A stretch of DNA of 64,000 bases from an uncultured Desulfovibrionaceae bacterium. GTDB taxonomy: Bacteria; Desulfobacterota; Desulfovibrionia; Desulfovibrionales; Desulfovibrionaceae. Position 1 is the first letter of the stretch, and each line of letters begins with the position of its first letter. This document shows, one piece after another, positions 1 through 64,000 of this stretch. The translations under genes were made by a program, and so were the position numbers. Location: contig CALUUT010000022.1 in the NCBI GenBank assembly GCA_944324045.1, positions 1 to 64,000 on the forward strand. Reading direction: 5' to 3'. A model generated the notes under the pieces. The model saw only the letters and a list, made by a program, of their open reading frames with translations, did not search any database and was not told where the DNA came from.

Positions 1-2
1 CC

Positions 3-368
3 GGCTGCATTTTTTCCGGCGCGTCGCTCAAGGGCGGCGTCTGGACAAACGTGCATGCGCCAGGATGCACGTTCACGGGCGGGAAGGCCGCTGGGGCCAG
101 TTTTACGGATTGCGATTTTTCCGCCGCATCATGGCGCGGCGCGGATGTTCGAAACGGCGATTTTTCCCGCTGCCGCCTGCATGGGGCCGATATGCAGGGC
201 GTGAATCTGTTTCGCGGCTCTCTGCGTGAAGCCGGGCTTGAAGGGACTGATTTGCGCGGAGCAAATCTTTACGGGGCCGACCTGTACCGAATCGGCACGG
301 ATGCAGGCACGAATCTGACGGGCGCTGATTGCTCCAATACGGTTCTCGCCGCGCGAAAGGAGATTTGA
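3..368 (+). CDS. Pentapeptide-repeat protein, 5' end cut off by window edge
   Basis: The reading frame is open from base 3 with no stop upstream, so the gene almost certainly begins left of the window. The GTG at 51 is only an internal valine candidate. About 120 residues are visible. They form pentapeptide repeats of the A(D/N)LxG type (for example GADMQG, ANLYG, ADLYR), which fold as a right-handed beta-helix. In T6SS VgrG islands such repeats often follow a DUF2169 domain. That domain would be upstream and cannot be seen here. The stop overlaps the next start (TGATG at 366-370), so the two genes are translationally coupled. The likely role is as an adaptor or chaperone loading cargo on the T6SS tip. 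This is inferred from the DUF3540 and DUF4150 genes downstream. Confidence 0.8.
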   Translation, partial: GCIFSGASLKGGVWTNVHAPGCTFTGGKAAGASFTDCDFSAASWRGADVRNGDFSRCRLHGADMQGVNLFRGSLREAGLEGTDLRGANLYGADLYRIGTDAGTNLTGADCSNTVLAARKEI

Positions 369-1336
369 TGGACGATATCATGGAGCGGCTTCGTTCCAGA
401 GAAGTGTGCGGACTTGATCTGACAGGGCGGGATCTCGCGGGGGTTTCGTTTGCCGGAAAGCGTCTTGAAGACTGCCGGTTCGATGGCGCGCGTCTTGGCT
501 CCTGCGACTTCACCCGCACTGAAGCGGCGGGATGTTCCTTTGCGGAGGCCGATCTTGAAGATGCCGTATTTGATGAGGCGACGCTTGCGGACGTCACTTT
601 TGCCCGCGCCGGGCTGGAACACGCTTCGCTGGTTCGGACTTCGCTGGTCCGCGTGAATATGAACGGCGCGCGTCTCAGCCGGGCGTTGCTGCTTGAAACA
701 GCGCTCACCGAAGTTTGCTGGAAGGGCGCGGCATTCCAGCAGGCTACCCTGCGCGGACTTTCAGGAATGCCGGACTGGGAGGACGCTGATCTTGCAATGA
801 CGCACTGTCTGCAGTGCGATCTTTCCGGCCTGCGCCTTGCGCGGGTCAGCGCGCCGCTTTTAATCTTGCAGAGCTGTCGGGGACAGGGTATGATTTGTTC
901 GGATGCGGATATGACTCAAATCATCGCGATGGAGGCGGATTTATCCGGTTCGTCGTTTCTGCGCTGCAAATTGACGCGGGCCGGATTCATCGGCAGCGAT
1001 TTGTCCCGGTGCGATTTCTCCGGCGCCGACCTGTCTGAAGCCCATTTGATGGGGAGCCGTCTTGCGTGCGCCCGGCTGGCGCGCGTGCCGTTGTTGAAGG
1101 CGAACCTTGCCGGCGCGGATTTGTCCGGGGCTGATTTCTCTGAAGCGGACTTGACGATGGCGGATATGTCGCATGCGGTGGTGGAGCACGCCCGGTTTGC
1201 TGGCGCCAATCTGACTATGGCGAATCTGCATGCGGTTGATTTGACGCGCGCGACGACGTCAGGAGCGAATCTTGCCGCGATACGGGGCACGGACCAGGCG
1301 TTGTTGCGGGCGGAACGGTTTGGACAGCCGCTTTAG
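368..1336 (+). CDS. Pentapeptide-repeat protein of the T6SS loading module
   Basis: This 322-residue protein consists almost entirely of pentapeptide repeats (A(D/N)LxxA units such as GADLSG, ANLAG, ADLTM). They are densest in the last 120 residues and more diverged between residues 130 and 200. There is no signal peptide and no membrane segment. The ATG at 368 is preceded by AAAGGAGA with good spacing and overlaps the stop of the previous gene. An in-frame extension further upstream would cut into that gene without a ribosome site. It sits directly before DUF3540 and DUF4150 genes, a combination known from VgrG-linked T6SS islands. A cytoplasmic cargo adaptor role is therefore plausible. No enzymatic motif is visible. 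Confidence 0.85.
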   Translation: MDDIMERLRSREVCGLDLTGRDLAGVSFAGKRLEDCRFDGARLGSCDFTRTEAAGCSFAEADLEDAVFDEATLADVTFARAGLEHASLVRTSLVRVNMNGARLSRALLLETALTEVCWKGAAFQQATLRGLSGMPDWEDADLAMTHCLQCDLSGLRLARVSAPLLILQSCRGQGMICSDADMTQIIAMEADLSGSSFLRCKLTRAGFIGSDLSRCDFSGADLSEAHLMGSRLACARLARVPLLKANLAGADLSGADFSEADLTMADMSHAVVEHARFAGANLTMANLHAVDLTRATTSGANLAAIRGTDQALLRAERFGQPL

Positions 1337-1353
1337 CAAAAAAGAGGAGAGTG

Positions 1354-1986
1354 ATGGGATACGCGCTTTCACTGGGGCTGGTTGAGAATGGCCTTGTTTC
1401 CGGTACAGTGCAGGCCTGCGAGGGCGATGCGTTGCTGGTGCGCGGAAAAACCGGTCTGATTCGGGCTGAGCGCGCCGAGGGGTGTCTGCTTGCGCCTAGA
1501 CCGGGAGACAGCGTGCTTGTCGCGTTGCTGGATTCCGGCGAAGCCTGGGTATTGAGCGTGCTGCGGCGGCGCGGCGGCGAAGCCGCCCTGCATTTGCCGG
1601 ACCATACGGCGTTGCGCGCCCGTGAACTGGAGGTTCAGACCGAGAAGGCTGTTTTTGAAGCGGCGTCGCTTATGGTGCGCGGGCAAGACGTCCGTCTGGA
1701 AGGAGAACGGGTGGAGGTCCGGTCCCGGCTGCTGGCCCTTGGCGGACAGATTCTTTTGCAGGGGTTTGCCGTGATGCAGACCTTTGCGCGCAGGGTGGGG
1801 GAGAGCGTTTCCCGGCGGACGGGACGGTACGGCAGCCTGATGGAAAACGTCGATGACCTTGCGGAACGCAAAGCCGGCAGAGTGCGCATGGACAGCCGCA
1901 CAAGCTATCGGGTTCGTTCTGAAACTGCGGATATTCGGGCTAAGGGGCAGATTGACCTTGATGCCGAACATATCAAGGTAGGTTAG
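1354..1986 (+). CDS. DUF3540 family protein, T6SS tip module
   Basis: This 210-residue protein matches the layout of the DUF3540 family found between DUF2169/pentapeptide and DUF4150 genes in T6SS loci. The first 75 residues are a small beta-rich domain (V-x-G-T-V repeats and a PGDSVLVALL segment). The middle is a repetitive beta-helix-like stretch of alternating hydrophobic residues (ELEVQTEK, RLEGERVEV), similar in look to the VgrG needle. A helix follows, and then a tail of I-x-A-x-G-x-I-x-L strands. GTG 1351 and ATG 1354 are both possible. ATG 1354 has better spacing from GAGGAG at 1344-1349. The next gene begins 2 bases after the stop. The exact biochemical role is unknown, and a structural part in tip assembly is inferred. 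Confidence 0.8.
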   Translation: MGYALSLGLVENGLVSGTVQACEGDALLVRGKTGLIRAERAEGCLLAPRPGDSVLVALLDSGEAWVLSVLRRRGGEAALHLPDHTALRARELEVQTEKAVFEAASLMVRGQDVRLEGERVEVRSRLLALGGQILLQGFAVMQTFARRVGESVSRRTGRYGSLMENVDDLAERKAGRVRMDSRTSYRVRSETADIRAKGQIDLDAEHIKVG

Positions 1987-1988
1987 AC

Positions 1989-2387
1989 ATGTTCGCTTTG
2001 ACGCTTCAAGGCGGGACCTGCATGAGCACGCTCCCGGATGTATGCAAGACGCCGACCCCGGCCGGTCCGACGCCCATCCCCTATGTCAACATATTCCAGT
2101 GCAATATGGTCACTCCAAACACCGCCTGTTCAAAAGTGTTCATTGCGGGCGCTCCTGCTTTGCACGTCAAATCGCAGGCTGCCATTTCCAACGGCGACGA
2201 GGCGGGCAATGCGGGCGGCATAGTTTCTTCCAAGTTTATCGGCAAGGGCGAATTTATCAAAGGTTCGACCAAGGTGACTCTTGAAGGCAAGGCTGCTGTT
2301 TCGCAGGGAGCGACCACCAAACACAACGACGGCAACACAACCGGCATGTGCAGCATGGCCGCTCAGTCGAAGGTGCAGATTGCCTAG
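1989..2387 (+). CDS. DUF4150 PAAR-like T6SS spike protein
   Basis: This 132-residue protein has the DUF4150 (PAAR-like) signature. An N-terminal TPTPAGPTPIPYVN segment is followed by a compact domain with several Cys and His residues (NMVTPNTACSKV, TKHNDGN, GMCSM). PAAR-like proteins cap the VgrG spike and pierce the target membrane. The protein ends right after the core fold, so no C-terminal toxin is attached. Any effector would have to bind non-covalently or sit elsewhere. ATG 1989 keeps the usual family N-terminus; ATG 2022 is an alternative. The tssJ start overlaps its last codons, which ties the loading module to the structural operon. Confidence 0.85.
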   Translation: MFALTLQGGTCMSTLPDVCKTPTPAGPTPIPYVNIFQCNMVTPNTACSKVFIAGAPALHVKSQAAISNGDEAGNAGGIVSSKFIGKGEFIKGSTKVTLEGKAAVSQGATTKHNDGNTTGMCSMAAQSKVQIA

Positions 2388-3006
2388 CTTTTCAAAAGAC
2401 GGGCAGAGCGTCCGGCGGGGTTTGGCTGCATGCGTGTGCCTTGTTTTTGTTATTGCGGCGAGCCTTTCCGGATGCGGCGGCGCGCCCCAGAGGAGCGTCA
2501 TGTTGTCTTCTTCGCCGGACCCGGTAGAGAACCCGGCCGATATCGTCTGGAATTTTCAAAAAGATGGGCTGTATTATCGGATTGAAGCCGCGCCTGATCT
2601 TAATCTGGAGGGAGATACGCCTCTTGGCCTGACGATCTGCGTTTACCAGCTTAAGGATTTTTCTGAATTTATGTCGCTGGCGTCCTCTTCCGTTGGGATT
2701 GATACGCTGCTGGACGGCGGATTGGAGATAGCGGAGGTCCGGAGTAGTCGCGTATATCGCATTCAGCCCGGCGCAATCATTGAGGTGACTGCGGATCGCA
2801 TGGAAAATGTTCGATATCTGGCGGTCGTGGCCGGATATGCCCATCTGCGCCCCGATTTATGCGTCGCCGTGATCCCCTTCCCCATCCATGAGGATACGGA
2901 AGGCCTCGTGTTCAAGAATAAACTTTATAGCGCCGGGAGCATGCAGGCATTAATCCGCCTTGGCGCGGAATCCGTTACTATTTCAGGAGTGGAAAGTGTA
3001 CGATAG
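2380..3006 (+). CDS. tssJ: T6SS outer-membrane lipoprotein TssJ
   Basis: This protein of about 208 residues has a short basic N-terminus, a hydrophobic stretch and a lipobox LSGC, so it should be a lipoprotein anchored in the outer membrane. The mature part is a beta-sandwich-type domain with features of the TssJ/SciN family, for example LGLTICVYQLKDFSEF and the segment around VVAGYAHL. TssJ binds the periplasmic end of TssM and forms the outer part of the membrane complex. There is no ATG at a suitable place. TTG 2380, preceded by AAGGTG, gives a sensible signal peptide and overlaps the DUF4150 stop by 8 bases. A longer frame from 2281 would run fully inside the upstream gene. The start is the uncertain part; the identity is firm given its neighbours. 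Confidence 0.85.
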   Translation: MPSFSKDGQSVRRGLAACVCLVFVIAASLSGCGGAPQRSVMLSSSPDPVENPADIVWNFQKDGLYYRIEAAPDLNLEGDTPLGLTICVYQLKDFSEFMSLASSSVGIDTLLDGGLEIAEVRSSRVYRIQPGAIIEVTADRMENVRYLAVVAGYAHLRPDLCVAVIPFPIHEDTEGLVFKNKLYSAGSMQALIRLGAESVTISGVESVR

Positions 3007-4381
3007 TCCCCTTTTCTGGGAGCATGGCGTCTTTTTGCAGCCGCAGCATTTTCAACTGGAACGTCTTCAGGATCTGCGGGGCATGGCGTCCGCCTTTGCG
3101 CTGTTGAATCCTTATCTGTGGGGCATCCGTCGTCTTGCCGTCAACGAAACGGCCCTTGACAACGGCGTGTTTGAAATCGTCTCGCTGGAACTGCTTCTGC
3201 CTTCCGGCGAATGGGCGTCCGTGCCCGGCAATGCCACGCTGCCTGCCCGCGCTTTCCGGGATGCCTGGACGAACCCGGAAGTCCCTCTTACAGTTTATCT
3301 GGGTCTGGCCCCTTTTCGGGAGCAAGGCGGCAATGTCGTCCGGACGGATGAGCCTGACGCGGTTCCCGACATGGTCCGTTTTTCCGCCCCCCTGTCGCCG
3401 GACTTGATTCCTGATCTCTATGGCGACGGGCCGCGCGCGGAAGTGCAGACCCTTCGGTACAATCTGCGCCTTTGCTTTGGTCCGGAAGAGGGGAGAAACT
3501 TGTGGAAATTCCCGGTGGCCCGGTTGGTACGTGATGGAGAGCGCGTGTTGCCGGCTTCTCAATTCGCGGCCGCTTGCGTGGATTTGAATGCGGCCCCCTG
3601 TTTGCATCGGCTGGTGCGGGACGTGCGGGACACGCTGCTGTCTCGCAGCAAGCAGCTTGAGGAATATAAGATCATTGCGGGCGACACTGGCGTTTCCGGA
3701 GTGTCTTCGCTGCACGGGATTACGCTGTTCAGCCTTCTGGGGGTGCTTAGCCGCAATGTGCCGGAACTTGAGCAGTTTCTCGTTGCGCCGTCCATCCATC
3801 CGTGGCCTGTTTATCGGAGTCTGTGCCGCCTGGTTGGGGAGCTGTCCATTTTTTCAGCAACGTTGTCTCCGCTGGGCGAAACGCCGCAAGGCACCCGCGC
3901 GCTGCCCAACTATGACCACGAACGCCTGTTCGAGTGCTTCAGCGCAGCGGCCAATATCGTTTCACGGCTGGTGAACACGCTGGTCATTGGTCCCGCATAT
4001 ACGTTTTTGCTGGAACCTTTTGGACCGGCCCAAATGTTGGGAACGGTCATGCCGCAGAATGCGCGCAGCAACAACTACGCATACTGGCTGTTGTTGCGGA
4101 CGGCTTGTCAGGAACATCTTGCGGAACAGGTGCAGACCCTGGGCAAGCTTGCGCCTTCGTCGGACATGGCGGGCATTGTGAGTCAGGCTCTGCCGGGCAT
4201 TAGGCTCAGTTACGCGGAACAGCCGCCCGCAGGCCTGCCGCGCCGGAAAGACACTTTGTATTTCATGATAGATCAGAATGATCCGTTGTGGCAGAAGGTC
4301 ATGCAGACCGGCGATGTTTCCTTCATGCTGCCGAACCGGCCGGATGACCTGCTGGTCCAACTGACCGTTATTCAGAGGTAA
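2996..4381 (+). CDS. tssK: T6SS baseplate protein TssK
   Basis: This 461-residue protein is TssK (VasE/ImpJ family), the baseplate trimer that links the TssFG-VgrG wedge to the TssLM membrane complex. The diagnostic N-terminal motif W-x-H-G-V-F-L-Q-P-Q-H-F-Q is at residues 8-20, and the length is normal for the family. GTG 2996 is the chosen start because AGGAG lies 6 bases before it, and it keeps the motif near the N-terminus as in other TssK proteins. It overlaps the end of tssJ by 11 bases. tssL follows after 3 bases, as is typical for T6SS operons. Confidence 0.95.
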   Translation: MYDSPLFWEHGVFLQPQHFQLERLQDLRGMASAFALLNPYLWGIRRLAVNETALDNGVFEIVSLELLLPSGEWASVPGNATLPARAFRDAWTNPEVPLTVYLGLAPFREQGGNVVRTDEPDAVPDMVRFSAPLSPDLIPDLYGDGPRAEVQTLRYNLRLCFGPEEGRNLWKFPVARLVRDGERVLPASQFAAACVDLNAAPCLHRLVRDVRDTLLSRSKQLEEYKIIAGDTGVSGVSSLHGITLFSLLGVLSRNVPELEQFLVAPSIHPWPVYRSLCRLVGELSIFSATLSPLGETPQGTRALPNYDHERLFECFSAAANIVSRLVNTLVIGPAYTFLLEPFGPAQMLGTVMPQNARSNNYAYWLLLRTACQEHLAEQVQTLGKLAPSSDMAGIVSQALPGIRLSYAEQPPAGLPRRKDTLYFMIDQNDPLWQKVMQTGDVSFMLPNRPDDLLVQLTVIQR

Positions 4382-4384
4382 GGC

Positions 4385-5122
4385 ATGGAACTGCTTGAAC
4401 GTTTTTCTCCTTTGATGGGCGAGGCTTTGCATTGTTCGGGAACGCCCGAAGGGCTCGCGTTGCCCCTGAAGGAGGTGCAGGCCCGGCTGGCGCGCCTGGC
4501 GGATCAGGAACGCGCAGCCGCGCCCGTGGCGGGCAACGATTTATTGCCCGATTTTTCCGAAACCAGGCGGCGGGAGCTGGATATGTGCCGGTTCGCGGTC
4601 TATGCGTGGGTTGACGAAAATTTGCTGAACGCTCCGCGCGAGGATGCCGCCGCGTGGATGCCCTTGAGCCTTCAGTATCGGTATTTCCGCACCACTGCGG
4701 CGGGGCAGCGTTTTTTTGCGTACCTTGACGAATTGCTCGACAGCTTTAGGTTGCCTTTGGACGAGAATGGTCAACCGCTTGATCTTGCCAAGCGTTTGGA
4801 ACTGGCGGGCGAAATTGCGCCCGCCGCGTCGGGTGCGGATGTGCTGCGAGTGTTTGCGTTATGTTTGCTTTACGGATTCCGGGGGCGCCTGTACGGGCAG
4901 CCGGAACTGCTGGCACAGGTCCGAAAGGCCTGTTATGGATTGCTTTCCGCGCGGAAACCGAAGACTGCGGAACAGGTTTCACCGGCGCAGGAAGGGAAGA
5001 AAACAACCCTGCTTCGCTCGCTGGAACCGGTCGCCTATGTGCTTGTTCCCATCCTTATTTGCGCCGCTTTCGGACTGTATTGCGCCGATATTCTGGCCAA
5101 TACCCCGATTAAGGGATTTTGA
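4385..5122 (+). CDS. tssL: T6SS inner-membrane protein TssL (DotU/IcmH family)
   Basis: This 245-residue protein is a short TssL. Its cytoplasmic helical-bundle domain contains the family segment FAVYAWVDENLLNAP (about residues 65-79) and the L-x-LLYGFRGRLYGQPE motif near residue 165. A single C-terminal transmembrane helix (about residues 218-238) is followed by only a few periplasmic residues. It has no OmpA-like peptidoglycan-binding domain, so cell-wall anchoring must come from another protein. TssL binds TssM in the inner membrane and recruits the baseplate through TssK. ATG 4385 comes 3 bases after tssK. Confidence 0.93.
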   Translation: MELLERFSPLMGEALHCSGTPEGLALPLKEVQARLARLADQERAAAPVAGNDLLPDFSETRRRELDMCRFAVYAWVDENLLNAPREDAAAWMPLSLQYRYFRTTAAGQRFFAYLDELLDSFRLPLDENGQPLDLAKRLELAGEIAPAASGADVLRVFALCLLYGFRGRLYGQPELLAQVRKACYGLLSARKPKTAEQVSPAQEGKKTTLLRSLEPVAYVLVPILICAAFGLYCADILANTPIKGF

Positions 5123-5169
5123 TTTTAGTGCAGCCCGCCCCGGCGTCGGCTGAAGAGAGGCTATTCCCG

Positions 5170-8100
5170 ATGCATTTTTTCGGCAAACTGCTTTCATGGC
5201 TGCTGTGGCTGTTTCTTTTGGCGGTAGTCCTCGTTTTGCTGACCGCGCTCGCCTGGTGGATGGAATGGCCCCTTGTCACGGGCGTTGTTCTGCTGATTGG
5301 CGCGTTGGGGGTGGTATTGGCCTTTTTCGGTCTGCGCGCTCTCTATCGGTGGCGCGACAAGCGCCGTTTCGTCCGCAAGGTGCTGGATGAACAGACGCGG
5401 ATGGAGGGCGAAGCCCCGACATCGGGCGGACGTTTGGCGGATGTATGGCGGCAGGGGATGGAGCTTTTGCGCCGGTCGCCGCTGCGTTTCCATGAACGGG
5501 TGCAGTACAGCCAGCCATGGTTCGTGACTCTTGACGAAACGGGCGGCTCTTCCACGCTGTTCGCATCGTTCGGCAACACGCTGCCGGAGCAAAGCGAGTC
5601 TCCTTTATACTGGCATTTTCTGTCCTCGTCGGTCATACTGCGCTGTCCTGATACCGGAAAAATGGAGGGCGAATGGGAGGAGTTGCTGGCTTCTCTGGCC
5701 CGGAACAAGCGTAAGATTCCATTGCGCGGCATCGTTTTGCTGCTGTCTGTAGATGATCTTATCGGGAACTCCGATGAAGCGTTTTCCGTGTTGGGACAAC
5801 GTCTCCGTTCTCGCGTTCAGCAGGTCATGCTGACCTTGAACCGGCGCTATCCTGTATATGTCCTGGTGCAGGGGCTGGAAAGCATGCCCGGCATGGACGA
5901 CATACTTGATGTTGTCGAGCCGTCGGCGTTGGATATGCCGCTTGGATTGCTGCTGGCAAATGATATGGAGGAAGCCGGCCGCCGGGCTGCGGCCTCCGCC
6001 GCGCAAAGCCTTGAGGAGGCCGTGCGTTCCGCCGCTGCCGAAGGCCGTCTTCCGCACGGGGATATGTTGAAAGGCATCCGGGAACTGCGTCTTTTCGGCG
6101 ACAAGTTGGAGCTGGCAATTGAGAACCTGACTCGCGAGGTGGCTCACCAGATGACGCCGTTGTTGCGCGGCGTGTTTTTTTGCCAGTTTCGGTCCGGGGG
6201 GGAAAAACGCCCGGGCTTTTTGGCGGAGGTGCTTGCCCGCGTGTTGCCCGCCGCCGGGCAGCCTAAAGCTCTTAGCGGCGGTCTGCCTTTCTACGCTTCC
6301 ACAAAAATTGTTCTTATGACGGCGTGGCTGGCGTTGACCCTGTTTATCTGCGGTCTGCTTGCGGTCAATACGATTTATCAGCACCATATTTTGACTGTTG
6401 AGGCGACGGCGAATATCGTCAATGTCTCGCACGAAGAACTGTTCAACACCCTGTATGCAAAAATGTTGTATGCAAAACGGCTCGAACAGGCGCGAAAGGC
6501 GTGGTATCTTCCTTCATTTGGACAAAATATGCTGTTGCGGGTTGAGCAAAAGGTCAAAGAAGACTTCATTCTTCAGGTGAACGCGCACATCCTTTCGCCT
6601 ATGCTGGGCAATTTCCAGGCCTTCCTTGCCCGTCCTGCTACAACAAAGGACGGCGATATGGAAATGGACGTCGTTCGTGAACTGACGTGGCTGTGTTCGG
6701 CGGTTTCCGACCGAATAGAGCTCGGAAAGTTGCCGCAAGGGACGCGGGCAGCCTTCCCGCTCACGCGGATGGATGAGAATCATTGGAGTCCTGTGACGGG
6801 ACAGTTGCTTATCAATGCGTTGAACTGGACGCCGGATGGAGAGCAGCTTAACGCGCTTGCCCAGAACATGCGCAGTTTGCTGGCGATGAGCTTTACTCGC
6901 AAGGGCGCGAATCTGTTTAATATGTTTGTGGAGAATATAAACCGGAATCTGCCTGCAGCGGAAGTATGCCTGTCGCAATTTTGGCCCCACATGGAGGTTG
7001 CAAGCGGCGGCGAGCAGTGCATCCCTTCAGCCTATACGGCATCGGGGTATGCCGCGATTCGGGATACGCTGGAGGATATTGAATCCATCGCGGAAAACAA
7101 TCAGGCTTTGCAACAACAGCTCTCCATATTCCGCGCCGCTTATTTTAAGCGTTATGCGCAACTTTGGTATGATTTTGTCACGTCTTTCAGCGGGGTGGGA
7201 GGCTCTTTGCAGCAGGGGGACGTTTTTGCCGCCTATGCGGACGCCAAGAACATCGAAGATGTGCCGCACATGCGCCTGTTCCGCAAGATGGCCTCGGAAC
7301 TGGTTCCTTTCCGCGATGCGGAAAGCGTGCCTGCCTGGGTATCCCGTTTTTCAGCGGTCGATACGGTCACTGAGATCGCTCTTGCCCAGCATCACGACGG
7401 AGCGGGCGCTTCGCGGTGGAGAGCCCTGTTTTCCGCTGTCGGAACCTCTCCTGAGCTGCTTCAGCGTTTGCGGGCTGAAACAAAGGATGCGCAACACCTT
7501 CGCGAATGGCTGCTGGCTGCAGGAAGTTTGCACCAGTATTTCGACAAGTCGCTGGAACTGTTGCAGACGCTCGCCAACCCGTCGAAATCATTGGCGCTGG
7601 CAAGCATTCATTATGGAACTCGCGGCAGAACGGAACCTGCGGAGGATAGCCCGTATACGGAGGCGCAGACGTCGTTTTCTGAGGCCTTTGCTGCATTTCA
7701 CTCTGAAATTCAGTCCCCGGCAAGACGTCTTTTATATGGCATTCTCGACTTTGTTGTCCAGGGCGTAACCGTTCAGACGGCGCGAACTCTGCAGCACGAT
7801 TGGGAAAACGAGGTGCTCAGCAGCCCGGCGGCGCTTTATCGGCAAGATGATGTGGAGGCGCTTTTCGGCGACAAGGGCGTGGTGCAGGAGTTCGTCAACG
7901 CCAGGTTAAAGCCGTTTCTCGCACGACAGGATAAGGAACTTGTCGCAGCCCGTTGGGGAAATGTGGTGTTTCCATTTACAGCGGATTTTCTTGGTTTGCT
8001 TGCGCGCGCTGAGATCATTGCGGCTGAGCCGCCGAAAGATACGTATTACGTGCTGCTTCGCTCGCAACCTACACTGGTCAATGTGGATGCTCGTGAGCGT

Positions 8101-8466
8101 CCGGATTTCACGGAAGTCAGTCTCCAGTGTCAGGACAGGGAAACCCGTCTCGTCAACCGGAATTATCCGCGTGATGAAAGATTTCAGTATACTGTGGCCC
8201 AGTGTGGTCAGACGTCGCTGGAATTGCGATTCCCCTCATTTACGCTCAGGCGCGATTATCCTTCCTTTACCGAATTTCTTCAGGATTTTGAATATGGCGA
8301 ACGTATTTTCGGACCTGAAGACTTTCCTGACGAGGTTGTGAAAATGCAAGAAGCGGGCGTTCGGAGCATCACTGTCCGGATTTTGCCGGACAATGTGGCC
8401 GATGTGCTGCATCGCAGGGCCAATCAGCCGCCGGCTCTTCCAGACCGCATAACCTATGCGTGGTGA
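5170..8466 (+). CDS. tssM: T6SS inner-membrane protein TssM (IcmF family) with degenerate P-loop
   Basis: This protein of about 1098 residues has two N-terminal membrane helices (about 8-30 and 34-57), a cytoplasmic domain, a third helix (about 376-400) and a long periplasmic region ending in a beta-rich domain that should contact TssJ. This is the normal TssM layout and length. ATG 5170 follows AGAGG with a 9-base gap. A TTG at 5119 is possible but would overlap tssL. The segment PWFVTLDETGGSSTLFASFG (residues 116-135) stands where Walker A is usually found but has no GK(S/T). The later D-T-A-G-like site reads PDTGKM. NTP binding by this TssM is therefore doubtful. The gene is surrounded by tssL and tssE. 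Confidence 0.93.
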   Translation: MHFFGKLLSWLLWLFLLAVVLVLLTALAWWMEWPLVTGVVLLIGALGVVLAFFGLRALYRWRDKRRFVRKVLDEQTRMEGEAPTSGGRLADVWRQGMELLRRSPLRFHERVQYSQPWFVTLDETGGSSTLFASFGNTLPEQSESPLYWHFLSSSVILRCPDTGKMEGEWEELLASLARNKRKIPLRGIVLLLSVDDLIGNSDEAFSVLGQRLRSRVQQVMLTLNRRYPVYVLVQGLESMPGMDDILDVVEPSALDMPLGLLLANDMEEAGRRAAASAAQSLEEAVRSAAAEGRLPHGDMLKGIRELRLFGDKLELAIENLTREVAHQMTPLLRGVFFCQFRSGGEKRPGFLAEVLARVLPAAGQPKALSGGLPFYASTKIVLMTAWLALTLFICGLLAVNTIYQHHILTVEATANIVNVSHEELFNTLYAKMLYAKRLEQARKAWYLPSFGQNMLLRVEQKVKEDFILQVNAHILSPMLGNFQAFLARPATTKDGDMEMDVVRELTWLCSAVSDRIELGKLPQGTRAAFPLTRMDENHWSPVTGQLLINALNWTPDGEQLNALAQNMRSLLAMSFTRKGANLFNMFVENINRNLPAAEVCLSQFWPHMEVASGGEQCIPSAYTASGYAAIRDTLEDIESIAENNQALQQQLSIFRAAYFKRYAQLWYDFVTSFSGVGGSLQQGDVFAAYADAKNIEDVPHMRLFRKMASELVPFRDAESVPAWVSRFSAVDTVTEIALAQHHDGAGASRWRALFSAVGTSPELLQRLRAETKDAQHLREWLLAAGSLHQYFDKSLELLQTLANPSKSLALASIHYGTRGRTEPAEDSPYTEAQTSFSEAFAAFHSEIQSPARRLLYGILDFVVQGVTVQTARTLQHDWENEVLSSPAALYRQDDVEALFGDKGVVQEFVNARLKPFLARQDKELVAARWGNVVFPFTADFLGLLARAEIIAAEPPKDTYYVLLRSQPTLVNVDARERPDFTEVSLQCQDRETRLVNRNYPRDERFQYTVAQCGQTSLELRFPSFTLRRDYPSFTEFLQDFEYGERIFGPEDFPDEVVKMQEAGVRSITVRILPDNVADVLHRRANQPPALPDRITYAW

Positions 8467-8470
8467 CAGT

Positions 8471-9079
8471 ATGAACTCCTTACGAATTCTTTTTCGCTGG
8501 ATGTTGCTTGGCTGGTTGATACTGGTGATTCTCATGAGCGTCATTGTGGCGCACAGCACGGATTCCGCCGCGCCGGGAAATCTGTTGGCTTTTCTGTTTA
8601 CGCGGACAGAGACGTCCATTTCTCTGCCGCCTTTGTCCATTACTTCGCCACGGGAGCCAATGGCCTCTGAGCCTGAACCTGCGCCATCCCCTGCGGCGCC
8701 TTTGCCGGCGGAATGGACGCCTCTTGTACAGGGGCGGCAGGCTGGGAAAGGCGTGCTTGGCGAACCCGAAGTTCGAGTTCTTGACGACGGCTCGCTGGAA
8801 GTGCGGTTGGCCTGCGCCGGGACGCCGGGCGATTTTACGATGTACCATCCCGGCAATGTGCCTTCATTGTCTGTGGACTTGCAGGGGAACTGGAGCAAGG
8901 GAATACTATTTGATCGAAAGCTTGCGGAGAGCTGCCTGAGCCGCATTCAAATCGCAAAACATCCAAAGTGGGTGCGCGTGTCAGGCGTGGCAAGGGACGG
9001 TAAGCGCGGACTTTCCGTCAGGGTTGAACATTCGGCCAAGGCTGGGATTATACGGATTATTTTCAGCGCGGGACAGTAG
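8471..9079 (+). CDS. Membrane-anchored protein with AMIN-like C-terminal domain, between tssM and tssE
   Basis: This protein of about 202 residues is not one of the 13 core T6SS components. Residues 3-27 form one membrane helix. A proline-rich linker (PEPAPSPAAPLPAEW) follows at about 66-82. The last 100 residues look like a beta-rich domain with alternating hydrophobic positions (SLEVRLACAG, LSVDLQGNW, IIRIIFS), resembling AMIN domains that bind peptidoglycan or secretion partners. ATG 8471, after GGTGA, is the preferred start; ATG 8456 is possible and overlaps tssM. It lies 4 bases after tssM and directly before tssE, so it belongs to the operon. A cell-wall anchor or assembly factor is a plausible inference because TssL lacks such a domain. 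The AMIN similarity is judged by eye only. Confidence 0.6.
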   Translation: MNSLRILFRWMLLGWLILVILMSVIVAHSTDSAAPGNLLAFLFTRTETSISLPPLSITSPREPMASEPEPAPSPAAPLPAEWTPLVQGRQAGKGVLGEPEVRVLDDGSLEVRLACAGTPGDFTMYHPGNVPSLSVDLQGNWSKGILFDRKLAESCLSRIQIAKHPKWVRVSGVARDGKRGLSVRVEHSAKAGIIRIIFSAGQ

Positions 9080-9080
9080 C

Positions 9081-9500
9081 GTGTCAAGACTTCGTTTTCT
9101 TGAGCGATTAAGGCGGATGCAGTATGAAACGGAACGCCGGGGAGCGGTGGAAGTCGAAGATGTGTTGCAGTCTGTGATTGATTACGTTAGCAAAATCCTC
9201 AATACGCGACAGGGCAGCACTGTATTGGACGACGCCTTCGGAATTCCGGACTTCACCAGTGCCGGTGTGAGTTTTACCAATGAGGATATTCCAAACCTTG
9301 AACGAGAAATTGCGGCGTTTGTGGGACGTTGCGAGCCAAGGCTGCATAATGTGCAGGTGCGTTTTACGCCTGACCCCGGCGCGCCGTTGCAGATGATTTT
9401 TTCACTGAACGCCGAGTTGCGTCTTGGGAAAAATGAGTTTTTACCTGTCCATTTTGTGACCAGGGTCAATCCTCTGGGGAAAGTCACGGTAACGCAGTAA
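9081..9500 (+). CDS. tssE: T6SS baseplate protein TssE (gp25-like)
   Basis: This 139-residue protein is TssE, homologous to phage T4 gp25, which starts sheath polymerisation in the baseplate. Family marks include the R-L-x-x-I/V-x-D-L-x-x-L-L-N-T-R-x-G region, here DVLQSVIDYVSKILNTRQG at about residues 28-46. They also include the phrase GIPDFTS and the NLEREIAAFVGRCEPRL segment, which contains the conserved E-P-R-L motif. The predicted start is GTG 9081, one base after the upstream stop. An in-frame ATG at 9024 would overlap the previous gene. It is the last gene of the plus-strand arm and is followed by a symmetric terminator. Confidence 0.93.
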   Translation: MSRLRFLERLRRMQYETERRGAVEVEDVLQSVIDYVSKILNTRQGSTVLDDAFGIPDFTSAGVSFTNEDIPNLEREIAAFVGRCEPRLHNVQVRFTPDPGAPLQMIFSLNAELRLGKNEFLPVHFVTRVNPLGKVTVTQ

Positions 9501-9613
9501 GAGAGTTGTTTTTTAGAAAAATGCAGGTGGAGTGGGTCGAGGAAGAAGGGATTGCTGATTTTTTTCGACCTCTTTTTAATAGAAGAGAAGCGACTTTTTG
9601 AGAGGCGGCAGTG

Positions 9614-9643
9614 AAAAGGCGGGGAGCATGTTCCCCGCCTTTT
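9614..9643. terminator. Symmetric bidirectional terminator between converging T6SS arms
   Basis: A perfect 12-base stem (AAAAGGCGGGGA / TCCCCGCCTTTT) encloses a 6-base loop. It gives a U-run on both strands, so it can end transcription of tssE from the left and of the minus-strand gene from the right. Confidence 0.85.
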
Positions 9644-9666
9644 CGTGCGTCAGGAAAAAAGAACGG

Positions 9667-10434
9667 TCAGATCAGGCTGAGGGTGAACAGTTCAGCGTCA
9701 TCGGTTTCCGGGAAGGGGCCGAAGGCGATGACGTCAGGAATTGCGCCCATGCGGACGTAATAGGCATCCGCCGGGGTTAACTTATTTTTGACGCCCCAGC
9801 CTTCGCAGGGGATATTCCGGAGATCGAGCTTGACGCCCTCGACCGGGTAATGGAGCGTACAGCGGGCGGGAATGGTTCCGGCGATGCCGACGCCGTGGAC
9901 AGTTGGAAAGGCCTTGTTCGTATCGGAAGCTCCGCCTGCAAAGAACGCTCCTTCCCATGGATGCGATGCCGGGCCGACTTCAAACCATAACCCAAGGCCG
10001 GTCGGCGCGTGCGGTTTCAGTCTGTATTCCGGGGTCAGTTTTTTGAAGGTGTTGGCTTGCACGGCGGCCTTTGCGCCGAGTCCAGCCTTTACGACGTCGG
10101 CCCCCCGCAGAGGGTCAGGCAGGGCAGAGATGTTTGGCGCGCCCCCTGAAGGTGAAAGCAGGATGGGAAATCCGTTGCCGGATTCGGCTTGTGCGGCGAG
10201 CGCGGCAAGGGCGAGACTTTTACGGATATGTTTGTCTTCAAAATTTGATCCGACGATGACCCACGCGCTGCATGAAGCGAGTTCGCGGGCGGGCAGGCTC
10301 CACGCCATGCTTTCCGGGGCGGCGTCCCAGAAATGGGCCTGCGGCTCAAGCCCGACTCTCGCCAGTTCCTGGCACAGCGCACGGGCAAGTCCTTCGTTTT
10401 TTTCCAGCAGACTGACCAATACACGTTTTTTCAC
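9667..10434 (-). CDS. Conserved-looking unassigned protein at the end of the clpV arm
   Basis: This 255-residue soluble protein was not recognised. Residues 1-60 look like a Rossmann-type start (KRVLVSLLEK, then an alpha-helix and ELARVGLEPQAHFWD). The rest is rich in glycine and proline, with segments such as FEVGPASHPWEGAFFAGGA and VHGVGIAGTIPARC. There is no signal peptide or membrane helix. GAGG lies before the ATG. It is on the same strand as clpV, but a good terminator (10521-10544) lies between them, so it may have its own promoter in the 86 bases upstream. Its position at the tail of the T6SS arm suggests a link with secretion. Nothing in the sequence shows whether it is an accessory protein, effector or immunity factor. 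Confidence 0.7.
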   Translation of the reverse strand: MKKRVLVSLLEKNEGLARALCQELARVGLEPQAHFWDAAPESMAWSLPARELASCSAWVIVGSNFEDKHIRKSLALAALAAQAESGNGFPILLSPSGGAPNISALPDPLRGADVVKAGLGAKAAVQANTFKKLTPEYRLKPHAPTGLGLWFEVGPASHPWEGAFFAGGASDTNKAFPTVHGVGIAGTIPARCTLHYPVEGVKLDLRNIPCEGWGVKNKLTPADAYYVRMGAIPDVIAFGPFPETDDAELFTLSLI

Positions 10435-10520
10435 AGTAACCTCGGTTGTTTCCTTTCCTTAGCTTTTCAAACATCCACAGGCGATTGAGACCAAGTGCGG
10501 GATTTGATGTAAGAAGAGAA

Positions 10521-10544
10521 GGCGCCTTTCTGAAGAAAGGCGCC
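10521..10544 (-). terminator. Terminator after clpV
   Basis: A perfect 10-base stem (GGCGCCTTTC / GAAAGGCGCC) with a 4-base loop lies just past the clpV stop. On the minus strand it is followed by TTCTCTTCTT. Confidence 0.8.
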
Positions 10545-10558
10545 CTTTACCCTGGAGT

Positions 10559-13258
10559 TCATTCCGAAAACGTCATTTTGAACGCGCCGTCGTCGTCCAC
10601 ATCGATGGCGACGGATGTGGGCATCCCGCCGTCAGACATATGCTCAAGGATGCTGTGCGCAAGACGCGGGAGTACGGAGCCGGACAGAATGTATTCAATG
10701 TTGCGCGCTCCGGTCTCCGTTTCTGTGCAGCGCGCCACAATCTGATCGACCACCGCGGGCGCGTAGGTCATGGCCATGCCGTTGTTTTCGCGCAGGCGGC
10801 GAACCAGAGAGCGGAGCTTGAGGTCGGCAATGAGATTCATTGCCGAACGTGCAAGACTGCGATAGGGGACAATGGTCATGCGCGCAAGGAGCGCTGGCCG
10901 GAAGTGTTCTGAAAGCACCGGGCGGATGACTTCAATGAGGGAGTCTATGCCAACTTCGGCGTCGTTCCCTGTCATTTCCTGAATGAGGTCCGAAGCAAGG
11001 TTCGAGGTCAGCATGATAATGGTGTTTTTGAAGCTTACTTCTTTGCCTTCGCCGTCAGTGAGCGTGCCCTTATCAAATACCTGATAGAACAGGTTCAGCA
11101 CGTCGAGATGAGCTTTTTCCACTTCATCAAGCAGCACCACTGAATAGGGCCGGCGGCGTACCGCTTCCGTGAGCATGCCGCCTTCGCCGTAACCGACGTA
11201 GCCGGGCGGGGAGCCGATGAGTCGCGACACAGTATGTTTTTCCTGAAATTCGCTCATATTTACAGAAACAACGCTGCTTTCATCGCCAAACAGGAGCTCC
11301 GCCAGCGCAATGCCGGTTTCCGTTTTGCCAACCCCGGATGGGCCTACAAGCAAAAATACGCCAAGAGGCTGGTTCGGGGAACGCAGTCCTGCGGATGATG
11401 CCTGAATTGCGCGTGTGATGGCTTGCAGGGCGAAGTCTTGTCCTTTAATGCGCCGGCCAAGCAGGGTGTCCAGGTCTTTGGCGACGGCGGCTTGTTCCTG
11501 CGCCATGCGGCCTACGGGGATGCCAGTCCAGTCGGCGACGACCTGCGCCACCACGTCGGGCGTCACTTCCACATGCAGCAGGCTTCCGCGTTCACGCAAG
11601 GCTTCAAGCCGTTTTTTTGCAGCTTCAAACGTTATTGCGGGATCTGGCCGCTCCTTGGCATCCTCTGTTTCAGAGGCTGGCCGGGAAGAATCCGTTTCCG
11701 GAGAATCCGCCGGCAGAGACCGCGCCGGGGCGTCCGCAGCGGCAAGCATGGCGGCGCGGCAGGCAATATAGGTTTCAGCGGCCTCTTTTTCTTCCTTCCA
11801 TTCGGTTTCAAGAGCGGCAGCCTCTTTCTGAAGCGATGCAATGCGGGCTTCGAGGGCCGCCATGCGTTCACTGTCCACAGTCACGCCATTGCGCAGGTCT
11901 CGCTGAAGTCCACGAAATTCGCGTTGCGCAGCCTGTTCCGCACGTTCTTTGTCCTCCAGCGGAGCAGGTTTGGCAGAGAGGCTGACCTTGACTCGCGCAC
12001 AAGCGGTATCAAGCAGGTCAATGGCTTTATCCGGCAGGAAACGTCCCGTGATATAGCGGTGCGCGAGACTGGCGGCGGCTTCAAGCGCATCATCGCGTAC
12101 CAGCACTTTGTGGGCTTTTTCATAGTTGTCGCGGATGCCGCGCAGAATCAGCGCGGTAACCTCTACAGAAGGCTCGTCAAGCTTTACAAGCTGGAATCGA
12201 CGGGCCAGAGCGGGATCTTTTTCAAAATATTTTTTGTATTCCTTCCAGGTTGTTGCGGCGCAGGTGCGAATCTCGCCGCGCGCCAGGGCCGGCTTCATGA
12301 GGTTGGCGGCGTCTGAGCCGCCCGCCTGTCCGCCTGCGCCCACCAGCATGTGGGCTTCGTCAATGAAAAGCACGATAGGCTTTTCGCTGGATTTGATTTC
12401 ATCGAGCACGCCTTTGAGGCGACGTTCAAATTCGCCTTTCATTCCGGCCCCGGCTTCAAGCAGCCCCATGTCAAGCGAAAGGAGAGTCACGCCGCTTAGC
12501 ACCTCAGGCACGTCGCCTTCCACAATGCGCAGGGCCAGCCCTTCAAGCACGGCGGTTTTGCCGACGCCCGGCTCGCCCACAAGGATGGGGTTGTTTTTGC
12601 GACGGCGGGCGAGAATATCAACCATTTGCCGGATTTCCTCATCGCGTCCGAACACCGGGTCGATTTTTCCGGCTTTGGCCTTGGCTGTAAAGTCTTCGCA
12701 GAACTTGGCGATAAAACTTTCGCCAGGCTGTCCGGCCACGGCTGGGGCTCCCGAAGATGCGCCGCCGGACAGTGAGAGTGTCGTTTCCTTTGAAACCTGA
12801 GCAAGTTTTCCAAAATCGCGAAGCAGCTCTTCTCTGTTGATGGAAGAAAAGGCGTCTGTATAGTTGCCTTGCGCGTAGACTGCGGGCTTGCGGAGGAAGG
12901 CCAGAAGCATGGCGCCGGACCGGATTTGGGAGAGGCCAAGATCTACGGAGCTTATGAGCCATGCGGATTCCATGAGCTCAATGAGCAGGGGGGAAAATAC
13001 CGGGCGGCCGGCGTTGCCGGAACGGAAATCGTCCAGCACGGCATTCAGGCCGCGGATGGCCTTTGCCGGATCCGCGCCGAAGCGTTCCAGCGCCAGCGGA
13101 ATATCGCTGCGGGCATCGGCGAGGCAGGCGAGCAGATAATGTTCGATAGTGACTTCATAATGGGTGCGGTTGACCGCCTGTCCCGCAGCGGCATGAAGCG
13201 CCGCCGTCGAAAAGTCGTTGCATTTTTCCAACAGGGCCTTGATGTCGACACCTATCAT
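10559..13258 (-). CDS. clpV: T6SS ATPase ClpV (TssH)
   Basis: This 899-residue AAA+ protein recycles the contracted TssBC sheath in the cytoplasm. The Clp N-domain spans about residues 1-150. The first ATPase domain has Walker A GEPGVGKT near residue 228. A ClpB-type coiled-coil middle domain lies at about 420-520. The second ATPase domain has Walker A GPSGVGKT near residue 640, and a C-terminal D2-small domain follows. It is assigned as ClpV rather than ClpB because of its place next to hcp and tssC. The middle domain also carries an extra acidic, serine-rich stretch (about 515-555). AGGAG precedes the ATG by 6 bases. A strong hairpin separates it from hcp. Confidence 0.95.
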   Translation of the reverse strand: MIGVDIKALLEKCNDFSTAALHAAAGQAVNRTHYEVTIEHYLLACLADARSDIPLALERFGADPAKAIRGLNAVLDDFRSGNAGRPVFSPLLIELMESAWLISSVDLGLSQIRSGAMLLAFLRKPAVYAQGNYTDAFSSINREELLRDFGKLAQVSKETTLSLSGGASSGAPAVAGQPGESFIAKFCEDFTAKAKAGKIDPVFGRDEEIRQMVDILARRRKNNPILVGEPGVGKTAVLEGLALRIVEGDVPEVLSGVTLLSLDMGLLEAGAGMKGEFERRLKGVLDEIKSSEKPIVLFIDEAHMLVGAGGQAGGSDAANLMKPALARGEIRTCAATTWKEYKKYFEKDPALARRFQLVKLDEPSVEVTALILRGIRDNYEKAHKVLVRDDALEAAASLAHRYITGRFLPDKAIDLLDTACARVKVSLSAKPAPLEDKERAEQAAQREFRGLQRDLRNGVTVDSERMAALEARIASLQKEAAALETEWKEEKEAAETYIACRAAMLAAADAPARSLPADSPETDSSRPASETEDAKERPDPAITFEAAKKRLEALRERGSLLHVEVTPDVVAQVVADWTGIPVGRMAQEQAAVAKDLDTLLGRRIKGQDFALQAITRAIQASSAGLRSPNQPLGVFLLVGPSGVGKTETGIALAELLFGDESSVVSVNMSEFQEKHTVSRLIGSPPGYVGYGEGGMLTEAVRRRPYSVVLLDEVEKAHLDVLNLFYQVFDKGTLTDGEGKEVSFKNTIIMLTSNLASDLIQEMTGNDAEVGIDSLIEVIRPVLSEHFRPALLARMTIVPYRSLARSAMNLIADLKLRSLVRRLRENNGMAMTYAPAVVDQIVARCTETETGARNIEYILSGSVLPRLAHSILEHMSDGGMPTSVAIDVDDDGAFKMTFSE

Positions 13259-13289
13259 TTGCTTCTCCTGTCCGCGGGAAAGAAACTGT

Positions 13290-13325
13290 CCGTCGAGCCG
13301 GCCAGCGAAAAGGCCGGGTCGACGG
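13290..13325 (-). other. Intergenic hairpin between hcp and clpV
   Basis: A 14-base stem (13290-13303 with 13312-13325) with one mismatch encloses an 8-base loop in the 93-base gap after hcp. On the minus strand only scattered T residues follow it, so it is more likely an attenuator or 3' RNA stabiliser for hcp than a full terminator. Confidence 0.6.
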
Positions 13326-13351
13326 ATTTCAGCGGAAATGTCAATGGATTG

Positions 13352-13831
13352 TTATTTTTTCCAGTCGTCAACATATTCAATGTTGCCGTCATTGAAGGTC
13401 CAGGTAATCTTGGAGTAGGTGAAGGCCACGTTCTCCATGTCCTGATAGGGTTTGCTGTCCGGGAGGAAGGTCAGCGGCGTGTAATGGGACATTTCCACCA
13501 CGATAGCGTCCTCCATTTTGACCGTATAGTATTTGTCCTCTGAGCCGTCCTCTTTGATTCGATAGAAGTCAATGGTCACTTCGCATTGTTCGCCTGTGCA
13601 GCAGGCTTTGTAGAGTTTGGGCGAGGCCACATCCACAGCCTTGGTGATTACATAGGGATGATGGATGCGCTGTCCGGTGGGCAGGCCGGTATGAGTATCC
13701 TTGGGAATTTCGACGCGGTGCGTTTCTCCGTAAACGAGAATTTTATCGGCCTTGTCGCCGCCCTGATTGCAACTGCCTTTGATATCGCCCTGATTTTTGC
13801 CCTTGACGGCCATGTAGGAAGTAAGAGGCAT
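13352..13831 (-). CDS. hcp: T6SS tube protein Hcp (TssD)
   Basis: This 159-residue protein is Hcp, the hexameric ring that stacks into the inner tube. It starts with the typical PLTSYMAVKGKNQGDIKG and contains the Hcp segment SPKLYKACCTGEQ. It also has the conserved FYRI and YYTVKMEDAIVVEM strands (about 88-115) and ends with the strand pair TYSKITWTF. The presence of three cysteines (two adjacent, CC) near residue 76 is a notable detail. AAGGAG lies upstream of the ATG. Separate gaps on both sides (49 bases from tssC, 93 bases to clpV, the latter with a hairpin) fit the usual high, uncoupled expression of hcp. Confidence 0.95.
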   Translation of the reverse strand: MPLTSYMAVKGKNQGDIKGSCNQGGDKADKILVYGETHRVEIPKDTHTGLPTGQRIHHPYVITKAVDVASPKLYKACCTGEQCEVTIDFYRIKEDGSEDKYYTVKMEDAIVVEMSHYTPLTFLPDSKPYQDMENVAFTYSKITWTFNDGNIEYVDDWKK

Positions 13832-13880
13832 AAAAAAGCTCCTTTTAGGAATAAAAGAGTGAAATGATCACGTTGTTTTT

Positions 13881-15350
13881 TTATTGCTTTTCAAGCTTGC
13901 CGACGAGCGAGAGGGTAAAGCTTGCGCCCATATATTTGAAGTGCGGACGGGCCATAAGACTGACCGAATACCAGCCGGGATCTCCCTCCACGTCGCTGAC
14001 CGTAATTTTCGCCATGCGCAGAGGGCGCTTGCTGCGGGTAGTGGGATCAGGATTATCCATTTCGGTCACGTACTGACTGATCCATTTATTCAACTCGCGG
14101 TCAAGATCAACGCGCTCTTTCCAGCTTCCGATATTTTCCCTCTGGATAACTTTGATATAGTGGGCCAGTCGATTCATGATCATCATATAGGGAAGTTGAG
14201 TGGACAGCTTGAAATTCATTTCGGCTTCCTTCCCTTCAGGCGTGTTGGGGAAGGTTTTGGCCTTAAGCGCGGAATTAGCGGAGAAGAAGGCCGCATTGTC
14301 TGACCCCTTGCGCATGGTCAGGGCGATGAAGCCTTCCTCGGCAAGTTCATATTCCCGGCGTTCGGAAATAAGCACCTGCGTAGGGATTTTTGTCTGCATC
14401 TGCCCCATGCTTTCAAATTGGTAGAGGGGCAGGTTTTCCACTGTGCCGCCGCCCTGCGGACCGATGATATTGCTGCACCAGCGGTATTTGGCGAAACTGT
14501 CGGTCAGACGCGCGGCAAAGCAGAAAGCGGTATTGCCCCAGCAGAACTGGTCGTCTCGAGCGGCTTCTTCCTTGAAATTAAAACTCTTGGCCGGAACGGT
14601 GTCTTCTCCATACGGCAGGCGCAGCAGAAATTTGGGCAGAGTAAGACCCACATAGCGGGCATCTTCCGATTCGCGGAAAGAACGCCATTTGGCGTATTGC
14701 GGCATTTCGAAAACAGAATGCAGGTCTTTGAGGTTGGGAAGCTGATCCCATGACTCAATGCCGAAAAATTCTTTCCCCGCCGCAGCTATGAACGGGGCGT
14801 GAGACATGGAAGCCACGCTGGCGACGTATTGGAGAAGCTGGATATCCTGCGGTTTGGGGCCGAACTCGTAGTTCGCGATAATCGCGCCTACGGGCTGTCC
14901 GCCGAACTGGCCGTATTCCGCTGTATAGACATGTTTGTACAGACCGGACTTGACTACTTCCGGGGCGTCCTCAAAGTCCTCAAGAAGGTCGGACTTCGAA
15001 ACATTGATGAATTCCAGCTTGATATTTTGCCTGAAATCCGTGTTGTCTACAAGGAATTTCATGGATCGCCATGCGGATTCAAGCTTGGCGAACGATTCAT
15101 TGTGCAGAATTTCGTTCACCTGCAGGGACAGTTTGGCATCAAGTTCGGCGATCATCTCATCGACCATCGCGCCGGATATTTTTTGCGTGCCCTGCGTTCC
15201 GGCAAGCTCTTTAATGAATGCCTGCAATCCGGCGCGAGTAAGGGCATATCCGTCATCAGACGGAGTCAGTTTGGAGGCTTCGACGATTTCGTCAAGCAGG
15301 CTGCCGCCCGCTGTCGCGGTCTGTTGGGTTTCCTGTTCTGTTTGGCTCAT
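13881..15350 (-). CDS. tssC: T6SS sheath large subunit TssC (VipB)
   Basis: This 489-residue protein is the large sheath subunit, which forms the contractile sheath with TssB. Typical marks include the WRSMKFLVDNTDF segment (about residues 93-105), the VGAIIANYEFGP segment, and the phrase HAPFIAAAGKEFFG near residue 190. The conserved RLPYGEDTVPAKSFNFKE motif lies near residue 248. The C-terminal end SVSLMARPHFKYMGASFTLSL is typical of the family. Its length is normal. It starts 12 bases after tssB, so the two subunits are made from one message. Confidence 0.96.
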   Translation of the reverse strand: MSQTEQETQQTATAGGSLLDEIVEASKLTPSDDGYALTRAGLQAFIKELAGTQGTQKISGAMVDEMIAELDAKLSLQVNEILHNESFAKLESAWRSMKFLVDNTDFRQNIKLEFINVSKSDLLEDFEDAPEVVKSGLYKHVYTAEYGQFGGQPVGAIIANYEFGPKPQDIQLLQYVASVASMSHAPFIAAAGKEFFGIESWDQLPNLKDLHSVFEMPQYAKWRSFRESEDARYVGLTLPKFLLRLPYGEDTVPAKSFNFKEEAARDDQFCWGNTAFCFAARLTDSFAKYRWCSNIIGPQGGGTVENLPLYQFESMGQMQTKIPTQVLISERREYELAEEGFIALTMRKGSDNAAFFSANSALKAKTFPNTPEGKEAEMNFKLSTQLPYMMIMNRLAHYIKVIQRENIGSWKERVDLDRELNKWISQYVTEMDNPDPTTRSKRPLRMAKITVSDVEGDPGWYSVSLMARPHFKYMGASFTLSLVGKLEKQ

Positions 15351-15362
15351 CTCTCCCGCTCC

Positions 15363-15848
15363 CTATTTTTCAATGCCGAGTTCCTGAAGCACCTTGGTCC
15401 GTGTGTTTTCGTCGCCTACCAGTTCCTGCAGCTTCTTACGGAAGTCGGGAACGTTGGAGAGCGGTCCTTTGAGCGCCTTGAGGGCTTCGCGCAGCTCCAT
15501 CATTCGGGCAAGCTCCGGAACCATCTGGACGATGGCGTCAGGCTCAAAATCTTTCAGTGAATCAAACTTAAGATCAATGGCCATCTGCGCATCCGTCTCG
15601 TCCGTAAGTCTATTGGGCACGTTTATGGTCAGACCGAGGCTCTGGCTTCGCATCACGTCGTTAAAGGTGTCCTTGTCGATGTTTATGGGCGTGCGGTCCT
15701 CAACCATGCGGTCGTCGGCGCGCAGAGTGAAGTCGCCGAGCACCATCAGCTTGAGGGGGAGCTCAACTTCTTCCTGCGCATTGCCTGTTGCGGGGCGGTA
15801 GACAATGTTGACGCGCTCCTTGGGAGCGATAGAAGCTTCTTTTGCCAT
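15363..15848 (-). CDS. tssB: T6SS sheath small subunit TssB (VipA)
   Basis: This 161-residue protein is TssB. It has the family start around RVNIVYRP followed by EEVELPLKLMVLGDFT, and the RTPINIDKDTFNDVM segment (about residues 52-66). A helical C-terminal half contains L-x-D-FxPDAIVxxVPEL, seen here as FEPDAIVQMVPEL. TssB and TssC interlock to form the sheath that ClpV disassembles. AAGGAG lies upstream of the ATG. It sits 18 bases downstream of tssA and 12 bases upstream of tssC. Confidence 0.96.
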   Translation of the reverse strand: MAKEASIAPKERVNIVYRPATGNAQEEVELPLKLMVLGDFTLRADDRMVEDRTPINIDKDTFNDVMRSQSLGLTINVPNRLTDETDAQMAIDLKFDSLKDFEPDAIVQMVPELARMMELREALKALKGPLSNVPDFRKKLQELVGDENTRTKVLQELGIEK

Positions 15849-15866
15849 GAAAGGACTCCTTGATGA

Positions 15867-17621
15867 TTATTGTCGCCAACCGATTGCGGCGGAAGGACGT
15901 AACCGGGCTATCCGACTGTGAATGACGTCGGCGCTGTCTTTGTCGCGCGCCAATGAAAAGGCGTCGCGTATAGCGAGCAACGCTTCCACGGCACGGGCTC
16001 TGTCCCAGTTTTCCAGTTCTCTGCGGTCAATTTCGTCCAAGATATCCCGAGCCAACGCGACGGCGACCGCCGTTTCTCCTGCCTGGCACAGGAAGCGAAG
16101 CTGTCCGACTCGAAGAGTCAGGTTGACCGCCAATGACGTTCCTTGTGAGTTTTCTAGTACAGCCAGCGCTTCGCCGATATCATTGTTTTTAAAAAGCTCT
16201 TCCGCCTCGGCAAGAGCTTTGGAAACGGCGTCGTCGAGAGCCGTTTCCGCCACAGGGGCAAGAGGGACAATGGTTTTCGACGCATTGCCGTTGAGCGGCG
16301 TCCGCTGTTCCAAAGTTTGCAGCCATTCTTTTGTTTGGGAACAGGCAAACGGCGTGCCGTCTGTAAAATTGAGCGTTTCTACGCCGCTGAGGCGGTGGAC
16401 AAAGCGCATGGTTTCCTCACGGACCCGCTCTCTGGCTTGCGCGTAGTCTGGGCCGAGACAACCTAGAGCCTTATCGATAATAGCCTGTGCATCAAGACAG
16501 AACAGTGAAGCGGCAAAGAGGTCTTCCGCGCCGAGAGCCGCTTCAAGCGGTTTTCCGGATTCCAGCAAATTGTATAGCGCCTTAAGCCGGACAGTGTCCG
16601 GCGGGGGCAGGTAGGTCTGTCCATTTTCGGAGGGCGGCAGGGCCGCAACCTTGCTCCATAGAGCCAGTCTCAGCAATTGCCATGGCAGCGGATCATGGGG
16701 CGCCTCTTTATGTGCAAGAAATGCGTATTTGCAGGCGGCATCGACGAATTCTTTTCGGGCGGCCTTGGCGTCGTCGGAAGGCTCAGTTTGAAGATGCGCA
16801 GAAGAGAGCGTCGCGGGTGGAGTAATCGGAGCGGAAGGGCTCGCTGCCGGCGTGGCGGCGGCTGGTTCCAGTCGCGCGGACGCGGCGGATGGAGACGGCT
16901 GACCTGGTGGGGGCGTGGAAGGTTCAGGTTCAGCAACGGGCGCGACTGGGGGGGGCTGAGCCGAAACCGGTTGCGGCTCAGCGGTCTGGGGTTGAGCCGG
17001 AACAGGCGGCGTTTCTATGAAAGGCGGCGCCGGTTCTGGTTCAGCGGATTCCTTCGGCGGCGCCTCAGGTTCCGGAGGCAATGAGGGCAAGCGGCGAACA
17101 GCTTCGCGCAGATCGCGCAGGGGGAGAGCGTCCGGCATCAGTTCGCCCGCCAGCTGATCCAGCCGCTCCACTGCATCAAGCAGTTCGTTTAGAAAAGCGT
17201 CGGGAAGAGGCGACGCCGTTTTGTTCTCAAGGGATTGAATATTTGCGTATGCCTGTTCGTGCCACCATTCAAAGGCGTTCGTGCGTCTGCGCAGGCGGTT
17301 AAGAGGCGGGAAGGCTGTCTCCCAGCAGGAGGAGAACAGGCTGATAAAAAGATTCATAGCGTCAAGGAAACCTTGGAGTCCTTGGATTTTTTGCAAGGCG
17401 ACGCCCATGTAGGCGGCAATCGAAATATCTTTCGACTTGGTTTCCAGAATGATTCTGGATTGCTCCACAATGTTTGACCATGAAACAGGTCCGCCCTGGG
17501 TTGCTGAACTTAGTTTGTCGATTTCCGCAAGAACAGCCCCATACTCAGGCTCGTATTTTGCATCAAAGCCGGCCGGGTTTTCGCCCGGAATGGGAACGCT
17601 TCCTAATGCGGTGACATCCAT
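15867..17621 (-). CDS. tssA: T6SS cap/assembly protein TssA
   Basis: This 584-residue protein begins with an ImpA_N domain (PIPGENPAGFDAKYEPEY at about residues 10-27, then a helical region to about 180). A long linker rich in proline, glutamate and alanine follows (about 190-290), with a helical C-terminal region after it. TssA nucleates the sheath and stays at its distal end or baseplate. ATG 17621 is chosen because it follows AAAGGAATTCCT and gives the standard N-terminus; longer in-frame extensions to 17690 have no such site. It is the first gene of the minus-strand arm, so the promoter should be in the gap upstream. Confidence 0.92.
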   Translation of the reverse strand: MDVTALGSVPIPGENPAGFDAKYEPEYGAVLAEIDKLSSATQGGPVSWSNIVEQSRIILETKSKDISIAAYMGVALQKIQGLQGFLDAMNLFISLFSSCWETAFPPLNRLRRRTNAFEWWHEQAYANIQSLENKTASPLPDAFLNELLDAVERLDQLAGELMPDALPLRDLREAVRRLPSLPPEPEAPPKESAEPEPAPPFIETPPVPAQPQTAEPQPVSAQPPPVAPVAEPEPSTPPPGQPSPSAASARLEPAAATPAASPSAPITPPATLSSAHLQTEPSDDAKAARKEFVDAACKYAFLAHKEAPHDPLPWQLLRLALWSKVAALPPSENGQTYLPPPDTVRLKALYNLLESGKPLEAALGAEDLFAASLFCLDAQAIIDKALGCLGPDYAQARERVREETMRFVHRLSGVETLNFTDGTPFACSQTKEWLQTLEQRTPLNGNASKTIVPLAPVAETALDDAVSKALAEAEELFKNNDIGEALAVLENSQGTSLAVNLTLRVGQLRFLCQAGETAVAVALARDILDEIDRRELENWDRARAVEALLAIRDAFSLARDKDSADVIHSRIARLRPSAAIGWRQ

Positions 17622-17918
17622 AGGAATTCCTTTTTTCAGATATATTGACGTTGCGGACGCTGAACGCAATTTATAACGAGCCGCAATCAATTATCTGAGA
17701 ATAAAATAGGAGTGGTAATCAGGTCAAGTTAAAGATTATCGACATAAAATGCGTCGCCGGTGGGATGAATGGATGCAAATCCAACGAGAGGCCCATAGTG
17801 TGGAACTATGGCGGCAAACCATTTTTATGCCAGAGCACATGAGGATGCCTTTGGCCCAATATGAGAGAGTTGTGTAAAGAGAAGCACCCATTCTTTAATA
17901 ATATGTAAGAATATAACT
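17622..17918. other. Intergenic region upstream of tssA
   Basis: No gene is supported in these 297 bases. The region must hold the promoter of the tssA-tssB-tssC-hcp-clpV arm. No sigma-70 pair stands out. On the minus strand TGGCAT-N5-TGGTT near 17814-17829 weakly resembles a sigma-54 site but lacks the GC at -12. Confidence 0.4.
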
Positions 17919-18551
17919 TTATGATGTCGCCCCGCAAGATGGCTTTGGACGTGATTTGCCTGTTTTGCCTCTATGCTGCCACCATGTGTCTTCCTGTTCC
18001 AAAACCCACCAGGCTGTATGGTCTCGAGCCATGATGGCTCTGGCGAGATCTTGTCCTTCTTTTGTACAAAGGCGTTTGGTTGCGTTGCTCAACCATTTTG
18101 AAGCATATGGGTTGCCCATATCTTCCTCTTCTTTCAGGCTGAGAATAAGGTCAAGGTGATCCGCGTCATTGGCGAGCATCGCTTCAACCGTTTTTCCCTC
18201 TTCAAGTTCATCCCACAGCGACAGGATATCTTTTTGCAGTCCGGTTCCTTCGAGGGCGTGCTCCATGGCCTTACGCGGCGTGGATGTATTATATATATGG
18301 TTTACGTAATTGAAGTCGCCGATGCGGGTTTCGTGAAAATCATGAAACAGGCACATGAGGGTTGTGCGCGCAATGTCGGCTTTTGCCATGTTTGCCAGTA
18401 CATAACCGATGACTGCCGTGCGGAAGGAATGCTCGGCTACGCTTTCTTTGCCGCTTCCCAGAAATTGATATCCTGTTCGTGGGGTTTTGCGCAGCATTCC
18501 TGCTTCAAAGAGAAAATCCGCCAGATGCATAAGATATGAACATTCCTGCAT
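17919..18551 (-). CDS. HD-domain phosphohydrolase (HD3/YfbR-like)
   Basis: This 210-residue protein carries a complete HD metal site. The histidine is in SVAEHSFR (about residue 41), the HD pair is in CLFHDFHE (about 69-70) and the later aspartate is in NDADHLDL (about 130). Related proteins are 5'-deoxyribonucleotidases or dNTP-processing enzymes, so a nucleotide phosphohydrolase is the best guess; the exact substrate is not visible. The C-terminal 25 residues are basic and look like a free tail. AAGGAGCC precedes the ATG with about 9 bases of spacing. It stands alone between the T6SS and the YeiH-type gene. Confidence 0.8.
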   Translation of the reverse strand: MQECSYLMHLADFLFEAGMLRKTPRTGYQFLGSGKESVAEHSFRTAVIGYVLANMAKADIARTTLMCLFHDFHETRIGDFNYVNHIYNTSTPRKAMEHALEGTGLQKDILSLWDELEEGKTVEAMLANDADHLDLILSLKEEEDMGNPYASKWLSNATKRLCTKEGQDLARAIMARDHTAWWVLEQEDTWWQHRGKTGKSRPKPSCGATS

Positions 18552-18773
18552 GATTATAGGCTCCTTTTGGATGCATATGAGTGGTTGGCGGGGCGTTCGA
18601 CAGTTCCTTCCGGGGGATATGGAAATAAAAATAGTGCTGACGGCGTTTGAGTATGGAATGGAAACGGCGACTATGTCTGAGAACTTTCAGGGGGCGGGCG
18701 CATGGCAATGCGTTTTTACCGCCCCATTCAATGGTCGCAACGCTCCGTGCTGTGCGTTTGCAGGAAATACGCA

Positions 18774-19817
18774 TCAGATAAATTTGAGTATGAGCTTTGT
18801 GATGCCATAACCGCCAAGAGTCAGCCAGAGATACATAAGTATGGCCAGATAGAACGGCGCTGCGCCTACTTTTTTTACCTTTTCGAGACGTGTTTCTATG
18901 CCCAGAGCGCACATGGCCATTGTGAGAATGAAAACATCAGCTTTGGTGATGAAGGCGACTACAGAGGCGGGGGTGATGCCCAGCGAGTTAAAGCCCGCGC
19001 ATAGAATAAAAAAGAGAGCGAACCATGGAAAAACAATACGTGTTTCCTGTTTTTCTCCAGCTGCTGTTTTGTGGGCAAGCCAGAGGCCAAGGAAGATTAA
19101 AAGCGGAGCTATCAGCATGACTCTGAGCATTTTTACAATAACTGCGGTATTGCCCGCATCAAAGGAAACGGCTTGTCCCGCAGCTACGGCATGGGCGACC
19201 TCATGAATGGTTCCGCCCACAAACATGCCGTATTCTTGCGCGGACAGTCCAAGAATGCCGGTTTTTTGCAGAATCGGGTAGAGAAACATGGACAGGGTTC
19301 CAAAAAGGACTACCGTGCCGACAGCGATGCTGCTTTCATGGGGTTTGGCCTTGACCACCGGTTCGGTGGCCAGAACAGCGGCGGCGCCGCATATGGAACT
19401 CCCGGCGGCGGTAAGCATGGAAAGACGGGGCGACAAGCCGAAAAATCTTGGTCCGCAAAAACTCCCTAAAAGAAATGTCGTTGTGACCATGATGCAGCTA
19501 ATAAGCAGCCCATCGATTCCAACATGCCATAAATCTTGAAAAGTAATGCGAAATCCAAAAAATACAATGCCAATTCTTAAAAGAATTTTTGAAGAGAAAA
19601 GAATGCCGGGAACCCACTCCTGCGGAAGGTGTTGTCTGAGGGTATTGCCATAAAAAATGCCAAGCACAATACCCACAATAAGAGGGCTTATGCCAAGACT
19701 GCTCAGCAGGTCTATCTGTGAAATTTGGAATGCGGCGCTTGCAAAAAGCGCGACCAGGACGATGCCGTTAAGAGTTTGTCTGTTGTACGTTTCCTTGATT
19801 TTTTTTACGTTGATCAT
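18774..19817 (-). CDS. YeiH/UPF0324 family membrane protein (putative sulfate-type exporter)
   Basis: This protein of about 347 residues has some ten membrane segments and the family motifs of Cons_hypoth698/YeiH. These include GIVLGIFYGNTL, an L-x-LLRIGIVFFGFRIT segment, AAGSSICGAAAVLA (about residues 150-163) and GGTIHEVAHAVAAG near 220. YeiH proteins are called sulfate exporters on limited evidence, although loss of sulfonate- or sulfite-derived sulfur would fit a sulfidogen. ATG 19817 is preferred over ATG 19826 because GAAGG lies 9 bases before it. No LysR regulator is adjacent. The 222 bases between it and the HD gene hold no clear feature. Confidence 0.88.
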   Translation of the reverse strand: MINVKKIKETYNRQTLNGIVLVALFASAAFQISQIDLLSSLGISPLIVGIVLGIFYGNTLRQHLPQEWVPGILFSSKILLRIGIVFFGFRITFQDLWHVGIDGLLISCIMVTTTFLLGSFCGPRFFGLSPRLSMLTAAGSSICGAAAVLATEPVVKAKPHESSIAVGTVVLFGTLSMFLYPILQKTGILGLSAQEYGMFVGGTIHEVAHAVAAGQAVSFDAGNTAVIVKMLRVMLIAPLLIFLGLWLAHKTAAGEKQETRIVFPWFALFFILCAGFNSLGITPASVVAFITKADVFILTMAMCALGIETRLEKVKKVGAAPFYLAILMYLWLTLGGYGITKLILKFI

Positions 19818-20379
19818 GCTCTGCATCCTTCATTGTGCCATAGTCGGAGCGATTGGCTCCTGGTGCTTGGAGCATAGTTGGGCGACAGACAGAAAATGCT
19901 CCAGGACGGAAGGTTTCCGCCATTTTTTGAAGGCGTTTTTGGAGCAGGCCGGAGTTTTGTTTACAGCGAACCGGAACGCCTTCGTTTCACATGGGACACG
20001 CGAGCGCCCCTCTTGATTTCAAGTAAACCTCAAGAGGTAAGGAATTGGAGCAAAAGACGGAAACGTGAATATATATGCTACGAGATATTTAGAGCGTTTT
20101 TTGACGCTGGCGCAGCAAATTAAAGTGTTTTTTGGGCAAAACGGCGTATTCGTCAGAATGTCCGGTTCGTATGTTCAGAAGGCGGCCCAGGGGAGAAACG
20201 GTTCTTTTTCGCAAGATAGGCGCAAACGGATAAGAACTGTCCAGTCCAGGCGTTCAAGAGCGCGCATTCATGTATGAAGAATAAAACATTATAACGAAAC
20301 AAATAAGTTAATATAGTTATTATATATAAATAAATATTTTTTGATATAAAACTTTTGCGCGCTCAACCCTCATACCGCA
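19818..20379. other. Long intergenic region upstream of the YeiH-type gene
   Basis: No convincing gene is present in 562 bases. Frames of up to about 80 codons exist but have no family features. Repeated GGAGC/GCTCC elements at 19846-19873 could form alternative hairpins in a leader of the YeiH-type gene. Bases 20280-20350 are very AT-rich and are flanked by a 9-base inverted repeat (20258-20266 and 20356-20364). Confidence 0.4.
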
Positions 20380-22944
20380 TTAATTGTTCCAGAATCCTGG
20401 CAAGGCCAAAGATATCTGATACCTGTTTTCACGTTCTCCTTTGTTGTCTCTTGGCTCTCTTTTCAATGAGCCTATGATTTTGAAGCATTGATGCTCATAG
20501 GCGATTGAGAGAGAGGTCTCCAACTCCTCGCTCCTTTTGAAATCGTACCAAGTATCCACATAAAACACAAACGGCTTGAAGTATCGTAATTCCAGTTCCA
20601 CATTTAAGAGCTGGAGGTCTTCTCCGGTAAGAGGCGTGTCCATATCCCACGAACGTTCAATGCGATGGAATCTGTCCGTGCTGTCAAAGATATCCATGGG
20701 ATCGTAGGCATGGTACACGCTAAAATCGCGCCGTCTGCGATATTCATCCAGGGTATGAATTTCGTCATAAGTGATGATTGCTGACCCGATGCTTGGCTCT
20801 GATAGAGTTAACGTATTGGAATGCCTGGTTATTTCTCCGGTGTACGGAGAAACCCATGTTCTGGTTTGCAACCCGATATATTTGCCGGGATACAGGGTCA
20901 GATCAAACAGGATATCCATGACCGGCCTGTGCGGGTACCGGTCAAGATACGAACTGCGCTGGGCTTCTTTGAAATCGTAGCCGCTTTGGATGATGAAACG
21001 CATGAAATCGTAGTAGTTTTGCGTGACGACCGGATTTTTCTTTTCATCAAGCGAGACAATCTCCTGCTTCCGGGTAAAGACGTTGGTTAAGGAAAACGTC
21101 ACTTCATTTTTTGGGGCGATGCGGTCTTCAGCGTCAAACCATGGATTATCGGTCTGGTTTACGCTTGGCAAATACTGGTACTCAGCTCGCGGCTGCAGAG
21201 AGTGCCGAATGGCGACCCACTGGCTTTGTCCGACGTTTTTCTTGGCTGGGGCAAGAGCTTCCCGGTCGAAAAAATAGGGACGTGAAAATTCCGTGCTTCC
21301 CGTGACCGTAAATTCCGGAAGCGTTCTGTGCGTTCCGTTCTGGTCGCCGTCATCTGTAAAAATACGTTCTTTCCGCTCCAGGTTGTAGAAGGTTTCCCGC
21401 AGGGCGAAGCTGCTGACAACAGAAAGATAGGGATTATAAAAAGGCAGGGTTACTTCAGGTTTTACGTCGTAGCGCATTCCTTTTGAGCCTGTCTGCCGGT
21501 AAAAATTCACAGCCTGAAAATGACCGCTCAGTTCAAGAGGCAGAGGCATGCCCGGCAGTATATTGAAGCGATTGAGGAAAAAATCAGCCTGCGGCAGCCT
21601 CTGGACCAGAACGTCTTCGGAATGGGAGCGGTTTCCGTTTCCCAGCCCCTGGTCCTGCATGTAGCGGGCGCTTATGCCGAAGGTCGCCAGGTCCCACTCC
21701 CGGTATATCTGGATTTCGTTGCGCCGGTCTTCGTTTATTTCATTGATCGTTCGCCCGAATTCATCCAGAAAGGTGTCGTGAATTTCGTCATATCCGCCCA
21801 GCTCGTTTTTGAATTCGCGCATGAAGTCCTGATCCGAGACGTAGTCGAGATTAAGCTTGATTTTCCAGCGCGGATCCGACAACTCGCCGTCATAAAGTCC
21901 GCGTATCCAGTATCTGTTGCGGTTTTCCCGGACAAGGTCGTCTGAATATCGGGTTCCGTCCATATCCCTTACCTGGTCGTACAGCCAGTCCCCCCGTATC
22001 CATAATTTGTCCGCATTGGTGAAGTTCGCACGATATTCGCCGCCGAGCATGACCCCCCTGTCCGTCATCATGAGCGCGTTTATCGTCAGGTCCGAATTGT
22101 CGTCAATGGCCCAGAAGAAGGGCTGGTTGTAAAACCAGCCGTTTTGCGAACTGTTGCCTACCTCTGGAACAAGCAGTCCGCTTTGCCGCGTGGTCTGCGC
22201 CGGCACGATAAGGTAGGGGGTGTACATAAAAGGAATATTGACGGCCTGCATGCGTACACGGGAAAGCGTCGCATATCCGTCGATATCGACATGAGCGTCT
22301 CGCGCGGCGATGGACCATGCGGGGGTGTCTCCGTCGCAGGTCGTGACCAGCGCGTCGCGAATAGAATAGGAATCTCCCCAGTGCTTGATGATTCGTTCTC
22401 CATCAAAATAGGCGTGCGGGCCATGCATGAATACCGAACCATTATGCAGCCAGCCCAGTTTATTGGCCATGTCGAACTCTGCTTCTTCAGACTTCATGGT
22501 GTCGCCGCCGAAAAAGGCTTCAACATGTCCCCTAAGATAGACCCACCCTGTTGCTCTGAAATAGCGGGCGTAATCCGCTTTGACATATTCCTCGCCGCGT
22601 ACGAGCAAAACATTGCCTTCCGCTTCGACAACAGCTTCCGTGCTGTGCGCGGTCAGTTTTTCAGCCGTGAGTTGCCATTGCTGCTGCTCTTCCTGCTCTT
22701 GACCGCTCTCTTCTGCGTCGTTGGAAGCTGTTTTTTCCGGAACAACAAGCGTCATGTCCACAGTTTCCACTTTTTTTGTATAGGGCGTGCTTACCGCGAT
22801 TTCGCCGTCCGGCAGGTTTTGGGCATAACTGTGTCGCGCGCAAAGCATCGATGCGGTAAAGGCGAAAAGACAGGATGCCGTCAGCAGGCAACGAAACAGG
22901 AGTCTTCTTTTCCGGAAAGACAACAAGCGCAAGCGGTTATTCAT
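20380..22944 (-). CDS. lptD: LPS-assembly protein LptD
   Basis: This protein of about 854 residues is LptD, the outer-membrane beta-barrel that inserts lipopolysaccharide. A signal peptide with a basic start (RLRLLSFRKRRLLFRC) ends near AQN at about residue 42. The OstA/LptA-like periplasmic domain spans about 80-250, with repeated G-N-V and G-W-V-Y-L-R-G-H-V strands. The barrel then runs to the C-terminal aromatic residue (FWNN). Only two cysteines remain in the mature part (TTCDGD and HQCFKI), so a single inter-domain disulfide is possible instead of the two pairs in E. coli. ATG 22944 is chosen because it begins the signal peptide and follows GGA; a start at 23013 would add an unlikely leader. 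Confidence 0.92.
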   Translation of the reverse strand: MNNRLRLLSFRKRRLLFRCLLTASCLFAFTASMLCARHSYAQNLPDGEIAVSTPYTKKVETVDMTLVVPEKTASNDAEESGQEQEEQQQWQLTAEKLTAHSTEAVVEAEGNVLLVRGEEYVKADYARYFRATGWVYLRGHVEAFFGGDTMKSEEAEFDMANKLGWLHNGSVFMHGPHAYFDGERIIKHWGDSYSIRDALVTTCDGDTPAWSIAARDAHVDIDGYATLSRVRMQAVNIPFMYTPYLIVPAQTTRQSGLLVPEVGNSSQNGWFYNQPFFWAIDDNSDLTINALMMTDRGVMLGGEYRANFTNADKLWIRGDWLYDQVRDMDGTRYSDDLVRENRNRYWIRGLYDGELSDPRWKIKLNLDYVSDQDFMREFKNELGGYDEIHDTFLDEFGRTINEINEDRRNEIQIYREWDLATFGISARYMQDQGLGNGNRSHSEDVLVQRLPQADFFLNRFNILPGMPLPLELSGHFQAVNFYRQTGSKGMRYDVKPEVTLPFYNPYLSVVSSFALRETFYNLERKERIFTDDGDQNGTHRTLPEFTVTGSTEFSRPYFFDREALAPAKKNVGQSQWVAIRHSLQPRAEYQYLPSVNQTDNPWFDAEDRIAPKNEVTFSLTNVFTRKQEIVSLDEKKNPVVTQNYYDFMRFIIQSGYDFKEAQRSSYLDRYPHRPVMDILFDLTLYPGKYIGLQTRTWVSPYTGEITRHSNTLTLSEPSIGSAIITYDEIHTLDEYRRRRDFSVYHAYDPMDIFDSTDRFHRIERSWDMDTPLTGEDLQLLNVELELRYFKPFVFYVDTWYDFKRSEELETSLSIAYEHQCFKIIGSLKREPRDNKGERENRYQISLALPGFWNN

Positions 22945-23096
22945 GCCGATTCCAAAAATTGTATGTTGAATGTCGAACTGTGAGCGCGTATAGTCCAAGG
23001 TCATTGCGGTCATGGCAATAAACTCCGCCTTCTAGCACACTTTTCCATCAAGGAAAAGCGGCCCTTAGTGGGTATATCCGGGAACCCTTACTATTT

Positions 23097-24293
23097 ATGG
23101 TAGCGTTTATGAGCGTGGAAAACAGAACAGATTATTGCGGATATGAAGGGAAAACGGCCAGTCATCCTTTTCATGATGCGCCTGACAGCTCGGTTACGGT
23201 TCTGGTTCATCTGGACCGGCTGCGGCATAATTTTCACGAGCTGCAAAGAGCGTGCGGTGTTCCGATAATGCCGGTGCTCAAGGCTGACGCCTATGGGCAT
23301 GGAGTCGTCAGGTGCGCCAAGGCCCTGGAAGCGTACGCCCCCTTGCTGGGAGTTGGAACCGTGGCCGAAGGCTCAATGTTGCGCGACGCCGGCATTGCAA
23401 CACCGATTCTTGCCATGGTGGGACTGATCTGCAAGGAGGATGCGCGCCTTGCGGCAAGAGACAGGATTATGCCCCTTGCAGGAACCTCTGAGGCGCTTAA
23501 AGCCCTGAATGCTGCGCATTCAGGTTCGGCTCCTTTGCCGGTGGCCCTGAAGTTCAATACAGGAATGAGCCGTTTGGGTTTTTCTCCTGATGATGTGCCT
23601 GCGGTGATTGATCTGGCAAGGGGGTTGCCGAATATTGCGCCTGCGGCGGCGATTTCTCATCTGGCTGCGGCGGATGAATCCGCGGGAAGTTCTTTCACGG
23701 ACAGGCAGATTGCGCTTTTTGATGATATTGCCGCCGGTCTTAAGTCGGCGTTTCCGCAAATGCAGTTTTCTCTCGCCAATTCAGCGGGCGGGCTTGCGTA
23801 TGAGAAGGCGCGACACGATTTTGTGCGGGGCGGCATTGCCCTTTATGGATGCAATCCTCTTGAGGGTTCTGGTTTGGAATGCATGTCGCCAAACTTGCAG
23901 CCGGTGATGGAGGTCTTTGCGCCCATCTTGCAGGTACGCGATATATCCGCTGGGGAAAGCGTAAGTTACGGCTGCACGTTTACGGCGCAAACACCCATGC
24001 GTATCGCTGTCGTCGCCGCAGGGTATGCCCACGGTTTTTTGCGCGCCCTGTCCGGAAAGGGCGTAGTGAATATAAAGGGAGAGCAGGTTCCGATTCTGGG
24101 CCGGATATGCATGCAGCTTTGCATGGCGGATGTGAGCCGGATTCCTTACGTCCAGCCTGGCGAGCCCGCCTTTCTTATTGGCGGTCAGGAGCATCCGGTA
24201 AGCGCTTGCGCGCAGGCGGCGGCCGCAGGGACCATCCCGTATGAGCTTTTCTGTCTGCTTGGGGCAAGAAATCAACGGTGTTTTTCTGAATAA
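23097..24293 (+). CDS. alr: Alanine racemase
   Basis: This protein of about 398 residues converts L-alanine to D-alanine for peptidoglycan. The PLP lysine is K62 in PVLKADAYGHG. The second catalytic base is the tyrosine in GESVSYGCTFTA (about residue 288). The C-terminal beta-domain contains the conserved GRICMQLCMADVS stretch, where most relatives have G-R-x-x-M-D. The N-terminus has a 30-residue extension before the barrel. ATG 23097 and ATG 23109 are both possible and neither has a strong ribosome site. It is divergent from lptD across a 152-base gap and is followed by the ribosomal cluster under its own promoter. Confidence 0.93.
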   Translation: MVAFMSVENRTDYCGYEGKTASHPFHDAPDSSVTVLVHLDRLRHNFHELQRACGVPIMPVLKADAYGHGVVRCAKALEAYAPLLGVGTVAEGSMLRDAGIATPILAMVGLICKEDARLAARDRIMPLAGTSEALKALNAAHSGSAPLPVALKFNTGMSRLGFSPDDVPAVIDLARGLPNIAPAAAISHLAAADESAGSSFTDRQIALFDDIAAGLKSAFPQMQFSLANSAGGLAYEKARHDFVRGGIALYGCNPLEGSGLECMSPNLQPVMEVFAPILQVRDISAGESVSYGCTFTAQTPMRIAVVAAGYAHGFLRALSGKGVVNIKGEQVPILGRICMQLCMADVSRIPYVQPGEPAFLIGGQEHPVSACAQAAAAGTIPYELFCLLGARNQRCFSE

Positions 24294-24345
24294 TGGAGAT
24301 ACTGAGGCGTTTTATGACGCTGTTGCGGGGAAGTGTAAAGACTTC

Positions 24346-24372
24346 TTGACAAGAAAGCATGTTGTGGATAAT
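24346..24372 (+). promoter_or_regulatory. Sigma-70-type promoter of rpsF operon
   Basis: TTGACA at 24346-24351 and GATAAT at 24367-24372, 15 bases apart, lie in the 146-base gap before rpsF. The leader would be about 60 bases. The spacing is short but the hexamers are good. Confidence 0.5.
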
Positions 24373-24439
24373 CAAACCAGTTCCTTTGCTCGTTTTTTTG
24401 TCAGGACGGGCCAATGAGACCATAAAGGAGGTTTCCTGC

Positions 24440-24742
24440 ATGAGAAAATTTGAAACGCTGCTGCTTCTTTCGCCGGAGCTGACCAGCGATGCCCGCGAAG
24501 CCTTGATCGGCAACTTTGTTGCCGTTATCGAGCGCATGGGCGGAAAGACAGTTGTGGATGCATGGGGCATGCGCGATCTTGCATACCCTGTACGCAAGCA
24601 GATGCGCGGTTATTATGTGCGTCTTGAATATGAAGCCCCTGCGAACACGGTGGCGGAGCTTGAACGTAATATTCGCATCAGCGACGGCGTATTCAAGTTC
24701 ATGACCATCCAGCTCTGTGAAACGGTTGAGGAGGGTGCATAG
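24440..24742 (+). CDS. rpsF: 30S ribosomal protein bS6
   Basis: This 100-residue protein is bS6, a primary component of the central domain of the 30S subunit, where it pairs with bS18. It starts [14 protein letters not shown] and contains the conserved [19 protein letters not shown] segment (about residues 52-70). The C-terminus is short and lacks the glutamate tail of E. coli S6. ATG 24440 has a strong AAAGGAGG 9 bases upstream. It is the first gene of rpsF-rpsR-rplI-dnaB. Confidence 0.97.
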
Positions 24743-24743
24743 C

Positions 24744-25007
24744 ATGGCCTTTAAGAAAAAATTCAGTCCCCGACGCAAATTCTGCCGTTTCTGTGCGGAC
24801 AAGGATTTACCTTTGAATTATAAGCGTCCTGATATCCTTAAGGATTTTCTTACTGAGCGGGGCAAGATCATTGCCCGCCGCATCACGGGAACCTGCGCCT
24901 ATCATCAGCGTCTGCTCACCCGTGAAATCAAGCGGGCCCGTCAGATGGCGCTTCTGTTCTACACTACGGCGCATTCCAGCGACGTCAAGAAGAAGAGCAT
25001 TATCTAG
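24744..25007 (+). CDS. rpsR: 30S ribosomal protein bS18
   Basis: This 87-residue basic protein is bS18, the partner of bS6. It keeps the [20 protein letters not shown] region (residues 12-31) and the [21 protein letters not shown] motif. The two cysteines in CRFC plus the third in GTC match the zinc-type (C+) form of bS18. ATG 24744 is 2 bases after rpsF, with GAGG upstream. Codon use and spacing agree with a highly expressed operon. Confidence 0.97.
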
Positions 25008-25018
25008 GAGGGCCGGGA

Positions 25019-25531
25019 ATGAAAGTTATTCTTAGAGCTGATGTGGAAAACCTTGGATCTCTTGGGGACGTTGTTCAGGTAAAACCGGGGTACGGCCGTA
25101 ATTTCTTGTTGCCCCAGGGCCTTGCCATGTTGGCGACTCCCGGCAACATCAAGGTTTTTGAATCGGAACGCAAGAAACTCCAGGCCAGAATGGACGCATT
25201 GCGCTCTGATGCGCGGGCCATTGCTGAAAAAATTGCGGAAGCCAAAGTCGTTATTCCCATGCGCGTGGGTGAAAACGATAAACTGTATGGTTCCGTTACG
25301 GCTTCCATCATCGCGGATGCGCTTGCGGCCCAGGATATTGTCGTTGACCGCCGTCGCATTCTGATGGATGGCGCCATCCGCACTTTGGGCGACCATCCTG
25401 TCCGGGTGCGTCTCCATGCTGATGTCGTGGCTGAACTTAATGTCAGCGTCGTTCCCGAAGATCACCGTCCGGTTGAAGATGACGAAAATGTCGCAGCAGA
25501 AGCCGATACGGCAGAAGCCGCCGCAGAATAA
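25019..25531 (+). CDS. rplI: 50S ribosomal protein bL9
   Basis: This 170-residue protein is bL9. Its N-terminal domain carries the signature G-x-x-x-x-V-K-x-G-Y-x-R-N-F-L-x-P, here VVQVKPGYGRNFLLPQGLA (about residues 19-37). A long connecting helix follows, and then the C-terminal domain. The last 25 residues form an acidic, alanine-rich tail (EDDENVAAEADTAEAAAE) that is longer than in E. coli. The dnaB start lies inside this tail region, so about 44 bases are read in two frames. AGGAGGG precedes the ATG. Confidence 0.96.
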   Translation: MKVILRADVENLGSLGDVVQVKPGYGRNFLLPQGLAMLATPGNIKVFESERKKLQARMDALRSDARAIAEKIAEAKVVIPMRVGENDKLYGSVTASIIADALAAQDIVVDRRRILMDGAIRTLGDHPVRVRLHADVVAELNVSVVPEDHRPVEDDENVAAEADTAEAAAE

Positions 25532-26963
25532 AGCAGATTTACCTCTTGCCTCCGCCGTTCAAAGCGGAGGCAAGAGTTCGGATGCCCTGGAAGGAGCGTC
25601 CAAAGATTTATTGCGCCGTGTTCCGCCGCACAGTATTGAAGCGGAACAGGCCGTCTTGGGCGGCGTATTGCTGCGCAATGACAATTTTCATGCCATAGCC
25701 GATATTCTCACCCCGGAAGATTTCTATTTACCCGCGCATATTCTGTTGTATGAAGCCTACATTGAGCTGTATCGAAAAAATACGCCCATTGATCCTTTGA
25801 CGCTGGTTGAGTATTTGCGTGCAAACGGTCTTTTGGAGCAGGCCGGCGGCATGGTCTATCTTGCGGAGCTGGGCGAATCCGTCGTCAGCGCGGCAAATGT
25901 GGAATACTACGCCGCGATTGTCCGCGACAGAGCCTTGCAACGTTCTTTGATTGCGGCCTGCGCTGAAATTATCGGCAACAGCTTTGACTCCTCGCGCGAT
26001 GTCGAAACTCTTTTGGATGAGTCTGAGCAGGCGCTGTTTGCCCTGACTGCGCGAAAAGGCGCAAAGCAGTACCACAGCAGTCACGACCTTGTCAGAAATT
26101 TTTTGTCCGATCTTGAAAAGCGCTACAGCGAGCCCGATGCGGTTTCCGGCGTGACGACCGGTTACTTTAAGCTTGACCAAATGACCACAGGGTTTCAACC
26201 CTCGGATTTGATTATTCTTGCCGCGCGGCCATCCATGGGCAAGACCGCGTTCGCCCTGAATATGTGTATGCGCGCCGCCATTCAGCAAAACGTGCCTGTA
26301 GCTATTTATTCTTTGGAAATGTCCAAGGAACAGCTCATCATGCGCATGCTGTCCGTTTTCGCCAGAGTGGAGCTTTCCAAGTTGCGCAGAGGCAATCTTG
26401 ACGACGACGATTGGCGGAACGTGCATTATGCGGTGGAAGAGCTGTCGCGGGCCCCGATTTTCATAGATGATACGCCGGCCATTTCCACGCTTGAGCTTCG
26501 AGCCCGTACCAGACGCCTTAAGGCCCAGCATGGCATTGGACTGGTGATGGTCGATTATCTCCAGCTCATGCGCTCCTCGCGTCGAGTGGATTCCCGCGAA
26601 TTGGAAATTTCCGATATTTCCCGAAGTCTGAAGGCGCTGGCCAAGGAAATAGGCATTCCTGTCGTCGCCCTGGCCCAGTTGAACCGCAAGGTGGAAGAGC
26701 GGCAGAATAAGCGTCCGATGCTGTCGGATTTGCGCGAATCCGGGGCCATTGAACAGGATGCGGATATTATTATGTTCATTTACCGGGATGAAGCCTACAA
26801 TAAACGGGAAGACAATCCGCGCAAAGGCATAGCGGAAATCATCATAGGCAAGCAGCGCAACGGTCCTACGGGCACGGTTGAGCTTGCCTATGTGGCGGGA
26901 TACACGGCCTTTGAAGACCTTACGTATACACCGCCGCCGCCTTCGGAAGGGTATGCGGAGTAG
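25488..26963 (+). CDS. dnaB: Replicative DNA helicase DnaB
   Basis: This protein of about 491 residues is the hexameric replicative helicase. The N-terminal domain begins at RVPPHSIEAEQAVLGG (about residue 43). The RecA-like C-terminal domain has Walker A ARPSMGKTAFALN (about 248-260) and Walker B in VMVDYLQLM. The DnaB motif RESGAIEQDADIIMFIYRDE is also present. The start is uncertain: ATG 25479, ATG 25488 and TTG 25611 are in frame. ATG 25488 has a weak GAAG upstream and overlaps rplI by 44 bases. TTG 25611 would give a protein starting close to the usual family N-terminus but is far from its AAGGAG. No intein is present. Confidence 0.95.
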   Translation: MSQQKPIRQKPPQNKADLPLASAVQSGGKSSDALEGASKDLLRRVPPHSIEAEQAVLGGVLLRNDNFHAIADILTPEDFYLPAHILLYEAYIELYRKNTPIDPLTLVEYLRANGLLEQAGGMVYLAELGESVVSAANVEYYAAIVRDRALQRSLIAACAEIIGNSFDSSRDVETLLDESEQALFALTARKGAKQYHSSHDLVRNFLSDLEKRYSEPDAVSGVTTGYFKLDQMTTGFQPSDLIILAARPSMGKTAFALNMCMRAAIQQNVPVAIYSLEMSKEQLIMRMLSVFARVELSKLRRGNLDDDDWRNVHYAVEELSRAPIFIDDTPAISTLELRARTRRLKAQHGIGLVMVDYLQLMRSSRRVDSRELEISDISRSLKALAKEIGIPVVALAQLNRKVEERQNKRPMLSDLRESGAIEQDADIIMFIYRDEAYNKREDNPRKGIAEIIIGKQRNGPTGTVELAYVAGYTAFEDLTYTPPPPSEGYAE

Positions 26964-26989
26964 TGACTCTTTCGGGCGGAGGATTTTGG

Positions 26990-27109
26990 ATGGACGGATT
27001 TTCTAACCTGTTTTGTCGATTGACGCCCCCTTTTTTGAGCCTGTTTATTTTTCCCGGTGAGACCGCATTGCGCGGGCAGCTTCATGACTACCTTGCGCCG
27101 GCTGTTTAG
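26990..27109 (+). CDS. Possible 39-residue small protein after dnaB
   Basis: An ATG at 26990 follows an ideal GGAGG at 26978-26982 with 7 bases of spacing and opens a 40-codon frame. The predicted peptide is hydrophobic in its middle (FLSLFIFP at about residues 15-22) and ends LAPAV. It starts 27 bases after dnaB and ends overlapping the convergent LysR gene by 4 bases. A hairpin (CGCCGG / CCGGCG, about 27096-27118) surrounds its stop. No family was recognised. The ribosome site is the only real support, so a chance frame is possible. Confidence 0.35.
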   Translation: MDGFSNLFCRLTPPFLSLFIFPGETALRGQLHDYLAPAV

Positions 27110-28023
27110 GAACCGGCGTCTTTGAAGGCTTTTTTTAGATGAGCCTGCACAGTGCTTATCATTCCTTTATGTATGCATTGGGGATTCCAGATCATCATGA
27201 TATCCGCCGGCGGAAGCTGCATTTCTTCTTGCGGGAGTATAATCAGGCGGGAAGCAGTCTGTTCAGAACAGGGCGCGTCATTGATGAATTGATGGATCAT
27301 CGCGGCCGGAAGCACAGCCCAACCTATGCCGGATCGCGCCATATTCAAGGCTGAATAGAGATCATTGGTTTCCAGATACAGGGAGCTGCCGATAGAGTGC
27401 AAAGGCTCTTTGTTGCTGTTTCCGACAATAATCTGGCGGTGCTGCGAGAGTTCGGAAGGATGAAAATCCTTTTTTTTCCCCAAAGGATGCCTGTCGGAAA
27501 CCACAGCAACCTGTTTTACGGAGCCTACCCAGCTCATTTTGCACTGTTTGGGGCTTCTTCTGTTTTCAAACAAGAGACCAATCTGACAGCTTCCTTCTTC
27601 CACACTCTGCCATGCTTCAGAATTGGAGCAGCGTATAAATGTTCCTTCAAGAAAGGGGTAAGCTTCATATATTGGGGCAATAGCGTTGACGGTTTCGGCG
27701 ACAGGCACCCCGAACCCTACAGCCATGGTGAATGTTCCGGCCTCTCCTTTAAATTGCGCCAAGGCTCTTGCCTCAAATTTTTTACATTGCCGCAATACTT
27801 CTTCCGCTTCCAGCAGCAGGCTTTGTCCTTCTTTCGTCAGTTGAGGCATATGGGCGTTTCTGTTGAAAAGAGTTACCCCAAGAGCGGCTTCAAGCATGGA
27901 AATATGGGTGCTGATAACGGACTGCGCTCGTCCCAAGGCCCGACCGGCCGCGGAGAATGAGCCGTTGTGCGCGGCCGCCACGAACGAGCGCAGTTGTTCA
28001 AGAGACCAGTTTAAAGGCGTCAT
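27106..28023 (-). CDS. LysR-family transcriptional regulator
   Basis: This 305-residue protein has the LysR N-terminal winged helix. It begins LNWSLEQLRSFVAAAHNGSFSAAGRALGRAQ, followed by S-V-I-S-x-H-I-x-x-L-E, over about residues 4-65. An effector-binding domain of two lobes follows. GGAAAACC precedes the ATG. It is divergent from macA-macB across 262 bases, so it probably controls the efflux operon and itself; no co-inducer can be deduced. The effector domain contains a cysteine-rich stretch near 210-270 (for example CSEQ and NPQCIHKG). Confidence 0.88.
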   Translation of the reverse strand: MTPLNWSLEQLRSFVAAAHNGSFSAAGRALGRAQSVISTHISMLEAALGVTLFNRNAHMPQLTKEGQSLLLEAEEVLRQCKKFEARALAQFKGEAGTFTMAVGFGVPVAETVNAIAPIYEAYPFLEGTFIRCSNSEAWQSVEEGSCQIGLLFENRRSPKQCKMSWVGSVKQVAVVSDRHPLGKKKDFHPSELSQHRQIIVGNSNKEPLHSIGSSLYLETNDLYSALNMARSGIGWAVLPAAMIHQFINDAPCSEQTASRLIILPQEEMQLPPADIMMIWNPQCIHKGMISTVQAHLKKAFKDAGS

Positions 28024-28285
28024 GGTTTTCCGGATGATGCTATGGATTAAGTAAAGCAGGTGAAAGAAGGCTTATGTGTTTCTTTCATTTTTTACTGGTT
28101 GCCATTCCAGGCAAGGTGCGGAAGGGCTGTGTCGGCGCCGTATTTATTACCATATCTTTCTTTTTTATCAAAAATTTGATGGATATTAACTACAAGTATC
28201 AGTAAATAAGGTATAAGTCTAGAGCCTTGCCGTGGGGAAGTCCTTCCGGTTTCCACGGATATCGTGTTGTTATGAAAGGAAAACT

Positions 28286-29482
28286 ATGAAGAAAAAAGTG
28301 CTTATAGCGATAGGTTTTGTGGTCGTGGTTGGAATAGCCGTCTGGTTCTGGCGCGGCTCGTCATCGGATCAGGAAATCTTTTTGACGGAGAAAGCCGTGG
28401 TCGGCGATATCGTACAGAAGGTTCAGGCCAGCGGCGAGGTGGGGGCTCTTCAGTTCGTCAGCGTGGGCGCTCAGGTATCGGGACAGATTAAAAAGCTTCA
28501 TGTAAAGCTGGGACAGAAAGTCAAAAAGGGGGATCTTCTTGCGGAAATTGATTCTGTTTCGCAGGTGAACCAGCTTAATATCGATAAAGCTCGCCTGGAG
28601 AGCTACACGGCGCAACTTGAATCAAAAAAAGTGGAACTGCGCAATGCCCAGTCAAAGTACAACAGAGAATTGAAGCTTCGCAAAAAGGACGCGACCTCTG
28701 AAGAGTCCTATGAGGACGCGCTTACGGCATTGGAAGCGGTGAAAGCTGAAATCATTGAGCTTGAATCGCAGATTCGCCAGACCAATATTGCCATAAGCAC
28801 GGACGAACTCAATTTGAGTTATACTCAGATTACTTCCCCGCTGGACGGCACGGTTGTTTCCGTTCCTGTCGATGAGGGACAGACTGTCAACGCGAATCAA
28901 ACGACGCCGACCATTGTGCAGATTGCCGATTTGAATCAGATGGAGCTTTCCATTGAAATATCCGAAGGCGATATCTGTTCCGTCAAACCGGGTCAGCTTG
29001 TGGAGTATACCATTCTTTCTCTTCCGGACACGGTGTTTACCACAACGCTTACATCCATAGATCCGGGCCTGACCACGCTTACTGATGGGGAATATGAGTC
29101 CGGCTCTTCGTCCGGCGCTTCATCCAGCTCGTCAAGTTCAACATCCACAGCCATATATTTTTATGGCAAAGCCGTTGTCGACAACAGCAACGGCCCTTTG
29201 CGCATCGGCATGACCACGGAGAATGAAATTACCGTTGCCGAGGCCCGCAACGCGGTGCTTGTTCCGCTTATGGCTGTCAGCGCGGGACGCAAGGGCAAGA
29301 GCGTATTTGTCCTCAATGCGGAAGGCAAACCTGAAAAGCGCGCGGTTGAAACCGGCATAACGGATGGCGTGAATATCCAGATTACATCTGGCCTTGAGCC
29401 TGGCGAGTCCGTGATTATGGGGCGGCTTACTCCCGAAGAAATTGCAGCGCAAAGCCAGATGCGCCGACGCGGGCCGAGGTAA
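28286..29482 (+). CDS. macA: Efflux periplasmic adaptor MacA
   Basis: This 398-residue protein is an HlyD/MacA-type membrane-fusion protein. One N-terminal membrane helix (about residues 4-21) is followed by the biotinyl-lipoyl half VSVGAQVSGQIKKLHVKLGQKVKKGDLL. A coiled-coil hairpin spans about 90-170. The second lipoyl half (ITSPLDGTVVSVPVDEGQTV) and beta-barrel and membrane-proximal domains come next. A low-complexity serine stretch (about residues 272-290) is unusual for the family and sits in the beta-barrel region. AAAGGA lies upstream of ATG 28286. It connects MacB in the inner membrane with the outer membrane factor encoded two genes later. Confidence 0.93.
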   Translation: MKKKVLIAIGFVVVVGIAVWFWRGSSSDQEIFLTEKAVVGDIVQKVQASGEVGALQFVSVGAQVSGQIKKLHVKLGQKVKKGDLLAEIDSVSQVNQLNIDKARLESYTAQLESKKVELRNAQSKYNRELKLRKKDATSEESYEDALTALEAVKAEIIELESQIRQTNIAISTDELNLSYTQITSPLDGTVVSVPVDEGQTVNANQTTPTIVQIADLNQMELSIEISEGDICSVKPGQLVEYTILSLPDTVFTTTLTSIDPGLTTLTDGEYESGSSSGASSSSSSSTSTAIYFYGKAVVDNSNGPLRIGMTTENEITVAEARNAVLVPLMAVSAGRKGKSVFVLNAEGKPEKRAVETGITDGVNIQITSGLEPGESVIMGRLTPEEIAAQSQMRRRGPR

Positions 29483-29484
29483 TG

Positions 29485-31443
29485 ATGAACATCATTGAAT
29501 TGCATAAGATCAATAAGTTTTTTGGGGAAGGAGAGAACCGCGTCCATATCCTGAAAGATGTTACGTTTTCCGTATCTGACGGAGATTTTGTCGCCATCAT
29601 AGGGCAGTCCGGTTCAGGAAAATCCACGCTGATGAATATCATCGGGTGTCTGGATGTGCAAACGTCGGGCATATATCGCATTGCCGGCCGGGATACCAAT
29701 GCGTTGAATCCGGATCAGCTTGCGGATTTGCGCGGAAAGTACATAGGATTTATCTTCCAGCGTTATAATTTGCTTGCGACTCTTCCAGCCACGGAAAATA
29801 CGGCCTTGCCTGCGGTGTACGCGGGCATGGGGGCAAAAGAGCGCACTGCGCGCGCCGATGCGCTGCTTACGGACCTTGGGTTGCACAACAAACTTGGCAA
29901 TCTTCCTTCCGAACTGTCCGGCGGTCAGCAGCAAAGAGTGAGTATCGCGCGCGCCTTGATGAATGGCGGACATCTTATACTTGCTGACGAGCCGACCGGG
30001 GCCCTTGATTCCAAAAGCGGCGAAAACGTCATGGAGATATTGACGGATTTGAACAGCAAGGGGCATACTGTGATTGTGGTTACCCACGATCACAATGTGG
30101 CGAATTATGCCAGCCGGGTCATTGAAATACGGGACGGCGAGGTCATTTCCGATACCCGTTCCCGGCCCATGCCGGAAAATCCGCCCGTAATTGCCGCCCG
30201 GCATTTCGAAAGTCCTTCCCTGCGCGACAGGCTTGGAGCGCGCGCCGATCAATTTAAGGAGGCGTTTCGCATGTCGGTGCAGGCGATTCTTGCCCACAAG
30301 CTGCGTTCGCTTCTGACCATGCTTGGCATCATCATCGGCATAGCCTCAGTTGTCTCTGTAGTGGCGCTTGGGCGCGGCTCTCAGGCAAAGATCATATCCG
30401 ATATCAGCTCCATGGGAACCAACACCATTGATATTTTTCCCGGCGAGGGATTTGGGGACCGGCATTCCGGGCGAATCAAAACGCTGACCGTGGATGACGC
30501 CGAAATTCTCGGCAAGCAGATGTATGTTGACAGCGTGACCCCGAACATTTCCGGAACAAGCGATCTTGTATACCGCAACACTACGGTGACCGCGCAGCTT
30601 AATGGCGTGGGCGAGCAGTATTTTACGGTGAAGGCCCTTGAAATAGATCAGGGCCGCCTGTTCACGGCCGAAGAAGTAAAAGCGAACGCTTCCTATGCGG
30701 TTATTGACGACAACACGTACAAGAAGCTTTTTCCAAGCGGCGGAGATGCGGTCGGCGAAACCATTCTTTTCAAGCGCAAGCCGCTTAAGATCATCGGCGT
30801 TCTCAAAAAACAGGAAAAAACCTTTGGTCCAAGCACGGATACTTTGAAAGTGTATACGCCATACACCACGGCTATGCGCAAGATTACTGGAGATAAGCAT
30901 ATTTCTTCCATTACGGCAAAGATACGCGATTCGGTCATGCCGCTTATGGCTGAAAAAAACCTCACGGCGCTGTTGACCGCGCGGCACGGGAAGCAGGATT
31001 TTTTCACGATCAATACGGACAGCATCAAAAAAACGATTGAAAGCGCCACCGGAACCATGACGTTGCTGATATCGGGCATTGCGCTTATTTCGCTTATTGT
31101 CGGCGGCATTGGAGTCATGAACATCATGCTGGTGTCCGTAACGGAGCGTACCAGAGAAATAGGCGTGCGCATGGCCGTAGGCGCAAAACGCAAAAACATT
31201 TTGGAGCAATTCCTCATAGAGGCCGTACTGATCTGCATTATCGGCGGCATATTGGGCATTGCCATGTCCCGCCTGGTAGGCGTCGTGTTCAGCGTGTTCG
31301 TCACCGGATTTGTTATGGCGTATTCGCCGGGATCCATGCTGGTCGCTATGGCCTGTTCTTCTTTTATAGGCATTGTTTTTGGCTTTATACCGGCGCGTAA
31401 TGCGTCCCGGCTCAACCCAATTGAAGCGCTTTCACGTGAATAG
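29485..31443 (+). CDS. macB: Efflux ABC transporter MacB
   Basis: This protein of about 652 residues joins an N-terminal ATPase to a MacB-type membrane domain. Walker A GQSGSGKSTLMN lies near residue 38, the signature LSGGQQQRVSIARAL near 142, and Walker B LILADEPTGALDS follows. The first membrane helix (SLLTMLGIIIGIASVVSVVALG, about 275) precedes a large periplasmic domain and three C-terminal helices with the FtsX-like motif ERTREIGVRMAVGAKR. ATG 29485 has better spacing from GAGG than ATG 29482, which overlaps the macA stop. Substrates of such pumps include macrolides, peptides and lipopeptides; the substrate here is unknown. Confidence 0.94.
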   Translation: MNIIELHKINKFFGEGENRVHILKDVTFSVSDGDFVAIIGQSGSGKSTLMNIIGCLDVQTSGIYRIAGRDTNALNPDQLADLRGKYIGFIFQRYNLLATLPATENTALPAVYAGMGAKERTARADALLTDLGLHNKLGNLPSELSGGQQQRVSIARALMNGGHLILADEPTGALDSKSGENVMEILTDLNSKGHTVIVVTHDHNVANYASRVIEIRDGEVISDTRSRPMPENPPVIAARHFESPSLRDRLGARADQFKEAFRMSVQAILAHKLRSLLTMLGIIIGIASVVSVVALGRGSQAKIISDISSMGTNTIDIFPGEGFGDRHSGRIKTLTVDDAEILGKQMYVDSVTPNISGTSDLVYRNTTVTAQLNGVGEQYFTVKALEIDQGRLFTAEEVKANASYAVIDDNTYKKLFPSGGDAVGETILFKRKPLKIIGVLKKQEKTFGPSTDTLKVYTPYTTAMRKITGDKHISSITAKIRDSVMPLMAEKNLTALLTARHGKQDFFTINTDSIKKTIESATGTMTLLISGIALISLIVGGIGVMNIMLVSVTERTREIGVRMAVGAKRKNILEQFLIEAVLICIIGGILGIAMSRLVGVVFSVFVTGFVMAYSPGSMLVAMACSSFIGIVFGFIPARNASRLNPIEALSRE

Positions 31444-31453
31444 GAGCCGAGAT

Positions 31454-32827
31454 ATGCGGCATGAAAACAGGACGCGGCGGATGACGGCGGCGGGTGCGCT
31501 GCTTGGGATGATTCTTGTGCTTGGCGGGTGCGGACTGTATGAAACCGCCGAACTTAAGGAGGATATTATTCCGGCGGAGACGATTGCCGAACGTTTTTCC
31601 CTGAACAGGGAATGGTGGAAACTGTATGAAGATGCGAAGCTTGACGCGCTGGTGGATATGGCCCTTGAGCGTAATATTGATCTGGCGCGCAGCGCGCTGA
31701 CTATCAATAAGGCCTTGTATGAGGCCAACATTCTGGGCGCGGAACTTGTTCCCACCTTTTCGGCGGACACGTCGGGCCAGTCAACGCGCGATTTGGATTC
31801 CGGCGGCTCCCAACGCTCGTTTCAATCGCAGTTTGCGATAAGCTATGAGCTTGACCTTTGGCAGAAACTGCGTAATGCCGCTTCCGCGCAGGAATGGGAA
31901 TACGCGGCGACCATTGAGGATCGCAAGGCCACCAGGCTGACGCTTGTCAGCACTGTTGCGGATACCTATTTTGAACTGCGTTATCTGAATGAGGCCATTA
32001 AGGCCACAGAGGCCAGCATTGTCCGCTATCAGCAGCTTTTTTCATTGACGCAGGCGCAGTATCTTCTTGGCAAGGTAGCCAGGGTCGAGCCTTTGCAGGC
32101 GGAGCAATCTTTGTTGTCCGCGCGCAGTAATCTCGCTTCCTTGCAGACAGAGAAAAGCGTTGCGGAACAGACCTTGCGCGATCTTTTGAATATGCGGCCA
32201 GGCGAGGAACCTGAAATTGCCGCTCAGGGGCTTTTGGCCGCGAAAAATGTGGAAATAAATCTTGAAGTGCCGATTGCCGCCCTGGCTGAGCGCCCGGATA
32301 TCAGCGCGGCTGAGGCGCGCCTGCAGTCTGCGTTCAAATCCCTGCAAGCCGCAAACGCAAGCTGGTATCCGACAGTAACGGTGGGCGCCGCGGTCGGGGC
32401 TTCTTCGGAGCGTATGTCCAGTTATTTTGATGTGCCGTTTCTTATGGGCACGGTCCAAGTCGCATTCCCTTTTCTGGATTGGAATACCTTGCGCTGGAAT
32501 ATCAAAATATCGGAAGCGGATTTTGAGACGGCAAAACTTAATTTCATCGAGTCGGTGACTACGGCGCTTAATGAAGTCAGCGCCGCGTATTCTTCGGTCC
32601 TTAATGCCCGGCAGTTTTTGGAAAGTTCGCTTGCGAAATATGAAAAGGATGTGCAGATATCCGAGTATTATCGTAACCGATATGATGTAGGAGCAGCGGA
32701 ATTCAAAGATTATCTCGAGGCCCTTAATACCGAGGATGATTCCCTGATTTCAACGCTTAATGCCAAATATTCGCTTCTTCGGTATGAAAATCTTGTATAC
32801 AGGGCTATGGGCGGGCGATATATGTAA
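31454..32827 (+). CDS. TolC-like outer-membrane efflux lipoprotein (NodT family)
   Basis: This 457-residue protein completes the tripartite pump. The signal peptide ends in the lipobox LGGC (about residue 26), and two OEP domains follow. Residues such as WWKLYEDAKLDALVDMALERN near 55-75 and the repeated ARxxLxxA helices are typical of NodT-type outer membrane factors. The second half repeats the pattern from PIAALAERPDISAAEARL (about 277). TAGGAG is 7 bases before ATG 31454. It begins 10 bases after macB, so it is the third gene of the operon. Confidence 0.92.
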   Translation: MRHENRTRRMTAAGALLGMILVLGGCGLYETAELKEDIIPAETIAERFSLNREWWKLYEDAKLDALVDMALERNIDLARSALTINKALYEANILGAELVPTFSADTSGQSTRDLDSGGSQRSFQSQFAISYELDLWQKLRNAASAQEWEYAATIEDRKATRLTLVSTVADTYFELRYLNEAIKATEASIVRYQQLFSLTQAQYLLGKVARVEPLQAEQSLLSARSNLASLQTEKSVAEQTLRDLLNMRPGEEPEIAAQGLLAAKNVEINLEVPIAALAERPDISAAEARLQSAFKSLQAANASWYPTVTVGAAVGASSERMSSYFDVPFLMGTVQVAFPFLDWNTLRWNIKISEADFETAKLNFIESVTTALNEVSAAYSSVLNARQFLESSLAKYEKDVQISEYYRNRYDVGAAEFKDYLEALNTEDDSLISTLNAKYSLLRYENLVYRAMGGRYM

Positions 32828-32945
32828 ATGCGTTTGGCGCGGCAAGGAATGTTTGTGCCGGCAACGGTCTTGTTGCAGCGTATTTTTGCAGGCAGGCGGG
32901 GCGCAGAGCGTTTTATTTTTACCCCTTTTTTGTGTTTTATATGAA

Positions 32946-32977
32946 ATGCCCGGCCGGAGGAAACCCGGGCCGGGCAT
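32946..32977 (-). terminator. Terminator downstream of nitroreductase
   Basis: A 10-base stem (ATGCCCGGCC / GGCCGGGCAT) with a 12-base loop lies 8 bases past the nitroreductase stop. On the minus strand TTTCATATAAAA follows. It could also stop read-through from the efflux operon. Confidence 0.65.
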
Positions 32978-32984
32978 CTTGCAT

Positions 32985-33659
32985 CTAGTCAATCCAGCGA
33001 ATCACGTCTTTTTCCGGGCGTCTGGTTTTGGGGCGTTTGGGCCCCTCGTCCCGGTATCCGAATGCGGCCATGCAGGCCACACCGAAATCATCCGTCTGTA
33101 GAATTCCTTTGGCCGCGAGCAGGGTTTCCAGGTCATATTTCTGAAAACCCTCTATCGGACATGAGTCAATCCCCAAAAAGGCTGCCGCCATCATCATGAA
33201 ACTCAAGGCAATATAGCTTTGCCGCGCCGCCCATTCAAATCCCGCACGGGGGTTATGGCTTAAGGCAAAATCGTTTTCGAGAAACATTCGATATTTTTCT
33301 GTGCGCGCAGCAATGATTTCAGGAGGCAACTTTTGCGTTTCCCGCATAATCGTATTTTGAATATAGGAAGAGTCGGGAGCCATGGCCTCAGGCTTTCGGG
33401 CGAGAAGGACGACGACATGACTGGCTGAGGGCAACTGCGTTTGCGCTCCCCAGGCTACAGCCCGGATTTCTTCACGCAAAGCCATATCTTGTACTACAAT
33501 ATATTCCCATGGCTCAAATCCGAATGAGCTGGGCGCCAGGCGTCCGGCTTCCAGAATGGTTTGAAAATCTTTTTTACTGATCTTTTTACCGGGATTGAAT
33601 TGTTTGCAGGCGAATCGGAAGCAGAGCGTTTCAAGAAATTTTTTTCCGTATGCATTCAT
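32985..33659 (-). CDS. NAD(P)H-dependent nitroreductase family flavoprotein
   Basis: This 224-residue protein is an NfsB-type FMN nitroreductase. Key segments are the R-F-A-C-K-Q-F start, where the arginine binds FMN, and GRLAPSSFGFEPWEYIVVQD (about residues 47-66). ARQSYIALSFMMMAAAFLGIDSCPIEGF (about 146-173) and the FGVACMAAFGYR end complete the pattern. Related enzymes reduce nitro compounds or quinones or serve as oxidoreductases of unknown substrate. ATG 33659 follows AAAGGAGG, so the long in-frame extension to 33917 is not used. It is a single-gene unit with its own terminator. Confidence 0.9.
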   Translation of the reverse strand: MNAYGKKFLETLCFRFACKQFNPGKKISKKDFQTILEAGRLAPSSFGFEPWEYIVVQDMALREEIRAVAWGAQTQLPSASHVVVLLARKPEAMAPDSSYIQNTIMRETQKLPPEIIAARTEKYRMFLENDFALSHNPRAGFEWAARQSYIALSFMMMAAAFLGIDSCPIEGFQKYDLETLLAAKGILQTDDFGVACMAAFGYRDEGPKRPKTRRPEKDVIRWID

Positions 33660-33753
33660 GGCGGATGCCTCCTTTACTATTTGCGCGTAGTGGCGGCAAG
33701 ATATGCAGAGAGGGGTTGATGCCGTTATAAAATATTTTTTGAGGCGTGATAAT

Positions 33754-33768
33754 TGGCACATATTGCCA
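33754..33768. promoter_or_regulatory. Operator-like dyad upstream of nitroreductase
   Basis: TGGCACATATTGCCA is a 15-base inverted repeat (TGGCA / TGCCA) about 95 bases before the nitroreductase start. It resembles a regulator binding site. No regulator gene is adjacent. Confidence 0.35.
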
Positions 33769-33972
33769 GTATTCTTTATGAACGAAATTTTTTCAGCATA
33801 TTTGCAGTCAGGGATCAAACCGGCCCGTATTCCCGTGAATGTTCCGCTATGCAAGATGTTTGGCGCGTCATGCGGTCTTTGCTCATTGGGTATGAATGGA
33901 TGGAGAGGGGGAGACAAAAGCGGGGACAGATATGTCTTTTTGGCGGATAGAAGGCCGGTCTTGTTATGAAAA

Positions 33973-33999
33973 AACCGCCCCTGTTAAGAAGGGGCGGTT
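33973..33999 (-). terminator. Terminator of tRNA-Pro
   Basis: A perfect 9-base stem (AACCGCCCC / GGGGCGGTT) with a 9-base loop is followed on the minus strand by a T-run (plus-strand A-run at 33969-33974). It lies 12 bases after the tRNA 3' end. Confidence 0.85.
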
Positions 34000-34011
34000 A
34001 TCATATTTTAC

Positions 34012-34089
34012 TGGTCGGGATGGCGCGATTTGAACGCGCGGCCTCAGCGTCCCGAACGCTGCGCTCTAGCCAAACTGAGCCACATCCCG
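34012..34089 (-). tRNA. tRNA-Pro (anticodon CGG)
   Basis: The minus strand folds into a full cloverleaf of 78 bases including an encoded CCA. The acceptor stem is CGGGATG / CATCCCG, and the D-arm is around GCTCAGTTTGGCTAGAGC. The anticodon stem CAGCG / CGCTG encloses TTCGGGA, which gives the anticodon CGG. The T-arm contains GTTCAAATC. The C at position 1 paired with G72 and the A73 discriminator are typical of bacterial tRNA-Pro. It reads CCG codons. It has its own promoter and terminator, so it is expressed singly. Confidence 0.96.
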
Positions 34090-34100
34090 TTGAGATGCCG

Positions 34101-34129
34101 GATATAGCGCAAGAGAGAAAAAAGTGCAA
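34101..34129 (-). promoter_or_regulatory. Promoter of tRNA-Pro
   Basis: On the minus strand TTGCAC (34129-34124) and TATATC (34106-34101) are separated by exactly 17 bases. The -10 ends 12 bases before the mature tRNA 5' end. No other gene lies between. Confidence 0.75.
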
Positions 34130-34568
34130 GCCATTTTAAGCGCGCTTGTTTGAGAAAGATAAAAATATATGGAGCGGCCCGTGGCGCAGTATAAAGCGAA
34201 AAGAGGGGACGGGCTGAAAAGATTTTTGTTTTTTCGCCTTCAATCATCATTCCAGGGCGATTTTTTATAAAAAATGGATTTAATATCTTTGGAGAAGGTA
34301 TGTTTTTTGGGGAGATTACCGATATGGAGCGTGTATGGGCCTTGATGCGGTTTTTCCCTGACGCTGCCATGTCGATTTGACAAAGTGTTCCTTGTCAGGC
34401 ATCGATATGGACACATATTTTTGTCTTATAGTATCTCTTTGAAAGGAGCGCCCGGGTTGCGGCGGCTGGACAAGCTTCCGGGCAGTTTCCCATATGACCG
34501 CCGCAGAGTTTTTGAATGCCTTTTAATGATATGCCGGAGACTGGATTAATCAGTTTAGGAGTGGTTTA
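34130..34568 (+). other. Long leader/intergenic region before the chemosensory operon
   Basis: No large gene is supported. A 26-codon frame at 34300-34380 follows GGAGAAGGT but is probably chance. A perfect inverted repeat TGACAA-N8-TTGTCA lies at 34378-34397. At 34450-34504 two stems compete or form a pseudoknot. GCCCGG (34450-34455) pairs with CCGGGC (34478-34483). GCGGCGG (34459-34465) pairs with CCGCCGC (34498-34504), and that is followed by AGAGTTTTTG. This suggests a structured mRNA leader upstream of cheB. No known riboswitch class was recognised. Confidence 0.4.
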
Positions 34569-35702
34569 ATGATACGAGTTGTAGTGGTTGATGATTCCGC
34601 ATTTGTGCGAACCACAATGGTGACTGTTCTTGAACGGGATCATGATATTAAAGTTGTTGCGACCGCCCGAAACGGCGAAGACGCTCTTGAGTGCATCCGT
34701 AAATATGACCCTGATGTCGTAACGCTTGATATTGAAATGCCACGTATGGATGGACTGACGGCGCTTAAGCATATTATGGCGGAAATGCCCCGTCCCGTGT
34801 TGATGGTGAGTTCGCTTACAGTGGACGGCGCCGATGCGACGCTGCGGGCTTTGGACTTGGGCGCCGCAGATTTTATTGAAAAACAGCGCAGCCCTGATGA
34901 GGAATATGGAAAACTGATCAGAAACAAGGTGCACGCGGTGGCGGGCAGCAGCCTTGAACGGATACGGCGTCGGGTAAAAATGCAAAGGACGTTTCTTACG
35001 CATAAGCCCCTTGCGCCGGCGCAGGCCGGAACGGCGTCCCAGGCGGCGCATGCCGCCCCTGCGCGCTCAGCCTCGCCCTCTGCATATCCCCCCCTGGCGT
35101 CTGCCGCTTGTGTGCCTTTGCCGCCGGGGCGTCCTGTACGCGATCTTGTCGTTATCGGCGTTTCGACCGGCGGCCCTCCGGCTGTTCAGCGCATCCTTTC
35201 CCAACTGCCGGCAAATCTGCCGGCATGTATTCTTATAGCGCAGCATATGCCGGCGACTTTTACCGGGCCTTTTGCCAAGAGACTGGACAATACCAGTCCT
35301 CTTTCCGTGAAGGAAGCATCCCCTGTGGAACGGTTGCGTCCGGGATGCGTATATGTGTGTCCCGGCGGAAAGCATCTTAAGGTAAAAAGCATGACTGAAG
35401 CCATTGTAACGCCGGAGCCGACAGAAGCGTTGTACAAACCGTCGGCCAATGTGCTCATGGAATCTGCCGGGCGGATGCTTGGACGCAAAACTCTTGGGGT
35501 TATGCTGACCGGCATGGGAAACGACGGGCTGGAAGGCGCGAAAGTTCTAAAAAAGGAAGGCGGGCGGCTTTTGGCTCAAAGCGAAGCGTCATGCGTTGTA
35601 TACGGGATGCCCAAAGCTGTCGTAGATGCTGGAATTGTTGATGAAATTGTTGATATTGAACATATGGCTCAGGCCATTGTCGCTAACTTGTATAAGCAGT
35701 AG
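34569..35702 (+). CDS. cheB: Chemotaxis methylesterase/deamidase CheB
   Basis: This 377-residue protein has a receiver domain (D8, D9 and phospho-acceptor D54 in VTLDIEMPRMDG) and a linker of about 60 residues rich in alanine, serine and proline. The C-terminal methylesterase carries the catalytic triad: serine in GVSTGGP (about 199), histidine in AQHMP (about 226) and aspartate in GMGNDG (about 320). It removes methyl groups from chemoreceptors when phosphorylated by CheA. AGGAG precedes the ATG. It is the first gene of the operon and is followed by the HEAT-repeat gene. Confidence 0.95.
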   Translation: MIRVVVVDDSAFVRTTMVTVLERDHDIKVVATARNGEDALECIRKYDPDVVTLDIEMPRMDGLTALKHIMAEMPRPVLMVSSLTVDGADATLRALDLGAADFIEKQRSPDEEYGKLIRNKVHAVAGSSLERIRRRVKMQRTFLTHKPLAPAQAGTASQAAHAAPARSASPSAYPPLASAACVPLPPGRPVRDLVVIGVSTGGPPAVQRILSQLPANLPACILIAQHMPATFTGPFAKRLDNTSPLSVKEASPVERLRPGCVYVCPGGKHLKVKSMTEAIVTPEPTEALYKPSANVLMESAGRMLGRKTLGVMLTGMGNDGLEGAKVLKKEGGRLLAQSEASCVVYGMPKAVVDAGIVDEIVDIEHMAQAIVANLYKQ

Positions 35703-35804
35703 TGGAATCGCGACAGTCGGTTGCTTTTAAAGCGGATGCCGGCTGCCAAGAACGCGTTGAAAGCGGAGTTCCATTGAGAAAGACATTGTATGTAGAGGAT
35801 GAAT

Positions 35805-37733
35805 ATGCAAGGTACGGATATAATAGAAGCATTGCACTCGGAAGACCCCGCTGTTGTACGCGAGGCGGCGTTCAAAGCCGGCCGCTTGAAGATCAAAGAA
35901 GCTGTTCCGCATCTGGTCGGTTTGGTTGAAAGTCGCAATCTTGGCATTCAGGAAGCCGCAGAGTTCGCTTTACGCAAGATTCGCGGGTCTGTGACTGTGG
36001 CGGCGCTGTGTCCGCTTTTGCGTTCAGATGAAGCCCCTGTCCGCAATCTGGCCATGGATATCCTGCGGGAGATCGGCGTGGATGATTTGTCCGCGTTAAA
36101 AGCCCTGCTTCGGGATGAAGACCCGGATTTGCGGATTTTTATTGCGGATATCCTTGGTTCTACAGGCACGACTTTGGCTGTGGCTCCACTGTGTGAGGCC
36201 CTGCTGCATGATCCTGAGGCGAATGTCCGTCATCAGGCGGCAATGAGCTTGGGCAACCTGGGGTTTCCGGACGCTGTGGACAGTCTTAATATCGCGTTGC
36301 ATGATGAAGAATGGGTCCAGTTCGCCGCTGTCGAGGCATTGACCAAAATCCGCGCCGAGTCGTCCATGCACGCCTTGGCCAAGGGGCTTGGGAGCGCGAC
36401 GGAGCTTGTAGCCTTCATGATTGTGGAAGCGCTTGGGGAACTTGGGAATATAAAGGCTGTGCCGCTTTTGCTAAAGCGTCTGGATTCTTCTTCCGTGCCG
36501 ATGCGCAATAAGATTGTTCAGGCGATCATCAAGATACTTGGCGGCAAATCTCTGCAATTGTTTCTGGGGAAGGACAAGAGCCGTTTTCGCGGATACCTCA
36601 TGGATGCGCTTGCAGACGAGGATACGGACATACAGGATGCGGCGGTTCGCGGGCTTGCCGTGATTGGCGATGCGGCGGCTTCGGAGGCCATTCTTAGGCT
36701 TGCCGAGCATCTGAATCCGGATACGGATACGGAGCGGCTGCTTTTGATGGTCGATGCCCTGACGAAAATAGGACTTACCCCGGCTTTGGAAAGATATCTT
36801 TTCAGCGAGGAAGAATATCCCGCGCTTTTGGCGGTCGAGGTTATGGGCCGTATAAAAGGCCGCGACGTCGCCGAACTTTTCAAGAAAGCGTTTCCTTCAC
36901 AGATGCGAAATGTGCAACGTTCCATTGCAAGCGCTCTTGCAGCCTTTGGGTCCGCGCAGGATAAGGATTTTTTCATCGCCATTCTTGAAGAGCAATCGGA
37001 TGGAGAGATGCTGAAATCCGCATTGTATTTTCTAAGCGCCGTGGTTCCCTCTCCTGAAAGCGCAGGGAAGATACTGACCTTTCTTGATTATAAATATCCT
37101 GATGTTCGAAAGGCGGCGCTTGACGCCTGTATTCTTTTGAAGACGCGGGATATTTCCGAAAAGTTCACGCAGATGTTTCATGATGAAGATCCGCAACAGC
37201 GCGCCGTCGCCGTAAAAGGATTGCTGAGCACTGATCCCGCGGGAAATATTGATTATCTGCGTCAGGCTCTTTCGGATCAAAGTCCGGATGTTCGCCGTGT
37301 TGCGCTTGAATCCTTGTCCGCGCTCAAGGATATCCCTGAATCAATAACCCCGGATATCATGGCCTGCCTGCATGACGAAAGCGCGGAAGTTCGGCTTGCG
37401 CTCATTGAGTTTCTGGGAAAGGTCGGCGGAAGCAAACCGATTCCGTATTTGCAGTCCGCGCTTTCCGACCCTGATGATTGGGTGAAAATCCGTTCGGTTG
37501 AAGCCTTGGGGCGTCTTAAGGGCGAAGACGCCTTACCCCAGCTTGTGGAGCTTTTGGATGATTCTAATCCGCTTGTGGCTATAAAGGTAATTGAGGCTCT
37601 TGGCGATATTGGAGGAGACGCCGCGTTTCAGGCCCTGCTTCGGGTTATGGAGAATGGCGACCCTGATTTGCAGCAGGCGGCGGAGGATGCTGCAAGCAAG
37701 ATTCATGCGACATTTGGCGGGGAGAATGTATAA
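35805..37733 (+). CDS. HEAT-repeat protein of the chemosensory operon
   Basis: This 642-residue protein is built from about 18-20 HEAT (PBS-lyase-type) repeats of 30-32 residues from end to end. Each repeat follows the pattern L-x-D-x-x-x-x-V-R-x-x-A-x-x-x-L-G, as in DEEWVQFAAVEALTKI and DPDDWVKIRSVEALGRL. It has no signal peptide or catalytic motif, so it should be a curved cytoplasmic binding scaffold. ATG 35805 is 6 bases after GAGG; ATG 35799 is too close. The cheR start overlaps its stop (TAATG). Such a protein within a cheB-cheR-cheA operon probably binds a Che protein or receptors. The partner is not known from the sequence. Confidence 0.88.
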   Translation: MQGTDIIEALHSEDPAVVREAAFKAGRLKIKEAVPHLVGLVESRNLGIQEAAEFALRKIRGSVTVAALCPLLRSDEAPVRNLAMDILREIGVDDLSALKALLRDEDPDLRIFIADILGSTGTTLAVAPLCEALLHDPEANVRHQAAMSLGNLGFPDAVDSLNIALHDEEWVQFAAVEALTKIRAESSMHALAKGLGSATELVAFMIVEALGELGNIKAVPLLLKRLDSSSVPMRNKIVQAIIKILGGKSLQLFLGKDKSRFRGYLMDALADEDTDIQDAAVRGLAVIGDAAASEAILRLAEHLNPDTDTERLLLMVDALTKIGLTPALERYLFSEEEYPALLAVEVMGRIKGRDVAELFKKAFPSQMRNVQRSIASALAAFGSAQDKDFFIAILEEQSDGEMLKSALYFLSAVVPSPESAGKILTFLDYKYPDVRKAALDACILLKTRDISEKFTQMFHDEDPQQRAVAVKGLLSTDPAGNIDYLRQALSDQSPDVRRVALESLSALKDIPESITPDIMACLHDESAEVRLALIEFLGKVGGSKPIPYLQSALSDPDDWVKIRSVEALGRLKGEDALPQLVELLDDSNPLVAIKVIEALGDIGGDAAFQALLRVMENGDPDLQQAAEDAASKIHATFGGENV

Positions 37734-38611
37734 TGTCATTATTTGCCAAAGCAGCAACACCACAGCTTTCCTCTTTTAAAATTACTAAAGAAGAGTTTTT
37801 GCAGCTTCGGGATTTTATCTATTCCCAATGCGGAATTTATATTGCCGAGAACCGGATGTACCTGATTGAAAACCGGCTCAGCAACAGACTGAAGGAGTTG
37901 AATTTAAAAACTTTTGGCGAATATTATCATTATTTGCGATATGATATGAACCGCAGAAAGGAGCTGAACAGGCTCTTTGAGGTCATGACGACGAACGAGA
38001 CCAGTTTTTATCGCAATCCTCCCCAGCTTAAAGTTTTTCAGGAAAAAGTGCTGACCGCTGTCATTGCGGAACAACGCGCCAAAAACGACAAAAAAATTCG
38101 CATATGGTCCGCAGGTTGTTCCACCGGGGATGAACCGTACACAATCGGCATTATTTTGCATGAGGTTCTGCGTTCTGAAATATTGCAGTGGAATATAAAG
38201 ATATCAGCCACGGATTTGTCCGAAGCTGTCTTGCTTTCGGCGCGACGGGGCTGCTATTCGGAATATGCCCTGCGCACGACGCCGCGCGATATAGTAAGCC
38301 GGTATTTTACAAAAAGCGGCGCTCAATTCATGGTTTGCGACAAGGTAAAGCGCCTGGTTTCATTTTCACAGCTTAATCTTTCGGATATGCTGGCCATTAA
38401 ACGGTTGGATCGTTCTCATATTATCTTTTGCCGGAACGTGATTATCTATTTTGATGATGAAATGAAAAAACAGGTCATCAGCTCCTTTTATGATAATTTG
38501 CTTCCAGGCGGATATTTGCTTATTGGTCATTCGGAGTCGCTGCACAATATATCAAAGGCGTTTCAGCCGCAGCATCATACTGGAACCATTGTATATCGAC
38601 GCATGTCGTAA
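37733..38611 (+). CDS. cheR: Chemoreceptor methyltransferase CheR
   Basis: This 292-residue protein methylates glutamates on chemoreceptors with S-adenosylmethionine. It has the helical N-terminal domain (about 15-80, with FIYSQCGIYIAENR and the NRLSNRLKEL helix) and the T-T-N-E-T-S-F-Y-R motif near 85-93. The SAM-binding loop is IWSAGCSTGDEPYTIG (about 124-139). The later stretch IIFCRNVIIYFD (about 225-236) is also diagnostic. No C-terminal TPR region is attached. The start overlaps the HEAT-repeat stop, so they are translationally coupled. Confidence 0.95.
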   Translation: MSLFAKAATPQLSSFKITKEEFLQLRDFIYSQCGIYIAENRMYLIENRLSNRLKELNLKTFGEYYHYLRYDMNRRKELNRLFEVMTTNETSFYRNPPQLKVFQEKVLTAVIAEQRAKNDKKIRIWSAGCSTGDEPYTIGIILHEVLRSEILQWNIKISATDLSEAVLLSARRGCYSEYALRTTPRDIVSRYFTKSGAQFMVCDKVKRLVSFSQLNLSDMLAIKRLDRSHIIFCRNVIIYFDDEMKKQVISSFYDNLLPGGYLLIGHSESLHNISKAFQPQHHTGTIVYRRMS

Positions 38612-38653
38612 GCGATTGGGCGACCATTTTTATATTTGCTTGAAGGAGGGGTT

Positions 38654-39430
38654 GTGAGCGCCAAGGTGCTGGCCATAGCCAATCAAAAAGGCGGAGTGGG
38701 TAAAACGACCACGGCCTTGACCTTGGCAGCCGCGTTAGGCCGAAGGGGCATGAAGGTTTTGGTGCTGGACCTTGATCCCCATTGTTGCGCATCGGTTCAT
38801 GTGCGTCTCTATCCGGAAGAGGCGCATGCATCGGTATTGGATATTTTTACCTCAAAGGACGCAATATCCTCTGATTTTTGGGCGCAGATCATTCAGCGTC
38901 CGGACGGATTGAACTTTGATATGGTTCCGGCGAAGACGCAGTTGTCTGATCTTGAGGCCGACCTCAAAGAACGGAAAGGCAAGGGAAGCATTTTACGCAA
39001 TGCCGTCGCCAGTGTGCGCGACCGCTATGATTTTATTCTGTTCGACTGTCCGCCTCATCTTGGCATTTTGCTGGTTAATGCTCTTGTGGCGTCAGATTTG
39101 CTTATCATACCCATTCAGACGGATTTTTTGGCGGTCCATGGATTGAAGTTGCTTGTCGATACGCTGAAGGTGTTGAATAAGGTTCTTCCCAAACCCCTGG
39201 AGTTCAAGGCCCTGGCCACGATGTATGATCGCCGGGCAAACGCGTGTGAGAGGGTTTTGCGTTTATTGCATAACAAGATGGGGCCTCAGGTATTTTCCAC
39301 AGTAATTGGTCTTGATACCAAGTTCCGTGAGGCAAGCGGACAGGGAACGGTTATTTATACAGTAGATCAGTCAAGCAGGGGCGCCAAGGCCTATGAAAGT
39401 TTGGCCGAGGAGATTATTGCGCTATGGTAA
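38654..39430 (+). CDS. ParA-family ATPase of the chemosensory operon
   Basis: This 258-residue protein is a MinD/ParA-type ATPase. It has the deviant Walker A KGGVGKTTTA at residues 12-21, with the signature lysine of the family. The switch I-type aspartate pair is in VLVLDLDPHCCAS, and FILFDCPPHLGILLVNAL (about 121-138) is the Walker B region. GTG 38654 follows GGAGG. There is no DNA-binding HTH and no parB gene nearby. ParA-like proteins encoded in che operons (such as ParC and PpfA) position chemosensory arrays, which is the likely role here. Its stop overlaps the cheW start. Confidence 0.9.
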   Translation: MSAKVLAIANQKGGVGKTTTALTLAAALGRRGMKVLVLDLDPHCCASVHVRLYPEEAHASVLDIFTSKDAISSDFWAQIIQRPDGLNFDMVPAKTQLSDLEADLKERKGKGSILRNAVASVRDRYDFILFDCPPHLGILLVNALVASDLLIIPIQTDFLAVHGLKLLVDTLKVLNKVLPKPLEFKALATMYDRRANACERVLRLLHNKMGPQVFSTVIGLDTKFREASGQGTVIYTVDQSSRGAKAYESLAEEIIALW

Positions 39431-40077
39431 AATCACCGGAAGAGTATTTTAACGACCAGGATTTCAGTATCAAGCCGCAGGAAACCGGTACGTTCACATC
39501 GGCTGAACGTACATTCATGCAGAAATATCTTGGCGTGGATGAAGAAGAGCTTCTTGAGAGCATGGGCATTGAAGGCGGCAAGGAGCAGCAGCCAGACTCT
39601 GCGGAGGAGACTGTCGCCGAGGAAGCCATGGAAACCGTGCTCAGAAGGGAAAGCGAGTCCCAGATGGTTGGTTTTTTTATTGGCGACCAGGAATTTGTTA
39701 TTCCCACGTTCACTGTGCAGGAGGTTATCCGCTACACGGAACCGGCTCGTTTGCCTATGGCGCCTTCGTATGTTTCCGGAATCATCAATCTTCGCGGTCG
39801 TGTGACGCCGGTTGTTGTTTTGCGGGATATTCTCGCCGTGCACAATGTATCGCGTCCTGTTTCTGAAGGTGCGTATATTATCTGCCGCAGGCAAGGGTTG
39901 CAAATCGGTTTGCATGTTGAAAAAGTTCATACCATGTACAGGGCCCGGCAAAATGATCTCGAATGGGGTGTGGAATTCAATGCCGATTCGGATTTTGTGT
40001 GCGGCCTTATGAAGCACGATGGCGATTTGCTGGGCATTGTTTCAGTGGACAAAATCGTGAAATTTATTTTGAGATAG
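39424..40077 (+). CDS. cheW: CheW-domain coupling protein with N-terminal extension
   Basis: This 217-residue protein is longer than a normal CheW (about 150-160). Residues 1-75 are acidic and lack family features (GVDEEELLESMGIEGGKEQ and onward). The CheW domain begins at about 80 with MVGFFIGDQEFVIPTFTVQEVI. It keeps the YVSGIINLRGRVTPVVVLRD motif used for binding receptors and CheA. The extension could be a docking site for ParA or the HEAT protein, which is inference. It overlaps the parA stop by 7 bases and lies 13 bases before cheY. Confidence 0.92.
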   Translation: MVKSPEEYFNDQDFSIKPQETGTFTSAERTFMQKYLGVDEEELLESMGIEGGKEQQPDSAEETVAEEAMETVLRRESESQMVGFFIGDQEFVIPTFTVQEVIRYTEPARLPMAPSYVSGIINLRGRVTPVVVLRDILAVHNVSRPVSEGAYIICRRQGLQIGLHVEKVHTMYRARQNDLEWGVEFNADSDFVCGLMKHDGDLLGIVSVDKIVKFILR

Positions 40078-40090
40078 CAACGAGGAAAAC

Positions 40091-40459
40091 ATGAGCAAGC
40101 ATATATTGATTGTGGACGACTCCAAAACCATTCGCAATCTTGTATCCTTTATCCTCAAAAAAGAGGGCTACAAGGTCACAACTGCGGAAGATGGACTTGA
40201 CGGACTTGAAAAACTCTATGCATGCGAGCACATAGACCTCATTATTTCCGATATCAATATGCCGCATATGGATGGCTTTACTTTTATCCGGACAGTACGC
40301 GAGCAGGATGCCTACCGTGATGTGCCAATTGTCGTGCTTTCAACGGAAGGGCAGGAGCAGGATATCAAAAAGGGCATTAAATTCGGCGCGAACCTTTATA
40401 TGGTAAAACCGGCGCAACCACAGCAAATGGTCAGCAATATCCGGATGCTTCTTGGCTGA
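40091..40459 (+). CDS. cheY: CheY-type response regulator
   Basis: This 122-residue stand-alone receiver has the full phosphorylation site: D9, D10 and D54 (LIISDINMPHMDG), with S84-T85 and K106 in MVKPAQP. It has no output domain, so it acts by protein binding, either at the flagellar motor or as a phosphate sink. The position immediately before cheA supports phosphorylation by that kinase. GAGG precedes the ATG. No CheZ, CheC or CheX gene is visible in this operon. Confidence 0.93.
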   Translation: MSKHILIVDDSKTIRNLVSFILKKEGYKVTTAEDGLDGLEKLYACEHIDLIISDINMPHMDGFTFIRTVREQDAYRDVPIVVLSTEGQEQDIKKGIKFGANLYMVKPAQPQQMVSNIRMLLG

Positions 40460-40551
40460 TGCCGTGAAGCGTTCACGGGCAGGCTGGTGTTTTATATATG
40501 CAAATTGGCACATAAAGGGCGTCATTGTCCTTTCAAGAGCAAGAGGTGGGT

Positions 40552-43518
40552 ATGAGTCAGGATTTCATGGATCCGGAAATATTTGCCGACTTTATTGTCG
40601 AAGCCAGAGAACATCTGGAATCCATAGAGCCGAATCTCCTGGAACTTGAAAAATCTCCAGACAATCTTTCATTGCTGAACGAGATATTTCGGCCCATGCA
40701 TTCCCTGAAAGGAGCTTCAGGTTTTTTGGGCTTGACCAGAATCAATGCCTTGGCGCACAAGGCGGAAAATATTCTGGATGAGTTGCGTAAGGGAACAATG
40801 TCCCTTACCCCGGAAATAATGGATGTCATCCTTTCTGCAACGGATGCCTTGCGGCATATGATCGACAATCTTGAGGCCACCAATTCCGAAGGCGATGTGG
40901 ATATAGACAGCATTATCGCCACAATTGACGCCATTATGGCGGCTCCGGCCGGAGAGTCTCAGAGCGCTTCCATAAATAATGCGGCGCAGTTGGATACGCC
41001 GTCTCCAAAGACCGGGGAAGAAGACGCTCTCAAAGCGTCGGACACGCCTTTGGAAACGGAAGAAACGGCAAAAAACGATGATGCGGCCGAGAAACCAAAA
41101 GAGTTGTCGCAGAGAAAGCGAGACCCTGACGCCGCTGAAAAATGGCTCAATTCCCTGAAGACCAAACCTAAATACAGTCTTAGCGCGTTTGGAGAATCCC
41201 ATTTAAAAGATTTTATTGATGAAGCCCGGGAAAATACGGAAGACTTGACGGCGGCGCTGCTTTCTCTTGAGGATGTTGCGGACAATCCCGGCGACCAGGT
41301 TAATGATATTTTCCGCTTTTTCCATAATCTTAAAGGCAATAGCGGTATTATCGGGTATAATGAGCTTAATGCCTTAACACACGAGGCTGAGACGCTTTTA
41401 AACAATGTCCGCAAGGGCGAGGTGCCGATCACGCCGGAACTTGTGGATATTCTGCTTTTGGTCGTGGATGTGATCGATACTTGCATCGACCGCATTGATC
41501 CGCCAAGCGGCACGGTCGAACCGCTTGATCTTCACGAGCTTGAAGAGAAACTGCGCATTGCCGCGGAAGGAAAGGGCGTTACGCTTCCCTTTGATTCCGC
41601 AAGCGCATCCGCGCAAGGGCTTTCTGATGCAAAGCAGAGCGGGAGCGCGCCTGCTTCCACCCAAGATTATACAATTTTTAAGGATACTTTTGTACAGCAG
41701 AAAAACGCCATAGACGAAGCCATGGAGCAGCTTTCAAAAGACTCCTCCCAGCGCGACGTGGTGGATGCATTATACCGAAGTCTGATCATTATTCAAAATT
41801 CGTGTAAGTACATGAATTTTGAAGAAGCCCGTTCTTACGCCGCATTGACTGCAAACCTGGTGGACCAGGGACGAAAAAGCAACGTTGATTTTGCCGTCAT
41901 GTTGGATATCCTGAAACAGGAATTCGCCATTTTGTTTGAATTGGTGGAAAAAGCGTTCAATGACGCCGGCGCTCGGATAAGCGCGGCGTCTGATGCGGGC
42001 AACGATGCTAAAGCAGAGCCGGCGCAATCTGATAAAGACGGCGCGTCCCTGGATGCCATAGACAGCAGCTCCAAGACAGGCAAACCTGCGCAGGCGGCTG
42101 CCCAAACGGCAAAACCGGCATCGGATGCGGCGGTTTCCGCAAAGTCGGCGCAAGAACCGGCGGCCTCGACGAAAGCGCCGGCCGTCAAGGCTCAAGGAGC
42201 GGCGGCAGAGGGTGCGTCCTCGACGTCTGCGGCCCCAGGCAAACCGCCTAGCGCGGCAAAAGCGCCGGCAAGGCCGACTAATGCGCCGGTTGCCGCCAAA
42301 AAGGATGAAGGGCATAAGGGGGCCAGCACTATTCGTGTGGATCATGAGAAACTTGATCATCTCATGAATCTTATCGGGGAGCTTATTATAAACCGAAACC
42401 GTTACTCCATGCTGGCGCGTCAGCTTGAAAGCAACAGTAATGTGGATATCGGACAGGTGGCCCAAAACCTGTCGGAAACCACGTACGCCATGGCGCGCAT
42501 TTCCGATGATTTGCAGGACACCATCATGAAGGTTCGCATGGTTCCGGTTTCCAGCGTGTTTTCCCGTTTTCCGCGTCTTGTCCGGGATCTTTCGCGTAAA
42601 AGCGGCAAGGATGTCGAACTTATTATGGAAGGAGAAGAAACCGAACTGGACAAGAGCGTTGTAGAGGTTATCGGAGATCCGCTGGTTCATTTGATTCGAA
42701 ATTCAATGGACCATGGAATTGAAGAGGAAAGCGTGCGTATCGCTAACGGCAAAAGTCCGAAAGGAACAATTTATTTGCGCGCGTATCACCGGGGGCATTC
42801 CGTCGCCATAGAAGTCGAGGACGACGGCAAGGGAATTGATCCGGAAAAAATGCGTGAAGTCGCTGTGCGCAAGGGTATTCTCACGGCAGAGGAAGCAAAG
42901 GCCCTTGACGACCATGAAGCCGTAGAGCTTATTTTTGCCCCAGGTTTTTCTTCCGCGGAAAAAATTACGGATATTTCCGGGCGTGGCGTGGGGATGGATG
43001 TTGTTCGCACAAATATCAAGAATCTCAAAGGCAGCGTCAGCACCAGCACGGAATTGGGCAAAGGGACGCGGTTTACTTTGTCGCTTCCCTTGACGCTGGC
43101 CATTATTGACGCCTTGATGGTCAATGTCGCGGGACAGGTTTATGCCATTCCGCTTGATGCGGTTTCGGAAACCACAAAAATCGAGGCGTGCCGTCTGACG
43201 GACGTCAAGGGCCGTAAAGCTGTGACCTTGCGCGGCGAAGTGCTTGGCATTGTGGATCTGTCCGAATTGTTGAATTTGCCGTCTACAATGAAAGAACACG
43301 ATGTTCTCTCTGTGGTCGTCATCCATGACAACGAACGCCGCATGGGCCTTGTGGTTGACAGCCTTCTGGAGCGGCAAGAAATAGTTATCAAGCCTTTGGG
43401 CGAATATCTTGGCGATTTGAAAGGCATTTCCGGCGCCACTATTCTTGGCGACGGCAGCGTCATTTTGATTCTTGATCCCCATGAAATTTATCTCATGGCG
43501 ACGTCCAAGGCGTTGTAA
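40552..43518 (+). CDS. cheA: Chemotaxis histidine kinase CheA with two HPt domains and a degenerate third
   Basis: This 988-residue protein is a large CheA. HPt1 has H50 in RPMHSLKGASG and HPt2 has H258 in FFHNLKGNSG. A third region (about 373-465) has the same helical pattern but the histidine position is isoleucine (about I412, in YRSLIIIQNSCKYM). A linker rich in alanine and proline (about 480-585) leads to the dimerisation helices (VDHEKLDHLMNLIGELIINR), the ATPase domain (N-box HLIRNSMDHGIE, then G-boxes including DISGRGVGMDVV) and the CheW-like domain (about 850-988). No clear CheY-binding P2 domain is seen. ATG 40552 follows GAGGTGGG. The operon ends after this gene. Confidence 0.94.
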   Translation: MSQDFMDPEIFADFIVEAREHLESIEPNLLELEKSPDNLSLLNEIFRPMHSLKGASGFLGLTRINALAHKAENILDELRKGTMSLTPEIMDVILSATDALRHMIDNLEATNSEGDVDIDSIIATIDAIMAAPAGESQSASINNAAQLDTPSPKTGEEDALKASDTPLETEETAKNDDAAEKPKELSQRKRDPDAAEKWLNSLKTKPKYSLSAFGESHLKDFIDEARENTEDLTAALLSLEDVADNPGDQVNDIFRFFHNLKGNSGIIGYNELNALTHEAETLLNNVRKGEVPITPELVDILLLVVDVIDTCIDRIDPPSGTVEPLDLHELEEKLRIAAEGKGVTLPFDSASASAQGLSDAKQSGSAPASTQDYTIFKDTFVQQKNAIDEAMEQLSKDSSQRDVVDALYRSLIIIQNSCKYMNFEEARSYAALTANLVDQGRKSNVDFAVMLDILKQEFAILFELVEKAFNDAGARISAASDAGNDAKAEPAQSDKDGASLDAIDSSSKTGKPAQAAAQTAKPASDAAVSAKSAQEPAASTKAPAVKAQGAAAEGASSTSAAPGKPPSAAKAPARPTNAPVAAKKDEGHKGASTIRVDHEKLDHLMNLIGELIINRNRYSMLARQLESNSNVDIGQVAQNLSETTYAMARISDDLQDTIMKVRMVPVSSVFSRFPRLVRDLSRKSGKDVELIMEGEETELDKSVVEVIGDPLVHLIRNSMDHGIEEESVRIANGKSPKGTIYLRAYHRGHSVAIEVEDDGKGIDPEKMREVAVRKGILTAEEAKALDDHEAVELIFAPGFSSAEKITDISGRGVGMDVVRTNIKNLKGSVSTSTELGKGTRFTLSLPLTLAIIDALMVNVAGQVYAIPLDAVSETTKIEACRLTDVKGRKAVTLRGEVLGIVDLSELLNLPSTMKEHDVLSVVVIHDNERRMGLVVDSLLERQEIVIKPLGEYLGDLKGISGATILGDGSVILILDPHEIYLMATSKAL

Positions 43519-43632
43519 TGAAGGGACGGCGGTTTCTGGAAAGTCTGTTTTCCAATATTTTTCAGTACGCAATTTTTCCTAGAAAGGTTATTTTTTTGCA
43601 AGCAAGGGTGCCGGATTTTTTACGGAGGAATC

Positions 43633-44556
43633 ATGTTGTTGAAGTCTGTTTTACAAGTAGGGGTTTCCTGCCTGATTGTTGTTTGCGCCGCGACAGGATG
43701 CTCGTCAACGGATGACGAGGCTGTCAGGGCTCGTCTTACCCTTCTGGAGCTTAAGCTGGATGCGTTGGAAGAGCAGCAGCGTGGGGAAACGCCTCTGGAA
43801 ATGGACAAAGTGGAGCCGCAGGAAACAGCCTTTGCGAGCAAAGAGTCCTCTGAGGTGGTTAATACAATACCTGGGAGAGCTGCCGTTGTGCAACCGTCTG
43901 CTGCAAGCGCGCCTCAGGCGAAACCGCTTCCCGCATCAGCCTCTTCCGCGGCGGGGCCGCAGTCTGTCGGCGACGACGTGGTTTTTCTTTCCAGGTCCGC
44001 ATATGCTGATTTGACAGGTGCGCGACCGGTTGGCGTTTCCGCAAAAAGCCATGCCGGCGTCCAAACGCCGCCTGTGAAGAAAAAGCAGGATGTGAAAAAG
44101 CGGGATGATAAAAAGCAGCAGGCCCCGGCCCCTGTCGCGCAGGGAAAGAAGACGGATAAACGTCCTGCGCCTGTTTCGCAGAAAAAGCGGGAGATTGTTG
44201 ATTATGAGGCTGCCCTGAAGGTGGTTCTGTCCGGCAAAACCTTGGAAGGGCGCGAGAAAATGACTGCGTTTCTTCAGCGATATCCAGGCAGTAAACTGGA
44301 GCCAAACGCCCTGTATTGGATAGGCGAGACGTGGTATTCCGACAAAAGTTACGATAAGGCCATCCTTGCCTTTAAAGATGTTACAACAAAATTTCCCAAA
44401 CATGATAAGGCGTCCGCGGCGTTGTTTAAATTGGGCGCCTGTTATGAGCAATTGAAGGACAAGGGGAATGCTCAATTTTACTGGCAGGCTTTGCTGGAAG
44501 ATTTTCCCAAGTCCGAAGCCGCGGGTTTGGCAAGAAAAAGATTGGCGGCCCAGTAA
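43633..44556 (+). CDS. TPR lipoprotein resembling CpoB/YbgF
   Basis: This 307-residue protein has a signal peptide with a lipobox (AATGC, cysteine about residue 23). A short coiled coil follows (RARLTLLELKLDALEEQQ), then a long low-complexity linker with many Lys, Pro and Ala. The C-terminal TPR domain (about 190-307) has repeats of the CpoB/YbgF type (YPGSKLEPNALYWIGETWYSD, then KFPKHDKASAALFKLG). CpoB works with Tol-Pal in envelope constriction, but no tol or pal genes are close. GGAGG precedes the ATG. It may form a unit with dprA, 16 bases downstream. Confidence 0.85.
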   Translation: MLLKSVLQVGVSCLIVVCAATGCSSTDDEAVRARLTLLELKLDALEEQQRGETPLEMDKVEPQETAFASKESSEVVNTIPGRAAVVQPSAASAPQAKPLPASASSAAGPQSVGDDVVFLSRSAYADLTGARPVGVSAKSHAGVQTPPVKKKQDVKKRDDKKQQAPAPVAQGKKTDKRPAPVSQKKREIVDYEAALKVVLSGKTLEGREKMTAFLQRYPGSKLEPNALYWIGETWYSDKSYDKAILAFKDVTTKFPKHDKASAALFKLGACYEQLKDKGNAQFYWQALLEDFPKSEAAGLARKRLAAQ

Positions 44557-44572
44557 TCGGCGAGTGACGCAA

Positions 44573-45769
44573 ATGGGCGCGTGGCTTGGTCTTCCGCCAT
44601 CAAAGTATCCTGCTGTACGCCCCCAAAAAGATGGGGGCGTCGCTTCGCAGGCGCGGGCGCTGGAGCTTTGGGCGTGCATGGCGCTTATGAATGCGCCGGG
44701 CCTGGGCGGCGTGAGTTGCAAGATTCTTTATGAAACGTTTGGTTCTGCTTGCGCGGCGGCGGAATCGTGGCGAGAATGGACGGATATTGGCATTCGCGAA
44801 TCGGTCGCGTGCGAGTTTGGAAAACGGGCGTGGCTGCAATGCGCGCAAAAAGATTGGGATGCGGCTGCACGCTATGCGTCAAATTTTTTACTATACAACG
44901 ATGCGGAGTATCCCAAGCGTTTGCGCGATTTGCCGGATGCCCCGCTTATGCTGTTTTATGAAGGACTTCTTAATTTTTTACATGGTCCCGCACTGACTGT
45001 CGTTGGCTCGCGAAAATGCAGTCCCGACGGCATCTTGGCCTGTCGGACGTTGTGCCGCGAACTTTCGGAAGCGGGGATTGCCATTGTGTCCGGGCTGGCG
45101 GTCGGGATAGACAGCGAAGCGCATAAGGCGGCCCTGGGCCATCCCGGCGGCACCATTGCAGTCATGGGAACCGGTCTTGATATGACATATCCGGAGCAAA
45201 GCCGCGCCTTGCGCGCCCGGATTGTTGAAAATGGATTGATCCTTACAGAATATGCGCCCGGAAGCCGTCTGCGGCCCCAAAATTTTCCCAGACGAAATCG
45301 TATTATGGCAGGTTTGAGTTTGGGCGTTTTGGTGGTGGAAGCCCCGGATAAAAGCGGGAGTCTGATAACGGCGCGCCTTGCAGGAGAAAACGGCCGTATG
45401 GTGTACGCTGTTCCCGGACGTTTCGGCTCCCCTCTGGCAACAGGCTGTGCGCAATTGATACGAAATGGCGCTATTCCAGTTTTTGATGTTTCAGATATTT
45501 TGTGGGATTTGAAACCCCAGTTACAGGCGGAGGGCGCCTTGTTGGCGGAAAGCGCGGCCGTTTCCGAAGCTGTGGAGCCGGCTGTCTCAGGTGAAGACGG
45601 CAATGCGCGCATCGTGGCTTTTTTGCGGGAAAACGGACCGACGCATGTTGATTTGATAGGAGTCAGGCTTGGGCTGGACGCATCAAAAGTAAGCAGCGCG
45701 CTTTTGATGCTGGAGGTGGACGGTATGGTTCGGCGTTTTCCGGGCATGGTGTATGGAGCCAATTCATGA
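44573..45769 (+). CDS. dprA: DNA-processing protein DprA
   Basis: This protein of about 398 residues has the DprA layout. An N-terminal helix-hairpin-type region spans about 25-100. The Rossmann-like core has VVGSRKCSPDG (about 143), SGLAVGIDSEAHKAAL (about 173) and the signature PRRNRIMAGLSLGVLVVEA (about 240). A C-terminal winged helix ends VRRFPGMVYGAN. DprA loads RecA onto incoming single-stranded DNA in transformation. No other competence genes are in the window. ATG 44573 and GTG 44564 are both possible; neither has a strong site. It is coupled to the xer gene through ATGATG. Confidence 0.94.
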   Translation: MGAWLGLPPSKYPAVRPQKDGGVASQARALELWACMALMNAPGLGGVSCKILYETFGSACAAAESWREWTDIGIRESVACEFGKRAWLQCAQKDWDAAARYASNFLLYNDAEYPKRLRDLPDAPLMLFYEGLLNFLHGPALTVVGSRKCSPDGILACRTLCRELSEAGIAIVSGLAVGIDSEAHKAALGHPGGTIAVMGTGLDMTYPEQSRALRARIVENGLILTEYAPGSRLRPQNFPRRNRIMAGLSLGVLVVEAPDKSGSLITARLAGENGRMVYAVPGRFGSPLATGCAQLIRNGAIPVFDVSDILWDLKPQLQAEGALLAESAAVSEAVEPAVSGEDGNARIVAFLRENGPTHVDLIGVRLGLDASKVSSALLMLEVDGMVRRFPGMVYGANS

Positions 45770-46725
45770 TGGACAAGAAAAAAGCGCAGTTGTCGAATGG
45801 GGCGCAGGCTTTTCTGGACTATTTGTCTGTCGAAAAAGGGTATTCTCCTGCAACGGTACGCGCCTACGGTACGGATATTGAACAATTTGAGCATTGGCTT
45901 GCTGAAGTGGGAGCCTGTCCCGATCATCCGGAAACGGTGACCCGGCGGCATATTCAGCGTTTTCTTGCCGAATTGCACAGAGCCGCTGTCAAAAAATCTT
46001 CTGTTTCCCGTAAGCTCTCGACTTTGCGACGCTTTTTTCACTACCTGGTGCGCAAGAAAATTCTTTCCGCATCGCCTGTTCTGGGCATTGCAAATCCAAA
46101 GCAGGAAAAGCGGCAGCCGCGGGTTTTAAATGTAGATCAGAGTTTTGCTTTGCTGGATATAAAAGAGCAACGGCGTCATATTGCCCCTGGAAAAGTCACG
46201 GCAAATACAGAATCCGTTTTGCGCCGGGATATTGCACTGGCGGAACTGTTGTATGGCGCGGGATTGCGTATTTCTGAAGCGTTAGCTTTGGATGTGTTCT
46301 CAGTGGATTGTTCTTCCGAGGTTGTGCGGGTTATGGGAAAAGGCGCGCATGAACGGCAAGTTCCCATGGGCGAGGCGGCGCGCATCGCATTGCGCCGCTG
46401 GCTGGAAATCCGGCCCAGTTTTGTGAAGGAGCCGGGCGAGCCGGCGCTGTTTCTTGGCGTGTCGGGCAAACGTTTGAATCGTCGCGAGGCGGTTCGCATC
46501 ATTGAGCGTCTCTGCCTGAAAGCGGGGCTGCCTCAGGTGGTGTCGCCGCATGGGTTGCGGCATTCATTCGCCACGCATCTTCTGGAAGCAGGCGCGGACA
46601 TGCGCAGCGTCCAGGAGCTTCTCGGGCATTCCCGGTTGAGCACGACGCAGCGATATACGCATTTGAGCCTGTCCACTTTGGTCAGCGCGTATGACGCGGC
46701 CCATCCCAAAGCCAAGGACGTCTGA
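45766..46725 (+). CDS. xerC: Tyrosine recombinase XerC/XerD
   Basis: This 319-residue protein has all six catalytic residues of the Xer family: R168 in GAGLRISEAL, K192 in GKGAHERQVP, H262 and R265 in HGLRHSFATHLL, H288 in LGHS and the nucleophile Y297 in TTQRYTH. The N-terminal SAM-like core-binding domain spans about 10-100. It resolves chromosome dimers at dif with a partner protein. Placement after dprA favours XerC over XerD, though that is a weak argument. There is no sign of a phage or integron context. GGAG is 8 bases before ATG 45766. Confidence 0.93.
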   Translation: MMDKKKAQLSNGAQAFLDYLSVEKGYSPATVRAYGTDIEQFEHWLAEVGACPDHPETVTRRHIQRFLAELHRAAVKKSSVSRKLSTLRRFFHYLVRKKILSASPVLGIANPKQEKRQPRVLNVDQSFALLDIKEQRRHIAPGKVTANTESVLRRDIALAELLYGAGLRISEALALDVFSVDCSSEVVRVMGKGAHERQVPMGEAARIALRRWLEIRPSFVKEPGEPALFLGVSGKRLNRREAVRIIERLCLKAGLPQVVSPHGLRHSFATHLLEAGADMRSVQELLGHSRLSTTQRYTHLSLSTLVSAYDAAHPKAKDV

Positions 46726-46779
46726 TAATTTTTCAGAAGCAGCTTACTGTTGTAGTTTTTTAGAATGGAGACACGCGCT

Positions 46780-47193
46780 ATGAACGATGCGCTGCAAAGC
46801 ATAATCGCCATATTATCCGAAGCCCCAATGTGTTTTTTGGGTACTGTCAGCGACGGTAAGCCGCATGTGTGGCCTTTTCAGTTTCAGTTTGAGAAGGAGG
46901 GCAAGTTGTGGTTCTGCACGGCAAAGGGCAAAGACGTGTATAAACATATGGAATGCAATCCTTGCATTGAAATTTGCGCCGTAAAGCCGGATACAACAAC
47001 CTTGCGTCTGTCGGGCAGGGTTCTTCTTGAAGACAATCGGGAGGTAAAAGAACGCATTCTGGCTGAACAGCCTTTGATTAGAAATATTTATGGAACCGCG
47101 GATAATCTTGGCTTTACCAGTTTTTGCCTGGAGCATGGGCGCTATGTTATTTTTGACTTGTGCGGCAATCCTCCGCGCGAAGGAACGATATGA
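46780..47193 (+). CDS. Pyridoxamine 5'-phosphate oxidase-like flavoprotein
   Basis: This 137-residue split-barrel protein of the PNPOx-like fold starts with a helix and the segment PMCFLGTVSDGKPHVWPFQF (about residues 16-35). It contains KLWFCTAKGKDVYKHMECNPCIEIC (about 42-66) and ends RYVIFDLCGNP. Members bind FMN or F420, reduce small substrates or only bind the cofactor. The number of cysteines (five) is high. ATG 46780 follows GGAG by 8 bases; an earlier ATG at 46765 is less likely. It is followed by a terminator. Confidence 0.85.
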   Translation: MNDALQSIIAILSEAPMCFLGTVSDGKPHVWPFQFQFEKEGKLWFCTAKGKDVYKHMECNPCIEICAVKPDTTTLRLSGRVLLEDNREVKERILAEQPLIRNIYGTADNLGFTSFCLEHGRYVIFDLCGNPPREGTI

Positions 47194-47604
47194 TGTCAAA
47201 ATCGCAGGCATGCCTGTAACCGCCAGATTGCCGAATATATGAAGAAAGCAAATTTTTTCATATGTTGCAGGTGATTGTCGCTGTATAAAACGGAGGCATG
47301 AGGATGCCTGCTTTTTGGGGATGGCATGAAGGCATCTTTTTTTTGAAAGACCGGATATCAGAGTTGACTAAATTTATATTTATAGTCTATTCCCAGAAAG
47401 GCGCGCAAAAGAAAATGGATATGAAAGGCGCAAGCGAATTGCGTTATTTTTCTTTCCAGAGAGAGCATGCGCTCTTATTTTTATTGGATATGCGCCGTTG
47501 CCAAAGGCTATAAAGGTCTATACCGTTGTTGGTTCACGTATCGCGTCTATGCCGTTATTCATAGTTTCCCGTTTATTTTGAAAAAAATATGGAGGTTACT
47601 TTTG
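47194..47604 (+). other. Intergenic region between the two flavoprotein genes
   Basis: No gene is supported in 411 bases. A terminator lies at 47294-47316, and a second weak hairpin with T8 follows at about 47320-47344. A 71-codon frame at 47298-47513 starts in the terminator and lacks a ribosome site, so it is not called. Confidence 0.4.
47294..47316 (+). terminator. Terminator after PNPOx-like gene
   Basis: AGGCAT-GAGG-ATGCCT forms a perfect 6-base stem and is followed by GCTTTTT. Confidence 0.6.
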
Positions 47605-47997
47605 ATGAACGAACAAGTGGTCAAAGTGCTTAAGGAGCAGATGTGGTTTCTTGGAACCTATTCGGATGAACCGAACGTTGTGCCTGTGCTTTTCAAGGGC
47701 GTGACGGATGACGGCAAACTGGTTGTCGCGGACAATTTTATGAAGAAGACCTTGGACAACATCAAGGCTAACGGTAAAATTGCGGTTTCCGTATGCGACA
47801 TCGCAGCCAAGGAAGGGTATCAGGTCAAGGGCACCGTGGAATATGTTACGGATGGTCCGATATATGATATGTTCCAAAAGCAGGTGGAACAGGTGTTCAA
47901 GGGCGCTGTGAAGGCAAAGGGCGCGTTGATCATCACTCCGACGAAAATCTTTGTCACCTCTCCGGGCCCGGATAACAACAAGGAGCTTCCGCTCTAA
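47605..47997 (+). CDS. PNPOx-like flavin-binding protein
   Basis: This 130-residue protein is a small split-barrel flavoprotein of the PNPOx superfamily, distinct from the one upstream. It has an N-terminal helix, MWFLGTYSDEPNVVPVLFKG (about residues 13-32), VADNFMKKTLDNIKANGKIAVSV (about 41-63) and a GYQVKGTVEYVTDG strand. Such proteins are common in anaerobes, and their substrates are mostly unknown. GGAGG is 9 bases before ATG 47605, so the longer in-frame start at 47467 is rejected. It is a single gene, and terminator-like hairpins follow at 48019-48053 and 48089-48124. Confidence 0.85.
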   Translation: MNEQVVKVLKEQMWFLGTYSDEPNVVPVLFKGVTDDGKLVVADNFMKKTLDNIKANGKIAVSVCDIAAKEGYQVKGTVEYVTDGPIYDMFQKQVEQVFKGAVKAKGALIITPTKIFVTSPGPDNNKELPL

Positions 47998-48088
47998 GAG
48001 TTTTGTCTTATGGTTTATCAGGTTGTTTGTCCGATTCCGGGGCAAACAACCTGACGACATCTAGAGAGCAGCTTTCCAAGCTGGAGAT

Positions 48089-48124
48089 GTGAGGAAACAG
48101 TAACGGTTGTTTCCTCACTTTTTT
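48089..48124 (+). terminator. Strong terminator between convergent genes
   Basis: A perfect 11-base stem (GTGAGGAAACA / TGTTTCCTCAC) with an 8-base loop is followed by TTTTTT. It overlaps the stop codon of the minus-strand RluD-CoaE gene. A second hairpin (CAGGTTGTTTG / CAAACAACCTG, 48019-48053) lies upstream. Confidence 0.85.
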
Positions 48125-49980
48125 ATTTGCAATCCGAGAGTGTTCCAGGCTTTCGCAACAAGAGCGCGCGTCCGGTTTTCCTGGATTGCTTTCAGTATGG
48201 CGAGAAGATGCCGCGCGGCAAGGGACATGGTCTCACGGGAACCTGAGTTGTCGATGACGATGTGGCTGGCGCGAATCTTTCTGGAGGCATCCCATTGCCA
48301 TGAATCAAGGGTTTCAGCTACATGCGCGGGTATATGGCGAAATGTCGTCAGACGCATATGCCGGGTGTGCGTCGGGCAGAAGACGCATACAAGAATGGGG
48401 TTTGGATAGCACGATTCCGAGCGGGAAAAGGCGGGGGCTTTGCTCTCTGTTTCAAGAAAAAGCGGGATTTCCGCCACAGAAAAAGGCGAACGATTTAAAA
48501 GCGTCTTTCCCTGTTCCGCAGTATGCCAGAACTGGTTCAGGTTATGTTTCACCAGAGGATGCACCATTTCTTCAATTTCCCGGCGCAGGTCCGGTTCGGC
48601 GCGCATGGCCGCAAAGAGTTCCGCTTTATTGACCGGGGCGCGGTCCGTTTGCACAAATCTGGCGCCAAAACGGCGGCGCAACAGTATCCATCCGTCATTG
48701 CCGGGCTCATATAGCATACGCACGCACGCATCGGCCGACCAGACAGGAACGCCATATTGTTCCATTTCTTTGGTCAGGGCGCTTTTGCCGCAACCTGGAA
48801 GCCCGGTCACAACCACGCGCAGAGGCATTGAAAGCAGTTTCGTCATGGCGTCCTTGAAATCAGAGGGCGGCGCATCATAAAATTCAAGAGGAACTTTTGT
48901 TTCAGGATGGGTGAAGGAAAGATGAAACGCATGGAGCATTTGTCTCGATGCGATGAGCGTGGCTCCTTGAGGAGCATTGGCAAATATTTTTTTGTCCGGA
49001 CTTGACGATGCGGCGTGCGCGGCATCCGCCTTTACAATGGAAGGTTCAGTGTCCAGAGAATCGAGGCGGTTTGGACGTTCGGAATATGTCATGTCGTCCA
49101 TATCGCTGTCTTCCATGTTTTCGTTTCCTGTGCTTTCAGGCGAAAGGCGTATATACGAGCCGTCCGCCGCACGATGCGTCGGCCCGCCATATAAAGGATC
49201 TCCCCAGAGCGGATGCCCTATGTGCGCCATGTGCACACGTATCTGATGCGTGCGTCCGGTGCGGATATGGATGCGCACAAGGGAAAAGCTGCCTTTTGGG
49301 TCCGCAAAAAGAACGCGGTAATGGGAATGGGCATTGCGGATAGAGCCGGATAGTCTGTTCTCATAACCGGGGAAAGCCGCCATTTTTGTCTTATACGTGG
49401 GATGGCGTCCCACAGGAACCGTAATATCGGCCTCTTTTGGCGAGGGAACGCCTTTGACCAGGGCAAGATATTCTTTTGTAACGCGACGGCCGGCAAAGGC
49501 TTCGGCCAGAGCAAGCCGGATTTTTTCGTTCAGAGCGACAAGAATCAACCCGCTGGTGTCCTTGTCCAGTCGGTGTACGATTCCGGGGCGCGTCCCTTCC
49601 ATGTCGCGCAGTTCAGGAAAATGAAAAAGCAGCCGGTTGACCATGGTTCCGCTTGGACAACTGGGGCAGGGATGCACAGTCAGCCCCCATGGTTTGCTTA
49701 AAACCAGGCAATATTCATCCCTGTAGCGTACGGTCAGTTCGCCGGGCTCAGGAAGAAGCGCGTTTTCCGCATCCGGTATGACGATGGATATGGTTTGCCC
49801 TGATTTTAATATGTGTTTGGGACTGTTGCAAACCTGATTGTCAATATGCACATGGCCTTGCGCAATAAGTTGTTTTATTTTTTCTCGCGATAGTCCATCC
49901 GGGCGCAGCATATCGGCAAGAAAACGGTCAAGCCGAAGAAGCGGCTCTGTAACGGAAAAATGGCGTTCACGCCCGGGCAT
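48115..49980 (-). CDS. Fusion of RluD-type pseudouridine synthase and dephospho-CoA kinase
   Basis: This 621-residue protein has two enzymes in one chain. Residues 1-85 contain an S4 domain (RLDRFLADML, VHIDNQVCN). The RluA/RluD catalytic domain has the active aspartate in GIVHRLDKDTSGL (about 138) and the RTHQIRVHMAHIGHPLWGDPLYGG motif. The usual RluD tail motif RQMLHAFHLSFTHPET comes only after a 75-residue acidic insertion (about 268-343). The CoaE domain begins near 385 with P-loop GLPGCGKS and SADACVRMLY. It should phosphorylate dephospho-CoA, the last step of CoA synthesis. ATG 49980 follows GGGAG. The 3' end of the dppD-like gene overlaps its start by 14 bases. Confidence 0.88.
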   Translation of the reverse strand: MPGRERHFSVTEPLLRLDRFLADMLRPDGLSREKIKQLIAQGHVHIDNQVCNSPKHILKSGQTISIVIPDAENALLPEPGELTVRYRDEYCLVLSKPWGLTVHPCPSCPSGTMVNRLLFHFPELRDMEGTRPGIVHRLDKDTSGLILVALNEKIRLALAEAFAGRRVTKEYLALVKGVPSPKEADITVPVGRHPTYKTKMAAFPGYENRLSGSIRNAHSHYRVLFADPKGSFSLVRIHIRTGRTHQIRVHMAHIGHPLWGDPLYGGPTHRAADGSYIRLSPESTGNENMEDSDMDDMTYSERPNRLDSLDTEPSIVKADAAHAASSSPDKKIFANAPQGATLIASRQMLHAFHLSFTHPETKVPLEFYDAPPSDFKDAMTKLLSMPLRVVVTGLPGCGKSALTKEMEQYGVPVWSADACVRMLYEPGNDGWILLRRRFGARFVQTDRAPVNKAELFAAMRAEPDLRREIEEMVHPLVKHNLNQFWHTAEQGKTLLNRSPFSVAEIPLFLETESKAPAFSRSESCYPNPILVCVFCPTHTRHMRLTTFRHIPAHVAETLDSWQWDASRKIRASHIVIDNSGSRETMSLAARHLLAILKAIQENRTRALVAKAWNTLGLQIKK

Positions 49981-51034
49981 CAGGGGTCTCCCTATGATTG
50001 TGGAAAAGCCAGCATCGCACGCAATGCCCTTGCGTATGGACGACAAGAGGCGGCAACGCCGCGACGCATACCGGCATGGCCTTTGGACAACGTTCGTGAA
50101 ATGCGCAGCCTTTGGGGATATTCCCAAGCGAGGGTACAACGCCGGGTATGGCGTTCAGGCGCGTTTTTCGTCTGGGGACGCTGTTTTGTTCCGTGCAAAG
50201 CGGCAGTGCGGGACGCGATTGTATGAGCCCCTGGGTATAGGGATGCAGGGGGCGAGTGAAAAGACAGGCGGCGTCCGCCTGCTCCATTACGTATCCGGCA
50301 TACATAATGAGGACTGTGTCCGCAACTTCCGCTACAATCCCAAGGTCATGCGTAATAAGCACAGTGCCTGTGCCGTATTTTTTCCCCAGATTTCCAAGAA
50401 GGTCCAGAATTTGTCTTTGGATGGTGACGTCAAGCGCCGTGGTGGGCTCGTCGGCAATAATAAGCTGCGGCGAACACGCAAGCGCCATGGCGATGAGGGC
50501 GCGCTGACGCATCCCGCCGCTCATCTGGTGCGGGAAATCCATGATGCGCGCTTCAGGCGCCGGGATTCCCACCTGACGGAGCAGGGACAAAGTCGCGGCG
50601 CGGGATTGTTTTTTTGAAAGCCCCTTATGCAGGCGCAACACCTCGCTGATTTGGTCCCCTATGCGCAAAACAGGGTTCAGCGCGGTCATGGGTTCTTGGA
50701 AGATCATGGCCATGCGGCACCCCCGAATAGTTTGGAGCTCCTTTTCAGTCATCTTGGTCACATCATGGCCTTCAAAATAGATGCTGCCTGCAGTCACGGC
50801 CCCGGAGTTTGGCAAAAGTCCCATAATTGCAAGCGCCGTCATGGTCTTGCCGCAACCTGATTCGCCCACAAGACAAACTGTTTTTCCGGATTCAAGGGTA
50901 AAACTGACGTCGTTTACGGCAGTAAGCCGCGGCGCGTTGCGGTCGCGGGCATGAAATTGCACGGTGAGCCCTGAAACGGCGAGAAGCGGAGCCTCTTTTC
51001 TTGCGTGGGACTGTCTGGTATGTGAAGCGTCCAT
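49967..51034 (-). CDS. Oligopeptide/dipeptide-type ABC transporter ATPase (DppD/OppD-like)
   Basis: This 355-residue protein has Walker A GESGCGKTMTALAIM (about residue 58) and Q-loop FQEPMTALNP. The signature MSGGMRQRALIAMALAC (about 170) precedes Walker B LIIADEPTTALDV and HTQG-type C-terminal features. The oligo_HPY tail has a Cys pattern (CAFHERCPKAMPVC, then HCVRCW) that binds an iron-sulfur cluster in DppD/OppD relatives. No permease, binding protein or second ATPase gene adjoins it: the gene upstream is on the other strand (feoA) and the one downstream is RluD-CoaE. It is therefore an orphan unless partners lie elsewhere. No clear ribosome site precedes ATG 51034. Confidence 0.9.
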   Translation of the reverse strand: MDASHTRQSHARKEAPLLAVSGLTVQFHARDRNAPRLTAVNDVSFTLESGKTVCLVGESGCGKTMTALAIMGLLPNSGAVTAGSIYFEGHDVTKMTEKELQTIRGCRMAMIFQEPMTALNPVLRIGDQISEVLRLHKGLSKKQSRAATLSLLRQVGIPAPEARIMDFPHQMSGGMRQRALIAMALACSPQLIIADEPTTALDVTIQRQILDLLGNLGKKYGTGTVLITHDLGIVAEVADTVLIMYAGYVMEQADAACLFTRPLHPYTQGLIQSRPALPLCTEQNSVPRRKTRLNAIPGVVPSLGNIPKGCAFHERCPKAMPVCVAALPPLVVHTQGHCVRCWLFHNHRETPDARA

Positions 51035-51148
51035 TGAGCGGGCGGCATGACGGCCGTAGTCTTGATTGTTCGATGCGCGACAGCTTTTTATAAGCCAATA
51101 CGCGTATTGCGTCCAGCGTCATGGAATGCAAAAAAATGTGGCTGTAAG

Positions 51149-51177
51149 TTGACAAGGTTTTTCATTCGTCTTAGCTT
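51149..51177 (+). promoter_or_regulatory. Candidate promoter of the first feoAB operon
   Basis: TTGACA (51149-51154) and TAGCTT (51172-51177) with 17 bases between them lie in the 258-base gap before feoA. The -10 is poor, so this is tentative. No Fur box is evident. Confidence 0.4.
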
Positions 51178-51292
51178 CTCTTTTACCGTCGGAAGCCGTC
51201 CGCCTTGGCATGGAATGCGCAGGACAATGAGGCGGACTCCTTTTTGCGGCCCTTGCCTTTCATGCAGGCGTTTTAAAAAAGAAGGTGTTGAT

Positions 51293-51568
51293 ATGATGCA
51301 CAATACAGCAATGCCGGCTCAGGCTGAAGAACATCCCAGAGCTGTGGAACTTAAAGATATGGCTGTGGGCGAAAGCGGGTCTGTTGTCCGCATTTGCGCT
51401 GTTGGCGAATTGGGACGGCGCATCCGCGATATGGGCATTATTCCCGGAAGCCGTCTTTGCGTTACTGGCCGCGCGCCGCTCAATGATCCTTTGACCATAC
51501 GTTTGCGGGGTTATACCCTGTCTTTGCGCGGCAGTGAAGCCGCATACATATTGGTGGAGCCGGATTAA
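51293..51568 (+). CDS. feoA: Ferrous iron transport protein FeoA (first system)
   Basis: This protein of about 91 residues has an SH3-like FeoA domain from about residue 18 (VELKDMAVGESGSVVRI). It includes the typical RRIRDMGIIPGSRLCVTGRAPLNDPLTIRLRGYTLSLRGSEA stretch. An N-terminal extension of about 18 residues is unusual. FeoA regulates or supports FeoB. GAAGG precedes ATG 51293, and ATG 51296 is also possible. The feoB start overlaps its stop (TTAATG). A long in-frame upstream extension (from 51047) has no site and is not used. Confidence 0.92.
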   Translation: MMHNTAMPAQAEEHPRAVELKDMAVGESGSVVRICAVGELGRRIRDMGIIPGSRLCVTGRAPLNDPLTIRLRGYTLSLRGSEAAYILVEPD

Positions 51569-53679
51569 TGCCTGAGAATTTCATATCCATAGCCCTTGCG
51601 GGGAACCCCAACTGCGGAAAGTCCACCATTTTTAATGCCATAACGGGGGCGCACCAGCATGTGGGCAACTACCCCGGCATTACTGTTGAAAAAAAAGAAG
51701 GATTTGCCGCATCCGACGGGCAATCAGTGAAAGTCATCGATTTGCCCGGAACCTATTCGCTGACCGCGTATTCCCTGGAGGAGCGCGTGGCGCGGAGGGT
51801 TTTGCTCAATGAGCGTCCTAATGTGGTTATCGACATCGCGGATGCGGGCACCCTTGATAGACATCTGTATCTGGCCGTGCAACTGATGGAGATGGGCATC
51901 CCCTTTGTTCTGGGGCTTAACATGATGGATGAGGCCCGCCAGAAGGGAATCAGCATCAATCTTGAGCTGCTTTCGAAACGATTGGGCATACCTGTTGTTC
52001 CGACAGTGGGACGAACGGGAGAAGGCGTTCGGGAGCTGCTTGCCGTTGCGTGCCGGACGGCTCGGGAGCACGCCGGGCATCCATGGCGGCCGCGGCGGCT
52101 TTCCTATGGGCCTGATCTGGATGTGGCTCTTGTGGAGATGGTGTCGCTTATTGAAAAACAGTCCTTTTTAACAGCGCTGTTTCCGGCCCGCTGGATTGCG
52201 CTTAAGTATCTTGAGGCCGATTCTGAAATTATACGCATCGGACGTGGCGCAGATGAAAAGACATCCTCTGCTCTGGAAAACATGGTTCAGGAAGTGACCG
52301 GCCATCTTTCTCAAACCCTGGAAACCTATCCTGAAGCCGTTATTTCCGATTACCGGTATGGATACATCAGCGCGCTGTTGCGGGACGGCGTGGTCAGCAG
52401 CCCGGAAAACGCCCGAAATCGTATGGCGTTTTCTGAAAAGATAGACAAGGTTCTGACTCAGCGCCTGATTGGGCCCATCGTCATGTTGGCGGTCATGTAC
52501 CTGATGTACAAGGTGACATTTTCCGTCGGCGAAATTCCAATGGGATGGATTCAGGCTTTTTTTGGTTGGCTGGCGGAGTTTGTGGACGGCATCATGCCGG
52601 ATGGGCTGGTCAAGTCTTTGGTTGTTTCAGGCGTAATCGAGGGCGTGGGCGGTCTGTTCGGTTTTGTCCCGCTTATTGTCGTGGTTTTTCTTTTTATCGC
52701 GGTGCTTGACGATTCAGGATATATGGCGCGCATAGCCTATATGCTGGACAGAATTTTTCATTTTTTTGGCCTGCACGGTTGTTCCGTCATGCCTTTTATC
52801 ATATCAGGCGGCATTGCCGGCGGTTGTGCGGTGCCCGGGATTATGGCCACCAGAACATTGCGGAGTTCCAAGGAGCGCCTTGCGACCATCCTGACCGCGC
52901 CTTTTTTTTCCTGCGGGGCCAAGCTTCCGGTCTTTCTCCTGATCAGCGCCGTGTTTTTTCCTGAAAGAGGGCCACTGGTCATGTTTTTGCTGACGCTTGC
53001 CGGTTGGCTTGTGGCCTTGTTGATTGCCCGTTTATTACGCTCCACCGTGATATCCGGCGCAGGGACTCCTTTTGTAATGGAATTGCCGCCGTATCGGCTT
53101 CCAACGTTAAAAGGCGTGCTTATTCATACCTGGGAACGAACGTTCGCCTATATTAAGAAAGCAGGCACTGTGGTTCTCGCCATAACCATTGTAATATGGG
53201 CCGCCATGACCTACCCCCGGCTTCCGGCGGCCGAGAGCGCAAAGTATGCGTCTGATGAAGAGATGCAGATGGCGGCGCTTCGTCATTCCATTGCGGGCAG
53301 AATCGGGGTGGCGTTGGAGAATGTGACCCAGTATGCGGGATTTGACTGGCGCGGCAATATTGCGCTTATTGGAGGGTTTGGAGCAAAGGAGGTTATTGTT
53401 TCCACTCTGGGAACCGCTTATTCCCTTTCCGGGAATGAGGAGGAAAACAATGAAAATCTCATTCAGCGGATACGGGAAGATCAGCATTGGCGGGACAATA
53501 CTCCGGCAGCCATATCGTTTCTGCTTTTTGTGCTTTTGTATTCGCCGTGTTTCATGGCGGTTGTGGTTATCGCCAAGGAAGCCGGCTCATGGCGTTGGGG
53601 GCTCTTTAGTGTGATTTTTAATACGCTTGTGGCTTTTGCAGCGTCAGTTGTTATATATCAGGTCGGGCGATTGCTGTAG
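51568..53679 (+). CDS. feoB: Ferrous iron transporter FeoB (first system)
   Basis: This 703-residue protein joins an N-terminal G-domain to a Gate-type membrane domain. The G-domain has P-loop GNPNCGKSTIFNAITG (about 11-26), G2/G3 (YPGITVEKKEG and DLPGTYSL) and LNMMDEA. The first gate region reads FIISGGIAGGCAVPGIMATRTL near residue 408-430. Compared with standard FeoB it carries four extra residues (GIAG) before the conserved Cys-x-x-Pro-G. The cysteine in FFSCGAKLPVF is the second gate site. Fe2+ uptake is expected, though the altered gate leaves room for another metal. It overlaps feoA and precedes a small gene. Confidence 0.94.
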   Translation: MPENFISIALAGNPNCGKSTIFNAITGAHQHVGNYPGITVEKKEGFAASDGQSVKVIDLPGTYSLTAYSLEERVARRVLLNERPNVVIDIADAGTLDRHLYLAVQLMEMGIPFVLGLNMMDEARQKGISINLELLSKRLGIPVVPTVGRTGEGVRELLAVACRTAREHAGHPWRPRRLSYGPDLDVALVEMVSLIEKQSFLTALFPARWIALKYLEADSEIIRIGRGADEKTSSALENMVQEVTGHLSQTLETYPEAVISDYRYGYISALLRDGVVSSPENARNRMAFSEKIDKVLTQRLIGPIVMLAVMYLMYKVTFSVGEIPMGWIQAFFGWLAEFVDGIMPDGLVKSLVVSGVIEGVGGLFGFVPLIVVVFLFIAVLDDSGYMARIAYMLDRIFHFFGLHGCSVMPFIISGGIAGGCAVPGIMATRTLRSSKERLATILTAPFFSCGAKLPVFLLISAVFFPERGPLVMFLLTLAGWLVALLIARLLRSTVISGAGTPFVMELPPYRLPTLKGVLIHTWERTFAYIKKAGTVVLAITIVIWAAMTYPRLPAAESAKYASDEEMQMAALRHSIAGRIGVALENVTQYAGFDWRGNIALIGGFGAKEVIVSTLGTAYSLSGNEEENNENLIQRIREDQHWRDNTPAAISFLLFVLLYSPCFMAVVVIAKEAGSWRWGLFSVIFNTLVAFAASVVIYQVGRLL

Positions 53680-53700
53680 CCTGGATAGGAGAAAGAGAAT

Positions 53701-53907
53701 ATGGGGGAAAGAAGGAAAATGCTTTTTCCTTTTTTCATCAAGTCCCCAACCTTTCTTTATGAGTATGGGTTGCCCGTATGCGTTGGGGCATTTTATAAAG
53801 AGTTCGGGGAGAAATTATTTCCTTCGGCGGAGTCTGTGGCGGAGCCTCAAAAGATGATTCAGAAAAAAATCCAGGGGAAAGGCGGCTTCATGTGCGCTTT
53901 CCCCTGA
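53701..53907 (+). CDS. Possible small protein after FeoB, 68 residues
   Basis: ATG 53701 follows AGGAG and lies 21 bases after feoB in the same direction. The peptide has an amphipathic start (MLFPFFIKSPTFLYEYGLP) but no clear membrane helix and no Cys motif, so it is not the usual FeoB-associated Cys-rich protein. The reading frame ends inside the hairpin that terminates the convergent FKBP gene. No family is recognised, and a chance frame cannot be excluded. Confidence 0.4.
   Translation: MGERRKMLFPFFIKSPTFLYEYGLPVCVGAFYKEFGEKLFPSAESVAEPQKMIQKKIQGKGGFMCAFP
53874..53904 (-). terminator. Terminator of the FKBP gene
   Basis: An 8-base stem (GGGGAAAG / CTTTCCCC, extendable with a bulge) is followed on the minus strand by TGGATTTTTTT. 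It lies 28 bases past the stop of the FKBP gene. Confidence 0.7.
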
Positions 53908-53932
53908 TAGTCATCCGGCTGGCGTTTTGGTC

Positions 53933-54355
53933 TTACTGGATGTCAATGATTTCAATTTCAAAAGTGAGATTTTCGCCGGCCAAGGGGTGGTTGGCGTCAA
54001 GGGTGATGTGCGTATCCGTGACTTCGGAGATGATCACGTCAATGGAGCCTTCAGCAACCTGCATAGTCAACCCGAGACCTTTTTGCGGCGTGATGTTCGG
54101 GGGAACCTGACTGCGGGGGACTTCGATGATCAGGTCTTTTTGCGATTCGCCGTAGGCTTCCGCAGCCGGGATGGTGACAGTGAATTTATCGCCCACGGAA
54201 CGCCCGAGAACGGCTTTTTCAAACCCTGGAACAACCTGTTGCCGTCCAATTACAAACTGGAGCGGCGATCTATTTTTGGATGAGTCGAAAACCGATCCGT
54301 CGTCAAGCGTTCCGGTGTAGTGAACTTTGACGGTATTGCCGTTTTGCGCAGTCAT
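53933..54355 (-). CDS. FKBP-type peptidyl-prolyl isomerase (SlyD-like)
   Basis: This 140-residue protein has an FKBP domain with VKVHYTGTLDDGSVFDSS (about residues 8-25). It continues with PLQFVIGRQQVVPGFEKAVLG and the insert-in-flap domain (AAEAYGESQKDLIIEVPRSQVP), as in SlyD. The His-rich metal-binding tail of E. coli SlyD is missing. It catalyses proline isomerisation in the cytoplasm; there is no signal peptide. ATG 54355 is preferred over ATG 54370 because AAGGAG lies 8 bases before it. It is a single gene. Confidence 0.93.
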   Translation of the reverse strand: MTAQNGNTVKVHYTGTLDDGSVFDSSKNRSPLQFVIGRQQVVPGFEKAVLGRSVGDKFTVTIPAAEAYGESQKDLIIEVPRSQVPPNITPQKGLGLTMQVAEGSIDVIISEVTDTHITLDANHPLAGENLTFEIEIIDIQ

Positions 54356-54651
54356 GTAACACTCCTTCAATGTGTGCCGCCGGATGGTCGGACCGTGTCC
54401 GTGCGGATGATACGTTCAAAATATGGGCGGACGCCTGTCCGGCCATGGTGCTGTTCTCTTGGCTTTCCAGACGAACGACTGGACAGCGAATCTTGACTGG
54501 TTCCCAGGAGAAAGTCAAAATAGTTTTTGTCTTTTTGGGTCCAAAGTCTGAATTTTTTCCATCAATAAGTTTGAATTTGCAGCACAGTTTTTTTGTCTGG
54601 CATACGGTATCTGGGCTTGCGGTTTTGCTGCAAGCGTAAAGTTCCGCCTGT

Positions 54652-55800
54652 TCATTTCAGCCCGAACAGGGCGATACGGCACCATATTTCCGTTCCAAGT
54701 CGTAGAATATCTTCATTGAAATTGAAGTTTGGAGTATGCAGCCCGCCAGCGGAGCCTGTTCCCAGAAACAGAAAGCAGGCGGGAACCCGTGTGGCGTATT
54801 CCGTGAAATCTTCACAGGCCATGAGCAATGGCTGCTCGATGACACTATGCGCGCCTGCGCTGCGGATGGCGGCTTTTCGCGCAAGTTGCGTCGCTTTTGG
54901 GTGGTTGCTCAGCAGCGGCGAATCCGGTTCATACTTGATTTCGGCGTGCGCGCCCATGGCGGCGGCTACATGTTTGACCATATGCTCTATATTCTGAGGC
55001 CATGCCGCCCAGGTCTTCATGTCGTATGTTCGCGCTGAGCCGCGTAGAACAGCGGTATCCGCAATAATGTTCGGAGCTGTCCCGGCATGAAATTCCCCTA
55101 TAGTCAACGCAGACGGCAACCGTGGATCCTGTTTTCTGCTGATGAGTCGTTGCAGGGCATTAACCACCTGACATCCTGCGTCAAGCGCGTCAATGCCGGC
55201 CTGCGGTTCCGAACCGTGGGCGGCTTTTCCCCGAATGGTGATGGTAAAGCGTTTGGCCGCAGACATGACGGGACCTTCCCGGACTCCGATGCGTCCATAT
55301 TCTATGGTGGGCCAAAGATGCATGCCAAAGGCCATGTCCACGCCGTCGAGCACATTGCACGCCACCATCTTTGCCGCCCCTAAAGTTCCTTCTTCCGCAG
55401 GCTGAAAAAGAAAACGTATCCGTCCGCGCAGCATGGGCATGAGGGGTTTTAGGGCTTCGGCCGCTCCAAGCAGCATAGCCATGTGTCCATCGTGACCGCA
55501 GGCATGCATCCAGCCTGGATGAGTCGAGGCATAGGGAATGTCCTGTGGTTCCTGAATAGGCAATGCGTCCATGTCCGCGCGAAAGAGCAGACAGGGACCA
55601 GGTTTTCCTGAGTCCAGGTCGGCCGTGATTCCGGTTCCCGCCAATCCGGTTTTGAGGCGGTAGCCAAGAGACTGCATGACCGAACAGATATAGGCGGCGG
55701 TTTTATATTCCTTGAAATGCTCTTCGGGGATGGCGTGCAATATCCGTCTGTGTTCCGTTATTTTTTGCAAAGACGGCAGCAGCAAGGATTGATGCGGCAT
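54652..55800 (-). CDS. M20D-family amidohydrolase
   Basis: This 382-residue metallopeptidase-like protein has the M20D features. ADMDALPIQE (about 73-82) is followed by GWMHACGHDGHMAMLLGAA (about 96-114) and FQPAEEGTLGAAKM (about 131-144). The lid-domain histidine lies in GKAAHGSEPQAG (about 192), and the last ligand is in CEDFTEYA. Relatives are hippurate hydrolases, N-acyl-aminoacid or N-acetyl-diaminopimelate deacetylases and IAA-amino acid hydrolases. It is divergent from a TrmB regulator-lysA pair, which makes a diaminopimelate- or lysine-related substrate worth testing. AGGAG precedes the ATG. Confidence 0.92.
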   Translation of the reverse strand: MPHQSLLLPSLQKITEHRRILHAIPEEHFKEYKTAAYICSVMQSLGYRLKTGLAGTGITADLDSGKPGPCLLFRADMDALPIQEPQDIPYASTHPGWMHACGHDGHMAMLLGAAEALKPLMPMLRGRIRFLFQPAEEGTLGAAKMVACNVLDGVDMAFGMHLWPTIEYGRIGVREGPVMSAAKRFTITIRGKAAHGSEPQAGIDALDAGCQVVNALQRLISRKQDPRLPSALTIGEFHAGTAPNIIADTAVLRGSARTYDMKTWAAWPQNIEHMVKHVAAAMGAHAEIKYEPDSPLLSNHPKATQLARKAAIRSAGAHSVIEQPLLMACEDFTEYATRVPACFLFLGTGSAGGLHTPNFNFNEDILRLGTEIWCRIALFGLK

Positions 55801-55949
55801 GGTAAAGGCTCCTGTTCCTGGCGACGCCCTTTTTTAGCCGGAAAAGGCGCGCTTGTCTTTTAAAAAATATAACTGCTTTTTACGCGTGACGGCATTACAT
55901 ATTTATAGTTTTTAATATAACATATTGTATTTATAAATAAATATTTATC

Positions 55950-55985
55950 TTGACCATTAAGTGATATAGTAGTACTAATAAGTAC
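55950..55985 (+). promoter_or_regulatory. Promoter and overlapping operator of the TrmB regulator
   Basis: TTGACC (55950-55955) and TACTAA (55973-55978) with 17 bases of spacing precede ATG 55991. A perfect inverted repeat GTACT-AATA-AGTAC at 55972-55985 covers the -10 and expected start site, as expected for autoregulation. The leader would be only about 6 bases. Confidence 0.6.
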
Positions 55986-55990
55986 CACGT

Positions 55991-56701
55991 ATGAGTGACG
56001 ATACCTTGCTTTGCACATTGCGTCAGGTTGGTTTTACCGGCCAGGAGGCCTCATTGTACCTTACCCTGTGCCGTCATGGCGCGTTGACAGGGTATGAAGC
56101 CGCCAAATTGTCCGGTATCTCGCGTTCCAATGCCTATGCCGGGTTGGGCAGCCTCGTGGAAAAGGGAGGGGCTGTCGTGGCAGCGGGCAAGCCGCCCAAA
56201 TATGTGCCTGTTTCTTCTGAGGCGTTTGTAAGACGCCTTGAGTACAAATATAAAGCCCTCTTCACGTTTTTACGGGAGAATTTGCCGGACCGGCTGACTC
56301 CGGAAGAGCCTTATCTGACGGTTTCCGGGGCTGCGAACATTGAGGCAAAAGTACGCGATATGCTGTGCAAGGCTCGCCTGCGGGTGTACTTGTCCCTGTC
56401 GTCCCAACTTCTGGCTTTGTTTGCAGAGGAGCTTGCCTTGTGTGTGGAACGGGGGTTGCGGGTGGTGCTTTTAAGTGATGCGCCGCCTGCGGTGAAGGGG
56501 GCTGAATGGTATATCGGCGAGCGTATGCATGAGCAGATCAAGCTTATAGTGGATACCCGCGAATTGATTTTCGGCGCCTTTGTCCATGAAGGACAAGGCA
56601 GTTGTCTTTATTCCGTCAACGAACAGCTCGTGCAGCTTGTGCGCGAGGCTTTGATAAATGAAATCAAGCTGATGCGTCCCGGTGGTTCCGAGGAGCAATA
56701 A
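55991..56701 (+). CDS. TrmB-family transcriptional regulator
   Basis: This 236-residue protein has an N-terminal winged helix of the TrmB type. It includes GFTGQEASLYLTLCRHGALTGYEAAKLSGISRSNAYAGLGSLVEKGG (about residues 14-59), followed by a regulatory domain (about 105-230). There is no ribosome site before the ATG, and the predicted transcript start is close to it, so translation may be leaderless. It ends 12 bases before lysA, so both genes probably share one message. The regulator may thus respond to a lysine-pathway metabolite, which is inference from context. Alternatives are general sugar-type TrmB regulators. Confidence 0.85.
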   Translation: MSDDTLLCTLRQVGFTGQEASLYLTLCRHGALTGYEAAKLSGISRSNAYAGLGSLVEKGGAVVAAGKPPKYVPVSSEAFVRRLEYKYKALFTFLRENLPDRLTPEEPYLTVSGAANIEAKVRDMLCKARLRVYLSLSSQLLALFAEELALCVERGLRVVLLSDAPPAVKGAEWYIGERMHEQIKLIVDTRELIFGAFVHEGQGSCLYSVNEQLVQLVREALINEIKLMRPGGSEEQ

Positions 56702-56713
56702 CAGGAGCGCTTT

Positions 56714-58009
56714 ATGCCCAATGTCCGTTCGACATACAGCGACGGCGTCCATTTTTATGGTTTCCATACGCCTATTGAGCTTTTAAAACAATTTGGCAGT
56801 CCTCTCTATGTTTATAATGAAAACATACTGCGGCGGCGTTGCGCGGAACTGCGAAAGTTGTGCGCGCATCCTGGCTTTAGCGTAAATTATTCCACCAAGG
56901 CGAATGCAAATCCTGCGCTTTTGCGGATAATCCGCGAAGAAGGGCTTGTGGTGGACGCCATGTCGCCCGGAGAGCTGCATATGGTCCAGGATTGGGCCGG
57001 ATTTTCTTCTGAAGAGATATTATATGTATGCAACAATGTTTCTGCCGACGAGTTGCGCAATGCGGTTGACCGGGGCGTGCTTGTCAGCGTGGATTCGCTT
57101 TCGCAGCTTGAACTTTTGGGCGGCGTGGCTCCAGGCGGAGAAGCCGTTGTGCGTCTGAATCCGGGGATTGGCGCCGGGCATCACCAAAAAGTCGTGACCG
57201 GCGGCAAGGAGAGCAAATTCGGGGTTTCCCTGGAAGATATTCCTGAACTGCGCCGTATCCTGGAGCGGTATGACCTGAAGCTGGTCGGCGTCAACCAGCA
57301 TATTGGCTCGCTTTTTATGCGTCCTGATGAATATCTGGCGGCAGTTGATGTTGTGCTGCATGTGGTTGAGACGGAGTTTATGGGGGCCTGCGCCTGCCCG
57401 CGTTCGCAGATGCGGCTTATTGATTTTGGCGGCGGCTTTGGTATTCCGTACCGGAAATATGCAGGCGAAGCCCGTCTGGATCTGGCTGAACTTGGAGTAA
57501 GGCTTGATGAGAAATTGCGGGCGTTCAGCGCCAGGACCGGGTATGCGGGGCGCTTTCTGGTTGAGCCTGGGCGCTATGTTGTGGCGGAGTGCGGGGCGGT
57601 GTTAAGCTGGGTTAATGCCGTGAAGCAAAATGGCGTCAAACGGTTTGTGGGAACGGATATCGGCTTTAATGTGCTTGCGCGTCCCATGTTGTATGATTCT
57701 TTTCACGATATCGAAATTTTCAGGGAGAACGGCGCTCCTGATGATCAATTGATGCCGCAAACTGTTGTGGGCAACATCTGCGAAAGCGGCGATATCCTTG
57801 CGCGCGAGCGGGAACTTCCGGAACTGCGGGAAGGGGATGCGCTGGCCATGCTGGATGCCGGGGCATATGGCTTCACCATGGCCTCCACATACAATCAGCG
57901 TTTGCGGCCGGCTGAAGTTCTTATTGGCGCTGACGGTTCTGCGCGCTTAATCCGCCGGCGTGAGACGCTTGAGGATTTGACCGTATGTTTCCCGGATGAA
58001 CGGGCATAG
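56714..58009 (+). CDS. lysA: Diaminopimelate decarboxylase
   Basis: This 431-residue PLP enzyme of the group IV decarboxylase fold has the PLP lysine in VNYSTKANANPALL (about residue 59). It also has GVNQHIGSLF (about 194), the glycine-rich GGGFGIPY loop (about 235) and the C-terminal active-site cysteine in NICESGDILA (about 353). This matches meso-diaminopimelate decarboxylase; the H-I-G-S box has N-Q before it instead of the usual H-S or C-H. It makes lysine from meso-diaminopimelate. AGGAG precedes the ATG. It is cotranscribed with the TrmB gene and ends at a strong terminator. Confidence 0.92.
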   Translation: MPNVRSTYSDGVHFYGFHTPIELLKQFGSPLYVYNENILRRRCAELRKLCAHPGFSVNYSTKANANPALLRIIREEGLVVDAMSPGELHMVQDWAGFSSEEILYVCNNVSADELRNAVDRGVLVSVDSLSQLELLGGVAPGGEAVVRLNPGIGAGHHQKVVTGGKESKFGVSLEDIPELRRILERYDLKLVGVNQHIGSLFMRPDEYLAAVDVVLHVVETEFMGACACPRSQMRLIDFGGGFGIPYRKYAGEARLDLAELGVRLDEKLRAFSARTGYAGRFLVEPGRYVVAECGAVLSWVNAVKQNGVKRFVGTDIGFNVLARPMLYDSFHDIEIFRENGAPDDQLMPQTVVGNICESGDILARERELPELREGDALAMLDAGAYGFTMASTYNQRLRPAEVLIGADGSARLIRRRETLEDLTVCFPDERA

Positions 58010-58048
58010 AGCTGGCCATATTCATATACTACATGATATCGTAAACAG

Positions 58049-58081
58049 GCCGCTTGCGTCATTGTCGCAGGCGGCTTTTTT
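58049..58081 (+). terminator. Terminator after lysA
   Basis: GCCGCTTGCG and CGCAGGCGGC form a 10-base stem with one T-G wobble and a 7-base loop, followed by TTTTTT. Confidence 0.85.
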
Positions 58082-58117
58082 GCGATGCGGGCGCATTGGC
58101 TTGGCGCTGTGATTGGG

Positions 58118-58525
58118 TCAGGCTTTTGTCCGCTCAATATGTTTTTTTATTGCCTCAAAACTTTCCGTACTGAGCACATGCTCAATTCTGCATGCATCTT
58201 CCACGGCCACTTCCGGCGTCACGCCCAACTCCGTCAGCCATGAGGACAGAAGGTTATGGCGCTCGTAAATACGTGTCGCAATATCGCGTCCTGATTCCGT
58301 CAATGTGATGTGCCCTTGAGGAGAGACCATGATATGATTGCTCTGCCGCAATTTTTTCATAGCCACGCTGACGCTTGATTTTTTAAATTTCAGTTCTGTT
58401 GCAATATCTACAGAACGGACAACAGCGGAGCTTTTGCTCAAAATCAAAATGGCTTCCAGATAATTTTCAGAAGATTCATTTGTGTTCATAGTAGGTTGCG
58501 CCTGTATCGCCGTTTTTTTGTCCAT
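58118..58525 (-). CDS. DtxR-family metal-responsive regulator
   Basis: This 135-residue protein has the DtxR/MntR winged helix (ENYLEAILILSKSSAVVRSVDIATELKFKKSSVSVAMKKL, about residues 20-59). Its dimerisation domain contains likely metal ligands in HNLLSSWLTELGV and EDACRIEHVLS (about 89-118). There is no C-terminal SH3 domain, so it is short like MntR. The start may be ATG 58525 (GAAGG is very close) or ATG 58489. It is divergent from the second feo operon across 201 bases and probably represses it with Fe2+ or Mn2+ bound. Confidence 0.88.
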   Translation of the reverse strand: MDKKTAIQAQPTMNTNESSENYLEAILILSKSSAVVRSVDIATELKFKKSSVSVAMKKLRQSNHIMVSPQGHITLTESGRDIATRIYERHNLLSSWLTELGVTPEVAVEDACRIEHVLSTESFEAIKKHIERTKA

Positions 58526-58632
58526 ACCTTCTCATGCTGACTGTTTCGGCGTAATTCATGCCTGATGCTTATAGCCCATGGACGCAAGCGCGGCAAACGA
58601 TCTTTAGTGCTGAAAAATTGCTAAAAAAGTTC

Positions 58633-58661
58633 TTGATAGCTAATAACAGTTAGAGTAGACT
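58633..58661 (+). promoter_or_regulatory. Promoter of the second feo operon
   Basis: TTGATA (58633-58638) and TAGACT (58656-58661) are separated by 17 bases, and the first feoA starts 65 bases further on. Confidence 0.6.
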
Positions 58662-58665
58662 AACT
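58640..58665. promoter_or_regulatory. Candidate DtxR-family operator with phased half-sites
   Basis: A perfect inverted repeat AGTTAG-N6-CTAACT lies at 58648-58665 over the -10 box. A further CTAA at 58640-58643 pairs with the same TTAG. The CTAA/TTAG/CTAA cores are exactly 10 bases apart, one helical turn. The cores match the TTAG/CTAA halves of known DtxR boxes. Confidence 0.55.
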
Positions 58666-58726
58666 CCCTGGAAATAAATATGAAAAAGACAATCAATTTC
58701 AATTGCATAATAAAAGAAGGTGAATC

Positions 58727-58939
58727 ATGCTGCCGCTGACAATGGCCACTATCGGAGAGGTGAATGTAATCCGAAGGGTGAACGGAAATGGGGAAACCAA
58801 ACGATTTCTGGAAAACCTCGGGTTTGTCATTGGAGCTGAAATTACGGTGCTCTCGGCGATTGGAGGAAATGTGATTGTTTGCGTCAAGGATTCCAGAGTT
58901 GCGATCAACGCGGATATGGCGCGGCATATAATGGTTTGA
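58727..58939 (+). CDS. feoA: FeoA-domain protein (second system, first copy)
   Basis: This 70-residue protein is a single FeoA SH3-like domain (ATIGEVNVIRRVNGNGETKRFLENLGFVIGAEITVLS, then VIVCVKDSRVAINADMARHI). The conserved E-L-G-F-V-x-G pattern is kept. GAAGGTG precedes the ATG. It is the first gene of feoA-feoA-feoB and is probably a cofactor of the transporter. It is more diverged than the next copy, so the two may have different roles. Confidence 0.9.
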   Translation: MLPLTMATIGEVNVIRRVNGNGETKRFLENLGFVIGAEITVLSAIGGNVIVCVKDSRVAINADMARHIMV

Positions 58940-58986
58940 TGCCCGCTCTTCGCGTTATATAATGAGTTTAAAAAAGAGAGGGATAC

Positions 58987-59211
58987 ATGACCTTGGGTGA
59001 AGCGGAAGTCGGAAGTACTGTTGTTGTAACCAAGATTGATGGAGATGGGGCGTACAGGCGCCGGCTCATGGATATGGGAATTACAAAAGGAACCGAGTTG
59101 TTTATCAGAAAAGTGGCTCCTCTTGGAGATCCTGTGGAGATTACGGTGCGAGGCTATGAGCTTTCTGTGCGAAAGAATGATGCCCAGTGCGTGCAGGTCA
59201 ATGTGAGATAA
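58987..59211 (+). CDS. feoA: FeoA protein (second system, second copy)
   Basis: This 74-residue FeoA has the common motif set, with GEAEVGSTVVVTKIDGDGAYRRRLMDMGI (about residues 4-32), then APLGDPVEITVRGYELSVRKNDA. It is closer to the standard FeoA than the gene before it. GAGAGGG precedes the ATG. It lies 47 bases after the first copy and 31 bases before feoB. Confidence 0.93.
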   Translation: MTLGEAEVGSTVVVTKIDGDGAYRRRLMDMGITKGTELFIRKVAPLGDPVEITVRGYELSVRKNDAQCVQVNVR

Positions 59212-59242
59212 GGCTGTATAAAAGCTCTAGGAGGATAAGGGA

Positions 59243-61426
59243 GTGGCTATAAAAATTGCGCTTGCCGGAAACCCGAATTGTGGCAAGACCACCATGTTTA
59301 ACGCGCTGACTGGGGCCAACCAGTATGTTGGAAACTGGCCGGGCGTTACTGTGGAGAAAAAAGAAGGCAAATTAAGGGGCAAAAGAAAGAATGACAATAT
59401 TATTGTCACGGACCTTCCGGGCATTTATTCCCTTTCGCCTTATACCCTGGAAGAGGTTGTCAGTCGTGATTATTTATTGAAAGAGAATCCCGATGTCATT
59501 ATCAATTTGGTTGATGCAACCAATATTGAAAGAAATCTGTATCTGTCGACGCAGTTGATTGAGACGGGGATTCCGGTCGTTATAGCCTTGAATATGGCGG
59601 ATCTGCTTGCAAAAAGAGGGATTAAAATAGATGTTCAACGCCTTTCCATGCTTTTGAACTGTCCGATAATCGAGACGTCCGCTTTGAAACAGAGCGGCCT
59701 TGATGCCTTGATTGATGAGGCCGTTCGGGTTGCAAACAAGGAAAGCGTGGATTTGCCGAGAGAAATTTTTTCAAAAAAGATGGAAAAGGCCATTGAGGAA
59801 GTAAAGGGCGTTCTTCCTGAAGCCGTCACGGAAGATAAAAAAAGATGGTATGCCGTCAAATTCCTTGAAAATGACAGCAAGGTTGTGGAAAGCATGGCGC
59901 TTTCCGCTGCCGGAAAAGATTGCGTCGCAAAACAGAGAGAGGACTTGGAAAAAGACTGCGACAGCGACATGGAAAGCATTGTAACTGATGAACGATATCA
60001 GTTCATACAGAAAATTGTCGGTACAACTGTAAAAAAAGGACATGAAAAATTAACGGCATCGGATAAAATAGACCAGATAGTAACAAACCGTATATTGGGC
60101 ATTCCCATCTTTATTATAGTCATGTTTGTTGTATACTATATATCGGTTACAACAATAGGCACTATAGTAACAGACTGGACCAATGATACTTTTGTCGGAG
60201 CCATTCAAGAGGCGGTGGGCGGTTTTCTCGGCAGTATCGGGACGAGCGACGCTATTCAGAGCCTTGTGGTTGACGGCATTATCGGCGGCGTGGGGGCTGT
60301 GCTCGGATTTGTTCCCCAGATGGCGATTTTATTCCTTTTCCTGTCGCTTCTGGAAGATTGCGGGTACATGGTGCGCATCGCATTCGTCATGGACCGTGTT
60401 TTCAGGCACTTTGGATTATCCGGCAAAAGCTTCATTCCTCTTTTGATTTCTTCCGGATGCGGCATACCGGGAATCATGGCGTCGCGGACCATTGAGCAGG
60501 ACAACGATCGGCGTTTGACCATTATGACCGCCACCTTTATTCCGTGCGGCGCAAAACTTCCGGTTATCGCCCTGATGGGCGGCGTGATGACAAGCTATGC
60601 CACCGGCAGTTACGAAGTCGGCGGATTGATGGCGCCTGTCATGTATTTCCTTGGAATTGTGGCTGTGCTTGTTTCCGCCATAATTTTGAAGAAAACTAAG
60701 CCGTTCTCAGGAAAACCGGCCCCATTTGTCATGGAACTGCCCCAGTATCATATTCCGTCCGCACGGACCGTGCTCCTTCATGTGTGGGAGAGATTAAAGG
60801 GCTTTATCATCAAGGCCGGAACGATTCTGTTCTTGGCTTGCGTCGTCATGTGGTTCCTTAGCGGATTTGGATTCACCGAAAGCGGCTTTGGCCTTGTGGA
60901 AGACAGCGCCGACAGTCTTCTGGCTGTAATCGGCGGATTTATCGCGCCTATCTTTATTCCGCTTGGTTTCGGCGAATGGCAGCCGGTCGCCGCGTCTCTT
61001 TCGGGATTTACTGCAAAAGAGGCCATTGTATCCACCATGGGCGTCTTGGCCAATGTGGCTGGCGACACGGAAGATGCCGTGACCGTGGCCCAGGCTGTCC
61101 AGGTGTGGTTCCCAAGCTCCTTGGCCGCATTTACCTTCCTTCTGTTCAACTTGCTGGATTCTCCCTGTCTTGCGGCGGTCGCCACTATGGCGCAGCAGAT
61201 GCAGTCCAGAAAGTGGTTTTGGTTTGCGATTTTGTTCCAGAATGTCTTTGCATATGTGGTTTGCCTGTGCATCTATCAGATAGGCTCTTTCCTGACCGGC
61301 GGCGGGTTCGACGTCGGAACGGTTTTCGGCATCGTGTTCGCCTTGCTGATTGTTTATCTGTTGTTCAGGCCGGATCCTTACAAACATAACAAGGTTTATT
61401 CAAAGCTGTCCGTACAGGTGGCTTGA
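59243..61426 (+). CDS. feoB: Ferrous iron transporter FeoB (second system)
   Basis: This 727-residue FeoB has the G-domain (GNPNCGKTTMFNALTGANQYVGNWPGVT, DLPGIYSLSPY, LNMAD) and a GDI-like helical region. The membrane domain has a gate region FIPLLISSGCGIPGIMASRTIE (about 397-418) that aligns with ordinary FeoB without insertion. The second gate cysteine is in FIPCGAKLPVIALM. It begins at GTG 59243, 8 bases after AGGAGG. It differs clearly from the FeoB at 51.6-53.7 kb, so the two are separate lineages rather than a recent duplication. Three small accessory genes follow it. Confidence 0.95.
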   Translation: MAIKIALAGNPNCGKTTMFNALTGANQYVGNWPGVTVEKKEGKLRGKRKNDNIIVTDLPGIYSLSPYTLEEVVSRDYLLKENPDVIINLVDATNIERNLYLSTQLIETGIPVVIALNMADLLAKRGIKIDVQRLSMLLNCPIIETSALKQSGLDALIDEAVRVANKESVDLPREIFSKKMEKAIEEVKGVLPEAVTEDKKRWYAVKFLENDSKVVESMALSAAGKDCVAKQREDLEKDCDSDMESIVTDERYQFIQKIVGTTVKKGHEKLTASDKIDQIVTNRILGIPIFIIVMFVVYYISVTTIGTIVTDWTNDTFVGAIQEAVGGFLGSIGTSDAIQSLVVDGIIGGVGAVLGFVPQMAILFLFLSLLEDCGYMVRIAFVMDRVFRHFGLSGKSFIPLLISSGCGIPGIMASRTIEQDNDRRLTIMTATFIPCGAKLPVIALMGGVMTSYATGSYEVGGLMAPVMYFLGIVAVLVSAIILKKTKPFSGKPAPFVMELPQYHIPSARTVLLHVWERLKGFIIKAGTILFLACVVMWFLSGFGFTESGFGLVEDSADSLLAVIGGFIAPIFIPLGFGEWQPVAASLSGFTAKEAIVSTMGVLANVAGDTEDAVTVAQAVQVWFPSSLAAFTFLLFNLLDSPCLAAVATMAQQMQSRKWFWFAILFQNVFAYVVCLCIYQIGSFLTGGGFDVGTVFGIVFALLIVYLLFRPDPYKHNKVYSKLSVQVA

Positions 61427-61439
61427 TAGGATACATAGG

Positions 61440-61468
61440 GTGAAGCCGGATGCCATATCCGGCTTCAC
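61440..61468 (+). other. Intercistronic hairpin after feoB
   Basis: A perfect 11-base stem (GTGAAGCCGGA / TCCGGCTTCAC) with a 7-base loop lies between the feoB stop and the Cys-rich gene. Only an A-run follows, so it is probably an RNA-processing or stability element, not a terminator. Confidence 0.6.
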
Positions 61469-61489
61469 CTGCAAAAAAGGGGCTTGGAA

Positions 61490-61666
61490 ATGGTGGCGGA
61501 TGCTGTTGTTTTGACGTTGATCATTGGATATTGCGTATTTTTTTTGGCGCGCAGATACAAAAAGGCAAAGAATGCCGCCAAACAGGGTTGCCCTGGACGC
61601 TGCGCAGGGTGCTGCGGGTGCGGAAACGCACTGTACAGTGAGATATTTAAGGAAAAACGGAGCTGA
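61490..61666 (+). CDS. FeoB-associated Cys-rich membrane protein
   Basis: This 58-residue protein has one N-terminal membrane helix (about residues 5-20), a basic segment and a cysteine cluster (GCPGRCAGCCGCG). This is the pattern of the FeoB-associated Cys-rich family. It may bind iron or act with FeoB at the cytoplasmic face. AAGGGG lies 7 bases before ATG 61490; a TTG at 61484 is an alternative. It is the first of three accessory genes after feoB. Confidence 0.88.
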   Translation: MVADAVVLTLIIGYCVFFLARRYKKAKNAAKQGCPGRCAGCCGCGNALYSEIFKEKRS

Positions 61667-61671
61667 AGTCT

Positions 61672-61818
61672 ATGGGGGATTCGACCGGCTCGATGTTTTA
61701 TGCTTTTCTGGTTTTTATTTTATTATATGTTGTGGGCATGATTCTGTATCAGGGATATTCGTTTATCAAAAAAAGGCGGGGAAACAGGAAAAGCCGTCAT
61801 ACCGATATGAAGCGTTGA
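61672..61818 (+). CDS. 48-residue single-pass membrane peptide in the feo operon
   Basis: ATG 61672 opens 49 codons that end 10 bases before the next gene. The peptide has one clear membrane helix (MFYAFLVFILLYVVGMILY, residues 8-26) and a strongly basic tail (KKRRGNRKSRHTDMKR), so the C-terminus should be cytoplasmic. It starts 5 bases after the Cys-rich gene and lies in the same direction. GGAG and GAAG lie upstream. No family is recognised. Its length and topology fit a small regulator or stabiliser of FeoB, but this is inferred from position only. Confidence 0.6.
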   Translation: MGDSTGSMFYAFLVFILLYVVGMILYQGYSFIKKRRGNRKSRHTDMKR

Positions 61819-61828
61819 GAGAAGAACT

Positions 61829-62197
61829 ATGGCTGATATTATTATTGTTCTTGTGGTTGCCGTCTTGCTTGGATTGGCGTTGAGGGGAACCATCAAACAT
61901 TTTAAAGGGGAAGGCGGCTGCTGCGGCAAAGGCGCTTGCGACAGCCAGGCAAAAAAGGAAAAGAAGGAACTGACTCATCCTGTTCTTGGGAAAAAGAGTA
62001 TTCGCATAGCCGGCATGCATTGTGAGCGCTGCGTGCGGAACCTCACCCGTGCAATCAACAAAATCGAAGGCGCTTCTGCAAAGGTCAGTTTGAAAGAAGA
62101 ACGGGCCGTAGTTTTCTACGACAGGCCTCTGGATGACGCGCAACTTCGTCAGGCGGTGGAAGCTGCCGGGTTTCAGGTGCTGTCCATTGAATCGTAG
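61829..62197 (+). CDS. Membrane-anchored HMA-domain metal-binding protein
   Basis: This 122-residue protein starts with a membrane helix (IIIVLVVAVLLGLAL, residues 4-18). A short Cys-rich loop (GGCCGKGACDS, about 29-39) follows, like the FeoB-associated Cys-rich family. It then continues into an HMA domain with metal-site GMHCERCVRNLTRAI (about 62-76). HMA domains normally bind Cu+, Zn2+ or related soft metals. Its place at the end of a feo operon therefore suggests a metal chaperone or sensor for the transporter, which is inference. GAGAAG precedes the ATG. The operon ends at a hairpin shortly after. Confidence 0.85.
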   Translation: MADIIIVLVVAVLLGLALRGTIKHFKGEGGCCGKGACDSQAKKEKKELTHPVLGKKSIRIAGMHCERCVRNLTRAINKIEGASAKVSLKEERAVVFYDRPLDDAQLRQAVEAAGFQVLSIES

Positions 62198-62288
62198 AGG
62201 CGCTCTTCGTATTTGGAGAGCAATCAAAATTATAAACGTGATGGATTTCTGGGAAACACAAAAAACTGCTAAAGCAGAAAAACCGTCC

Positions 62289-62308
62289 CGGCAGATGCCG
62301 TTTTTTTT
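62289..62308 (+). terminator. Terminator of the second feo operon
   Basis: CGGC-AGAT-GCCG forms a short stem directly followed by T8. It lies 92 bases after the HMA gene. Confidence 0.7.
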
Positions 62309-62589
62309 ACACACAGGAAAATGGATTGCGCTTTTTGAGAGGAACGCAGATTGCAACGAGGCTGGCGTGGATTCTTTGTTACGGCAGAGTCAACAGCCAT
62401 GCACACGGCCTGTCGTCCGCCAGTGGGGCGAGCGCCACTGTAGAACTTCCTTAAAAATTCCGGCGTGCCGGGCGTTCAATCACAGAATTTCTCGTCGAAT
62501 TTTCCATTGCGTTCCGCTTCTTAAGTGCATCATGTTTTTTGAGGGCACAGATCTTTGTCTGAGCAGGCATTCGGCGTTGCAATCAAAGA

Positions 62590-62629
62590 AAAAAACAGGG
62601 ATTGGAACTTCGTCAATCCCTGTTTTTTA
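62590..62629 (-). terminator. Bidirectional terminator at the end of the EF-G-like gene
   Basis: CAGGGATTG (62597-62605) and CAATCCCTG (62615-62623) form a perfect 9-base stem with A-run before and T-run after. It works on either strand and lies 20 bases past the EF-G-like stop. Confidence 0.85.
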
Positions 62630-62648
62630 TGTTGTGCGGCAGATACAG

Positions 62649-64000
62649 TTATTCGGCTGTATTTTTGCTCTCAGCCACTACTTTGTCCACAACAGGTTGC
62701 GGCGCTTCTTCGTAATGCGCAAGCTCCATGGTGAACACGCCCTGACCGCCGGTCATGGACCGCAGATCGGGCGCATACCGGAGGATTTCGCTCATGGGCA
62801 CATGCGCTTTGACTTCGGTCACGCCGGCCTGCGAGTCAGAGCCGAGCACCTTTCCGCGCCGGCTGGAAAGGTCGCCGATAACGTCTCCCATGTATTCATC
62901 CGGGATGGATACCGTCAGAAGCATGATGGGTTCAAGAAGAACCGGCTTGACTTTTTCCATGCCGTTTTTGAGAGCGAGCGAGCCGGCGATTTTAAAGGCC
63001 ATTTCGGAAGAGTCCACGGTATGGTAGCTTCCGTCATACAGTTTGGCCTTGAAGTCGACCATGGGATATCCGGCGAGGAAACCGCGCGCCGCCGCTTCCT
63101 GTATGCCCTTGTCCACGGCCGGAATGTACTGGCGCGGGATAGCGCCGCCGACAATGGCGTCTTCAAAAACATAGCCGCTGCCGCGTTTAAGGCCTTCCAG
63201 TTCAACCCAGCAATCGCCGAACTGTCCTCTTCCGCCGCTTTGCTTTTTATGTCGTCCCTGAACCTGGACTTTGCCCTTGAATGTTTCAAGGTAGGGAACC
63301 TTGGGAGTTTTAAGCAGAATATCGACCTTGGAGCGGCGTTTCGCCTTTTCTACAGCCTGCTCGACATGCAACTGTCCCATTCCATAGAGCAATATTTCGC
63401 CGGTGTCTTCGTTTCTGGAGAGTTTAAGACAGACGTCTTCATCCAGAAGGCGGTTGACCGCCGCGAAAACCTTGTCTTCATCGCCTTTTTCCTTGGCTGC
63501 AAGCGCAAAAGAAATAAGGTGCGGCGGCAGCGTGGGAGCAAGGAGTTTGAAGGGCGCCTTTTCATCGGCAAGGGTATCCGCCGTGTGCGTATTTTTCAGC
63601 TTGGCTATGGCTACGATTGCGCCGGGTCCGATGGTATCCTTGCAGGGCGTTTGCGCTTTGCCGTTAAGATACAAAAGGGTGCCAAGGCGCTCGATTTCAT
63701 TCGTGTTCATGTTTTTAAGGGCGCTGTCGCTGTTCACTGTTCCGGAAAGCACGCGCGCCACGCTCAGTTGACCGGTGAATGGATCAACCAAGGTTTTAAA
63801 CACAAAGAGCGCCGGGGCCTCGTCAGGCGAACTCGCGCGCTCGCTGCCGTCGTCGCCCTGCCATGCGGCATGGTCAAGCGGCGAAGGGAACAATTCCTGG
63901 ACAGCGTCAAGAATAAACGCGCCGCCCTTGTTGTCCAGGGATGCGGCGACAAGCACAGGAACAAGTTCCCGTTTAAGGACGCCGCTTTTCAGGGCCGTAG
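62649..64000 (-). CDS. Translation elongation factor G-like protein, 5' end cut off by window edge
   Basis: The last 450 codons of an EF-G-type GTPase are present, and the frame is open to the window edge. Domain II (FKTLVDPFTGQLSVARVLSGT), domain III (ILLYGMGQLHVEQAVEKAKRR) and domain IV (SGGRGQFGDCWVELEG and DGSYHTVDSSEMAFKIAGSLA) are visible. Domain V (EPIMLLTVSIPDEYMGDVIGDLSSRRGKVLG) follows. The GTPase domain lies outside the window. The phrase SLDNKGGAFILDAVQELFPSPLDH just before domain II is typical. The sequence departs from canonical FusA, so it may be a second EF-G-like factor rather than the main EF-G. No str operon genes are visible. Confidence 0.88.
   Translation of the reverse strand, partial: TALKSGVLKRELVPVLVAASLDNKGGAFILDAVQELFPSPLDHAAWQGDDGSERASSPDEAPALFVFKTLVDPFTGQLSVARVLSGTVNSDSALKNMNTNEIERLGTLLYLNGKAQTPCKDTIGPGAIVAIAKLKNTHTADTLADEKAPFKLLAPTLPPHLISFALAAKEKGDEDKVFAAVNRLLDEDVCLKLSRNEDTGEILLYGMGQLHVEQAVEKAKRRSKVDILLKTPKVPYLETFKGKVQVQGRHKKQSGGRGQFGDCWVELEGLKRGSGYVFEDAIVGGAIPRQYIPAVDKGIQEAAARGFLAGYPMVDFKAKLYDGSYHTVDSSEMAFKIAGSLALKNGMEKVKPVLLEPIMLLTVSIPDEYMGDVIGDLSSRRGKVLGSDSQAGVTEVKAHVPMSEILRYAPDLRSMTGGQGVFTMELAHYEEAPQPVVDKVVAESKNTAE

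Follow-up and report, generated by a model that had tools for sequence, protein, structure and literature searches.

How FeoB moves, how it selects Fe(II) and what role its small partners play is an open question. In the DNA analysed here (the window, a stretch of 64,000 nucleotides from an uncultured Desulfovibrionaceae bacterium), a complete feo cluster occupies the last 6 kb, and feoB is followed by a tail of three small genes. The initial annotation had described their products as a Cys-rich membrane protein, an undescribed 48-residue peptide (p48) and a fusion of an HMA domain to a membrane segment in the Cys-rich style, and it had suggested that together they could be a metal relay or quality-control unit around FeoB. 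The question is what such proteins do beside FeoB.

Layout of the feo cluster

The features of the cluster are listed below with their coordinates in the window and their strand.

58118..58525, - strand: gene of a metal-dependent repressor of the DtxR/MntR family, transcribed away from the feo genes (PF02742, 58.6 bits; PF01325, 42.1 bits)
58650..58663, unstranded: putative DtxR/MntR-type operator TTAGAGTAGACTAA, overlapping a promoter-like site at 58633-58661 (promoter scan)
58727..58939, + strand: feoA1 (PF04023, 58.3 bits)
58987..59211, + strand: feoA2 (PF04023, 80.2 bits)
59243..61426, + strand: feoB, 727 aa (TIGR00437, 556 bits over the cut-off)
61439..61469, + strand: intercistronic hairpin with a 13-bp perfect stem (folding and shuffles)
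61490..61666, + strand: FeoB-associated Cys-rich single-pass membrane protein, 58 aa (PF12669, 25.4 bits, cut-off 27)
61672..61818, + strand: p48, a 48-aa basic single-pass peptide (motif MG(D/N)STGSMFY..Y..G...Y....KK)
61829..62197, + strand: membrane anchor (KHFKGEG-CC motif) fused to an HMA domain with the metal loop GMHCERC (PF00403, 44.6 bits, cut-off 24.8)

All three tail frames were confirmed, on the + strand; p48 starts 5 nt after the Cys gene, and a gap of 10 nt separates it from the HMA gene. The frame of the Cys protein was listed from a TTG at 61484 (61484-61666, 60 aa); the ATG at 61490 (58 aa) was preferred because the starts of the relatives align there. Hydropathy and charge predicted the same topology for all three products, namely a single membrane helix that leaves a short N-terminus outside and the C-terminus in the cytoplasm. 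The C-terminal side was the more basic one in 69 of 69 relatives for p48, 50 of 51 for the Cys protein and 72 of 72 for the HMA protein or its anchor.

Two further long FeoB proteins were seen in this genome besides the one at the end of the window. The second feoB (51568-53679, 703 aa) lies 6 kb upstream, behind a frame that looked FeoA-like by eye (region 51047-53679). No PF12669, p48 or anchored-HMA match was found behind it, and a 68-aa frame follows at 53701-53907. The third FeoB (824 aa; contig C31, L252 884-3358) is 31-35% identical to that of the cluster in the matching pieces.

Conservation of the tail at FeoB loci

GTDB genomes were scanned with the window's FeoB and the best 80 of 563 relatives were taken, a selection by FeoB similarity that is biased to the window's clade. 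Locus L113 stops 74 nt past feoB, which leaves 79 loci with readable downstream DNA. Among these 79, drawn from the best 80 of 563, the profiles found the Cys protein in 72, p48 in 70 and the HMA protein or its anchor in 72 (69 with the HMA motif); these figures are a count and no independent test, since the profiles derive partly from the same loci. Plain blastp before the profiles gave 51/80, 68/80 and 72/80 for the Cys protein, p48 and the HMA protein, respectively. All three genes were present in 66 of the 79 loci, and the order Cys, p48, HMA was kept in 66 of these 66. The recurrence of this order shows that the three-gene tail is more than a chance arrangement. The survey of feo loci that the initial annotation had suggested therefore backed the part of its view that ties the unit to FeoB, by order as well as by linkage in relatives, and the 48-residue frame, on whose conservation that view had been made to depend, was kept in 70 of the 79 loci.

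Incomplete tails were also found. The anchor is present without the HMA motif in L065, L098 and L115, and L136 has a p48-like frame, 194-319 nt past feoB, without the Cys or HMA protein; the ORFs after it are Fur-like (by eye) and DtxR-like. This lone frame suggests that p48 belongs to FeoB itself; its E of 6e-06 was obtained in a small ORF set only, and it fails the whole-genome search at E<=0.01. Four loci of the clade (L090, L095, L104 and L109) have the Cys protein alone and two (L131 and L135) lack all three, from which it follows that FeoB does not need the tail to work.

On the FeoB tree, 5 to 7 changes were counted per tail gene, and a test of whether p48 and the HMA protein are gained or lost together gave no significant result. 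Because the tail genes change so seldom on the tree, much of their co-occurrence is explained by shared ancestry. The order is conserved in at least two phyla, and p48 and the HMA protein, the two candidate partners added here, recur in Bacillota and Spirochaetota.

p48 as a gene family

The consensus of p48 starts with MGDSTGSMFY. Across 50 sequences G2, S7 and Y19 never vary, and near-invariance was seen at M1, M8, G22, Y26 and K34. pN was smaller than pS in 1482 of 1485 pairs (55 sequences, 36 codons), and p48 is under purifying selection. Judged by its sequences, p48 is a real gene family. The peptide was predicted as a single helix over residues 4-37, and a conserved face of this helix, Y19-G22-Y26 (a weak signal, p 0.038), suggests packing against a partner.

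No consistent Pfam or NCBIfam family was found among 50 members at E<=0.1. The commonest Pfam match was shared by 9 of the 50 (COX14, best E 8.3e-05) and the commonest NCBIfam match by 7, the best single NCBIfam E being 2.5e-05 (KPN_two_small, 2 members). The nearest PDB sequence had an E of 0.26, and no description of a p48-like peptide was found in the literature searched. These results are in line with its first description as an undescribed peptide.

The p48 profile was run over 35 whole genomes behind the loci, of which 28 had a match at E<=0.01. In 28 of 28 the best match followed a FeoB whose end shares 74-89% identity with that of the window, and the HMA protein came next. Many of these p48 sequences had themselves gone into the profile; the result shows a single-copy, feoB-linked gene. 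Five strong matches were found in 250 genomes of the family of G153, the centre genome included; all were behind a FeoB at least 76% identical, and four of the five had the HMA protein. In 398 genomes from the phylum of G153 and in 198 from the phylum of G182, the one strong match was in each case the centre itself. Judging from these searches, p48 is rare and its strong matches sit at FeoB of the window's clade. The family may nevertheless be wider than the described clade: short single-pass peptides right behind FeoB (57-61% identity) in L176, L179 and L180 match the profile weakly (E 3e-5 to 1.7e-4) and may be divergent p48. Weak matches in L165, L166, L167, L168, L170, L171, L177, L178 and L181 were set aside as chance, the fetched stretches being without FeoB.

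The Cys-rich protein and FeoB classes without the tail

The Cys protein scored below the PF12669 gathering score of 27, with 25.4 bits in the protein scan and 24.5 in the genome scan. It fits the traits of that family in its place right behind feoB, its single helix and its cytoplasmic Cys cluster (predicted topology). By these traits the Cys protein is of the described kind, below the formal membership score, and hence only two of the three tail proteins are considered new. According to the accessible text of one paper, PF12669 proteins sit downstream of feoB in Firmicutes and Bacteroidetes with their function open, the domain also occurs at the C-terminus of FeoB, and the translation of the Cys-rich ORFs into functional peptides is an unanswered question (PMC8749426). 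Ten cases of FeoAB fused to PF12669 are given in the accessible part of another (PMC8980893). A third PF12669-like match in the window's own genome (L052 45-845, contig C77; 23.2 bits) falls on the membrane segment at the N-terminus of a frame that looked RnfB-like by eye.

Further FeoB loci were taken from genomes of G153's family, and ORFs of at least 28 aa with a clear hydrophobic stretch were considered. Of 70 chosen loci 41 were readable; the 29 dropped ones had a FeoB end that could not be placed by the window's FeoB. Nine of the dropped loci are from the 53-55% class, and the other 20 make up the whole under-47% class, which had been chosen as a control. Six of the 41 belong to the window's clade (at least 67% identity): p48 and the HMA protein were found in L182 and L183, the HMA protein in L187, the Cys protein in L184, and none in L185 and L186. 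L182, L184 and L185 are loci L061, L095 and L131 again. Neither p48 nor the HMA protein was found in the 35 readable loci outside the clade (0/35), and other FeoB classes were thus not supported as carriers of the tail in these loci. A Cys-rich single-pass ORF was present in 30 of the same 35. The Cys protein therefore looks older and commoner, whereas p48 and the HMA protein look like additions of the clade. Outside the clade, weak p48-profile scores (E 0.02-0.9) and HMA-profile scores (E down to 4e-06) fell on Cys-rich single-pass ORFs, which indicates that the anchors are related in style.

The anchored HMA protein

The HMA protein belongs to PF00403, with a score of 44.6 bits, an MxCxxC-type loop (GMHCERC) and a predicted HMA fold. 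In the AlphaFold model a helix covers residues 2-25, residues 26-42 are mostly below a pLDDT of 50, and the beta-alpha-beta-beta-alpha-beta HMA fold covers residues 54-121 with a mean pLDDT of 81. The best Foldseek matches were domains of ATP7B, CopZ and PacS, and the protein is below the NCBIfam cut-offs for the CopZ copper chaperone (46.4 vs 95 and 42.9 vs 85). Its anchor resembles the Cys protein, as first described; against PF12669 (cut-off 27) the anchor reached 25.0 bits alone and 27.1 bits with its neighbours in frame.

The metal loop reads GMHCxxC in 55 of the 69 relatives with the HMA motif. Twenty hand-picked, high-scoring HMA-only matches elsewhere in 50 genomes read GMMCxxC (18), GMSCxxC (1) and GMVCxxC (1). 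Since domain 3 of the copper ATPase ATP7B has the loop GMHCKSC, the GMHC loop is compatible with Cu(I) and names no metal alone.

In 50 of the 80 genomes 44 full-length anchored-HMA matches were found, and 42 of them were taken as feoB-linked because there is one each in genomes whose feoB locus has the gene. The other two are distant paralogues (L254 1202-1591 and L255 3078-3494; 31-33% identity), for which the 5 to 6 kb examined gave no match to FeoB. The initial annotation had named an HMA gene unlinked to feo in relatives as evidence against its view; here 42 of 44 copies are the linked ones. The L254 paralogue adjoins an ORF that looked Fur-like by eye, and both paralogues are near a common small ORF (MLxCLxCxxWK...GVLFGTAGIK). 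An HMA protein beside feoB was not found described in the literature searched, in which few subscription papers were covered; p48 and the anchored HMA protein with the GMHCxxC loop thus appear undescribed in the searches made.

Regulatory elements

Of the 74 rows whose upstream DNA extends for 800 nt or more, 61 have the pattern TTAGN6CTAA, which we take to be the DtxR/MntR box, in the 1000 nt before feoB, compared with 4 occurrences in 161,196 nt of feoB coding DNA. With a predicted operator upstream and the regulator gene divergent from the feo genes, the operon in the window is a candidate for DtxR/MntR control. The regulator is 74% identical to a homologue divergent from feoA in L093, and DtxR-like ORFs were the commonest other neighbours seen (13 loci); Fur-like ORFs (by eye) were present in 7. 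In the accessible part of a study of the Faecalibacterium feoAABC operon, feoB was repressed by excess ferrous iron (PMC10781979), which agrees with iron control of such operons.

The hairpin before the tail genes, which had been noted initially, was confirmed in the window, where the fold of 61420-61500 has -28.6 kcal/mol (z -2.46) and 3 of 200 shuffles were as good. A perfect stem of at least 8 in the 80 nt after feoB recurred in 24 of 80 rows, whereas four control windows placed within feoB gave 0, 0, 3 and 1 of 80; 56 of the 80 rows were without one. The letters of the stem vary by lineage, and several relatives have a short T-run behind it. The window has no T-run there, so that a terminator is unlikely, and the terminator scan of the window found no + strand site between feoB and the tail; this reading was rejected. 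The hairpin is possibly a processing or stability element. As for known RNA elements, the only match was to SAM-II, behind the operon, and it was rejected at 22.1 bits against a gathering score of 44.

Origin of the cassette

A quick tree was built from 90 FeoB, with SH-aLRT as its only support measure. In it the window's FeoB falls inside Bacillota as sister to L058, a Eubacteriales MAG (SH-aLRT 98), and 29 Spirochaetota FeoB form a clade of their own. The host is a diderm, with T6SS and LptD genes in the window; the type VI secretion genes (TssK, TssM-like, TssH and the sheath large subunit) were seen at about 2996-15350. In the draw from the host's phylum, the own genome gave the one strong p48 match (1/395), and the 394 others gave none. 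In 149 genomes of the host's family, the own included, the best other p48 match had an E of 0.013. Among the HMA-protein matches listed in these 149 genomes, none ran from the anchor start through the HMA domain; a few start inside the anchor (residue 22 or 25), in a frame of ATPase size or across a stop, and one in G060 covers the anchor alone (residues 3-38, E 3.5e-4). The GC of the cluster genes is 0.40-0.51 vs 0.537 ± 0.038 for 32 long ORFs of the window. FeoB matches were also found in 32 plasmid records, all less than 60% identical.

Because FeoB nests in Bacillota and the 394 other genomes of the phylum draw lack a strong p48 match, horizontal transfer out of a Bacillota lineage is the most likely and simplest account of how the cassette came to be in this genome. 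An assembly chimera would place the cassette here as well, and it would fit both the lack of a strong p48 match in any other genome of the phylum draw and the draft state of the genome (117 contigs). However, the cassette lies inside a contig of 103,865 bases with the diderm T6SS and LptD genes in the same window, the contamination estimate is 0.76, and FeoB is 85% identical to the nearest relative found in a scan from which very near records may be absent. We therefore consider a chimera quite improbable.

Proposed function of the tail

We propose, with a probability of about 40%, that the tail is an accessory membrane module of one FeoB clade, with thiol metal sites at the cytoplasmic face of FeoB. 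The tail genes would probably be co-expressed with feoAAB under metal-dependent DtxR/MntR-type repression, and the hairpin would perhaps set them to another level than feoB. p48 would probably be a small structural subunit that packs on FeoB through the Y19, G22 and Y26 face and its outer MGDSTGSM end. The Cys protein and the HMA fusion would place metal-binding thiols on the cytoplasmic side of the membrane, at the inner mouth of FeoB, and these two arms would take up metal leaving FeoB or trap a wrong (soft) metal. The role as relay, guard or sensor and the metal bound are what we infer. The proposal is based on the conserved order (66/79), the selection on p48, the linkage to FeoB and the recurrence of operator and hairpin, and it is supported by the C-terminal charge bias, the HMA fold match and the difference between the GMHC and GMMC loops. 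The natural fusions of PF12669 to FeoB and FeoAB in the accessible parts of PMC8749426 and PMC8980893 support it as well. Against it stand the shared ancestry behind much of the co-occurrence, the close FeoB relatives that have no tail, the weak helix-face signal of p48, and the nearness of the HMA domain, by sequence and fold, to copper chaperones and copper ATPases, which makes it a poor fit to an iron relay.

The same two arms might instead form a FeoC-like sensor, in which they would respond to iron or to the redox state by switching the GTPase of FeoB and would carry no metal. The place of FeoC is free, since none of the seven feo-cluster proteins of the window matches a FeoC family at E<=1 (Pfam, NCBIfam), and PF12669 proteins are discussed as possible FeoC-like elements, with the Cys motif for metal binding or redox sensing, in the accessible text of PMC8749426. 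However, the tail proteins have no sequence link to FeoC and the HMA fold is the fold of metal carriers, and we regard a sensor as rather unlikely. The structures nearest to the HMA domain, which are copper chaperones and ATPase domains, together with the two distant paralogues away from feo, would suit a chaperone for copper or zinc that works for an exporter in soft-metal detoxification and borrows only the regulation of the feo operon. This explanation seems unlikely to us, because 42 of 44 full-length copies are feoB-linked, the gene accompanies p48 and the Cys protein, and its loop is mostly GMHC compared with GMMC in 18 of 20 other HMA domains checked. Finally, the few independent gains or losses on the tree would be expected if the ORFs were bystanders with no transport role, kept as the operon is inherited or transferred en bloc. 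That the three are bystanders is very improbable, as it is largely refuted by the pN<pS result in 1482 of 1485 p48 pairs and by the invariance of G2, S7 and Y19 in 50 sequences.

A bolder form of the accessory-module proposal, which we consider doubtful, would make p48 the founder of a family, as yet unnamed, of small subunits of FeoB, and would have the feo HMA domain with its GMHCxxC loop leave copper handling for ferrous import, so that FeoA, FeoB, the Cys protein, p48 and the HMA protein would form a five-part cassette moving between phyla. The HMA protein would then carry Fe(II) or strip wrong metal from FeoB. If the HMA arm did work for iron, a soft-metal domain would be serving an unexpected purpose. 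Two further candidate partners of FeoB are added here, and their conserved residues (G2, S7 and Y19 of p48, the GMHCxxC loop and the CC anchor) make a partner role testable in culturable species.

Comparison with known systems

Like the tail proteins, FeoC is a third small component of some feo operons, but it is called cytoplasmic in the accessible text of PMC8749426, and none of the three tail proteins matches it in family scans. With the PF12669 FeoB-associated proteins the Cys protein has in common the position, the single helix and the cytoplasmic Cys cluster; the N-terminus of the HMA protein resembles them too, but this protein adds a soluble domain. In the protein scan the Cys protein (25.4 bits) and the HMA anchor (25.0 bits) are both just under 27. 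The HMA protein shares a predicted fold and the MxCxxC loop with HMA metallochaperones and the HMA domains of P-type ATPases (PF00403; CopZ, ATP7B, PacS). Unlike these, it has a membrane anchor with a CC motif of its own, is encoded behind feoB and mostly has a His before the first Cys (55/69). KdpF, CydX and AcrZ are small single-pass accessory subunits encoded with a large membrane protein, and p48 has the same kind of architecture.
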